Shown here in pieces: positions 1-43,803 of a stretch of DNA of 43,803 bases. The notes under the pieces were generated by a model. That model did not search any database, was not told where the DNA came from, and worked only from the letters and a program-made list of their open reading frames with translations. This stretch comes from Lachnospiraceae bacterium (lineage in GTDB: Bacteria > Bacillota > Clostridia > Lachnospirales > Lachnospiraceae), in contig JAILKH010000018.1 in NCBI GenBank assembly GCA_024693925.1, positions 1 to 43,803 on the forward strand, given 5' to 3'. Within the stretch, counting starts at the first letter, position 1. Every line of letters starts with the position of its first letter. The position numbers were made by a program, and so were the translations under genes.

Positions 1-1
1 T

Positions 2-1267
2 ACTTCAGTTAGATTAAGGAACCAACTTATATATTCGGTGTTTGTAAGAGATTACGGCAAAAACGGTACCTTTAATGATGTAACGAAAGATCTGCAACGG
101 ATCAAGATGCTGGGAACGGATATGATATGGCTTATGCCCATCCATCCGATCGGAGAAACAGGAAGGAAAGGCAGAGAAGGATCTCCTTATGCCATTAAAG
201 ATTACAGAGCCGTTAATCCTTCCTATGGAACAATGAAAGATTTCATTCACCTAACCGAAGAAATACACAGGCTTAACATGAAATGTATAATTGATGTTGT
301 CTACAATCATACTTCTCCCGACTCGGTTCTTGCAAAAGAACATCCCGAATGGTTTCATCAGGATGAAGATGGTAAACCGATTGCTAGAGTAAAAGAATGG
401 TGGGATATAGTTGATCTTGACTATAAACATAAAGAATTATGGGATTATCAGATAGAAACTCTTCAATTCTGGGCAAAATATGTTGACGGATTTCGATGTG
501 ACGTTGCCCCCTTTGTACCTCTTGAATTCTGGCAACAGGCAAGATCGGCCGTTGAAAAGGTCCGGCCCGGCGCATACTGGCTGGCCGAAAGCGTTGAACC
601 TCAGTTTATTAGAAATATCAGAAGCACCGGCGAATTATGTTTATCGGATTCGGAATTATATCAGGTTTTTGATGCCTGTTATGATTATGATATCTATCAT
701 GCATTTTCCGATTATCTTCTGGGAACCGGCTCCCTGGAAAAATATCTTTATCTTTTAAATCTTCAGGAATCAATATATCCCGAAAACTACATTAAACTGC
801 ATTTTACCGAAAATCATGACCGTACAAGAACCGCTGCTCTTATTCCCGATTTAAGACGAAGGAAGCATGTGACAGCCTTTTCTTTATTTCAAAAAGGGGC
901 TGCACTTATTTATAACGGTCAGGAATACAGCGCGGACGAATATGCGGATATATTTGAAAAAAAACCGATTGACCGGTCAAAGGATGATATATCCGATCTT
1001 ATATTCAAAATGAGCCGGATAAAAAAGCTTGATATTTCGGCCTTCGGCAGCTTTACCGCTACCGAAATAAGCGAAGGCATGGTATGTGCCGTTTATACCT
1101 ATGGAGAAAAGAAAATGATCGGACTGTTCTCAATCGGTTCTAAAGCAGCGGCAGTTAATATAGGACTTCCGGACGGCAGCTACCTAAATGAATATGATAA
1201 TAAAAAAATATATATAAACGATGGGATCATACCTGTATATGAAGATCCGGTAATTATAATTACCTGA
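2..1267 (+). CDS. GH13 alpha-amylase family glycosidase, 5' end outside window
   Basis: This is a glycoside hydrolase family 13 enzyme, expected to cleave alpha-glucan or maltodextrin linkages. The reading frame is open to the first bases of the window, so the N-terminus is missing; the GTG at 38 is an internal valine codon in my reading. Counting from that codon, the four GH13 motifs are present: DVVYNH (86-91), GFRCDVA with the nucleophile Asp155, WLAES with the acid/base Glu184, and FTENHD with the transition-state Asp261. A short beta-rich C-terminal domain ends the protein. The lack of a signal peptide cannot be judged. Its subfamily and substrate are not determinable from the sequence alone. 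It converges on the MATE gene, which ends 41 bases away. Confidence 0.9.
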   Translation, partial: TSVRLRNQLIYSVFVRDYGKNGTFNDVTKDLQRIKMLGTDMIWLMPIHPIGETGRKGREGSPYAIKDYRAVNPSYGTMKDFIHLTEEIHRLNMKCIIDVVYNHTSPDSVLAKEHPEWFHQDEDGKPIARVKEWWDIVDLDYKHKELWDYQIETLQFWAKYVDGFRCDVAPFVPLEFWQQARSAVEKVRPGAYWLAESVEPQFIRNIRSTGELCLSDSELYQVFDACYDYDIYHAFSDYLLGTGSLEKYLYLLNLQESIYPENYIKLHFTENHDRTRTAALIPDLRRRKHVTAFSLFQKGAALIYNGQEYSADEYADIFEKKPIDRSKDDISDLIFKMSRIKKLDISAFGSFTATEISEGMVCAVYTYGEKKMIGLFSIGSKAAAVNIGLPDGSYLNEYDNKKIYINDGIIPVYEDPVIIIT

Positions 1268-1308
1268 GAAATGTTAAACCCGGCAGATCCGCATCCCGTC
1301 ATAATTTA

Positions 1309-2664
1309 TTATTTCAGTTTTTTATAGGCGGTAAGACGCATGGTAATAAAGCATGCCAGGCCGCCTATAACATTGGAGACAGGTTCCGCAAGGAAAACTC
1401 CCTTAACACCAAAGCCCGCTGCGGGAAGTATAAGGGTTAAGGGAACAACAATAAATGCTTTTCTCAGCAGGGAAAAAAAGATAGCATGTTTTGCATCTCC
1501 CAAAGCCTGGAAGCTTGACTGTCCCGCAAATTGGAGAGCCATAAAAACAAAACCGAAAAAATATATCTTAAGTGCGTCTATCCCTGCATCCAAAAGCAGG
1601 ATATCCTCTGAAAATAACGCAAAAAAGAAATGCGGAAAAGCAATGACTGCCAGCCAGGCAAACATTGTATATACCACTCCGAGTACCGTATTAAAATTGA
1701 TCCCGGCTCTTGCCCGCTTGTAATCCTTTGCTCCGTAATTATAACTTATAACCGGCTGTGCTCCGCTTATTATACCGTTTATGGGAAGTATAAAGATCTC
1801 TCTCACCGAATTGGTTACCGTCATAATACCCACATATAAATCTCCTCCATATACGGAAAGTGTGGAATTACAAACTACCTGCACCGCGAAATTTGTACCC
1901 TGCATAATAAAATTGGAAGCGCCCAGCCTGCATATATCAATGGTAATACGTTTGTCAAGCTTCACATTTTCCTTTATAAGCGGTACAGGTATATCCCTGC
2001 GTATAAGAAAACGCATAACCCAGATCGCTGAAATGATCTGACTTATTACCGTAGCAAGTGCAGCTCCCGAAACCCCCAGCTTAAAACCGAAAATAAACAG
2101 GGGATCCAGAAGCATATTCAGCACTGCTCCTATAACCGTTGAAAGCATACCGGTCCCGGGATAGCCCTGAGCACTTATGTAACCGTTAAGGCCGGTGGCG
2201 ATCATGGAAAATAAAGTACCGAATAAATAAATCCTTAAATACCTCTGTGCATAAACAAATGAAGTATCGCTTGCTCCAAAGGCATACAGAACCGGTTTGG
2301 AAAATATAAAGCATAAAAGCATAAGGATCATTCCGCTCACTGATAACAGGGCAAAAGAATTACCCAATATCCTTCCGGCTCTTTCCTTATTACCTCGTCC
2401 TCTTTCAATTGAAAATAATGGTATACCTCCATGGCCAAACAGGGCAGTAAAGGCCATTATAAGGGTTATTACCGGAAAAGTCAGTCCCACTCCGGTCAGA
2501 GCCAGACTATGCCCCTCGCCCATATGTCCCAGATATATTCTGTCAATAACATTATACAGAAGCTGGACAAACTGAGCCACGGTCAGGGGAATTGCCTGTG
2601 ATATGATGCATTTCCATACCGGCCCCTTTGAAAAATCAATATTATTATGTCTTTTAAAAATCAC
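1309..2664 (-). CDS. MATE family multidrug/toxin efflux transporter
   Basis: This is a 451-residue polytopic membrane protein of the MATE (multidrug and toxic compound extrusion) family, the usual family length, with about twelve hydrophobic segments in two homologous halves. The N-terminal stretch with IPLTVAQFVQLLYNVIDRIY matches the conserved first helix of MatE proteins (P..A..L...Y...D...), and the family-like helices continue to the C-terminus. It would export organic cations or drugs in exchange for Na+ or H+. The start lies 9 bases after the stop of the upstream EAL gene, so the two are probably co-transcribed. Substrate cannot be inferred. Confidence 0.9.
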   Translation of the reverse strand: MIFKRHNNIDFSKGPVWKCIISQAIPLTVAQFVQLLYNVIDRIYLGHMGEGHSLALTGVGLTFPVITLIMAFTALFGHGGIPLFSIERGRGNKERAGRILGNSFALLSVSGMILMLLCFIFSKPVLYAFGASDTSFVYAQRYLRIYLFGTLFSMIATGLNGYISAQGYPGTGMLSTVIGAVLNMLLDPLFIFGFKLGVSGAALATVISQIISAIWVMRFLIRRDIPVPLIKENVKLDKRITIDICRLGASNFIMQGTNFAVQVVCNSTLSVYGGDLYVGIMTVTNSVREIFILPINGIISGAQPVISYNYGAKDYKRARAGINFNTVLGVVYTMFAWLAVIAFPHFFFALFSEDILLLDAGIDALKIYFFGFVFMALQFAGQSSFQALGDAKHAIFFSLLRKAFIVVPLTLILPAAGFGVKGVFLAEPVSNVIGGLACFITMRLTAYKKLK

Positions 2665-2673
2665 TTTATTCTA

Positions 2674-4860
2674 TTACGCTTTCATATTTTGTTTATAATC
2701 TTTATCGGAAGATAATATGGCTATTGCAACGGCCTTTTTCCCCGAAACCGGATTTACCGCAATCCTTCTCATAAAGGTATGGACCCTGGTATCATCATCT
2801 GTAAATATCACATCAAAACTCTTCTCATCGGTTTCCGAGCACTTTATAATCTTCTGAACAAAATTCTTTTTGTAACCTGCCGGAACCACATCCAGATCAA
2901 AAAACACATCACTAACCTTAATCTTTAGTATTTTTTCCGAAAAATCCCTGTAAGGCTGATTACTTCTTACTATACGAAGCGAATCCTCCGTTAATTCCAG
3001 GATAACGATAGGTATCGTGTTAAAAAAATGCTCCACATTGGTCCTGTCTTCAATTATTATACAATCCAGATCAAAGACATTTATCCTTCCTAAAACATCA
3101 AAATAAGAGGATTCCAGGGGATTCTCAAACCCGATCTGTTTACCTGTTTTGTATCTTTCAAAAATCTTTTCATAGGGCATGGGTTTCGCATAATAATATC
3201 CCTGAAACTTACAACAGCCTATCTCTTTAAGGAAATTCACATGTTCTATCGTTTCCACACCTTCACAAAGAGTTTCATATCCAAGAGCAGTGATCATTCT
3301 CATTAATGCCGTAAGGATGACTTTATTATTAACATTATCCTCTAAATTCTGCAAAAAGAGCATATCAAACTTAATAACATCAAAATCCAGATTTTGCAAA
3401 AACTCAAGGGAGGAATAACCGCTTCCAAAATCATCCATCCATACACTGAACCCCAGTTTTTTCAACCTGGTTATCTGTTTCCTCATAAACTCAAAGTCTT
3501 CGGCAATAACACTTTCCGTTATTTCAAGAGTTATAAGGTCATGACTTATCCCTGCCCGATCTACCTTTTTGCAGATTTCACTGACTACATCACACTCATC
3601 AAAATCTACCCTGGAAAGATTAAGAGACTGAGGAACCAGATGCAAGCCTGCCTCCTGTGTTTTCTTAAGCTTATCTATAATAAGATCCAGCATAAACAGA
3701 TCCAGTTTATATATAAGATGTGCCTCTTCCAGTATGGGAATAAAATCAGCGGGAGATAGAACCCCTTTTTCAGGATCGATCCATCTTGCCAGGGCTTCCT
3801 CATCACAGACTCTTCCGTTCAGCCCTCTGACTATAGGCTGATAATATGCCGATATCCATCCCTCGGAAATCGCTTTATCAAGATTAGAAATAATATATTC
3901 TCTCTTTTCCAGATCTTCCCGTATATCATTATTATAATATCTGATCTTGGAAACATATGAGTTTTTCAGCATATCACAGGCAATTTTCGCATTATCGCAG
4001 GCAATACTTATATCAAACTCCGCACTGTTAACAAGATAAACCCCCACTCTTACGGGAAGTGACTTACTGTTACCGCTGCTTTGCCAGTCCCTGAATATCT
4101 GATGCAATTTATCATCGATTCCACTCTCTTCCGTAAATACAGCAAAATGATCCTGCCCAAAACGGCTGCAGTTTTCATTACTGAAATAATTCACAAGAAG
4201 ATCGGAGAAATTTCTTAAAAGACTGTCTCCAGCGGAAAATCCATGTTTAAGATTAAAATTCTTCATCCCGCTGAGATCAAAAAACAAAAATGCTACGATC
4301 CCGCCGTTTTTAATTATTTTCTTACAGCCTGCGGATGCAAGCTCAAGAAAATATGTCATGCTGGGCAATCCTGTCAGATTGTCATAATAACTTGCCCTGA
4401 GCAGACTCTCGGTACGAATGGCTTTTTTAAGTGCTTCGGTAAGCTCATTTCCATGGGGATCATCTTTTATAGAATAATTACCTTCATCAATATACCAGAC
4501 AATTGCAAGCCTCTCTCCGGTTTCCGTATAAAAATGCTCTCCTACGGCATGTATCATGGTATATGTCTGCTCCTCAGCATCTGCACTTCTGTAGATCACA
4601 TCATATCTGCCCCCTTCAGTGGCAAAACGATATGCCACATCCGCTATCCGGGCAGCATCCTCGGGATCTGTTTTTTGATACATATTATGATCCATATCAT
4701 AATATGCTTTTTCCTTATCTTCATAATTGAAAAGCCTGCAAAAACCATCGGAAATTATAAGCGTAACAACACGCCTATCCAAAAACTGATATATTGCATA
4801 AGGAACAGGGGATTTTTCCAGTATTTTTCTTTCGGTTTCGTTATACTCGTATCTTTCCAT
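2674..4860 (-). CDS. GGDEF-EAL protein, probable c-di-GMP phosphodiesterase
   Basis: The protein has an N-terminal PAS-like sensory region (about 15-130), a GGDEF domain (about 162-315), an EAL domain (about 325-575) and a C-terminal PAS-like region. The GGDEF active-site signature is degraded to RFGQDHF, so diguanylate cyclase activity is unlikely. The EAL domain looks intact: EALARW, the Asn of SLNLSR, the Glu of LEITES, DDFGSGYSSL, the Lys of VIKFD, and EGVET. It should therefore hydrolyse c-di-GMP to pGpG, with the dead GGDEF possibly acting as a GTP- or ligand-sensing module. The frame extends back to a TTG at 4872, but GAGGTGG sits directly before ATGATG, so I prefer the second ATG. There is no signal peptide or membrane segment, implying a cytoplasmic protein. 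It is followed by the MATE gene. Confidence 0.88.
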   Translation of the reverse strand: MERYEYNETERKILEKSPVPYAIYQFLDRRVVTLIISDGFCRLFNYEDKEKAYYDMDHNMYQKTDPEDAARIADVAYRFATEGGRYDVIYRSADAEEQTYTMIHAVGEHFYTETGERLAIVWYIDEGNYSIKDDPHGNELTEALKKAIRTESLLRASYYDNLTGLPSMTYFLELASAGCKKIIKNGGIVAFLFFDLSGMKNFNLKHGFSAGDSLLRNFSDLLVNYFSNENCSRFGQDHFAVFTEESGIDDKLHQIFRDWQSSGNSKSLPVRVGVYLVNSAEFDISIACDNAKIACDMLKNSYVSKIRYYNNDIREDLEKREYIISNLDKAISEGWISAYYQPIVRGLNGRVCDEEALARWIDPEKGVLSPADFIPILEEAHLIYKLDLFMLDLIIDKLKKTQEAGLHLVPQSLNLSRVDFDECDVVSEICKKVDRAGISHDLITLEITESVIAEDFEFMRKQITRLKKLGFSVWMDDFGSGYSSLEFLQNLDFDVIKFDMLFLQNLEDNVNNKVILTALMRMITALGYETLCEGVETIEHVNFLKEIGCCKFQGYYYAKPMPYEKIFERYKTGKQIGFENPLESSYFDVLGRINVFDLDCIIIEDRTNVEHFFNTIPIVILELTEDSLRIVRSNQPYRDFSEKILKIKVSDVFFDLDVVPAGYKKNFVQKIIKCSETDEKSFDVIFTDDDTRVHTFMRRIAVNPVSGKKAVAIAILSSDKDYKQNMKA

Positions 4861-5040
4861 CATCCACCTCAATTATATGTACTACTTAGATATTATTATA
4901 TTAAGATAATAAAGTAAATAACATATTTTTTGATCTTTTAACACTAAATACATTACTTTTTTAAGAATATATGATATGATTATGTTTGTTTTTTATTAAT
5001 AAAGTCACTCGGATATGAATATTCTATATAGGTATGTCTT

Positions 5041-5820
5041 ATGAAACAAATCTTTAGTATTATAAATGCAGATTCCGTAAAATCCGTCTGGAAAAATCTT
5101 AACAGAACAATTTATGTGGGAGAACGTTTCAGATCCAATATGCTGGCTCTTACCTTTGTCAGTATTGTTACTGCCGTACTCGGATTTTCTTTAATTGTAA
5201 TAGATATATTTTCACACCAGTTTCTTATGATAATCCCATCAATTATCACCATGGTCGCCGGAATTGCCTGTGCATATTTTTCCGATATCAAAAAAAATCG
5301 TAAAGCCGCCATTATAATACCCACGGTTTTTTGTGCCATTGCCTTTACCCTATATGCCTTTGGCGCCATAGGAAAGGGGTCCGCAATTCTTTGGTCCCTG
5401 CTGCTTCCCATCGGCATCAGTTATTTTGTAAATGTAAAATACGGGATCCTGCTTTCGGCATATCACAACCTCCTCTTTGCCGTAATCTTCTATACACCCC
5501 TTAATAAGACCTTAAGTCAATATTATACAGTGGTAACCCTGGAAACCGGCAGTAAGAGTATGCCCGACCTTAGTGTCCTGGAAAAAGCTATGTATTACAT
5601 GGAGCAATCCATAAAACAGACTATCCGGGGAGTTGATATCGTTACAAAATATAACAGCTATCAGTTTCTCATAATCTTTATCGGCTCGGATAATGAAGGT
5701 GTCAAAAAAGCCATGGACAGAATATTCCGGGGATATTATAAAATGAATGTAAGCGGCGCTTTTACACCTTCATATACTATTGCAGATTCCGACGAAAGTA
5801 CTCTGAAAGGAACGGTATAG
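5041..5820 (+). CDS. Membrane protein with reduced, degenerate GGDEF-like C-terminus
   Basis: This 259-residue protein has about five membrane helices (roughly 35-150), resembling the membrane sensor half of clostridial diguanylate cyclases. It is followed directly by a segment with RGVDIVTKYNSYQFLIIF, which I read as the second half of a GGDEF domain in which the signature has become KYNSYQF. The first half of the domain (the D.LTGL region and the metal-binding Asp of the first strand) is absent. It is either an internally deleted cyclase or a member of a family that uses the domain without catalysis. The gene starts 180 bases from the divergent EAL gene. It converges on the Cys-rich gene with one base between the stops. 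A weak ribosome-binding site (AGG) precedes the ATG. Confidence 0.6.
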   Translation: MKQIFSIINADSVKSVWKNLNRTIYVGERFRSNMLALTFVSIVTAVLGFSLIVIDIFSHQFLMIIPSIITMVAGIACAYFSDIKKNRKAAIIIPTVFCAIAFTLYAFGAIGKGSAILWSLLLPIGISYFVNVKYGILLSAYHNLLFAVIFYTPLNKTLSQYYTVVTLETGSKSMPDLSVLEKAMYYMEQSIKQTIRGVDIVTKYNSYQFLIIFIGSDNEGVKKAMDRIFRGYYKMNVSGAFTPSYTIADSDESTLKGTV

Positions 5821-5821
5821 A

Positions 5822-6058
5822 TCACAACTCACGTAACAGATCCATTATGATATCATAATTCTCCCTTATATGAGGGAAAGTACAATCTATGCAGCTCTTT
5901 ATCATTCGTCCGTTTTTCTCCTTCATAATATAATTTCCCGGACAATCCATATTATATAAAGGACAAAAACAAAACATACAATTAATATCCTCAATACCTT
6001 TATGACAGGGATAATATTCACAAGACCTGTTTGCAAAAAACTTACCTGAATTATTCAT
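5822..6058 (-). CDS. Cysteine-rich small protein, probable metal-binding
   Basis: This 78-residue protein has ten cysteines, including CEYYPCH, CMFCFC and CIDC. It matches what is known of the cysteine-rich small domain family (PF04071), which often occurs beside cobalamin genes and is thought to bind metal. Its biochemical role is not established. A good ribosome-binding site (GGAGG, six bases before ATG) supports it as a real gene. It is the last gene of the cob/cbi operon, 50 bases after the cbiJ-E-T fusion. One inference is cobalt handling, zinc binding or an Fe-S role in the corrin pathway; the sequence does not distinguish these. Confidence 0.75.
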   Translation of the reverse strand: MNNSGKFFANRSCEYYPCHKGIEDINCMFCFCPLYNMDCPGNYIMKEKNGRMIKSCIDCTFPHIRENYDIIMDLLREL

Positions 6059-6108
6059 TTAAACCCTCCGCCTTAGCTTATCGGAAGCACAGTTTCCCGG
6101 TTTCCATA

Positions 6109-8106
6109 CTACAAAACAAATGAAATGATAAATACAGGATTCTGAGCCATAAACATATGATAACCGCCTTTTAACTCCAGATTATTTACGGCTATCTGAT
6201 TTATCATAATCTCTTTTGCTCCATACTCCTCCATCAACTCCGTACTTTCTTTAAGAGTCTCAAGACTTACCGAATTTATAACATAACGTATTCCTTTTTT
6301 TCTTAAATTAAGGTAAGCGATAATATCTTTAAGCTGTCCACCGCTTCCTCCGACAAAAACACAATCCGGCAAAGGAAGAGCTTCAAAGGTAAACGGAGCA
6401 ATTCCCTCAATGACTTTAACATTAGGAAGCTTTAAACGCTTAATGTTCTCCTCAATAAGTAAAACCGCCTCTTCCTTTCTTTCAAAGGTATACACCGATA
6501 CGGAAAGGTCGGTATATGCCGCTTCTATAGAAACACTACCCGTACCCCCTCCCACGTCATACATTACCTCTCCTTTCTTGAGTTTTAACCGTATGATACT
6601 TTCGTGACGGATACACTCTTTGGTCATCGGAATGCTGCCTCTTAAGAATTGCTCATCCCGAAGGACTCTGATAACCGGCTCTTTTAAATAAGCCTCATTT
6701 TTAAGAAAAAGAGTAAGGCTTCCCTCAGCGGAATAATCCACGGCTTCTTTTGCTTTTAATGATATTATTTCTTCGTTCTCATAAGAAAGATTACGACCCA
6801 CAGTCATATCACAATCTATCCCGTTGTCAAGCATCAGCCTGCTGAGCCTGCATATATCCGAAGCATCCGATACAAGAGTAAAAACTTTTCTGTTGTATCG
6901 GATCAGCTCCAGAAGATAATATAAGGCATTAGCATCATTCTTTCCATGAAGACTATAGATTACCGCATCCTCATAGCTCTCATGGCATCTTGCCGCAAGA
7001 ACGGATACAGCAGATATTCCCGGCAGAATGCTGATAACGGCATCGGGAAATTCTGAGGAAAGCTCGCTATAGGCCTTTTTGGCTCCGCTGCAGAAACCAC
7101 TGTCTCCGCTAAATAAAACCACTGCATTTACATATCCGGAATTATTCTTTAAGACCGGGATTATATCCTTTGCAAGATATTTATCATATTTATTATCATG
7201 CTTAATATTCTCAAGTAATCTTTTTGAACCAAAGATTACCTCGGCCTTATTGATTATCTGTTTTAATTCATTTGTATTAAGATCGGGATTTCCGGGACCG
7301 TATCCGCAAAGCCATATCTTTAATCCCGGTTTATAACCTATGCTGTCAAGAATATGATCATAAGCCTTATTCAAACTGATCCCCTTTTCAGCGGACGGAC
7401 GTTCTATAACATGAGCCATAATCCCAAGCTCCAAACAGGCCTGTATCTTTTCCTCATACCCGCCTGCCGCTCCGCTTTCCTTGGTTACAAGATGCTTAAT
7501 ATCATATTGTTTTATAATTGCCTTATTCAATTCACGGGAAAAAGGACCATGCATGGCAATTATATTACTTTGATCTATACCGGCCTCCCGGCAGGCAAGA
7601 AGACTCGTTTCCGTTGGAAGAACCCTTACAAAGCATCTTTTAAGAGTCTCTTCACTTAGCTTTGAGCAGAATAAAGAAAGCTCTTTGGAACCTGTAGTTA
7701 TAAGAATATTACCCTCAGAGCCGGCAAATGCAGCAGAACATTCCTCAACGGAAGGATAACTGTTTAACATTCCATCCGGCGTTTTATCCCGGTCACGTAC
7801 AACACGTATATATTCACTGCCGCAGATACCTGCGGCTGTTTTTATATTGTTTGTAACTTCCGTGGCATAAGGATGTGTCGCATCAATAATAATATCCTCC
7901 CATCCATAACCTTTGGCCTTCATAAATTCCGTCATTTCCAAAGCATCCATTCTTCCCGTATGAACACTCATATACGGATTACTTTCCATCATATCCCTGC
8001 CATAATCCGAAGCAACACAAACATCTGTATTTATCCCGCCATCACATAATTTTGATGCCAATATCCTTCCTTCCGTGGTACCGGAAAAGATCATTATCTT
8101 CTTCAC
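6109..8106 (-). CDS. cbiJ-cbiET: CbiJ-CbiE-CbiT triple fusion: precorrin-6A reductase / C5 and C15 methyltransferases
   Basis: Three consecutive corrin-ring enzymes are fused in 665 residues. Residues 1-255 are CbiJ/CobK (cobalt-precorrin-6A reductase), with FSGTTEGR at the start, IDATHPYA at 74-81 and the terminal ERP motif. Residues 263-460 are CbiE (C5 methyltransferase), with GYGPGNPD, FSGDSGF and LPGISA of the tetrapyrrole methylase fold. Residues 475-665 are CbiT (C15 methyltransferase and decarboxylase), with the SAM-binding DVGGGTGSVSIE and the family ending YHMFMAQNPV. CbiE-CbiT fusions are well known; the addition of CbiJ makes one chain catalyse reduction, two methylations and decarboxylation. 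The GTG start shares a GTGA overlap with the cbiH stop, implying translational coupling. The ABC order matches pathway order. Confidence 0.93.
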   Translation of the reverse strand: MKKIMIFSGTTEGRILASKLCDGGINTDVCVASDYGRDMMESNPYMSVHTGRMDALEMTEFMKAKGYGWEDIIIDATHPYATEVTNNIKTAAGICGSEYIRVVRDRDKTPDGMLNSYPSVEECSAAFAGSEGNILITTGSKELSLFCSKLSEETLKRCFVRVLPTETSLLACREAGIDQSNIIAMHGPFSRELNKAIIKQYDIKHLVTKESGAAGGYEEKIQACLELGIMAHVIERPSAEKGISLNKAYDHILDSIGYKPGLKIWLCGYGPGNPDLNTNELKQIINKAEVIFGSKRLLENIKHDNKYDKYLAKDIIPVLKNNSGYVNAVVLFSGDSGFCSGAKKAYSELSSEFPDAVISILPGISAVSVLAARCHESYEDAVIYSLHGKNDANALYYLLELIRYNRKVFTLVSDASDICRLSRLMLDNGIDCDMTVGRNLSYENEEIISLKAKEAVDYSAEGSLTLFLKNEAYLKEPVIRVLRDEQFLRGSIPMTKECIRHESIIRLKLKKGEVMYDVGGGTGSVSIEAAYTDLSVSVYTFERKEEAVLLIEENIKRLKLPNVKVIEGIAPFTFEALPLPDCVFVGGSGGQLKDIIAYLNLRKKGIRYVINSVSLETLKESTELMEEYGAKEIMINQIAVNNLELKGGYHMFMAQNPVFIISFVL

Positions 8107-8834
8107 TGTATTTTATATCCTCTCGGTGTTATAAGTTTACCGTTTTCAATCCGGGTATTGGTATTTCCTATAAATACCGTTACAAACATATCCACTTCTT
8201 TATATCTTAATTCCCCCAGTGTACATACTTCAACAGACCCTCCTTCTCTACCGATATTTCTTACATATCCGCAGCAAACATCCTTGGAAAGAACCGTCAT
8301 AAGTATTTCACAGGCCCATTTAAGATAATCCTTTCGTTTATGGGAGGCAGGATTATATATCGCAATACAGAAATCACCTTTGGCTGCACATACAAGTCTT
8401 TTTTCTATTATTTCCCGGGGGGTAAGAAGATCGCTTAAGCTTATTACACAAAAATCATGATTCAGCGGTGCCCCAAGAATCGCAGCGCCACTTAAAGCCG
8501 CAGATATTCCCGGAATGATCTCTATATCCTCAAAATTCTCCGCCCCGGCAATTTCAAGCATAGGCGAAGCCATTCCATATACTCCCGGATCTCCGCTGCA
8601 GATAAGAGCTACTTTATGTCCCTCCATTGCAAGTTCCAGGCATTCCTTACATCTTTCAACTTCCATCCTCATTCCGTTGGAAATCAGTTTCTTATCCTTA
8701 TACCTGTCCTTTATAAGCTCAATATAAGTGGAATATCCGATTATTATATCACACTCATTAAGGGCCTCCTTTGCCTGTACCGTCATCATGTTTTCATCTC
8801 CGGGCCCTATCCCTATCACATAGATCTTTCCCAT
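8103..8834 (-). CDS. cbiH: CbiH, cobalt-precorrin-3B C17-methyltransferase
   Basis: This 243-residue SAM-dependent tetrapyrrole methylase contracts the macrocycle and methylates C17 in the anaerobic B12 pathway. The N-terminal glycine motif IGIGPGDE, the SGDPGVYGMA loop and GISAALSGAAILGAPLNHDF are typical of CbiH/CobJ and separate it from CbiF and CbiL. The length is normal for stand-alone CbiH. It lies 15 bases after cbiG, and its stop overlaps the start of the cbiJ-E-T gene by four bases. The ring-contraction reaction is coupled in the pathway to the lactone product that CbiG, encoded next door, opens. Confidence 0.95.
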   Translation of the reverse strand: MGKIYVIGIGPGDENMMTVQAKEALNECDIIIGYSTYIELIKDRYKDKKLISNGMRMEVERCKECLELAMEGHKVALICSGDPGVYGMASPMLEIAGAENFEDIEIIPGISAALSGAAILGAPLNHDFCVISLSDLLTPREIIEKRLVCAAKGDFCIAIYNPASHKRKDYLKWACEILMTVLSKDVCCGYVRNIGREGGSVEVCTLGELRYKEVDMFVTVFIGNTNTRIENGKLITPRGYKIQ

Positions 8835-8849
8835 ATATCTGTACTTTCC

Positions 8850-9860
8850 TTATAATTTATTTACATATCCCGGATCGCGCCTTGCAACAGCCATAGTAAT
8901 ACCCGGTCCTGTGCTTTTCTTTATATAAAGTTTTCCTCCTGCTCCCGCACCGAGTACGGCTGCTCTTTCACATACATTATCAACACCCACAGTATTTTTT
9001 ACAAAATCGGAGGAAGTAAAATTCCCCTGCACCCGGGAAAGTATCCCTGCTTCAAAAGTCAGAAGGGGCAGTCTGTATTTAGAACAAAAATCACGTATAG
9101 CCGGTTCATTTTCTTTTATATCTATAGTACAGACCGCATAGATCTCTTCAACTTTGATATCATTCTTATTTAAAAAATCCATAAAACACTGTTCTGCGGT
9201 CTTTATATCCGTATCCCTTTTCATTCCGATCCCAAAAGTATATTTTCGGGGTGATAACAAAAGGGAATACTCCCGGTCCGTTTCATCGGCAATAATAATA
9301 TCCACAGGTTCTTTTGGGGGATAGTCCTTAATCGAAAGGGTAACCCTTTTACCTTCTATTGCTTTGGCGGAAACCTTTCCGATCCCTTCCCGGTTTCTTA
9401 TGGTAAGTCCCTTTTCTATTGCAAAAACATCCGCACTGAAGGCATCATGAACATCCGTTGATGTTGTTATCACGGGAATTGCATCTATCAACTCAGCAAC
9501 TGTTAAGGCAAGCTTATTAGCCATTCCCACATGCCCTGAAAGTATTGGGATCACAAACCTGCCGGAATCATCTATTACCAATACGGGAGAATCCTTTAAC
9601 TTATCCCTAACATAAGGAGCTATAAGCCTTACCGCTATCCCCACCGCTCCGGTAAAGATTATAGCACTACCGTTCTCAAACAATCCCTTTACAAAAGCAT
9701 CAAGGGACCCCCCTATCCTTTCAAATCCCGGAGAAACCTCCATAGAGTCTCCCGCAATATAAGCCTTACAGGGTTCTATTCCGGCTTTCATTGCCGCATT
9801 ATTTAATTTAAGTATCGTTTCCTGTCCGTACCGTGTGAAACAGATAGCTGCCTTATTCAT
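8850..9860 (-). CDS. cbiG: CbiG, cobalt-precorrin-5A hydrolase
   Basis: CbiG opens the delta-lactone left after ring contraction and releases the C2 fragment as acetaldehyde. The N-terminal region has IIFTGAVGIAVRLIAPYVRDK and the SGHVGMANKLA motif typical of CbiG. The C-terminal domain has VERI-type GMKRDT and the closing VARRDPGYVNK. At 336 residues it has the normal length. The frame extends to a TTG at 9881, but the ATG at 9860 has AAAGG seven bases upstream and gives the family-typical N-terminus, so I chose it. It sits between cbiD and cbiH in the operon. Confidence 0.94.
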   Translation of the reverse strand: MNKAAICFTRYGQETILKLNNAAMKAGIEPCKAYIAGDSMEVSPGFERIGGSLDAFVKGLFENGSAIIFTGAVGIAVRLIAPYVRDKLKDSPVLVIDDSGRFVIPILSGHVGMANKLALTVAELIDAIPVITTSTDVHDAFSADVFAIEKGLTIRNREGIGKVSAKAIEGKRVTLSIKDYPPKEPVDIIIADETDREYSLLLSPRKYTFGIGMKRDTDIKTAEQCFMDFLNKNDIKVEEIYAVCTIDIKENEPAIRDFCSKYRLPLLTFEAGILSRVQGNFTSSDFVKNTVGVDNVCERAAVLGAGAGGKLYIKKSTGPGITMAVARRDPGYVNKL

Positions 9861-9900
9861 AAATATACCTTTCTTAGCCAAACCCGTTATAGCAATTATA

Positions 9901-10992
9901 TTATGATCTTAATAACTCTTCAGCATTTTCCGTCTTACCCAGCAGACCCCATTGATTGGAATAGGTTATACATTCCACCTTAATAATACCCTTTGCCCGT
10001 TTATTCAGATAATAAGATATACGCTCCATTATATATTCCATGCACTTCCCGGCAATGCCTTCCTTATACAGGATTTCATAAGCTTCCTCCGTGGAAACAC
10101 AGTTAAGAACAGCTTTAAGGCTCTCCTTAGAACCTCCCGAACGGATCGCCGCCGCTGCCATAAGTTCCATACGGCAGTCACCTTCTGCGGAATGAGTATT
10201 CATGATCCCACCGGAAACCTTTATAAGCTTTCCTATGTGTCCTACAAGCAAAACCTTCTTAAAACCCGCTTCCGACGCCATATCTATTGCCGGACCTATA
10301 TAATTTGAACACTTAACAGCCTTTTCAAGATCATAACCATATTTTTCCTTCATAAAATTCATACCGTAATTGCCGGGAGATATAACGATATTTTCATATC
10401 CTTCCGCCTTTTTTTGACTAAGCTCAACCTTTATCGTTTCCAAGATTGCCCGGGTACTCATGGGCTCAACGATTCCCGTAGTTCCTATTATGGAAATACC
10501 GCCTAATATCCCCAGTCTTTTATTAAAAGTTTTCTCTGCAAGCTCCTCTCCTTCCGGTACATAAATGATCACATTTACGGAATCCCTGCAATCATAAAGC
10601 TCCATTACCTGCCTGACTTCTTTATCTATCATACTTCTCGGTACGGAATTTATGGCCGCATTCCCCACCGGCTGGTCAAGACCGGGACGGGTAACCCTGC
10701 CGACTCCCGGCCCGCCGTCAATATGGATATTTCCCATATTATCGCGGATAATCTCCACCCTTGCATAAATATATGCATTGTTTGTAATATCCGGATCATC
10801 CCCCGAATACTTCTTCACCCCACAGCTGCAGTTATCCTCGTTAACCTTTATATCCAGAATATCAGGAGTATAGGTAATACCTGCCGGAGTATCTATTTTT
10901 ATTGATTTTTTTATATTCCCGGACAGAAGCATATAAATTGCCGCCTTTGCGGCGGCCGCTGCACAACTGCCTGTGGTAAAACCATAATTCAT
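9901..10992 (-). CDS. cbiD: CbiD, cobalt-precorrin-5B C1-methyltransferase
   Basis: This 363-residue protein begins with the diagnostic MNYGFTTGSCAAAAAKAA and contains GGPGVGRVT and GTTGIVEPMS, all typical of CbiD. It methylates C1 of cobalt-precorrin-5B using SAM, a step specific to the anaerobic pathway. AAAGGAAG precedes the ATG. It lies 41 bases after cbiC and 40 before cbiG in the same direction. The length is in the normal range, and no defect is visible. Confidence 0.96.
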   Translation of the reverse strand: MNYGFTTGSCAAAAAKAAIYMLLSGNIKKSIKIDTPAGITYTPDILDIKVNEDNCSCGVKKYSGDDPDITNNAYIYARVEIIRDNMGNIHIDGGPGVGRVTRPGLDQPVGNAAINSVPRSMIDKEVRQVMELYDCRDSVNVIIYVPEGEELAEKTFNKRLGILGGISIIGTTGIVEPMSTRAILETIKVELSQKKAEGYENIVISPGNYGMNFMKEKYGYDLEKAVKCSNYIGPAIDMASEAGFKKVLLVGHIGKLIKVSGGIMNTHSAEGDCRMELMAAAAIRSGGSKESLKAVLNCVSTEEAYEILYKEGIAGKCMEYIMERISYYLNKRAKGIIKVECITYSNQWGLLGKTENAEELLRS

Positions 10993-11033
10993 AAAAGACT
11001 TCCTTTGTTGCGTTTTTAAGGACCTGCCGGGAT

Positions 11034-11660
11034 TTAGTGCATCATATACAGGATCGCATTACAGATTGCCGCCGCAACATTACTTCCTCCCTTGCGCCCC
11101 CGGTTTATTATATACGGAATATCGGTATCTATAATAAGCTCCTTAGCTGCCACCACATTTACAAAACCTACGGGAACACCTATTATAAATGCCGGCCGGT
11201 AGCCCTTTAAATAATGTTCATATAAGGTTATTAATGCAGTAGGGGCATTTCCTATTACATAAATCACCGGTGTTCCAAGGTCTATTGCCTTCTCCATACT
11301 GACAGAAGCTCTTGTTACCTCAGAAAGCTTTGCCTTTATAGCCACCTCTTCCTCTGCCATAAAGCACTGAGCCTTACAGCCAAATTGTTTCAAAACACCC
11401 TTATTTATCCCTGCCAAAGCCATATTTGTATCTGTTATGATACACGCTCCGTTTCTTATAAGTGCTTTGAAATCCTCAATTGCATTTTCGGAAAAAACAA
11501 GTGTATCCGCATAATCAAAATCCGCGGTTGTATGAATACATCTCTTTATAACGGATGCGGTATCTCCCGAAAGTTTGATACCCTTCTCTTTTAATTCCTC
11601 CGTAAGTATCTCAAAGCTTCTTTTTTCAATTTCGGAGGGTTTAACATATTCAATATCCAT
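11034..11660 (-). CDS. cbiC: CbiC, cobalt-precorrin-8 methylmutase
   Basis: CbiC moves the methyl group from C11 to C12 to form cobyrinate. The 208-residue chain has the family sequence IEKRSFEI near the N-terminus, RCIHTTADFDYADT around the proposed catalytic histidine, TDTNMALAGI, and the C-terminal GRKGGSNVAAAICNA. It starts inside the end of cobD, with 11 bases of overlap, which suggests translational coupling. The length is normal. Confidence 0.96.
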   Translation of the reverse strand: MDIEYVKPSEIEKRSFEILTEELKEKGIKLSGDTASVIKRCIHTTADFDYADTLVFSENAIEDFKALIRNGACIITDTNMALAGINKGVLKQFGCKAQCFMAEEEVAIKAKLSEVTRASVSMEKAIDLGTPVIYVIGNAPTALITLYEHYLKGYRPAFIIGVPVGFVNVVAAKELIIDTDIPYIINRGRKGGSNVAAAICNAILYMMH

Positions 11661-12699
11661 TTATGATCTCACCTATATTCTTAACAAGTATTTCATTAGA
11701 AGCATGATCCTTTACCGCAATCCGGTAAAACCCTTTGCCAAGCCCCTTGTAATCGCTGCAATCTCTTATTAAGATCCCTTTACCCAAAAGCTCTGTATAC
11801 AGATCCTTATTATGTTTGATCAGCAGAAATGCCGTATCCGAATCAAAGACCCGGATCCCCAAGGCCTTAAGATGATCTGTTAAATATTTTCTTTCTTCAC
11901 GGATCTTTATACCTGTGGCTCTTGCATGATCTCCCAAAAGGATAACCTCTGCGCAGGCCTCCATGGTATTTGAAGCTATAGCCGAAATATTCCACTCCGG
12001 AAGAACCGTCTTTAAGTCATTTATTTCATCTTCCCCGGCTATTACATATCCCATCCGTAATCCGGGAAGGGAAAAAAACTTGGTATAGGAACGTATTATA
12101 AATAAATTCTTATATTTTTTTATAAGCTTTGCGGCATTATATCTGTCCATACCTATATCCGACATTAAAATAAAACTCTGGTCAAGTATGACTTTGGTAC
12201 CTGTTTTAAGGGTTTTATCAAGGATAGCCTCAAGGACAGCCTTATCAATCTGTCTGCCTGTGGGATTCCAGGGATCCGTCAAAAAAAGAAGATCCACAAA
12301 TTCATCGATATATCCCAGTATCTCTTCCGTCAGCCCAAACTCTTCCTCTTCCTTAAGCATATATTCCGATATCCCGCAGGCTTTACAGCTTCTTAAGGCA
12401 TGCCTGTAACCGCTAAAGCAGGGTTCGATAAGTAATGCTTTTTCAGGCTCACAGGCCTTAACCGTCGCCATAATCAGCTGAGAAGCTCCCGCACCCGCAT
12501 AGATTTCCGAGATACCGACCCCATCACTTTGAGCGATCCCGGAACGCAGGGATAACTGCAGGGGGTCCGGATAAAAACCGCATTTATCTATTCCTTCCCT
12601 GACCGCCTTCTCCACCGTGGGAGGAAGGGGCAGAGGATTAAGATTTACGGAAAAATCAATATTGACTTTATTTCTGTATATATCACCACCGTGTGCCAT
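11650..12699 (-). CDS. cobD: CobD, threonine-phosphate decarboxylase (class I/II aminotransferase fold)
   Basis: This PLP enzyme makes (R)-1-amino-2-propanol phosphate, the linker between the corrin ring and the nucleotide loop. It begins MAHGGDIYRN with DFSVNLNPL shortly after, the hallmark start of CobD proteins. DPWNPTGR is the NPTG element, and SYTKFFSLPGLRMGY holds the PLP-binding lysine and the phosphate-binding residues. At 349 residues it is the usual size. The neighbour cbiB encodes the enzyme that uses its product. The name follows the Salmonella cobD; in the Pseudomonas nomenclature this enzyme is called CobC and cobD means CbiB. Confidence 0.92.
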   Translation of the reverse strand: MAHGGDIYRNKVNIDFSVNLNPLPLPPTVEKAVREGIDKCGFYPDPLQLSLRSGIAQSDGVGISEIYAGAGASQLIMATVKACEPEKALLIEPCFSGYRHALRSCKACGISEYMLKEEEEFGLTEEILGYIDEFVDLLFLTDPWNPTGRQIDKAVLEAILDKTLKTGTKVILDQSFILMSDIGMDRYNAAKLIKKYKNLFIIRSYTKFFSLPGLRMGYVIAGEDEINDLKTVLPEWNISAIASNTMEACAEVILLGDHARATGIKIREERKYLTDHLKALGIRVFDSDTAFLLIKHNKDLYTELLGKGILIRDCSDYKGLGKGFYRIAVKDHASNEILVKNIGEIINGY

Positions 12700-12706
12700 A
12701 TATCCC

Positions 12707-13705
12707 CTATACGATAATTATCAGAATCACCATCGGAAGCATAAAAGACAACAGTAAAAGCAATTCCGATATAAACATAAGCAAATTGGAACGTTTGATA
12801 TCTTCAACATCAATATGCCGGATATCATTCCCGATAAAGGGTTTGTCAACAAGTATACCCTCGTAATAAGAAGGCCCTCCCAGTCTGATATTTAAGGCAC
12901 CGGCTACTGCACTTTCCGTCTGAGCGGAATTGGGACTTGTATGATTATATCTGTCTCTTCTCCATATACGGTATGCAGACCCTCCGTCATAGGCTTTGGA
13001 AAACAGCCGTAAAATATACGCTGATATTATTATATACATAGCACTGATCCTTGAGGGAACATAATTGGCAGCATCATCCAGCTTAGCGGCTGCCCTGCCA
13101 AAATACAGAAATTTTTCATTCTTATATCCCACCATGGAATCCATAGTATTTACGGCCTTATATAACATACCTGCCACCGGCCCTCCTATGATCAGAAAAA
13201 GGAGTGGGGCAAGTACACCATCCGAAGTGTTCTCGGCTACCGTTTCCACCCCTGCTCTTATTATACCATCTTCATTAAGCCTGCCGGTATCTCTTCCTAC
13301 GATCATGGAAAGATCATAACGCGCCTTTTCAATATCCCGGAGCTTTATAGCATTATATACCTTAATACTTTCCGTATACAAACTTCTTGCGGCAAGTATA
13401 TAGCAGGTCAGGATTGATTCCGCTATCATCCCCGGTATAATATTGATCTTATAACAGCCCGCAATTACCAGAGTGGTTGACATAACTACGAAGGTACAGA
13501 CAATAAACACCATAAGCCGGCCATACCGTAATTCCCGGCCTGTCTCTCCTTCCGCTTTTTTCTTATAATGTCCGGTAAGTAAGTTTATAAGCTTACCTAT
13601 TCCCGTAACAGGATGGGGAATATTATGGGGATCACCTGTCAGAAGATCCATAAGATAACCGGTCACCAATGCGATCATATGTAAAATCAAGTATTTTTTC
13701 ATCAT
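12707..13705 (-). CDS. cbiB: CbiB, adenosylcobinamide-phosphate synthase, integral membrane
   Basis: CbiB attaches aminopropanol phosphate to adenosylcobyric acid. The N-terminal GYLMDLLTGDP and the following PHPVTGIGKLI are diagnostic, as are AENTSDGVLAPL, the VNTMDSMVGYKNEKF region and the later SPNSAQTESAVAGAL and LGGPSYYEG. Several membrane helices are present. The chosen ATGATG start has a weak GGTAGTGG ahead of it and lies inside the cobU-cobC gene, giving a 74-base overlap. A shorter start at 13678 would still overlap and has no ribosome-binding site. The length is normal. Confidence 0.94.
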   Translation of the reverse strand: MMKKYLILHMIALVTGYLMDLLTGDPHNIPHPVTGIGKLINLLTGHYKKKAEGETGRELRYGRLMVFIVCTFVVMSTTLVIAGCYKINIIPGMIAESILTCYILAARSLYTESIKVYNAIKLRDIEKARYDLSMIVGRDTGRLNEDGIIRAGVETVAENTSDGVLAPLLFLIIGGPVAGMLYKAVNTMDSMVGYKNEKFLYFGRAAAKLDDAANYVPSRISAMYIIISAYILRLFSKAYDGGSAYRIWRRDRYNHTSPNSAQTESAVAGALNIRLGGPSYYEGILVDKPFIGNDIRHIDVEDIKRSNLLMFISELLLLLSFMLPMVILIIIV

Positions 13706-14798
13706 CCACTACCAGATCCAATATATATCCGTCCAGATTATCAACCCAAAAATCATAATAATCCTTACAAAGGAGGGAACTCATTATAGCCATAATATTT
13801 CCTCCATGACATACGATAAAAATATCATTTATATTTCTCTGTAATACTATATCACAAAATGCTTTCATACTGCGCTCAATAAAGGAAGTCCTGCTTTCTC
13901 CTCCGGGAATATCACAGTCTCCCTGTGTATTGAGAAAATGTATATAGGCCTCATTATCCTTTAACTCCTCATAGGTCTTCCCCTCAAATACACCAAAATC
14001 AATTTCCTTAAGACCGTCTGCTTTTTTTATATCACAATCCCCAAACAGAAACCCGGCCGTCTCACAGGCCCTTTTAAGAGGACTGCTTACGATCACCGAT
14101 TTGGTTAACATAAATCTGCCGATATTCTCTTTAAGCTTTTCCATACACTTAATATCCGAAGAATTAAGCGGACGGTCTGTTGCGCACCCCTCATATCGCT
14201 TCTCAAGATTTCCGTCGGTTTTTCCATGTCTTAGAAGAATACATCTTCCCGTTCTTATAACACGGTCCGCTTTATTTTTTAAATGCTCATTGATCATATT
14301 AAGAAGCCGGATATAAACAAGGGTCATATTATCCATATTAGGGGATTCTTCATATATACTGCTTACAACCAGAAGATCCTTTACCCTGTTATTTAAATAA
14401 TCTATGTCCTCCTCTATTTTCTCTGCCAGGGACTGCAGCAAAAAATGTATCCTGTCCGGGGCTTTTTCCTTTTTAAGCCTGTCCATCAGCTCCCTGTTAA
14501 GAGGATTTTCATACAGCTCATTTCCCGCAAGATTGGCTGCACATTCAAGAAGAAGTGTACTCTTATCCGGCTCCTCCATCAAGGACAGGGTTTTTTTAAT
14601 ATCATAAGGACATTCAAGGGTAATAAAACCTTTATCCTTTCTTAAAGCTCTGTGCCTTTGGACCCTGAGTTCCCCCTCTTTATCGTAAATCTTCATTGTC
14701 GCAAGATAGTACCTGTTTATACCCTGCGAATTAACGGCTTCTTTTTCCGCCTGTTTTGATTTTCCGCTGTTTGCTTTTCCGATTATAAATGTTAACAT
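13632..14798 (-). CDS. cobU-cobC: CobU-like kinase/guanylyltransferase fused to CobC-like alpha-ribazole phosphatase
   Basis: Residues 1-180 resemble CobU, which phosphorylates adenosylcobinamide and transfers GMP to it. The P-loop GKANSGKS and the conserved RVQRHRALR, with the histidine that carries GMP in CobU, are visible. The usual NEVG..VP segment is replaced by SSIYEESPNMDN, so this domain is divergent. Residues 182-388 are a histidine phosphatase with LLRHGKTDGN, SSPLKRACETA, a Glu in KEIDFGVFEG, and CHGGNI, fitting CobC/alpha-ribazole-5'-phosphate phosphatase. The fusion joins two nucleotide-loop enzymes. It is the first gene of the cob operon, with AAGG before the ATG. CobS and CobT, their usual companions, are not nearby. 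Confidence 0.85.
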   Translation of the reverse strand: MLTFIIGKANSGKSKQAEKEAVNSQGINRYYLATMKIYDKEGELRVQRHRALRKDKGFITLECPYDIKKTLSLMEEPDKSTLLLECAANLAGNELYENPLNRELMDRLKKEKAPDRIHFLLQSLAEKIEEDIDYLNNRVKDLLVVSSIYEESPNMDNMTLVYIRLLNMINEHLKNKADRVIRTGRCILLRHGKTDGNLEKRYEGCATDRPLNSSDIKCMEKLKENIGRFMLTKSVIVSSPLKRACETAGFLFGDCDIKKADGLKEIDFGVFEGKTYEELKDNEAYIHFLNTQGDCDIPGGESRTSFIERSMKAFCDIVLQRNINDIFIVCHGGNIMAIMSSLLCKDYYDFWVDNLDGYILDLVVDDEKILDFTYDRIGDRLSYGSSDR

Positions 14799-14824
14799 TT
14801 TTTATCCTTATTAAACACTACAAT

Positions 14825-14850
14825 GGACGGTTCTTATAAAAGAACCGTCC
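14825..14850 (-). terminator. Perfect 11-bp hairpin ahead of the cob operon, likely terminator of the lipoprotein gene
   Basis: GGACGGTTCTT and AAGAACCGTCC form a perfect 11-bp stem with a four-base loop, 12 bases past the lipoprotein stop and 27 bases before the cobU-cobC start. On the minus strand no strong T-run follows (ATTGTAGTGTTT), so termination may be inefficient. It may instead protect or process the transcript. I see no clear promoter or riboswitch between it and cobU-cobC. Confidence 0.55.
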
Positions 14851-14861
14851 CTGTTATTATC

Positions 14862-15707
14862 TTATTCAGATGTTAAAATATCCATTATCTCATCAAAACT
14901 TAAAGCTCCTTCACTCATATCGACTCTGTCCTTAAAGGAGAAACCGAACTCTTTTTCAAGGTCCTTTGCCTCCGGGATCGAGTCGGGCGAATACAGATCT
15001 TCATCTTCATCAACGCTTTTCTTAACCTTTACCTCATTACCTTCACTATCAATATAAGTCAGTTCATAAGAGAAAGGATCCTTGGCATCCTCGGACCAGG
15101 ACAGATCAATATAGTCATATCTGAAGCATTCTGCATAATCCGTTCCGTCCTTTTTGTATCCGATCGTGTATTGGCTGCCCATCTGACCGCCGCTTTTAAA
15201 ATACATATTGCCTTTTTCTATATAGCTGTCATTCTTTCCTTCACAGCCCGCACTGGTATAGTACATTTCCTCCTCATCGGCTTCATAAGAATCAATTAAA
15301 ACCACATATGCGGATTCCCCATCAATATATGTATACAGATCAATGCAGTACCAGCCGGAATCATCTCCGAAAAGAGCAAGCTCCGGTATATCGTCATCAT
15401 CTATATATACAAGATTGTATTTAATATTATCATCCTTTCCATGATCCTCTTCCCAGATCTCTACGATCTCACGATATGCCTCTTTCCAATTATCATCACC
15501 GGTAGCTTCTTTTGATATTCCACCGGCATCTCTCGTTATCTCTTCCTCATCCTTGATTTCTTCGTCTTCTTTGATCTCTTCCCCTTCCTTATTTCCTTCA
15601 GCCTTTTTAGTAGCTTCCGCTTCCTTATTTCCGGCTTCCGGGGTCCCTCCACAGGCGGCCAGACTTAATGAAAACATCAAAAGGGATAGAATTAAATATT
15701 TTTTCAT
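14862..15707 (-). CDS. Hypothetical acidic lipoprotein
   Basis: I do not recognise a family. From the ATG at 15707 (AAAGGAG with good spacing) the protein has a signal peptide ending in LAAC at Cys19, so it should be a lipid-anchored surface protein. A highly charged linker of Lys, Glu and Asp runs from about 25 to 65. The following region contains repeated acidic loops (YIDDDDIPELALFGDDSG), reminiscent of calcium-binding or integrin-like loops in other clostridial surface proteins, but this is only a resemblance. It lies 17 bases after the other acidic lipoprotein gene and is probably in the same transcript, ending at the perfect hairpin at 14825-14850. Confidence 0.75.
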   Translation of the reverse strand: MKKYLILSLLMFSLSLAACGGTPEAGNKEAEATKKAEGNKEGEEIKEDEEIKDEEEITRDAGGISKEATGDDNWKEAYREIVEIWEEDHGKDDNIKYNLVYIDDDDIPELALFGDDSGWYCIDLYTYIDGESAYVVLIDSYEADEEEMYYTSAGCEGKNDSYIEKGNMYFKSGGQMGSQYTIGYKKDGTDYAECFRYDYIDLSWSEDAKDPFSYELTYIDSEGNEVKVKKSVDEDEDLYSPDSIPEAKDLEKEFGFSFKDRVDMSEGALSFDEIMDILTSE

Positions 15708-15724
15708 TTTTTCTCCTTTAAACA

Positions 15725-17389
15725 TTATCTGGCTCCTCCACACACAACAGGAGACACCCTGTTAAATGCATCTTTTGATCCGTAGGTATAGAATTTATTG
15801 ATCATCATCAAATAAATGGTTCCGTCTTTAAACCTTGAAAAATTAATAACGGAAGAGCACTGTATATCATATCTGCCGTTCCACAGATTTGCCGTAACTC
15901 TTGACACAATATCTTTCTTGGGATTATATACACGCTTTATATCTGCCGCCGACTCTGCTTTTCCGTAAAAATACTGGAAATCCTGCATCAGATAATGATC
16001 TGCATATTTATCCACGAAACTTTTGGCATCACCGCTCCAATTCTGATAATCAAGAGTAATATTTCTGCCCGTCACATACCCTTCGGTACCATCGTATACA
16101 TACAAAAAATCACCATCTGCGTTTGCATAATATTGATATGGATATTTTAAATATGTATGCCTGGATGGGGATCTTAATTCATACAAACCCTTGCCGGCAT
16201 CTTTATACTGCAGATCATCTCCCGAACCGGACCCGCCGGCTCTTGCTACGTTATCACCTCCTGTTGACGCGGCAATCTCATTTTCGGGAACATAGGGAAC
16301 CATAATATCTCCCTCATCATCCTTAAGTCTTACCTTGCTTTCAATCTGCAGATATTGGGATGATTCCTCCCCCTCTTCCTTAGCCTCTATGGTCGTACCG
16401 TCAACAGTATATTCTCCTTCGGAAACTATATCATCACTCTGTATTTCATGGATCTCAAAACGACCGGAATCATAAAAGGCCAGATAAATATCTTCATAAT
16501 CCGCATACTTCCAACATCCGGCTATATCGGACGCTTTATAATCCGTTTCGGAATCAAGTCCGGAGGCTCTGGTTACGTATTCCTCATCCGTTTCCTTCTC
16601 ACCTTCGTTAACTGCTTCCACGTATTCATCTTCCGCTTCTGTATTCTCGGAAGTCTCATCCTTGTATTCATCCTTTAATTCCGAAGCCATACCTGTTTTA
16701 TCAATCTGGAATTCCCCCTCATCCGAATCCTTAAGCTCCGTAAGATCCATTAATTCAATGCTTTCAAGCTCATCCTCATAGAACTCTTCATTATCCTCAT
16801 AAAAATCAATGGGGCAACTGTAGCCATAGTAAAAAGTATAATTATCGGTAAGGATAACTTCACCGACACCACAGGTACTATCTTCATTGGAACCCCATTC
16901 CCAGGCTACTTCATAAACCGGATATGTTAATTCACCGGAAAGATCTTCATTTGCTTCAACTTCGGTAACACTGCATTCAGGTTTAACCTTTGCCGATACA
17001 AACCCTTTTACATACTCTTCGGCACTCTGATCCTCTTCCATGGTATTTGGAGCAGACATATTTATAATGACCGTAAGTCCGTCCTCTGTCATATCCTCAT
17101 AGAAATATGTCCCATCCTCATTATTCTCATTTGTTAAGTTTGTCAATCCGGAATATCCTTTTGCTTTAACCGCAAGGGTATTCACAGCCTCCGAGACTTC
17201 TAAATCCTCACCGGCTTCCGGTTCTTCTACGATTTCCTCCTCTGCCTCAAGATCCCCGATGTTATTTTCATCTTCTTTTACATTTTCTTCAGATGATTCT
17301 ACCGGCACATAGGTAACATTACAACCTGCAAGCATGGCTGCAATAACACCACCCACCAGCAAAGACACAACCCAGTTTCTCTTTTTCAT
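15725..17389 (-). CDS. Hypothetical multidomain acidic lipoprotein
   Basis: This is a 554-residue lipoprotein of unknown function with a lipobox LAGC at Cys23. Three parts can be seen: a globular N-terminal part (about 75-215) after an acidic linker; a short lipocalin-like beta segment (SDIAGCWKY and following, about 290-365); and a C-terminal domain rich in Tyr and Asp (about 385-554). Acidic low-complexity spacers separate them. Start choice: the ATG at 17389 gives a typical signal peptide; a GTG at 17398 is also possible, since GGAGGGT lies just before it. The neighbours are the second acidic lipoprotein and a lipoprotein C11 peptidase, suggesting a surface complex or a shared export target (inference). 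Confidence 0.75.
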   Translation of the reverse strand: MKKRNWVVSLLVGGVIAAMLAGCNVTYVPVESSEENVKEDENNIGDLEAEEEIVEEPEAGEDLEVSEAVNTLAVKAKGYSGLTNLTNENNEDGTYFYEDMTEDGLTVIINMSAPNTMEEDQSAEEYVKGFVSAKVKPECSVTEVEANEDLSGELTYPVYEVAWEWGSNEDSTCGVGEVILTDNYTFYYGYSCPIDFYEDNEEFYEDELESIELMDLTELKDSDEGEFQIDKTGMASELKDEYKDETSENTEAEDEYVEAVNEGEKETDEEYVTRASGLDSETDYKASDIAGCWKYADYEDIYLAFYDSGRFEIHEIQSDDIVSEGEYTVDGTTIEAKEEGEESSQYLQIESKVRLKDDEGDIMVPYVPENEIAASTGGDNVARAGGSGSGDDLQYKDAGKGLYELRSPSRHTYLKYPYQYYANADGDFLYVYDGTEGYVTGRNITLDYQNWSGDAKSFVDKYADHYLMQDFQYFYGKAESAADIKRVYNPKKDIVSRVTANLWNGRYDIQCSSVINFSRFKDGTIYLMMINKFYTYGSKDAFNRVSPVVCGGAR

Positions 17390-17573
17390 AATCCTCACAC
17401 CCTCCTGTCAGATACATACTCTTATATGGTATAACCCTGAAATCCATACAGAAATATCCCACACCCATTTCCGGATATCATCAAAGTCACAACCATACAA
17501 CACTCACACTATCCTATATCATATTAATATTAAATGATACATACTAAAAGTATATTTTTTAAATAACAAATTA

Positions 17574-19610
17574 TCACATGGTCTGTCCTTCCATCCAATC
17601 CGTATAATAAATATTTCCGTACACATCCTCCATGGAATAACGGATATAAGCCTTAGCATCCTCTATCACACTATAACCCACCCTTAATCCATCCTTTGAA
17701 ACCGTTATGGGATCCCCCAGCTGACATATTTCTCCTACTTCATCCTCATAATCATGGATGGTCGTAACAAAGGCGATCCTGTCTCCTTCTTTAAACTGTT
17801 TTAAATTTCTTACACTGTCACCACCTTCAAATTCCATATCATCATACACCCAGTAACCGCATATCGAAGCAGATCCGTTACCGGTTTCGGGCTGCAGAAG
17901 TTCAACTCTTATCCATACATAAACATCATCATTCAGTAAAGCGGGAACATACCCGTATTCATATGCGGTTTCATCTGTCATCATTCCCATATCCTGCATA
18001 TAGAAGGGAACAAGATTATCATTAATGGTCATCCATATATTATCAAAATATGCCGAAATATATCCTTCCTGTGTAGTCTCGGACCAGGAATCGATTCCCA
18101 GCTCTATATAGCCGTTACCGTCATCCAGCCAGACTTCCATTCCGCAAAAAACCATCTTCTCCATCTGCTCGGGTGTAATATCAACAACATAGCCATCCTC
18201 CGTCTCAAGATACGGAACGGCTTCTTTAAACTCCGGCTGAACCTCCTTCGAATATAATCTGGCAAGTTCGGTATCATACCATTCCTCTGCGGAAAAATCC
18301 TCTCCCCCCTCAGAGTCCGGATCCGTTCCCGTCATAACAGTACAAAAGCCCGAAAGAAAATCACGGTATTCCCGGTCATACTCAAGTTTTTCAAGCAGCG
18401 AATACATTCTTGCATATTGATCCGGAAACTGACAGGGATAATACATTGCCAGCCCGTTCGCATACTTCATATTGGTCTTAAAATATAATACGGCATCGTT
18501 AACAGTCCCGGAAAGCGTCTCCTTATTACCGTAATCCGCTTTATCCGACAGATCTATGATATCTACCTGCTCATAATTGCCGTTTCCGAAACTTCTGGCA
18601 TCATTTCTGGCTTTGGACAGCCTGTCAAACTGTTTATTCTCAAGACTGACCTTGAAATCCTTCAGGAAATCCAGCATCTGTGTATATACTTTATCTATCT
18701 GCTTCAGATCTATCAAAGATAAGGTATACAGATTTCCCTCTTTTTCATTTTCCGATGCAAAATCATCTATGATCCTCTTACCTATATCTTCAACCGGTAT
18801 ATCCGGCTCTTTTATAAGTTCGGCTACCCAGTTCGTATAATCCCAGCCGTTACCGGGCTCCATCTCCTCGGAGGCAATAAGATAATCCGAATAAGGAACA
18901 AGCATACGTGCCGTTTCAAGGGTTGCCATAAGACAGGCATCAAATCCTATAAATGCAAAATGCGCATCTACGGCTTCAAAAGCCTTCTGCAATTGATTAA
19001 GCCGCATCATGGAACCCTGAAAATTCTCATCGGCGCCATAGCCCATCACCGAACCTCCGCCGTGATCCCATAATATAAGACCATATCTGTCGGCAGGATA
19101 TGCCTTAAATCCCCATTGCATAAATTCCGCCAGGGTTTCGGGTCTTGCCATATTTTCCATATCAAATTCATCCTTCAGGACCAGCTCGTCTTTTTCAATC
19201 TCATAACGCTGAAGCTTGTCCGGAGAAATACCGTAATCCTTACTCCACTGCTTTGCTCCTCCGGTCTGAATAATAATTTTAACCTTAGGATCATTTACCC
19301 CTGCGTTACTTATAGCATTGCTTATCTCATGAATATCCGCACTCCCAAGCCCGTTTTGCGACTCAAGATTCGATCCTACCATATAGATCATTATGACCGT
19401 ATCAAGCTCACCTTTATAGACCTCAACGGGACGTGTTGATCCTACGGAGATCTTATCCTTTTCTCCGGTATCATCACTTCCCTTCTTCCCGGTAAATCCT
19501 CGTGTAACGGTTTCCTCCCCTACACTGTTGCCGGTATTTGATCCGCAGGCGGTTAACCCCGCAAACAGAACCACCAGGATCAGAAAATACTTAAATACAT
19601 TTATCTTCAT
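17574..19610 (-). CDS. Clostripain-related cysteine peptidase (family C11), lipoprotein
   Basis: This 678-residue lipoprotein (LTAC, Cys22) carries a peptidase C11 domain at about 65-450. The catalytic histidine is in LWDHGGGS (His183) and the catalytic cysteine in FDACLM (Cys226), the expected spacing for clostripain-like enzymes, which cleave after basic residues. The opening VIMIYMVGSNLES is also typical of the family. A C-terminal beta-rich region (about 460-678) probably binds substrate or the cell surface. AGGGAGAG precedes the ATG. It lies downstream of a hybrid kinase and response regulator in the same direction, so the two-component pair may control it. Clostripain-like enzymes can self-process; a site is not obvious. 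Confidence 0.88.
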   Translation of the reverse strand: MKINVFKYFLILVVLFAGLTACGSNTGNSVGEETVTRGFTGKKGSDDTGEKDKISVGSTRPVEVYKGELDTVIMIYMVGSNLESQNGLGSADIHEISNAISNAGVNDPKVKIIIQTGGAKQWSKDYGISPDKLQRYEIEKDELVLKDEFDMENMARPETLAEFMQWGFKAYPADRYGLILWDHGGGSVMGYGADENFQGSMMRLNQLQKAFEAVDAHFAFIGFDACLMATLETARMLVPYSDYLIASEEMEPGNGWDYTNWVAELIKEPDIPVEDIGKRIIDDFASENEKEGNLYTLSLIDLKQIDKVYTQMLDFLKDFKVSLENKQFDRLSKARNDARSFGNGNYEQVDIIDLSDKADYGNKETLSGTVNDAVLYFKTNMKYANGLAMYYPCQFPDQYARMYSLLEKLEYDREYRDFLSGFCTVMTGTDPDSEGGEDFSAEEWYDTELARLYSKEVQPEFKEAVPYLETEDGYVVDITPEQMEKMVFCGMEVWLDDGNGYIELGIDSWSETTQEGYISAYFDNIWMTINDNLVPFYMQDMGMMTDETAYEYGYVPALLNDDVYVWIRVELLQPETGNGSASICGYWVYDDMEFEGGDSVRNLKQFKEGDRIAFVTTIHDYEDEVGEICQLGDPITVSKDGLRVGYSVIEDAKAYIRYSMEDVYGNIYYTDWMEGQTM

Positions 19611-19655
19611 TTATTATCTCTCCCTACCCATGTCAGATATGAAGCTTTACTTTAC

Positions 19656-20261
19656 CTATAAAAGATACCTTCGGATGTCTCCTCTTTTATCCAGTCCCAG
19701 CTTTCCCTTTACCGATGCAACCAGCTTCTTGGCATAAGGCATGGAAATATATAAAAGATCACATATTTCCCGGTCGGAACGAAACTCTCCCATAAGTCTG
19801 GCAACCTCTAATTCTCTTTCACTGAGAGGCTCCGTTAAGTCTTTTAATTTATTTTCATCAAGCTTCCCCTTACCCGGCTGATCCCCATAAAGGTCAATAT
19901 ACCGCTGAACCCTGGCTAACAGAACCTTCCCCGGAACAGGTTTTTTAAGATAATCTACCACATCTGCCTCTAAACCCTTACACTCCGAGGACTCATCTGT
20001 CATACCGGTAAGAAAGACCACCGGTATCCTTTTATTTTCATCATCCTCTTTTAAACGCTTAAGAACCTCATAACCATCCATACCCTGCATGGAAATATCA
20101 AGTAATATAAGCCGGGGTTTCTCTTCACTGCCGCTCAAAGCTATAAGAGCTTCCTCTCCCGAAGTATATGCGGCCACATCATAAACCGGCCCCAGCAGGC
20201 TTTTCATCAACGTCAGAACCTCAATATTATCATCTATTATCATAACTTTGCTTCGATCCAT
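19656..20261 (-). CDS. Response regulator, receiver plus LuxR-type helix-turn-helix
   Basis: The receiver domain (1-120) has the acidic pocket MIIDDN, phosphoacceptor Asp55 in LILLDISMQGMDG, the conserved Thr in FLTGMTDES and the Lys of DYLKKPV. The C-terminal part (about 140-201), with LSERELEVARLMGEFRSDRE, is a LuxR/GerE-like DNA-binding domain. The ATG at 20261 has GGAG seven bases upstream, giving a standard N-terminus. A longer frame to 20321 would add a non-homologous extension. It overlaps the 3' end of the hybrid kinase gene by 32 bases, so the two are translationally coupled and almost certainly partners. Confidence 0.9.
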   Translation of the reverse strand: MDRSKVMIIDDNIEVLTLMKSLLGPVYDVAAYTSGEEALIALSGSEEKPRLILLDISMQGMDGYEVLKRLKEDDENKRIPVVFLTGMTDESSECKGLEADVVDYLKKPVPGKVLLARVQRYIDLYGDQPGKGKLDENKLKDLTEPLSERELEVARLMGEFRSDREICDLLYISMPYAKKLVASVKGKLGLDKRGDIRRYLL

Positions 20262-22404
20262 TATGTTTCTCCAATCTTTCCATAAGCAGCTTAAGTCCGT
20301 TATATACACGTTTATATTCATCCAAAATAACCGGATTCATTACTTTTGAATATTCATTATCCTTTCTGAATTCAACGGTTTCCGAAAGCTCCGAAAGAAA
20401 ATACGCTCCCACTCCCTTGGATACTGATTTAAGAGAATGAATTTTAATATAATAATCTTCATAATCCTTACAATCCTTCAGACTCTGAATTTCCGAATCC
20501 GCATATTCTTCAAACAGCTCAACCCTTGTCAGAAATTCCCCGCTGTTACCCGCATTATATTCAAGAGCCAGCCTTAAGTCTATACCGTAAGGCATAAGAA
20601 TATCCTTATAGCTTTCAACACTGACCGGGATCAATCCCCTTTCACCTTCGGTTTCCAGAGGGATCACTTTATCCGGCAAAAGACTGCTTATGGTCTCCAG
20701 TAATCTTTCACTGCTCAGCGGCTTTGAAAGAAATTCGGTGAAACCTTCCTGTAACAAACGTTCCTCGATCCCATTCATAATATCCGCACTTAGAACCACT
20801 ACCGGAGCCGAAAATTCCGGATATTCATTTCGGATCCTCTTAAGAGTCTCAACCCCATCCATCTTAGGCATCCTAAGATCCATAAGTACCAGGTCGTAAT
20901 CCTTTATATCTATCATTTCAAGTGCTTCATATCCGCTCTCAACATCATCGATCTGTATTAATGTGGATTCCAGAAAACCGTCTATGACTTTACGATTGTA
21001 TATATTATCATCTACCACCAGGATATGGGCATTAGGTGCAACGAATTGTTTATAGGACCGGCTTTTGACCTTTGTATTCTTCTTATCGGGACTCTTACCC
21101 TTATCCCGCCCGCTCTCTTTTACGGGAAGTTTTACAATAAATTCCGTACCCTGACCTATAACACTCTCACATTCTATACTGCCTTCCATAGCATCCGCAA
21201 GATCCTTTACTATTGCCAGGCCCAGACCGGTTCCGCTGGTTTCCCGGTATATCTCCTGTACCCCTCTTTCAAAGGGTTTGAAAATATTCTCAAAATATTC
21301 TTCCGCTATCCCGATCCCGGTATCTTTGACTTTTATGATAAGCATCTCTTCATAACTTAAATTCAGCGATACCTTTCCGCTTTTTGTATATTTTACCGCA
21401 TTACTCAGAAGATTATTTGTGATCTTACGGATTGCATTTTCATCTCCGAAATAAGTATCTGTATCGTTTATATCACATATATATTCAAATTCCAGTTCTT
21501 CCTTATCTGCCTGCAGAGACCACATTCTTGCAATTTCGTCGAATAAACGCTTTGGTTCAAATATATGATCAAGCAGTATCACACGTCCGGACTCTATTCT
21601 GCTAAGGTCCAGCATATCATCTATCAAAGACAGAAGAATATGACCTGATATATTACTGTCATTTACCCATTCTCTTATTTTAACGGATGAAGTATTGGTA
21701 ATTATCAGTTCATTCATGGCCAGGATCGTATTAAGAGGCGTTCTGATATCGTGGCTCATCTTCGCCAGAAAATCACTCTTTGCCCTATTGGCATTTTTTG
21801 CCTCAAGGGTTGCCTTATTTAATTCCTCCTGCTTGTTTCTGTATATCTTGATCTGAAGATACATGGTTATGGCAAGACTGACGGATACAATGGTCTCGCA
21901 TACTATTACATCAACCATATATGTAGTCTCGTTGGCGAAAAGATCCACCGGCAGCGGATTATAATATGCATACAGACAGAGTCCCGCATACCACACCAGT
22001 TCCGTTATGACTAAAACCGGCATTATTATCCCGTCAAGCATAAAAGCCGTAAATACCACTCCGAAAATAAAGAAGGATGGGATACCGCTGTGATAACCGC
22101 CACCGGAAAAAAACAGAAGACTGAACAGTCCGATAAATATCACCAATACCGTCAGGATCATGGCCCTTTTATAATTACCGGTTATCCTTGTATAAAGCAT
22201 AAGTCCGAAAGAAAAAAGAGCACCCAGAATATTCTCCGCAAATGCTATAAATCCCAGACCTATCATAAGATTATAAAATGCAGTGATAATACATACTATG
22301 ACTCCGCATACGGCCAGAATATTAAAAGCGGAAACCTGAATATCATAGCCTTTGGGAAAAATAAAATTTATCAGAGATGAAAGAGATTGATTTTCTTTTT
22401 TCAT
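20230..22404 (-). CDS. Hybrid sensor histidine kinase with receiver and HPt domains
   Basis: The N-terminus has about six membrane helices (residues 25-185) with only short extracytoplasmic loops, so it likely senses within the membrane. The kinase core follows: [11 protein letters not shown] with His218, NLLSNAVKY (N box), DTGIGIA (G1) and GTGLGLAI (G2). A receiver domain (about 465-585) has [19 protein letters not shown] and SKP. A C-terminal HPt domain carries the phosphotransfer histidine in [11 protein letters not shown]. The architecture implies a His-Asp-His-Asp relay to the LuxR-type regulator encoded next. CGGAG lies ten bases before the ATG. Confidence 0.92.
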
Positions 22405-22482
22405 AAGCAGTTAACTCCGTATTTATTTACCCTAAGATTCTACAGGAAATAACTGTTTAAGAATACATACCAAAAGTATAAT

Positions 22483-22510
22483 CCCTTTAACAGACAAAAG
22501 TCACAAAGGG
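22483..22510 (-). terminator. Possible weak terminator after the B12 uptake operon
   Basis: Just past the stop of the ABC-CobQ gene, CCCTTT and AAAGGG can pair around a loop with an inner GAC/GTC. Only a broken T-rich tract follows (ATTATACTTTT). It would separate the B12 operon from the kinase gene, but the structure is modest. Confidence 0.35.
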
Positions 22511-22511
22511 T

Positions 22512-24845
22512 CTATGGCTTTGAAAGACCGGCAATTTTATAAATAAGCTCCATGTCAAGGCTGTTCCTTAATGCTTCTTCAAGAATCGAATACTGATCCT
22601 CCTTATATACAGCCCTGTCCCTTACCGTATCCGTATTTACTTTTTTTCCGGCAGCTTCCGCCAAAAGCCTTACGATCCGTATCAATACTTCTTTACTGTC
22701 AAAAAAACCATGTATATAAGTACCATAGATATTCTCCCGGCAATATCCGCTTTTACCGGAAGTAAATTCCGTAAGAGGTTCATAGGTATCTGTCTGCCCC
22801 ATATGGATCTCATATCCTTTAATTTCAATTCCCTTAATAGAAGACAATATACCTGTAGCACCTGCTATACTTCCCCTGTATTCTCTTGTTACTTTATCCT
22901 TGTGTATAACCGTATCCACCGGAAGAAGTAAAAGACCTTCTTCAGCATTTACCTCTCCGTCAGCATTTTCTTCGATCCTTCGTCCCAGCATCTGATATCC
23001 GCCGCATATACCGAAAATAACCGTCCCTTCATAAGAAAGTGACTTTATGCGGTCATACAATCCCGAAGTTTTAAGCCATTTTAAATCAGAAATTGTATTC
23101 TTGGAACCGGGAATTATCAACATGTCAGGTTTACATAATTCAGAAGGCGAATCCACGTATCTGACGGTAACCTCCGGAAGCTGGGCAAAGACATCAAAAT
23201 CCGTAAAATTGGAAATATGAGGCAATCTGATAACCGCTATATTAAATTCTCCTTCTTCCTTCCTGCAGATCTTTTCGGAGAGGGAATCTTCATCATCTAT
23301 ATTCAGTTTCAAATACGGTACAACTCCCAGGACCTTTGATGCAGATCTTTCTTCAAGTATTTGTACCCCTTCATCAAAAAGCTTAAGGTCTCCTCTGAAT
23401 TTATTTACAATAAGTCCCTTTACCCTCCTTCTGTCCTCCTCTTCAAGCAGCTCAAGGGTACCTATAAGCTGAGCAAAAATACCTCCTCGATCAATATCTC
23501 CCACCAAAATAACAGAGGCATCAATAAGCCTGGCCAGACCCATATTTACAATATCATCTTTATTCAGATTAAGCTCTACCGGGGATCCGGCCCCCTCGAC
23601 TATTATAATATCAGAACTTTGAGCAAGCCTGTCAAAAGCCTCTCTGACAACCGGTATAAGCTGTTTTCTGTAACCGAAATATTCGGCTGCCGTCATATTA
23701 CCTATAGCCTTACCGTTTACTATGACCTGAGAGGTATGATCATCATTTGGCTTAAGCAAAATGGGATTCATACTTACATCGGGAGTACGTTTGGCACACT
23801 CGGCCTGTACCGCCTGGGCTCTTCCCATCTCGCCTCCCGCCTTTGTAATATAAGAATTAAGTGCCATATTCTGAGCCTTAAAAGGAGCAACCCGGTAACC
23901 GTCATTGGCAAATATGCGGCACAACCCTGCAGCTATAAGACTCTTTCCGGCATTGGACATGGTGCCCTGGATCATAAGCACCGGACAGCTTCCCTTTCCT
24001 TCTTCCTTATCCGGCTGATCTGTTTTGGGAGAAACAAAGGCTTTAAAGATATTATTAACATCCTCCGTATTATTTTCATCGGTAAACCATGGAACACTGC
24101 CTATAAATTCAAGAGAAGAATTCTCAATACCGTACAGGGAACGAATAAAACTTTCCCGGAAAACCTCTCGAACCGTACCCTCCTTTAATATCTTACCTTC
24201 TCCCAGTGCTATTACATGGTCTGATATATGCATTGCTATATCAAGCTCATGTATTGATAAAATAACCGCTATATTTTTTTCTCTGACAAGTTCCTTTAAC
24301 CTTGTAAGGATATCAAGCTTATATTTTATATCCAGGTATGAGGTCGGTTCATCAAGGATCAATACGGAAGGCTCCTGACATATGGCACGGGCAAGCATAA
24401 CTCTTTGCTTCTGGCCGTCACTTATACTCATAAACGGATTCTCTGAAATATCCTCCATCCCCATATTAGATATGGTCTCATCTATTATACTGTTATCCTC
24501 ATCCCTTAATCTTCCAAACATTCCGGTATAAGGATATCGTCCGGTGGCAATAACTTCCCTGCAGCTCATAAGCTCCGGCTTAACCGTCATCGTCATTACC
24601 ACGGATATTTCTCTTGCTATCTCTTCTGCTTTTAAACTGATAATACTTTTCCCGTTTAGATATATAATTCCGTTTCTTTCCTTATGAAGTCCCGCAAGAG
24701 TTCTCAATAAGGTTGATTTTCCGCTGCCGTTGGGACCGATAAGTGTCAGTATCTTCCCTGCAGTCACCGTAAGATCGATATTTCCGACTATATCTTTATC
24801 ATATCCTATTATGAGATTTTCCGTTTTAAGAATACTATCATTCAT
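22512..24845 (-). CDS. btuD-cobQ: Fusion of ABC transporter ATPase (BtuD/FecE type) and cobyric acid synthase CobQ/CbiP
   Basis: Residues 1-255 form a complete ABC ATPase: Walker A GPNGSGKST (37-45), the signature ISDGQKQR, Walker B LILDEP and the H-loop IHELD. These match the siderophore/B12 importer class. After a linker, residues 288-777 form a complete CobQ: QGTMSNAGKS, PFKAQNMALNS and the glutamine amidotransferase domain with Cys614 in GICGGYQ and His712 in YIHGFF. CobQ amidates four side chains of adenosylcobyrinic acid a,c-diamide. The start at 24845 has AAAGGTG at good spacing; the frame extends to a GTG at 24854. It is the last gene of the riboswitch operon. No frameshift or stop lies between the halves, so this is a true fusion. 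Confidence 0.92.
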   Translation of the reverse strand: MNDSILKTENLIIGYDKDIVGNIDLTVTAGKILTLIGPNGSGKSTLLRTLAGLHKERNGIIYLNGKSIISLKAEEIAREISVVMTMTVKPELMSCREVIATGRYPYTGMFGRLRDEDNSIIDETISNMGMEDISENPFMSISDGQKQRVMLARAICQEPSVLILDEPTSYLDIKYKLDILTRLKELVREKNIAVILSIHELDIAMHISDHVIALGEGKILKEGTVREVFRESFIRSLYGIENSSLEFIGSVPWFTDENNTEDVNNIFKAFVSPKTDQPDKEEGKGSCPVLMIQGTMSNAGKSLIAAGLCRIFANDGYRVAPFKAQNMALNSYITKAGGEMGRAQAVQAECAKRTPDVSMNPILLKPNDDHTSQVIVNGKAIGNMTAAEYFGYRKQLIPVVREAFDRLAQSSDIIIVEGAGSPVELNLNKDDIVNMGLARLIDASVILVGDIDRGGIFAQLIGTLELLEEEDRRRVKGLIVNKFRGDLKLFDEGVQILEERSASKVLGVVPYLKLNIDDEDSLSEKICRKEEGEFNIAVIRLPHISNFTDFDVFAQLPEVTVRYVDSPSELCKPDMLIIPGSKNTISDLKWLKTSGLYDRIKSLSYEGTVIFGICGGYQMLGRRIEENADGEVNAEEGLLLLPVDTVIHKDKVTREYRGSIAGATGILSSIKGIEIKGYEIHMGQTDTYEPLTEFTSGKSGYCRENIYGTYIHGFFDSKEVLIRIVRLLAEAAGKKVNTDTVRDRAVYKEDQYSILEEALRNSLDMELIYKIAGLSKP

Positions 24846-24912
24846 TAAAAGCACCTTTGCTTTCCGAAACCGGGATATATGGATTTATTTGTATGAAGAC
24901 ATGTAAACCGCC

Positions 24913-25923
24913 TCAGGATTGAGCCATATGTCTTTTGACCAACATCGATATAACTACGGGAACCAATAATACCGCCGTAACTGAGCTTATACTTACTTCT
25001 GTAGGTGCAAATACAGTCCGCGCTATACAATCACAAAAAAGCGTGATCAGCGCCCCCGTCATAAAACATCCCGGTATCATTACCCCCGGAGAGGAAGTTC
25101 CTGTCATACTTTTCAAAATATGAGGCACTGCAATTCCCACAAAAGATATGGGACCTGCATATGCAGTAACCGTAGCCGCCAGTATACTTGATAAAACAAT
25201 CAAAGCCGCTCTCAGAAGCTTAATATTTACTCCCATGTTTTTTGCATAGGTCTCCCCCAACCGGTAAGCACCTATGGGTTTTACCAGCATAAGGACCATG
25301 ATCAGACCAATGACAGTTATTATAACAATTTCTTTAACATCTTTTATATCTATTCCGGAAAAAGATCCCAGAGACCAGTTATGAAGATTGATTATGTTAG
25401 AGTCATCGGCAAAGGTCACAACAAGATCAGTTACAGCCGAACAGATATATCCCGTCATGATCCCGCATACAATAAGTATGCTCATATTTCTCACATAAAA
25501 TGAAACGATCAGCACAAAACCCATTGCCGCCATTGCACCTGCAAACGCCGAAAGGATCATCCCTGCCGAATTTATTGTTTTTCCCCTTTCCAGAAGAAAG
25601 ATCATGGTAAGTGCTACCGTAAGCTTTGCACCCGAAGATATTCCAAGTACAAAGGGACCGGCAATGGGATTATTAAAAAAAGTCTGAAGAAGATATCCCG
25701 ATAATGCAAGAGCCCCGCCCAGAAAAAAAGCTGCTATGGTCCGGGGAAGCCGTATATTGTAAATGATATTATAATTCATAAGATCATCCTTTTTCCCGGA
25801 TATCATATGGATCACTTCCCACGCCCCTATCCTTACACTGCCCGACATAATACTTACAAGCAACATAACGATCAGCAAAAATATTAAAAATATAAAGGTT
25901 AATTTACTTCTTTTATTTTGCAT
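24913..25923 (-). CDS. btuC: FecCD/BtuC-type permease, probable corrinoid or tetrapyrrole importer subunit
   Basis: This polytopic protein of about 336 residues has the FecCD family features NIRLPRTIAAFFLGGALALSG, NNPIAGPFVLGIS and, near the C-terminus, AGPISFVGIAVPHI. It would form the channel of a type II ABC importer with the ATPase domain of the downstream fusion. ATG at 25923 has GGAG five bases upstream; a GTG at 25929 would overlap the previous stop. The usual EhPxG coupling residues at the end are modified (FAPTEVSISSV). The B12 assignment rests on the operon (riboswitch, CobQ, chelatase); siderophore or haem transport would look alike. Confidence 0.85.
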   Translation of the reverse strand: MQNKRSKLTFIFLIFLLIVMLLVSIMSGSVRIGAWEVIHMISGKKDDLMNYNIIYNIRLPRTIAAFFLGGALALSGYLLQTFFNNPIAGPFVLGISSGAKLTVALTMIFLLERGKTINSAGMILSAFAGAMAAMGFVLIVSFYVRNMSILIVCGIMTGYICSAVTDLVVTFADDSNIINLHNWSLGSFSGIDIKDVKEIVIITVIGLIMVLMLVKPIGAYRLGETYAKNMGVNIKLLRAALIVLSSILAATVTAYAGPISFVGIAVPHILKSMTGTSSPGVMIPGCFMTGALITLFCDCIARTVFAPTEVSISSVTAVLLVPVVISMLVKRHMAQS

Positions 25924-25925
25924 TA

Positions 25926-27467
25926 TCACTCCAGTTTCTTTATATATGTCAGATTATCCGTTCCGCCTGTAAATATACTGTTAAGATCGGAGATAAATAC
26001 TGCCGTATCCCCCGGCTTCTGGAAAAATGACGGATCGATACAATAAACCCGATCCTCTTTTACCGCTTTAAAATCAGCAAAGAGCCCGTTAAGGGATAAG
26101 AGATCATTTACGGAATGAATTTCTCCCACCACGGTACTGTTATAAATTATGATATCGGCATCAATAGCCGCTGCATAGAAATCCTCCATCTGCATATTCA
26201 TGGAGGAAAGGGTATTTTCATCATCCGGAACATCTTCATTTATTATATAATTTCCCCCGGCCATGGATATCATTTTGGAAATATAGTCTCCCGGCTTTCG
26301 TACATTTATAAGCTTATTAGCCGTAACATTAAAAAAAGCAACCTTTAATCCGGTGTCCTGAGTTTTTCGTAACAGCGGGGCTATCCTGTCAAGCTGTTCC
26401 CTGTAATATTTATCCGCCGCCTCTTCCTTATCATAAAGGATACCATACAGTTTTATCCACTCAAGCCTTCCCAGAGGATGTTCTTCATAACTTGAGGTTT
26501 CAACCAGTACCGGGATACCCAATTCTTCCAGTTTTTCTTTTACTTCGGGATTATGATATATCATTGTATTTTCAATGGCCAGATCACAATCATTATTTAA
26601 TAACAGTTCATAATCCGGTGCCCGATATTTACCTGCATAAAGTATACTGCCCGATTCCATATATTCTCCGGCTTTTTCCACATACCAGTCTTCCGCCTTA
26701 AGGGAAGAAAATCTTATCATATCAAGACAATCCAGAGTGCTTATATGATCCATTACGGATGTGGAAACAAGATATGTGGCATCCAAAGGTTTTTTTAATA
26801 CCGTTACATTTCCGGGAACATCACCGGGTATATCCTTATCCCCGGGTACGATCAGATAACTACCCGAATTTTCAATATTAATAAGCCTGTATTCTCCGTA
26901 TTCCCTGACGGTAAACCGCGTGGCATACTCAAGCTCAAGACGGCCGCTTAAGGGATTACCGTCAATCTCCCCGGGAATATATATATCCCCGTCTTCTGCT
27001 TCATTAACATCGGTTTTTATATTATCCCCTGTTCCGGGTTTGTCTGCATTACCCCAGTATATTATATATTCTATCTCATGGGGAACACTCATAGCCACGG
27101 TATCGGCTGTAACAGCAAGGGGCTTACTCATATCCTTCACCGGAACCGTAAAAACAGAATTGCCCGATGTACTTTCATTTAAGTATTTTATTCCATCAAT
27201 GATCATATAATCATAATTCGGCGAACTCCATTCCAGACGGGCTTTAATACCGGTATCATCTTCCGTGATCGTTACGGGAGATTCTATATAAGCTTTTCCC
27301 GAACCACCCTCCATTGTTATGTCAACCATATAGGATACGATCTTACCGTTTTTATTATTCTCCCGCTGTAAAGAAGCAACCCCCTGCGAATCGCAGGAGG
27401 TTACCGCCAGCATAAATATCATCAATATAATTATTAAATAATTCTTTTTGATCTCTATTTTTTTCAT
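25926..27467 (-). CDS. Lipoprotein solute-binding protein (FecB/BtuF type) with extra N-terminal domain
   Basis: The signal peptide ends in AVTSC (Cys25), so this is a lipid-anchored binding protein. Residues 42-150 form a beta-rich extra domain with GGSGKAYIESP, WSSPNYDYMIIDG and FTVPV. Residues 225-505 form a helical-backbone periplasmic-binding domain of the FecB/BtuF class, with a long inter-lobe helix region and typical PDYELLLNNDCDLAIEN. It should deliver its ligand to the FecCD permease encoded next. The start has only a weak ribosome-binding site and follows the chelatase stop by 19 bases. The ligand could be a corrinoid, cobinamide or another tetrapyrrole; B12 control favours a corrinoid. 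Confidence 0.85.
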   Translation of the reverse strand: MKKIEIKKNYLIIILMIFMLAVTSCDSQGVASLQRENNKNGKIVSYMVDITMEGGSGKAYIESPVTITEDDTGIKARLEWSSPNYDYMIIDGIKYLNESTSGNSVFTVPVKDMSKPLAVTADTVAMSVPHEIEYIIYWGNADKPGTGDNIKTDVNEAEDGDIYIPGEIDGNPLSGRLELEYATRFTVREYGEYRLINIENSGSYLIVPGDKDIPGDVPGNVTVLKKPLDATYLVSTSVMDHISTLDCLDMIRFSSLKAEDWYVEKAGEYMESGSILYAGKYRAPDYELLLNNDCDLAIENTMIYHNPEVKEKLEELGIPVLVETSSYEEHPLGRLEWIKLYGILYDKEEAADKYYREQLDRIAPLLRKTQDTGLKVAFFNVTANKLINVRKPGDYISKMISMAGGNYIINEDVPDDENTLSSMNMQMEDFYAAAIDADIIIYNSTVVGEIHSVNDLLSLNGLFADFKAVKEDRVYCIDPSFFQKPGDTAVFISDLNSIFTGGTDNLTYIKKLE

Positions 27468-27486
27468 ATATCACACAAAATGATCA

Positions 27487-29220
27487 TTATTTCTCAGGAC
27501 TTGCAACACTTACTTTATGATCATACCATACACCCTTCTTACCGATGATCGCTACATCAAACTCGGTATCAAGTGCGGGAACAGGTATATCAAAGCCGCA
27601 AACAATCTCTTTTGTACCGTCCTCATAGGTAACCTCATCCTCTGTCGGAGAAAGAAGCTCTGCACCTTCTTTGGCAGCATCCTCTGCAAGACCTGCATAA
27701 AGATTCTTAATACCGTCTCCTGCCAAAGATACGTGTATAACCATTTCACCATCTTTAACGGTAAGAGTACCCATTCCGTTAAGTGCCTCGTTTACATGAA
27801 ACATGGAACTGTCGGTATCAAACTTTGCTTCATAGGTTCCGTCCTTAAGTTCTGTTTCTTTACCGGTTTCGTTTTCATCTTCCTTAACATCGGCGGCTTC
27901 ATTTTCACTTACTTCACTTTCGGCATCCGCATCTTTTACTTCATTATCGGAAACCCCATTACCGGATACCTCAGCCTCCTCCTCAGCAGAAGCCGTAAGC
28001 GGCTCCGTTTCAAAGGCAGCTGCTACATGCTCTGCATATAACTCTTCAATACCCTCAATCCTTCCAAGACCTTCGATCTGACATTCTATAGATTCAAATT
28101 TCCCTGATGCTTCCATCATACTCTTCCAGGAATCTTCATCCTCCCCTGCCATATCATTATTTGCATGATCTCCGGCAACTACCATAAGAGGTCGGAGTAT
28201 TATCTTCTTATAACCACTCTCAGATACTTTATCAATAATTGCTTCACAATCCGTACCCTCAGGCTCACCTTCCACAGTTCCTATAAATACATTATCATAT
28301 CCGAGTTCACTCATCTGGGTCTGCATCTGATCATAAGTAATACTTGCGGTATGAGAAGTTCCATGTCCCAAAAATACAAACGCGATCCCTTCTTCAACTG
28401 CAGCTTTTACATCATCATATCCCGCAATCCCGGCTGCTTCTTCCGTTACAAGGTTAGCAACTCTCTCTTTATCTTCATTTATAACGGTTGCATCTGTACC
28501 AACCTCACCCAATAAGGGTTCGGCTACCTTAACGCTTTCGAAATCGGAAACATATCCGCTAACGGTTTCCATCATCTCATCATACTCGGCTCCATGCATA
28601 AGATGTGTAGGCTGGATAACAAGATTCTTAACACCGTTTGCAACCGCACGGTCAAGAGCCTGTGTAACATTATCAATCTTCTCATCATCACGGGCCTGAA
28701 CATGATTTATTATTATCTGCGAAGTTAAAGCACGTCTTACGGACCAATCGGGATTTGCCTTGGCAATTGCCTTCTCAATACCTCCGATATCATTGGTTCT
28801 GCTGTCATTAAATGAGGTACCGAAGCTTATGACCAGTATTTCATTCTCCCCGATATCATCTGCATTTAAAGGATCATCCAGGGAAGCATCTCCCGTATCT
28901 CTTCCGAAATAATCCGGATCGGCAAATTCTCCTTCGACCAGTTCCTTCTGCTCATCGGTAAGAGCATCCCAGGCCTCTTTTGCAGCCTTACACTGAGCAT
29001 CGGTATCTTCCGTTCTTTCCTGAACATAGATCGCATCGATCAGCCCGGCCACATTATTTGCCGCATCAAGATCACTCATATCTTCTCCCTCAAGGTCTTC
29101 CTCTTCGTTCGTCTCAACCTCTTCCGTATTGTTAATATTAACATTCACGGTTCCGCAGCCTGCCATTACCGTTGCACTGACAGCTGCCAATAAAACTGCA
29201 TTTACTAATTTCTTTTTCAC
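27487..29220 (-). CDS. cbiK: Lipoprotein CbiK-type cobalt chelatase with accessory domains
   Basis: CbiK inserts cobalt into sirohydrochlorin, the committed step of anaerobic B12 synthesis. The chelatase domain spans about 125-405: FGTSFNDSR, PTHLMHG, LGHGT with His286, and VAGDHANNDMAGED with His352; these two match the catalytic histidines known in Salmonella CbiK. Unlike classical CbiK, a signal peptide ends in VMAGC (Cys22), placing the enzyme outside the membrane. Residues 52-98 are a small helical module of the type seen in clostridial surface proteins, and 460-577 are a beta-rich domain similar in outline to the N-terminal domain of the adjacent binding protein. GTG start with GGGAGGAG, seven bases away. 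First gene after the riboswitch. Confidence 0.88.
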   Translation of the reverse strand: MKKKLVNAVLLAAVSATVMAGCGTVNVNINNTEEVETNEEEDLEGEDMSDLDAANNVAGLIDAIYVQERTEDTDAQCKAAKEAWDALTDEQKELVEGEFADPDYFGRDTGDASLDDPLNADDIGENEILVISFGTSFNDSRTNDIGGIEKAIAKANPDWSVRRALTSQIIINHVQARDDEKIDNVTQALDRAVANGVKNLVIQPTHLMHGAEYDEMMETVSGYVSDFESVKVAEPLLGEVGTDATVINEDKERVANLVTEEAAGIAGYDDVKAAVEEGIAFVFLGHGTSHTASITYDQMQTQMSELGYDNVFIGTVEGEPEGTDCEAIIDKVSESGYKKIILRPLMVVAGDHANNDMAGEDEDSWKSMMEASGKFESIECQIEGLGRIEGIEELYAEHVAAAFETEPLTASAEEEAEVSGNGVSDNEVKDADAESEVSENEAADVKEDENETGKETELKDGTYEAKFDTDSSMFHVNEALNGMGTLTVKDGEMVIHVSLAGDGIKNLYAGLAEDAAKEGAELLSPTEDEVTYEDGTKEIVCGFDIPVPALDTEFDVAIIGKKGVWYDHKVSVASPEK

Positions 29221-29249
29221 AATAATTCTCCTCCCACTTGGATTATTGT
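29219..29249 (-). promoter_or_regulatory. Inverted repeat enclosing the cbiK ribosome-binding site
   Basis: ACAATAAT and ATTATTGT form a perfect 8-bp stem on the transcript. The GGGAGGAG ribosome-binding site lies in the loop, and the first two bases of the GTG start close the stem. It may lower translation initiation or couple it to upstream folding. The adjacent palindrome GTATCTTATAAGATAC at 29248-29263 may stack on it. Confidence 0.45.
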
Positions 29250-29347
29250 ATCTTATAAGATACTTACAGGCACTATTGATATTAAACGGCGAAGGGATAA
29301 GTCGTACCAAAAAACAGAAAACCATGACCACAGCCTGTTTGTATCAT

Positions 29348-29378
29348 AAAAAAAGTCCATACCAAAACCGGCATGAAC
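29348..29378 (-). terminator. Intrinsic terminator between the riboswitch and cbiK (expression platform)
   Basis: On the minus strand GTTCATGCC pairs with GGTATGGAC (nine pairs, including two G-U) around the loop GGTTTT, followed at once by seven T. It lies about 90 bases after the B12 box and 128 bases before the start codon, as expected for a riboswitch-controlled terminator. An upstream GGCAT in GGCATATGCC could pair with its left arm as an antiterminator (inference). Confidence 0.8.
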
Positions 29379-29454
29379 AAACGTACAAACACAAGCCTGC
29401 AGGCATATGCCAACCGGCTTAACAGTACGACCAATTACTCGTGATCCGGAATAC

Positions 29455-29685
29455 TCCTGTACCTACAAACGGCAGGTTTCCTGGCTCTTACATCATAATG
29501 TATGAAATGCCTTCCCGAATTATCAGTGACCATGTTTCATCATCCTATCAATGAAAACCATTCATAAATATAATGACTTTACAAATCTTTCACACACTCC
29601 GTAAATACAGTGACGAGTTCGCACAGGCCTTGCACCTGTTTCTCTTTTACCCCCAACGGTTCGTCAGGGCACCGTCTATATAAAT
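29455..29685 (-). promoter_or_regulatory. Cobalamin riboswitch
   Basis: Read on the minus strand, this leader has the conserved cobalamin aptamer elements in order: GACGGTGCCCTGACG, the core CAGGTGCAAGGCC (29626-29638), TCACTGT (29607-29613) and the B12 box GAGCCAGGAAACCTGCC (29471-29487). It would bind adenosylcobalamin or another corrinoid and repress the chelatase, binding protein, permease and ABC-CobQ operon. The stretch from 29221 to 29746 holds no gene; it consists of this promoter, aptamer, terminator and initiation-site hairpin. Boundaries are approximate because the P1 stem was judged by eye. Confidence 0.93.
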
Positions 29686-29703
29686 ATTTAATTACCCTTC
29701 CAA

Positions 29704-29732
29704 AATATACATTAACGGATTATCAATGTCAA
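29704..29732 (-). promoter_or_regulatory. Sigma-A promoter of the B12 uptake/chelatase operon
   Basis: On the minus strand TTGACA (29727-29732) and TATATT (29704-29709) are separated by 17 bases, a near-consensus housekeeping promoter. Transcription would start near 29697, just before the aptamer. It lies 15 bases past the end of the ANTAR gene, with no terminator in between. Confidence 0.85.
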
Positions 29733-29746
29733 GACATCTCACTTTA

Positions 29747-30292
29747 TCACTGTCCTTCGAGAAGTATGACCATTCTGGCGGTCTCTACCATATTGGTTCC
29801 GGTATCCATTCCCGTCTTCTGCAAATATCGATGGGCCTCCGGCTCTGTCATACCATTTTTTTTCATGAGAATGGATTTTGCTTTATCTATATATTTTCTT
29901 TCCTCATTACTGCGTTTTTGTCTTATGATCTTATTATCAACCGGACGATGATAATATTTTGAGAACTGTTCCTCGATCACATTTATAAGATCCGCGGTAC
30001 TGAGGGGTAAAGAAAGCTTTATAGCATCCTCCGGATACTCTTCATCCATCACATTCTTCGTCAGTATTATCAATTTGAAATACTTCGGAATACAATCTGC
30101 AAATTCCAGAAAACTCATATCAACAAGTCTGCTGCCGCAGATTATGACACCGTCTTCCAATCTGCAGGTTTCGCTAAGCGCGTCCGCCGCAAGATTACAC
30201 ACCAAATCGGCCCGGTATCCGTATTTACTGAGCAGTCCGCCTATTTTCCCGGCTTTTTCAATTGTCGGCATTACAATTATTATACTGCCCAT
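29747..30292 (-). CDS. ANTAR-domain RNA-binding antiterminator with receiver-like N-terminus
   Basis: The C-terminal 60 residues (ERKYIDKAKSILMKKNGMTE, then EAHRYLQKTGM) are a clear ANTAR domain, which binds paired hairpins in nascent RNA to prevent termination. The N-terminal 120 residues have the receiver fold outline but lack the acidic pocket and the phosphoacceptor Asp (IIIVMPTIEKA and VIICGSRLVDM instead), so phosphorylation control is unlikely. It follows the glutamine synthetase gene by 55 bases; ANTAR proteins often accompany nitrogen-assimilation genes in clostridia. The RNA targets are not evident within this window. Confidence 0.9.
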   Translation of the reverse strand: MGSIIIVMPTIEKAGKIGGLLSKYGYRADLVCNLAADALSETCRLEDGVIICGSRLVDMSFLEFADCIPKYFKLIILTKNVMDEEYPEDAIKLSLPLSTADLINVIEEQFSKYYHRPVDNKIIRQKRSNEERKYIDKAKSILMKKNGMTEPEAHRYLQKTGMDTGTNMVETARMVILLEGQ

Positions 30293-30347
30293 AGTTCCTT
30301 TCCCGCTTATCTCCCGTTAAATATCTTATATCAATTTAATATCCGTT

Positions 30348-31631
30348 CTAGAATTTATACAGATAATTCTTTAATTCCCACTCGGAAACATCCCGCATAT
30401 ATCTGTTCCATTCATCGGTTTTACTGTCAATGTAGATTCTTGCGAATTCATCTCCCACCACATTTTTGATAAAATCATCCTTATCCGCCTTATCAAGGGC
30501 TTCCATAAGATTATGCGGAAGACCGTTAACATTTGACAAAGGAAGCCGCATTGGAACATTGGCACCGTCTCCGTTTTCAATCCCCTGTAACCCTGATGAA
30601 ATACACAATGCGAGTGCCAGATAAGGATTTGCCGAAGAATCCGGAAAACGAAGCTCCAGCGCCGGCTCAAACAACCCCTCCCTGATACGTATATAAGTTG
30701 TTCCTATGTCATTTTCGGATCTGAATCTGGTTTCATCCAAGGCCCTTAATATCCTTTTATAGGAATTCACGGTAGGATTTGTGTATGCACACAGACCCGC
30801 TGAATGATTAAGTATTCCGTTAACAAAATCACGGGTTTCATTATTCACTTTGTCCTTTATTCCTTCCATAATGTTTACATCATTCTTGTAGATCGCAAAA
30901 TTAAGATGCATACCCGAACCGGCTTCCCCTGATTTGGGCATTGGCATGAATGTAGCATACATCCCAAACCGTTTTGCAATGGAACGGACTGCAAAACGGA
31001 AAGTAATTATGGCATCCGCCGCCTGAAGGGTATCCGCTTCTTTAAAATCGATCTCATGCTGGGCAGGTGATTTTTCATGATAAGAAGATTCGATCTCAAA
31101 ACCCATCTGTTCCAGCAGAAGCACCATCTCTCTTCTTGCATTCTCGCCAAGATCCACCGGACCTACATCCATCATTCCCGCTTCTTCATGAGTTATTGTA
31201 GTGGGAAGGCCATCCTCATCCAGATGAAAAAGAAAGAACTCGCATTCCGGGCGTATACTGAAGGTATATCCCTTTGCCTCGGCTTCCTTTATAACATTCT
31301 TAAGGATTGTCCGCGGGCTCATCTCAAACAATGTTCCGTCCGGATAACAAACATCACATACAAACTTTGCCACCTTCCCCTGCTGAGGTCTCCAGGGAAG
31401 GATCATAAAGGTATCATAATCGGGAACCAGGATAAGTTCCTTATCAAATTCAAAAGCATCGGCAAACATAACCGAACCGTCAATCCTGTATTTATCCACC
31501 AACACCTTGCTAAGCTGCCCGGCAGTTACGGCGACATTCTTTAATCTACCAAACATATCCGTAAACTGAAGGCGTATAAATTCGACTCCTTCTTCATGTA
31601 TCCTTGCAAGAATATCCTTAGCTGTTTTCAT
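30348..31631 (-). CDS. glnA: Glutamine synthetase, type I-like, with divergent active-site loop
   Basis: The enzyme should condense glutamate and ammonia to glutamine. Present are EFIRLQFTDMFGRLKNVA, RPECEFFLFH (metal-binding Glu), YHEKSPAQHEIDF, GSGMHLN and NPTVNSYKR, so it belongs to the GSI family. At 427 residues it is slightly short. Two regions differ from typical enzymes: the DGSS(I/V).GF loop reads DGSVMFADAF, and the segment after NPTVNSYKR lacks the G-Y/L-E/D-AP flap with the catalytic Glu (RALDETRFRSEND). Other frames in that region give no better match, so it is not a simple frameshift. It lies 40 bases after carB, with an ANTAR gene downstream. It may be a specialised ligase rather than the main glutamine synthetase. 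Confidence 0.82.
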   Translation of the reverse strand: MKTAKDILARIHEEGVEFIRLQFTDMFGRLKNVAVTAGQLSKVLVDKYRIDGSVMFADAFEFDKELILVPDYDTFMILPWRPQQGKVAKFVCDVCYPDGTLFEMSPRTILKNVIKEAEAKGYTFSIRPECEFFLFHLDEDGLPTTITHEEAGMMDVGPVDLGENARREMVLLLEQMGFEIESSYHEKSPAQHEIDFKEADTLQAADAIITFRFAVRSIAKRFGMYATFMPMPKSGEAGSGMHLNFAIYKNDVNIMEGIKDKVNNETRDFVNGILNHSAGLCAYTNPTVNSYKRILRALDETRFRSENDIGTTYIRIREGLFEPALELRFPDSSANPYLALALCISSGLQGIENGDGANVPMRLPLSNVNGLPHNLMEALDKADKDDFIKNVVGDEFARIYIDSKTDEWNRYMRDVSEWELKNYLYKF

Positions 31632-31671
31632 ATTAAACCTCTCCTATACTTTCTTATAAATTTTAAATTAT

Positions 31672-34600
31672 TTATCGCTCATCAATTGTTGATACCGTTA
31701 TCGTCAATTCCTCCAAAACATCCAGCAAAACCCTTACCGTATCCAGGGATGTAAACATAGTCACATTGTTTTCGGTAGCCGTACGTCGTATTGCCGCACC
31801 ATCACCATAATGAATTCCCGAAAGAATAGCACGTGTATTTATAACATAACTTACATATCCGGACCTTAAACAGGATAATACCTCTTCACTTCCCTCAGAG
31901 AGCTTATGACGTACCCTTGTTTTTACACCGTGCTCTTTAAGAAATCCTGCAGTCACCGTTGTCGCCTCTATATTAAAGCCAAGATCATAGAAACGGCGGA
32001 TAAGGGGAAGCGCCTCTTCCTTATCCTCATCAGCCAGTGTTACCAAAACCGTTCCGTAATTCTGAAGCTTTATCCCCGAAGCTATAAGAGCTTTATACAT
32101 AGCCCTATGCAATTTATCATCATAACCTATTGCTTCACCGGTGGATTTCATTTCCGGAGAAAGATATGCATCCATACCCCGGAGTTTACTGAAAGAAAAA
32201 GCCGGAGCTTTCACATACCAGCGCTTCTGTTCAGCCGGATACAGTTCAAAAATCCCCTGTTCTTTAAGACTCACTCCAAGGATAACAAGTGTTGCAATAT
32301 CTGCCAGACTATAACCGGTAGCCTTTGATAAGAAAGGAACAGTTCTTGAGGATCTTGGATTAACCTCGATTATATATACATTTTCATCATTGTCTACAAT
32401 AAACTGAATGTTATATAAACCTATTATACCTATTGCCAATCCCAGTTGTTTTGCATATCTTAATATTGTACCCTTAACCTTATCCGATAGGCTGTAGGGC
32501 GGATATACGCTCATAGAATCTCCCGAATGCACACCCGTCCTCTCAACCAGCTCCATAATACCGGGAACAAATACATCCACTCCGTCACATATGGCATCAA
32601 CCTCAACTTCCTTGCCCTTTATGTATTTGTCGACAAGCACCGGCTTATCTTCATCAATCTCCACCGCGGTTTTAAGATAATGCCGAAGATCTGCCTCTTT
32701 GGATACGATCTGCATTGCCCGGCCGCCCAGAACAAAAGACGGTCGTACCAGCACAGGATAACCTATCTTTGCTGCACAGCCTACACCTTCCTCTATATTT
32801 GTAACCGCATATCCTTCAGGCTTTGGAATACCCACTTCTTCAAGAACCTTGTTAAACTCATCTCTGTCCTCCGCCTTATCTATTGCCGTACGATCGGTTC
32901 CTATGATCTTGACTCCCCGTTCACTTAAAGGATCAGCCAGATTAATGGCAGTTTGTCCGCCAAGAGATGCTATAACTCCCTCAGGTTTTTCAAGATCTAT
33001 TATATTCATTACATCTTCAACCGTTAACGGTTCAAAATACAATTTATCGGCACTGGTATAATCCGTGGAAACCGTCTCCGGATTATTATTTATTATAATA
33101 GCCTCATAACCGGATTTCTTTATGGTATTAACCGCATGAACCGTAGAATAATCAAATTCGATCCCCTGACCTATTCTTACAGGTCCGGAGCCCAATACGA
33201 TCACCTTCTTTTTATCTGTTACAACAGACTCATTTTCATCCTCATAGGTGGAATAGAAATAAGGTACATAACTCTTAAATTCGGAAGCACAGGTATCTAT
33301 CATCTTATAAACCGGAACTATACCCTTTTCATTACGTCTTTGGTAAACAGTCTCTTCCTCTGTGTTCCATAACCTTGCTATAGTCTTATCGGAATACCCC
33401 ATCCTTTTTGCTTCATACAATACGGAATCCTCATTTATATGAGCCTTAAGCACTTCTTCCATATCCGTAACATTTTTAAGTTTACGGATAAATATGGGAT
33501 CAATACCTGTGATCGAATAAATCTCTTCTATTGTGGTACCTCTGCGAAGAAGCTCACCTATTGCATATATACGATCATCCGTACCTATGGCGATATATTC
33601 CAGCAGCTCCTTTGAAGACTTATCGTCAAATTTGGACATGTAGAGATGATCTGCTCCCTGTTCGAGACTTCTTATAGCCTTTAACAGACTTTCTTCCATG
33701 GTCCTGCCGATACTCATTACTTCTCCGGTAGCCTTCATCTGAGTGCTCAGGCTGTTATTGGCATCAGCAAATTTATCAAAAGGAAATCTTGGCATTTTAC
33801 TGACCACATAATCAAGCGAAGGTTCAAAAGAAGCAAGAGTATTGACAAGATGTATTTCATTCAAATACATACCGACTGCTATCTTTGCGGATACTCTTGC
33901 TATGGGATATCCACTGGCCTTTGACGCTAGGGCCGAAGATCTTGATACTCTGGGATTGACTTCTATAAGATAATAATCAAAGGACTTAGGATCAAGAGCA
34001 AACTGAACATTACATCCTCCCTCAATCTTTAATTCTCTTATTATCTTAAGAGCACTGCTTCTTAACATCTGATATTCTTTATTTGTAAGGGTCTGGGACG
34101 GACACACAACAATGGAATCCCCGGTATGAATGCCAACCGGATCCAGGTTTTCCATATTACATATGGTTATCGCCGTATCGTTGGCATCCCGCATTACCTC
34201 ATATTCGATTTCTTTATAGCCCTTAACACTCTTTTCTATCAATGCCTGGGAAACCGGAGATAATGATAACGCATGTTTTATTATCTCTCTGAACTGTTTC
34301 TCATCATCGGCGAACCCTCCCCCGGTTCCACCCAGGGTGTAGGCAGGTCTTATTACCACGGGATAACCTATATCCTGTGCGGCCTCAAGACCCTCTTCTA
34401 TGGTATTTACGACTATTGAAGGCAGTACCGGTTCATTGATCGATACACACAGTTCCTTAAACAATTCCCTGTCTTCCGCCTTCTCTATACTTTCGATATC
34501 TGTTCCCAGCAGCTTCACATTACATTCGGACAATACTCCCTTTTTAGCAAGCTTAACGGCAAGATTAAGCCCCGTCTGTCCGCCAATCCCGGGAAGAATG

Positions 34601-34854
34601 GCATCCGGACGTTCATGCCTTATTATCCTTGCAACATATTCAAGGGTTAACGGCTCCATGTAAACCTTATCCGCGATGGATGTATCCGTCATTATAGTGG
34701 CGGGATTTGAATTGCACAATATTACCTCGTAACCCTCCTCCTTTAACGCAAGACAGGCCTGAGTTCCCGCATAATCAAATTCCGCGGCCTGACCGATGAC
34801 AATGGGCCCGGAACCTATGACCAAAATTCGTTTTATTTTAGTATTCTTAGGCAT
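31672..34854 (-). CDS. carB: CarB, carbamoyl-phosphate synthase large subunit
   Basis: This 1060-residue protein has the full duplicated architecture: carboxyphosphate domain starting [20 protein letters not shown], oligomerisation region, carbamoyl-phosphate domain starting [20 protein letters not shown], and the C-terminal MGS-like allosteric domain. Both ATP-grasp halves keep ENPR-type EVNPR and the glycine-rich [12 protein letters not shown] and [11 protein letters not shown]. It makes carbamoyl phosphate for pyrimidines and arginine using ammonia from CarA. AGAGG precedes the ATG. It is 24 bases after carA. Confidence 0.97.
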
Positions 34855-34878
34855 ATTATCCTCTTTTCACTGTATTGA

Positions 34879-35967
34879 TTATAAATGTTTCTCCATCATT
34901 TTTATAAATCTGTCAAACAGATAAGTACTGTCAACCGGTCCCGGCGCGCTTTCAGGATGATATTGCACGCTAAACACCTTATCCTCTTCACAGCTTACCC
35001 CTTCTACCGTATCATCCAGCAGATTGATATGTGTAACCTTCAAACCTGTCCCTTCTATACTTTTGGGATCTACGGCATAAGAATGATTTTGCGAAGTGAT
35101 CTCAATCTTTCCGGTCTCAATATCCATTACGGGATGATTACCGCCACGATGACCGAATTTAAGCTTATAGGTTTTTGCTCCGTAAGCAAGGCTGATTATC
35201 TGATGTCCCAGGCAGATACCGAATATAGGATATTTGCCTTTCAGTTCCCGGACAAGCTCTATGACCGAAACCGCATCCGTAGGATCTCCCGGGCCATTTG
35301 ATATAAATATCCCATCCGGAGAAACTGCATTAATATCCCGGGCCGTGGCACTGCAGGGCATTACCGTGACTTTACAGCCATGAGCCATTAACTCTCGTAC
35401 AATATTTAATTTCATACCGCAGTCAACGGCAACCACATGATATCCGACCTTAGCCGGCGTCACCGTATACTGCTCCTTTGCCGTCACTCTGGCTACCTGA
35501 TCATGAGCAAGCTCCGTTCCGTTCAGGATACTCATAGCTTCCTCCGTGGACGTTTCCATTCCGGTAATAAGCACTTTGGCGCTTCCGTATTCCCTGATTA
35601 TCCTTGTAAGCCGCCTTGTGTCAACTCCGCTTACGCCGGAAATCCCGTATTTTGTCATCACGGAAGCCAGTGTTTCCCTGGAACGCCAGTTAGAAGGTTC
35701 TTCATTATATTCTCTTACTATCATTGCTCCTACCGACGGATTTTTTGATTCATAATCCTCATCACTCATACCGTAATTACCGATAAGAGGATATGTCATT
35801 ACCACTGCCTGATCGGTATACGACGGATCTGACAAAATCTCCTGATAACCTACCATAGATGTGTTAAATACCAGTTCAAGGATCTTATCTTCCTTTGCAC
35901 CGAAAGCAAATCCCGGTATTTCCATCCCGTTTTCCAAAACAAGCTTCCTGTTATATTGCCTGATCAT
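34879..35967 (-). CDS. carA: CarA, carbamoyl-phosphate synthase small subunit
   Basis: This 362-residue glutamine amidotransferase subunit has the N-terminal CarA domain (FNTSMVGYQEILSDPSY, GVDTRRLTR) and a class I GATase domain with the nucleophile in GICLGHQ and the closing VQYHPESAPGP with the catalytic His and Glu. It hydrolyses glutamine and passes ammonia to CarB. AAAGGG lies seven bases before the ATG. It is the first gene after the promoter and hairpin at 36020-36096. The same transcript would go on to glutamine synthetase, which makes its substrate. Confidence 0.97.
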   Translation of the reverse strand: MIRQYNRKLVLENGMEIPGFAFGAKEDKILELVFNTSMVGYQEILSDPSYTDQAVVMTYPLIGNYGMSDEDYESKNPSVGAMIVREYNEEPSNWRSRETLASVMTKYGISGVSGVDTRRLTRIIREYGSAKVLITGMETSTEEAMSILNGTELAHDQVARVTAKEQYTVTPAKVGYHVVAVDCGMKLNIVRELMAHGCKVTVMPCSATARDINAVSPDGIFISNGPGDPTDAVSVIELVRELKGKYPIFGICLGHQIISLAYGAKTYKLKFGHRGGNHPVMDIETGKIEITSQNHSYAVDPKSIEGTGLKVTHINLLDDTVEGVSCEEDKVFSVQYHPESAPGPVDSTYLFDRFIKMMEKHL

Positions 35968-36019
35968 ACCCTGCCCTTTCCATTTTAAATAAACCGGGAA
36001 ACCGCCTTAAGGTTCCCTG

Positions 36020-36054
36020 AAAAAAGGGCACTTTGGTCCTGCCAAAGCGCCCTT
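36020..36054 (-). terminator. Terminator hairpin in the carA leader, possible attenuator
   Basis: On the minus strand AAGGGCGCTTTGG pairs with CCAAAGTGCCCTT (nearly perfect 13 pairs), followed by a run of T. It begins about 8 bases after the predicted start of transcription from the promoter at 36069-36096, so it lies in the carA leader as well as after the Bax-inhibitor gene. Its 3' arm (GCCCTTT) is also complementary to the carA ribosome-binding region (AAAGGGC). Confidence 0.75.
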
Positions 36055-36068
36055 GCTTTATTATTTCC

Positions 36069-36096
36069 ATTATAAACTTGTCTTTAATCATGTCAA
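36069..36096 (-). promoter_or_regulatory. Sigma-A promoter of carA-carB-glnA-ANTAR
   Basis: TTGACA (36091-36096) and TATAAT (36069-36074) on the minus strand are both perfect consensus boxes with a 16-base spacer. The -35 box lies 15 bases beyond the stop of the upstream Bax-inhibitor gene. Transcription would start near 36062, giving a leader of about 95 bases before carA. Confidence 0.88.
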
Positions 36097-36110
36097 GGAA
36101 AAATTTATAC

Positions 36111-36815
36111 TCAGTCTCTATTGCTTCCTCTGCCAAGGATCCTGAGCAGATGCAGGAACAAGTTTATTATATCAAGATATATATCCAGGGCACAATCCAC
36201 TGCATTATCAAGTGTAGGTGTATACTGCTGTGCCTTATAAAAATCATATCCTATATATAAACTGAAGATCAAAGCACCTATCCAAGAGACAACATTCATG
36301 ATACCGCTTATAAATATGCCGATAAAAGAACCTATAACAACCGCAATAAGGCCTATGAAAAGAAATTTTCCCATACTTTCGAAAACATCAGGCCAGGCAA
36401 TACTTGCAGCTATCATGATTCCCGCGATCAGCACTGTATATAAAAAGGCCTGACTTACTATCTCACTCTCCAATCCGCCATATACCTGCACTGCCGTCGA
36501 TACCACAAGACCGCTGGGTACCACCACCATATTATAACCGATAAAGCTCATTATCGGATTATCGGATCTGGCGGAAATAACCGTTCCGCCTATTGCCAAT
36601 GCCAGATACAGAATAAAAAATACCAACGGATTGATATAATCATATACATTGGGAACGGCCTTACATAAAATCAGATTAAAGACCAGCCCGTAAACAACAA
36701 CGCCGCCCATTATCCCATTATACTTTCTCCTGTCGATAACATCGTTAAGATCATATTCCGCATACAATCTTTCCAGCTTTCTGCTTGCAAAAAAATCCTT
36801 TTCTTTTGCTGCCAT
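36111..36815 (-). CDS. Bax inhibitor-1/YccA family membrane protein
   Basis: This 234-residue protein has seven hydrophobic segments and the family C-terminus LYIGYDFYKAQQYTPTLDNA followed by ALDIYLDIINLFLHLLRILG. Bacterial members form pH-sensitive calcium leak channels or interact with FtsH; the role here is not known. A strong AAGGAGGT precedes the ATG. The gene stands 78 bases from the HAD phosphatase and ends 15 bases before the carA promoter. Confidence 0.93.
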   Translation of the reverse strand: MAAKEKDFFASRKLERLYAEYDLNDVIDRRKYNGIMGGVVVYGLVFNLILCKAVPNVYDYINPLVFFILYLALAIGGTVISARSDNPIMSFIGYNMVVVPSGLVVSTAVQVYGGLESEIVSQAFLYTVLIAGIMIAASIAWPDVFESMGKFLFIGLIAVVIGSFIGIFISGIMNVVSWIGALIFSLYIGYDFYKAQQYTPTLDNAVDCALDIYLDIINLFLHLLRILGRGSNRD

Positions 36816-36893
36816 AATTTCAGACCTCCTTAAATAATTATTATCTTATGTCAAAGGCTTTCGCTTTTCATTTTAATATTACCTTATATTATA

Positions 36894-37538
36894 CTATATA
36901 AGTTCAAGTAAATCCAAAGGATCATCCGCCAGTACCTTTGCACCGTTTTTAATGAGAAAATCCCGGCTCCTAAACCCCCAGGTCACGGCTATCACATCCA
37001 TACCCGCATTACGACCGGTTTGCAGATCCACCTGAGAATCCCCCACATATACCGCATCCTTTATATCAACCTTAAGTTTTTCAAGAACCCTGTCTATCAT
37101 ATCACGTTCGGGTTTTAGCGGGATATTATCCATCGCTCCCATATATTCATCAAAACAGTCCTTAAAAACCGTATTACAGAGGCTTGCCACCGCCGAATCA
37201 ACCTTGTTTGAGATCACGGCTGTTAATACCCCTTTTCTTCTCAATTCGGAAAGAAGAGAGGGAATCCCCTCATAAGGCTTTGTTTTTATTCTGCAATGAT
37301 CATTATAATAATCATAAAAACATTCATATATTTTATCTTTTATTTCCGGAGCCGTATCCTTTGGTGCCGCTCTCTCCACCATCATACGCATACCGTTACC
37401 CACAAAAGTTTTCATCTCGGAAACGGAATGTAAAGGATAAGAAAACTTCTCCATACAATAATTCAGACTGTCCGTAAGATCCTCTATGGTATCAAGTATC
37501 GTCCCATCCATATCAAATATAACCGCTTTATATTTCAA
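36894..37538 (-). CDS. HAD-superfamily phosphatase, phosphoglycolate phosphatase-like
   Basis: The HAD motifs are present: FDMDGTILDT with catalytic Asp9 and Asp11, VISNK (motif II), the Lys of LKPERDMI, and GDSQVDLQTGRNAG (motif IV). The cap domain is the alpha-helical type seen in Gph/PgmB proteins. Length is about 214 residues. A TTG start at 37538 has AAGGTGG at seven bases and gives the family-typical opening; a GTG at 37550 lies inside that ribosome-binding site. The substrate is not predictable; phosphoglycolate is the default for the family. It follows cbiF in the same direction. Confidence 0.88.
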   Translation of the reverse strand: MKYKAVIFDMDGTILDTIEDLTDSLNYCMEKFSYPLHSVSEMKTFVGNGMRMMVERAAPKDTAPEIKDKIYECFYDYYNDHCRIKTKPYEGIPSLLSELRRKGVLTAVISNKVDSAVASLCNTVFKDCFDEYMGAMDNIPLKPERDMIDRVLEKLKVDIKDAVYVGDSQVDLQTGRNAGMDVIAVTWGFRSRDFLIKNGAKVLADDPLDLLELI

Positions 37539-37582
37539 TGAAAAAACCACCTTCCGAATTTATCGGATCATAAAGATATACT

Positions 37583-38335
37583 TTATGACCTGTCTTTTCC
37601 GGCCCTGTAACCGGTTGTAAAATTCTTATCATACAGCTTTGAATATTCATATTCATGATCCAGAACATCACCTACGATAATAAGGGCAGTCTTAAATATT
37701 CCCGCACTCTCCATATCCTCCTTAAGACTACCCACTGTCGTTCTTATAATCTGCTCCTCCGGCCAGGAAGCTTTATATACCACCGCAACCGCGGTATCTT
37801 TACTGTATCCGCCCTCCTGTAATTCATCACTTACCTTTCCTGCCATACCCGAAGACAGAAATAAAACCAGAGTCGCATTATGGGCCGCCATAGAACTTAA
37901 TTCCTGACCCTTCGGTACTTTGGTCCTTCCCTCCGCCCTTGTTATTATCACGCTTTGAGATAAACCCGGAAGAGTATATTCCGCTTTTAAAGCCGCCGCA
38001 GCCGCAAACATGGAGCTTACTCCGGGAACCACATCATATTCAATTCCCTCCTTGTCAAGGATATCCATTTGTTCCTTAACGGCTCCGAAAAGAGAAGGAT
38101 CACCTGTATGTAACCTGATTACCTCACCCTTACTGTTTTTAATTACTTCAATAACCTCTTCAAGATCCATATAAGCACTGTTGTAAATCCCGCAACCGGG
38201 CTTTACATATTCAAGCAGTGCAGGATTCACCAAAGATCCTGCATAGATCACAACATCCGCTTTCTTCAATAATTCCATTCCCCGGACGGTAATAAGATCC
38301 ACCGCTCCCGGGCCGGCTCCTACAAAATGTACCAT
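37583..38335 (-). CDS. cbiF: CbiF, cobalt-precorrin-4 C11-methyltransferase
   Basis: This SAM-dependent methylase acts between CbiH and CbiG in the anaerobic pathway. VHFVGAGPGAVDLITVRG at the N-terminus, AGSLVNPALL, RLHTGDPSLFGA and PGVSSMFAAAAAL are typical of CbiF/CobM. The 250-residue length is normal. It sits far from both B12 operons, 3 bases after a Nudix gene and 44 before a HAD phosphatase, so its expression may be tied to housekeeping genes rather than to the riboswitch. Confidence 0.95.
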   Translation of the reverse strand: MVHFVGAGPGAVDLITVRGMELLKKADVVIYAGSLVNPALLEYVKPGCGIYNSAYMDLEEVIEVIKNSKGEVIRLHTGDPSLFGAVKEQMDILDKEGIEYDVVPGVSSMFAAAAALKAEYTLPGLSQSVIITRAEGRTKVPKGQELSSMAAHNATLVLFLSSGMAGKVSDELQEGGYSKDTAVAVVYKASWPEEQIIRTTVGSLKEDMESAGIFKTALIIVGDVLDHEYEYSKLYDKNFTTGYRAGKDRS

Positions 38336-38338
38336 CTG

Positions 38339-38989
38339 TTATTTTTTCTCCCGTTTCGCAAGCAGCCATCCAAGTACATGAACACTTTGTTCAAAATCAC
38401 CGGTTGCGATCATTTCTTCTATATCCTCAGCGCTATGTATTTCAACATTAAGAAACTCGGTATCATCAAGGTTCTGTTCCGAAACCCTGCGACAATTAAA
38501 AGCCGCAAAGATATGAGCATAATTATCTGCAATGGTAGCATTTGACGGAATTGTCAGCAAATGTTTCCATTCCCCGGATTCATATCCCGTTTCCTCCAGC
38601 AATTCCCGCTTTGCGGCAGCAAGAGCATCCTCTGAAGAAGGATCCTTTTGCGTATCACCGTCTCCGTATTCCCTGCCGTCGCTTCTTTCCATACCTCCTG
38701 CGGGAAATTCTGTAGTAACTTTACGTATCCCCTGACGATACTGTCTTACACACAGATAATTTCCCTCGGTATCGGAAGCTACGATAACAACATAATTTCT
38801 TCTACTGTAACTGTAGAAAGGTTCAAATACGGTCCCATCCGGAAATCTGAAAGCCTGACGCCTTATATCTATCCACTCATCTTTAACGATATGTTCGCAT
38901 TTTACCTCTTCCCAGGCAAGATCATTTCTTATCCTGTCATCATTATCCTTCTTTATTTTTACCAGATCATCTACCATGACTTTTATCAA
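38339..38989 (-). CDS. Nudix hydrolase, ADP-ribose pyrophosphatase-like
   Basis: The protein has the NudF/ADP-ribose pyrophosphatase layout: VCRQYR-type LCVRQYRQGI, EFPAGGME and a Nudix helix AAKRELLEETGYESG with Arg128, Glu129, Glu132 and Glu133. The segment between the Gly of the Nudix box and Glu120 carries an insertion of about 15 residues (SDGREYGDGDTQKDP), longer than the usual five. A TTG at 38989 follows AAAGGAG by four bases; an ATG at 38977 is also possible but is far from the ribosome-binding site. Likely substrates are ADP-ribose or related NDP-sugars. Confidence 0.85.
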   Translation of the reverse strand: MIKVMVDDLVKIKKDNDDRIRNDLAWEEVKCEHIVKDEWIDIRRQAFRFPDGTVFEPFYSYSRRNYVVIVASDTEGNYLCVRQYRQGIRKVTTEFPAGGMERSDGREYGDGDTQKDPSSEDALAAAKRELLEETGYESGEWKHLLTIPSNATIADNYAHIFAAFNCRRVSEQNLDDTEFLNVEIHSAEDIEEMIATGDFEQSVHVLGWLLAKREKK

Positions 38990-39025
38990 TAATCTCCTTT
39001 ATAATAATCTTATAATCATTTAAAT

Positions 39026-39940
39026 TCACCTGTTATAAAACTCTTCGATAAGCCCGGTTGCTTCCTTAAACGGATCCCCTTCCATATCTATCCAGTAAAT
39101 ATCCTTCCTTTTTCTGAACCAGGTCATCTGCTCCTTGGCAAGATGCCGTATCTCCATAAAAAGCTTATTATAAAAAGCTTCATAGCTGTCAAATTCCCCC
39201 CTAAGATACATTAAAATATATCTGTATTCCAACCCAAGTTTATATAGAAATTCGTCCTTTACACCCTTTTCTCTAAGTCTGCTTACTTCTTCAATCATTC
39301 CGGCTTCCAAACGCTTATCAAGTCTTATACCGATCCTTTCATACAGTACCTCTCTGGGCCACGTAACTCCTATAACCCTGGTTTCATACCTGGGCTTTAA
39401 CGGACGTTCACCGACTTTTCCACCAAGTATCTTTTCCGCCGCTCTTTCAACTCTGCGCTTGTTTTTGATATCAATACGTTCAAGTTCTTTTGGAGCTTTC
39501 TGTTCTATAAGATCAAGCAGCTCCGACAATGATTTTTGTTCAATTTCTTTACGCAATTTCAGATCCGGACTGCCTTCCTGTAAGCAATATCCGTCAACAA
39601 TGGCATTTATATATAACCCGGTACCTCCAACAAGAAATGGCCGGCCGCCCCCTGACAGGATCCCATCTATTGCTTTATAGGAATGATCCATAAAATCTGC
39701 CAGGGAAAAAAAATCATTTGGTTTTGCCACATCCAACAGATGGTGCTTAACTCCCTTCATTTCCTCCGGCGTTATCTTACCGCTTCCGAGATTAAGTCCT
39801 TCAAATACCTGTCTGGAATCCGCGGATACTATTTCTGCCGAAAATACCCCGGCCAGTTCAACCGCTATATCACTTTTCCCCGAAGCTGTAGTACCGGTTA
39901 TGACCACCAGCTTATTTAGTTCTTCTGTCTGGTTCCCCAT
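39026..39940 (-). CDS. miaA: MiaA, tRNA dimethylallyltransferase
   Basis: MiaA adds a dimethylallyl group to A37 of tRNAs reading UNN codons. The P-loop VITGTTASGKS (residues 14-23), SADSRQVF with the DSxQ base-recognition motif, HHLLD and GGTGLYI are all present, along with the C-terminal QMTWFRKR. The length, 304 residues, is normal. ATG at 39940 has GGAG at five bases; the frame extends to 39976, but that would add a non-conserved extension. It starts 33 bases after the stop of the nuclease-like gene. Confidence 0.95.
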   Translation of the reverse strand: MGNQTEELNKLVVITGTTASGKSDIAVELAGVFSAEIVSADSRQVFEGLNLGSGKITPEEMKGVKHHLLDVAKPNDFFSLADFMDHSYKAIDGILSGGGRPFLVGGTGLYINAIVDGYCLQEGSPDLKLRKEIEQKSLSELLDLIEQKAPKELERIDIKNKRRVERAAEKILGGKVGERPLKPRYETRVIGVTWPREVLYERIGIRLDKRLEAGMIEEVSRLREKGVKDEFLYKLGLEYRYILMYLRGEFDSYEAFYNKLFMEIRHLAKEQMTWFRKRKDIYWIDMEGDPFKEATGLIEEFYNR

Positions 39941-39972
39941 ATTATCTCCATAGTCCCTATATCTGTCTGTAA

Positions 39973-40422
39973 TCAATCCCTTAATTCCATTTCATTCAAT
40001 TTATCTCTGTCCCAAAGAAGGATTTTTAGTTTTTCCGCCATTTCTTTTGCGGAACCCGTAAAATACTGGTTGGTTAACACTACCCCTACCATACAGCCGT
40101 AAAAATCCCGGCCGGAATATATTTCCTGAACTGCTTTTACACCTATAGGTCTGTCATAGCATTTACATTGAAAAGCATATGATATCCCATCCTTTAAAGC
40201 CAATATATCCACGCCGAAATCTCCGCTTCCCTTAGTCACTTCAACCTCGCTAAATCCATTAAGTTTTAATAGATCGGCACAATAATATTCAAAATCATGA
40301 CCTTCAAGTTCATCCACGGGAAGATATATATCCCTCTTTCGTCTAAGCAATAAATAAACGGTAAAAGACAATACTGCGATCAAAAGGATCACAATCATAG
40401 AATAAATAGTGTTATTATTCAT
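39973..40422 (-). CDS. Membrane-anchored Mrr-type restriction endonuclease-like protein
   Basis: Residues 7-26 form a membrane helix, followed by a basic segment and an Mrr_cat-like nuclease domain (about 40-149). The catalytic pattern is visible: Asp72 in GDFGVDILA and Gln85-x-Lys87 in FQCKCY, with VKAVQEIYSGRDFYGCMVGV typical of the family. Such membrane-tethered nucleases are thought to cleave foreign or damaged DNA, but no partner methylase is present. The ATG overlaps the stop of the upstream gene (TAATG), indicating translational coupling in a housekeeping operon. Confidence 0.85.
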   Translation of the reverse strand: MNNNTIYSMIVILLIAVLSFTVYLLLRRKRDIYLPVDELEGHDFEYYCADLLKLNGFSEVEVTKGSGDFGVDILALKDGISYAFQCKCYDRPIGVKAVQEIYSGRDFYGCMVGVVLTNQYFTGSAKEMAEKLKILLWDRDKLNEMELRD

Positions 40423-41528
40423 TATAAAAGTCCTGCAATATCCTTTTCTATATCTTCAACAGGATCGGTAGCCTCATATCTTGCAACCGCATTTCCGTCT
40501 CTGTCTATCAAAAATTTAGTGAAATTCCACTTAACATCATCATTTTTATCATAATCCGGATCCTCCGACTTAAGCTTTGATACCAGATAACCCGTATCCT
40601 TACTCTGTAATGAGAAGCCTTTAAATCCCTGCCTTTTTGTAAGAAAAACAAATAAAGGAGCGGCATTATTTCCTTTAACATCCACCTTGGAATATCTTTT
40701 AAAAGTTGTATCATATTGAGAGGTGCAAAAGCTCTGTATTTCGCTGTTTGAACCCGGTGCCTGACGTCCGAACTGATTACATGGAAAATCCAGTATCTCA
40801 AAGCCTTTTTCTTTATATTTTCTGTAGGTTTCCTCCAGGAAACGGTACTGAGGGGTAAATCCGCAACCCGTTGCGGTATTTACGATCAGCATTACCTTAC
40901 CTTTATATTCCGAAAGATCACCTGCCCCTCCATTTTGAAGAGTCACCGGTATATCATAAACGGATTCATCCTGCCCAATAATATACTCATTAACCTTTTT
41001 CATAACCGTATTCAGATTATTTATATCTTCAATAACCTTTCCGGTCTCCAGGGAATGATTTGCCCCCGTAAAGGTCATTATCCCAACGGAGGATTCATGG
41101 CATAATTCTCTTATTTTTTTGCAATCCGCCCAATTATCCGCAGTCCCGTTAAAAACAATACCGCACCCTTGCTTTACATAGAAAAAAGTCTGTTCAAGGG
41201 GCGTAAAATAAATCTGGGATACCGACACACCCAGGTTACCTGCATATGCGGCGGCAATTACCGTTCCTATGCTTTTGGAAATAAACAGAATCTTATCATC
41301 TGCTTTAAGATCAACCTGTGAAAGGGCGTTCTTGGCGCTCACCAGACCTATCTCAATAAATTTTTTTACATCTGACGTATCGCTTGCCTTTAGATCAAGC
41401 ATACTGTCGGGATAAGTAACTTTTATTACCTTATATCCATTTTCGGCTGCCAGCTTTCCCGAATAATATAATAAAGGTTTATCACAATGATACCCTTTGC
41501 CCGGAAATAATACTGCTATCTTACTCAT
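40422..41528 (-). CDS. Alpha/beta hydrolase fused to glutathione peroxidase
   Basis: Residues 1-185 look like an alpha/beta hydrolase: VLFPGKGYHCDKP, nucleophile Ser86 in SKSIGT, Asp131 in GTADNW and His158 in GANHSLE form a plausible triad. Residues 190-368 are a complete Cys-type glutathione peroxidase: NTATGCGFTPQY with Cys222, FPCNQFGRQAPGS and KWNFTKFLID (Gln and Trp of the active site). The peroxidase would reduce H2O2 or organic peroxides, probably with thioredoxin. ATG at 41528 has AGGAGG at ideal spacing. No stop or frameshift separates the halves. It begins the gene run to the left, divergent from nadE. Confidence 0.85.
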   Translation of the reverse strand: MSKIAVLFPGKGYHCDKPLLYYSGKLAAENGYKVIKVTYPDSMLDLKASDTSDVKKFIEIGLVSAKNALSQVDLKADDKILFISKSIGTVIAAAYAGNLGVSVSQIYFTPLEQTFFYVKQGCGIVFNGTADNWADCKKIRELCHESSVGIMTFTGANHSLETGKVIEDINNLNTVMKKVNEYIIGQDESVYDIPVTLQNGGAGDLSEYKGKVMLIVNTATGCGFTPQYRFLEETYRKYKEKGFEILDFPCNQFGRQAPGSNSEIQSFCTSQYDTTFKRYSKVDVKGNNAAPLFVFLTKRQGFKGFSLQSKDTGYLVSKLKSEDPDYDKNDDVKWNFTKFLIDRDGNAVARYEATDPVEDIEKDIAGLL

Positions 41529-41583
41529 TTGGTACCTCCTGCCCGCCTCCAAATATTGATCAGCTTATATATTATTATGATAT

Positions 41584-41611
41584 TTTACCACGACAAGTAA
41601 AGTCGGGTAAA
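41584..41611. promoter_or_regulatory. Inverted repeat between the divergent peroxidase-fusion and nadE genes
   Basis: TTTACC-A-CGAC and GTCG-GGTAAA form ten pairs with one bulged base around the loop AAGTAAA. The minus-strand -35-like TTGTCG lies inside it. It could be an operator for a regulator acting on the divergent promoters. A second, shorter GGTAA...TTACC repeat follows. Confidence 0.35.
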
Positions 41612-41633
41612 GTAATTACCGCCGATTCACATT

Positions 41634-41662
41634 TTAACCGGAATCTGATATACTTTTATAAT
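41634..41662 (+). promoter_or_regulatory. Sigma-A promoter of nadE
   Basis: TTAACC (41634-41639) and TATAAT (41657-41662) are separated by 17 bases. The -10 box is perfect and the -35 matches four of six positions. It lies upstream of AAGGAGG (41672-41678) and the nadE ATG. Confidence 0.7.
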
Positions 41663-41685
41663 AAAAAATGTAAGGAGGAAAATGG

Positions 41686-42426
41686 ATGTATACCTTTGAT
41701 GTGGATAAAGTAACTGGCGATTGTATAGAATGGATACGTGATTTTTTCAAAAATAACGGTCCGGATTGTAATGCGATCATAGGACTATCCGGTGGAAAAG
41801 ATTCCACCGTTACAGCCGCACTCTGCTGTGCAGCATTGGGAAATGACAGAGTTATCGGAGTGCTTATGCCCAATGGCGTTCAGGCGGATATAAGTGATTC
41901 AATCGCGGTTACGGAACATCTGAAGATCAAAAACTTCACTATTGATATTTCGGGAGCTGTATCTTCTATATTAAACGAAATGTCTGACAAAAATATAGAG
42001 ATAACCGATCAATCACGGATCAATCTTCCACCAAGGATAAGAATGTCTACCTTATATGCTGTATCTCAATGTCACAACGGAAGAGTTGCAAACACCTGTA
42101 ATCTTTCCGAAGACTGGGTTGGTTACAGCACAAGATACGGAGATGCCGCGGGAGATTTCTCACCGCTTGCACGTCTTACCGTTACAGAAGTCAAACAAAT
42201 AGGAAAATTTCTTAAGGTTCCGGATTTTCTTGTAGACAAGACACCTTCTGACGGATTGTGCGGCAAATCCGACGAAGATAATCTGGGCTTTACATATGCC
42301 GCTCTGGACAGATATATAAGAGAAGGAATAATAGACAGTGAAGAAACTCGGGCTTTGATAGACAAAAAACATGCCGCGAACCTTTTCAAGCTGAAATTAA
42401 TGCCTGCCTTCGAGCCCAAAATATAA
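41686..42426 (+). CDS. nadE: NadE, ammonia-dependent NAD+ synthetase
   Basis: NadE amidates deamido-NAD to NAD+. The P-loop of the PP-loop ATPase fold is at residues 34-40 (LSGGKDS). NTCNLSEDWVGYSTRYGDAAGDFSP and TPSDGLCGKSDED are typical NadE motifs. There is no N-terminal nitrilase domain, so it uses free ammonia. Length 246 is normal. AAGGAGG lies seven bases upstream of the ATG at 41686; an out-of-frame ATG at 41682 is closer but not used. It is the only plus-strand gene in the right half of the window. Confidence 0.96.
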   Translation: MYTFDVDKVTGDCIEWIRDFFKNNGPDCNAIIGLSGGKDSTVTAALCCAALGNDRVIGVLMPNGVQADISDSIAVTEHLKIKNFTIDISGAVSSILNEMSDKNIEITDQSRINLPPRIRMSTLYAVSQCHNGRVANTCNLSEDWVGYSTRYGDAAGDFSPLARLTVTEVKQIGKFLKVPDFLVDKTPSDGLCGKSDEDNLGFTYAALDRYIREGIIDSEETRALIDKKHAANLFKLKLMPAFEPKI

Positions 42427-42429
42427 ACC

Positions 42430-42448
42430 AAAGGACGGATCATCCTTT
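42430..42448. terminator. Likely bidirectional terminator between nadE and the DUF2974 gene
   Basis: AAAGGA and TCCTTT pair around a seven-base loop. A T-rich tract (AATATATTTTT) follows on the plus strand and GGTTTATATTTT on the minus strand. It lies 4 bases past the nadE stop and includes the stop codon of the convergent gene. The stem is only six pairs. Confidence 0.5.
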
Positions 42449-43621
42449 AATATATTTTTCAATATACTCATCAAGCTTATTGATAAAATCATCAATAAGC
42501 TTTTTGTATTTACCCTTTTCCTCTTCCATCTGAGATACCATAAATTCTTTAGAGGTTTCTTTAAATATACGAGACATATCTTTTAAAAGATCACTAAATA
42601 TTTTTCTATCGGACTTATCCATAAGATCAACACGCTTTTTAATATTATGTCCCGTTTCCAACGGATGATTTTTAAAATCATTAAGATCATCACTTCCGCT
42701 GCCCCTTAATATATCAAACAAAAGATCCACAAATTCCTGTCTCTTATCGTATTCCATATTTTCTATCCACCGGTTAACCGACAGATTTCTAACCTTTGTG
42801 TGTCTGTTGATATCATCTGTTCTTTTAAATATTTTTCCATTTACCAGCCAATTAAACGGATCATGCTGGAGAAATCCGAAATTTTTACAAATCACAACAT
42901 CATAATCATCCATAGTATCAAAAAGCATACCTACAATTGATGAGCGGGGAACGGTTTTTTTTATCCTGTCCTTGATCATTTTAAACTCGGCACTTTCAAT
43001 AATACCACTTGTAAATCCCGGTCCGTCATGGGAATATATATTGGTTATCCTTTTTTTAACAGAGTCTTCACACATCATTGCTGCATATATTGCAAGATTT
43101 CCTCCCTTGGAGTGACCACCGATAGTAACGGGAGCTGTTGTACCACTTGTAACCCTGTTTAGATATTGTACCGCTTTTATCTGCGCCGGAACCGGACAGA
43201 TAAAGGACATATTGAAATCTTCCTTCCATCCTGTAAGGGTTTCATCCGTGCCCCGATAAACCACATACACGAATCCATTATCAAAAACACATGTTATGGC
43301 AGAGAATTGTATTTCCCAATTCGGATCCACCAAATTAACATATTCAAAAATTCCCATATTTGAAAAGCGTCTGCTTATTATCATTTCCTCAAGCAGTTCC
43401 TTATTTAAATTTTTAAATCTCTCATCCGAAAACAAGGTTTCATATTTATTACTACTCTTCAATTCACTGATATATATATGATGATCTTTATTCTCATTTA
43501 AAATATCATCAAACTTTAAATATGAAAATTGGGACAGCACAAGGCTGTCCACTTCATTAAAATTTTCTTCATCCAGGCTGAATTTTCCATATGTTCTTAC
43601 ATAATCAATAATATTATTCAT
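42440..43621 (-). CDS. DUF2974 (Mbeg1-like) alpha/beta hydrolase
   Basis: The 393-residue protein has the DUF2974 layout: AITCVFDNGFVYVVYRGTDE (strand and lid), IGGHSKGGNLA with the nucleophile Ser171 in G-H-S-K-G-G, and HDGPGF. These are lipase-like hydrolases whose substrates are unknown. No signal peptide is visible, so it is likely cytoplasmic. The C-terminal 90 residues are charged and probably coiled-coil. It starts 40 bases from the repeat element at 43661, so its promoter may lie in or beside that element. Confidence 0.88.
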   Translation of the reverse strand: MNNIIDYVRTYGKFSLDEENFNEVDSLVLSQFSYLKFDDILNENKDHHIYISELKSSNKYETLFSDERFKNLNKELLEEMIISRRFSNMGIFEYVNLVDPNWEIQFSAITCVFDNGFVYVVYRGTDETLTGWKEDFNMSFICPVPAQIKAVQYLNRVTSGTTAPVTIGGHSKGGNLAIYAAMMCEDSVKKRITNIYSHDGPGFTSGIIESAEFKMIKDRIKKTVPRSSIVGMLFDTMDDYDVVICKNFGFLQHDPFNWLVNGKIFKRTDDINRHTKVRNLSVNRWIENMEYDKRQEFVDLLFDILRGSGSDDLNDFKNHPLETGHNIKKRVDLMDKSDRKIFSDLLKDMSRIFKETSKEFMVSQMEEEKGKYKKLIDDFINKLDEYIEKYIKG

Positions 43622-43660
43622 TCAATTTTAATCCCCACAGTCACTTCAACAGAAAATATG

Positions 43661-43803
43661 GTAACTATTCAGAACAGGCTCAAAATACTTCGTATTTTTC
43701 GCTGCTTTGGATTCATCCAATACATAAATTTATAAAATATGCCCCTTACAAGCAAGCTTGACGGTTCATATTTTAAAATTTATGTGCTGTTCTGAATAGT
43801 TAC
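43661..43803. repeat. MITE-like structured element with 17-bp terminal inverted repeats
   Basis: GTAACTATTCAGAACAG at 43661-43677 is exactly inverted at 43787-43803, the last base of the window. Inside is a second inverted pair, 43722-43741 with 43767-43785 (ACATAAATTT...AAAATATG, one-base indel), and two small hairpins (AAAATAC-TTC-GTATTTT; CAAGC-AA-GCTTG). No open reading frame is present. This is the structure of a non-autonomous mobile element or a palindromic repeat. The window ending exactly on it suggests an assembly break at a multi-copy sequence. The right flank is missing, so a target duplication cannot be tested. Confidence 0.7.

Follow-up and report, generated by a model that had tools for sequence, protein, structure and literature searches.

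An ABC importer ATPase fused to cobyric acid synthase in a B12 gene cluster of Lachnospiraceae

Introduction

What could the ATPase of an importer be doing in one protein with an enzyme of B12 synthesis? The question is raised by a gene of a gut-type Lachnospiraceae bacterium, found in a stretch of 43,803 nucleotides (contig JAILKH010000018.1) that we call the window. The gene encodes the motor of a transporter and a soluble biosynthetic enzyme as one polypeptide, an unusual architecture that is conserved here. B12 gene clusters are described as varying in their transporters and in their fused genes (PMC8123684, in the part of its text available). As far as our searches reach, the fusion of an ABC ATPase with CobQ (ABC::CobQ) is undescribed so far. 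In fact, no title or abstract found in the open-licence literature describes ABC::CobQ or ABC::CbiD, and the available parts of PMC3541065, PMC8123684, PMC7689651, PMC8749415 and PMC4063343 hold no description of ABC::CobQ.

Results

One frame, two domains

The gene is an intact ORF (Table 1), in line with the original prediction, which had described an ABC ATPase and CobQ in one 777-residue frame. The frame could also be read from a GTG at 24854, giving 780 residues. The ATG at 24845 is the better start because AAGGTG lies six bases upstream of it, and the start first proposed was thus well chosen.

Both domains were predicted to be complete, with their catalytic motifs, and the Pfam and NCBIfam matches agree. 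In the N-terminal half, ABC_tran (PF00005) matches residues 25-172 with 108.8 bits (cut-off 25). In the C-terminal half, CbiA (PF01656) matches residues 293-516 with 77.5 bits (cut-off 25.4) and GATase_3 (PF07685) residues 538-722 with 172.6 bits (cut-off 27). This half exceeds the CobQ/CbiP equivalog cut-off over its full length: cobQ (TIGR00313) aligns residues 293-770 with model positions 1-476 of 477 (489.2 versus a cut-off of 309.9), and NF001989 covers residues 292-775 (613.8 versus 273). The fusion shares with these CobQ/CbiP families the full-length match, the Cys and His motifs and the setting in a cob/cbi cluster but, unlike a standard CobQ/CbiP, it starts with an ABC ATPase. It is the sole CobQ found in the window's assembly, where 50 of the 51 matches, all except the fusion, cover the ABC part only.

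The ABC half carries a Walker A, an SDGQ signature, a Walker B (LDEP) and an H-loop (SIHE). The CobQ half carries GTMSNAGKS, which we take to be the P-loop of the synthetase domain, together with GICGG and YIHG, whose Cys and His are presumably the catalytic residues of the glutaminase domain. With BtuD/FecE-type ATPases (NCBIfam PRK11231, PRK09536) the window's ATPase shares all ATPase motifs and the FecCD and binding-protein neighbours. Unlike these equivalogs, it stays below their cut-offs and ends in a CobQ domain. Its best NCBIfam ATPase model is FecE (197.3, with a cut-off of 375 that is not reached), and the corrinoid ATPase model PRK09536 likewise falls short (171.9 versus 537).

A structure model of the fusion, built with 6 sequences, is of low confidence (mean pLDDT 66, pTM 0.53) and uninformative on domain packing. 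It matches the ATPases of the heme importers HmuUV and BhuUV and of BtuCD (4fi3, 1l7v). The 50 rows listed from a PDB search with this model are ABC-type entries by title, none naming a CobQ, and the best 60 of 506 chains in a sequence search of the PDB were ABC chains only.

An importer operon within a B12 cluster

Upstream of the fusion, on the same strand, lie the permease, the substrate-binding lipoprotein, the CbiK lipoprotein and a cobalamin riboswitch, in that order (Table 1). The B12 riboswitch of the original prediction is thus borne out. Its importer is the only strong one of its kind in the assembly: the sole strong FecCD match is the operon permease, and the second reaches 26.6 bits for a cut-off of 26.5. 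Two exported stretches have no Pfam match even at E 5, the N-terminal 230 residues of the binding protein and the C-terminal 120 residues of the CbiK lipoprotein. Promoter-like sites (17 versus 22.3) and terminator-like sites (6 versus 5.7) are no commoner than in shuffles.

Table 1. Features of the importer operon and of the cob/cbi genes in the window.
Feature	Position	Strand	Remarks
CbiJ::CbiE::CbiT triple fusion	6109..8106	minus	665 aa
CbiH	8103..8834	minus	
CbiG	8850..9881	minus	best models cobalt-precorrin 5A hydrolase, below cut-offs
CbiD	9901..10992	minus	separate gene in the window
CbiC	11034..11660	minus	best models precorrin-8X methylmutase, below cut-offs
CobD-like	11650..12699	minus	best model threonine-phosphate decarboxylase CobD, below cut-off
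CbiB	12707..13705	minus	user of the CobQ product
CobU-like + alpha-ribazole phosphatase CobC fusion	13632..14798	minus	both below curated cut-offs; part of the split cluster
ABC ATPase::CobQ fusion gene	22512..24845	minus	single 777-codon frame from ATG
CobQ/CbiP domain	22530..23981	minus	aa 292-775
Linker of the fusion protein	23982..24119	minus	between ABC and CobQ domains
ABC ATPase domain	24120..24833	minus	aa 8-245 in 780 numbering
FecCD (BtuC-type) permease	24913..25929	minus	Pfam
Substrate-binding lipoprotein	25926..27467	minus	Peripla_BP_2 at aa 235-479
CbiK-domain lipoprotein	27487..29331	minus	lipobox VMAGC, CbiK at aa 165-440; start codon uncertain
Cobalamin riboswitch RF00174	29454..29691	minus	65.8 versus gathering 31.5
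CbiF	37583..38335	minus	upstream of the importer operon

The fusion had also been placed at the end of this operon. This holds locally, but in relatives the importer genes run straight on into the late cob/cbi genes. In the window, an unrelated gene block (14862-22404; presumably lipoproteins, a clostripain-like protein and a sensor kinase with its response regulator) splits the importer half from the late cob/cbi half. The riboswitch recurs in 6 of the 7 relatives' loci scanned; none is seen in L151, where the stretch stops short of the CbiK gene.

By the genes of Table 1, several of which bear labels from best models below their curated cut-offs, the genome has most of an anaerobic de novo B12 pathway in the same window. 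It also encodes, on another contig (G000:C2:35454-35918), a further GATase_3 protein that fits CbiA. With this CbiA-like protein and a de novo pathway of its own, the cell can supply CobQ internally.

What does the importer carry? From the riboswitch control, which is suggestive, and the surrounding cob/cbi genes, its cargo may be a corrinoid or something that supplies one, and the importer is probably of the vitamin-B12 type. Importer ATPases that stand apart from CobQ in L131, L132, L136, L137, L141 and L142 are 368-415 residues long by their frames, since about 110 residues are added at the C-terminus. The extension of the L141 ATPase, the one examined, aligns to the 402-residue PRK09536 up to position 348, a suggestive likeness to a corrinoid ATPase model. 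E. coli BtuD is not known to have such an extension.

The fusion recurs in related genomes and its motifs are kept

A single isolate with a fusion of its own can be ruled out. A match at 1e-60 is found in 34 of 37 genus genomes (all except G008, G023 and G030), and 19 of the 37 have ABC ATPase and CobQ in a single ORF (G000, G002, G004, G005, G006, G009, G011, G012, G013, G015, G016, G020, G021, G024, G025, G026, G031, G034 and G036). Sixteen of these copies are intact; the others are cut by a contig end (G005, G026) or have an aberrant ABC part (G031). Contig ends also cut the gene in G018, G033 and G035, which makes them unscorable for the fusion. The two genes are adjacent yet separate in five genomes (G010, G014, G028, G029, G032), and CobQ has no adjoining ATPase in the flanks seen in G001, G007, G017, G019 and G027.

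Across the family, 234 of 397 genomes match at 1e-100. At least 12 of the 397, from 11 genera and including G000 and G002, have both domains mostly matched in a single frame, a count among the matches listed that weak fused matches may escape. In each of the ten fused genomes from other genera, the fusion proved to be a single ORF. At 1e-150, a threshold that would miss divergent fusions, the class sample has matches in 41 of 391 genomes, and only in the window's genome does the match extend into the ABC part. A contig scan, in which 80 loci were kept of 106 confirmed, found five fused in a single frame (L009-L013); judging by ORF length and identity, L009-L012 seem to be G020, G009, G002 and G004 again. 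In total, about 30 genomes carry the fusion.

Two assemblies each hold two differing fused or partly fused copies (G009 on C181 and C182, G026 on C30 and C48), perhaps from mixed strains.

We counted motifs over 29 aligned fused rows and conserved columns over the 27 intact ones. The Walker B LDEP, the H-loop, the CobQ P-loop, the Cys and the His are kept in all 29 rows. Walker A is kept in 28, the exception (L110) being cut by a contig end; SDGQ is kept in 27 and missing from L110 and L104. A DIDRGG stretch is kept in 28 rows and departs in L096, which suggests that not every fused copy need be active. L104 (1438-3642, from G031) has an N-terminal ABC part unlike the others, and its ABC half is possibly a chimera or a misassembly.

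At 90%, 60 of 238 columns are conserved in the ABC domain and 164 of 484 in the CobQ domain. None of the 36 columns of the linker (residues 255-290) is! In the 29 fused rows, anything from 18 to 49 residues separates aligned window positions 254 and 295, and the linker core has a pLDDT of about 23-25 in the low-confidence model.

A probable route from coupled neighbors to a single protein

How could the two genes have merged? Loci in which they are still separate offer a view. In L165 and L166, an ATG of the CobQ frame shares an ATGA with the ATPase stop. The overlaps are longer in L019, L167 and L237, and in L141 a single stop codon stands between the two frames. Such split, overlapping pairs likely show the precursor of the fusion.

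The history of the fusion is not a tidy one, and we set aside a single clean origin on the tree tests. The fused proteins were mapped on CobQ and ABC trees, both made by a quick method and with several weak deep branches. The CobQ tree has 84 rows, L105 and L108 having been dropped as contig-end cuts and L107 recoded as fused, given that a contig of the same genome (L193, maybe of a different strain) has ABC and CobQ in one frame. On this tree, the fusion label needs 4 changes; the 30 fused rows as a single clade give p = 0.041, or p = 0.148 without L013. On the ABC tree (51 rows), a strictly single group of fused rows is rejected whether L013 is included (p = 3.7e-74) or left out (p = 4.3e-5). 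Stronger rejections (p = 3.7e-86 and 2.2e-4) were discounted because three contig-cut rows had been scored as separate. A fused clade that also takes in the split rows L165 and L166 is not rejected (p = 0.17), nor is that clade enlarged by three ABC::CbiD rows (p = 0.066), which themselves form one clade (96*) apart from the main ABC::CobQ groups. These results are compatible with one main origin of ABC::CobQ, at least two later splits (G014, G032) and a separate case, L013. The same trees would also allow two main origins, which is possible, or a close kinship of the CbiD-fused with the CobQ-fused ATPases, which is possible too.

A cluster prone to fusion

CobQ is not the only partner of the importer ATPase. 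In three loci (L150 5411-7462, L151 5772-8558, L152 6712-8751), the same importer operon as in the window has a related ATPase fused to CbiD instead, and CbiD is the gene next after the ATPase there. G003 and G022 have ABC::CbiD with CobQ elsewhere; G009, with a listed contamination of 5%, has ABC::CbiD and ABC::CobQ on different contigs.

The enzymes also fuse to one another: CobQ::CbiC (L181 1657-3801, L184 1990-4143), CbiC::CbiD (L188 184-2103) and CobD::CbiC (L159 3116-4885). In L032 (5941-7995), CobQ has an extra C-terminal domain, which we take to be CobA/BtuR-like. By the look of these genes, fusion is a habit of the cob/cbi cluster. Like NCBIfam's bifunctional CobBC, CbiJ::E::T, CobQ::CbiC and CobD::CbiC, the fusion of the window merges neighbors. 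What sets it apart from these corrin pathway fusions is a half that belongs to a transporter instead of being a pathway enzyme. In the loci seen, the ATPase is fused to whichever gene comes next. This dependence on gene order speaks against any mechanism that would involve CobQ and imported corrinoid in particular.

Discussion

Probably, then, though with room for doubt, the fusion is a working bifunctional protein born by the merger of translationally coupled neighbors in the cob/cbi cluster. Its N-terminal half would be the ATPase of a riboswitch-controlled, BtuCDF-like importer, and its C-terminal half the CobQ/CbiP cobyric acid synthase of the genome's own anaerobic B12 pathway. The two genes, adjacent and coupled, would have merged in a cluster where gene mergers are frequent. 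Both halves may be active, to judge from their motifs. With the ATPase docked on the FecCD permease, a flexible linker would hold CobQ at the membrane, and the two activities would be produced 1:1. Importers of the BtuCDF class are built with two ATPases, so that two CobQ units would sit on each importer, as had been suggested. The fusion can be explained without the importer handing substrate to CobQ. There are hints of some benefit beyond a neutral merger, because the fusion persists across divergence and because the ATPase gained an enzyme partner repeatedly.

Could that benefit lie further down the pathway? CbiB and CobS are reported to be integral membrane proteins and have been proposed to anchor a multienzyme complex (PMC8749415, in its available part), and the fusion may have been selected to hold CobQ beside these two enzymes, which process adenosylcobyric acid further. 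In fact, CbiB comes directly after the fusion in L009 and L010, and after a separate ABC-CobQ pair in Alkaliphilus and Natronincola (L014, L036, L039). Yet in the remaining fused loci with annotated downstream genes, several genes stand between the fusion and CbiB, ABC::CbiD would put a mid-pathway enzyme on the importer, and CobQ::CbiC has no membrane part. We regard such a membrane assembly line as unlikely.

Another explanation turns on the CbiK lipoprotein. If the importer supplied cobalt or a tetrapyrrole to the de novo pathway with the help of an exported CbiK, this could be why its ATPase is bound to corrin enzymes, CobQ or CbiD. The only CbiK match in the window's genome is, in fact, a predicted exported lipoprotein with catalytic-type motifs (PF06180, 230.9 versus 26.2; NF047852 below its cut-off, 181.7 versus 400). 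Desulfovibrio vulgaris has a CbiK in its periplasm (PMC4063343, in the part available). Within the genus, 31 of 37 genomes carry CbiK, at 33 places in all. Among 30 of these (L198-L227), a lipobox is recognized by pattern in 27 and by eye in L204, while two are cut at contig starts; 26 have all three catalytic-type motifs, the second being absent as written in L198-L201. The lipobox is also present in all 10 CbiK loci examined from other genera (L153-L162). The remaining places are G009:C181 (inside L152), G030:C29 (cut) and G007:C146.

Other routes for cobalt look scarce in these genomes. Of the 37 genus genomes, CbiM was found only in G028, which is not the window's; NicO exceeds its cut-off in none of the 37 (with two weak matches), and all 27 CbiX rows among the matches listed sit inside CbiK genes. 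The Met8-type family exceeds its cut-off in all 37, strongly in G007 and G025 only; no other match exceeds 37.4 bits, and we take these weak ones, most of which lie in longer frames, for other proteins. A search of the window's draft assembly for CbiK, CbiX, CbiM, NicO and Met8-type proteins thus found no obvious cytoplasmic chelatase or cobalt importer.

Against this supply route, sirohydrochlorin made in the cytoplasm would have to exit the cell, the search for cobalt importers covered CbiM and NicO in incomplete drafts, and a corrinoid importer needs no such story. Moreover, G007 also has a second CbiK (G007:C146, L238 580-1692), in a frame of 371 residues with 30% identity. Its CbiK part begins with a methionine and lacks a signal, and the frame adjoins the strong Met8-type match. 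At least this one species would thus have a cytoplasmic-looking chelatase as well. We consider the supply explanation very improbable.

The original prediction had raised the possibility of a more direct link, in which the permease would hand imported corrinoid precursors over to its tethered CobQ for amidation. The physical linkage of ATPase and CobQ, the riboswitch control and the single strong FecCD system of the genome would all suit such a channel. But such a channel would call for a cobyrinic acid not yet fully amidated as the precursor, the linker is long and unconserved, and the partner is CbiD, a ring-stage methyltransferase, in three related loci. With de novo genes beside the fusion and a CbiA-like protein in the genome as well, we find this channeling without specific support and very improbable.

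An assembly artefact or a decaying gene can be dismissed for the group as a whole, and is very improbable for the copy in the window: many of the genomes are fragmented drafts, the carriers in the contig scan are mostly metagenome assemblies and L104 has its odd ABC part, but the intact frame in the window and in many independent assemblies, among them G339 with 2 contigs and 99% completeness, rules out a frameshift or assembly error, and the kept motifs rule out a pseudogene.

What would a bifunctional protein born of merged neighbors mean for B12 synthesis in these bacteria? At its boldest, B12 synthesis would be organized on the importer itself, with the exported CbiK handling cobalt or a cobalt-tetrapyrrole on the outside, FecCD importing it and the ATPase carrying CobQ in one branch and CbiD in the other. 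We hold this to be a long shot; if true, uptake and ring completion would form one membrane unit. In any case, the fusion is relevant to the membrane-anchored complex that has been proposed for the late steps of B12 synthesis. The CobQ-fused, CbiD-fused and split overlapping versions form a natural matched set, suited to testing membrane tethering against B12 flux. If both halves work, the fusion would be a natural building block, ready for use, that delivers importer motor and enzyme in a 1:1 ratio.
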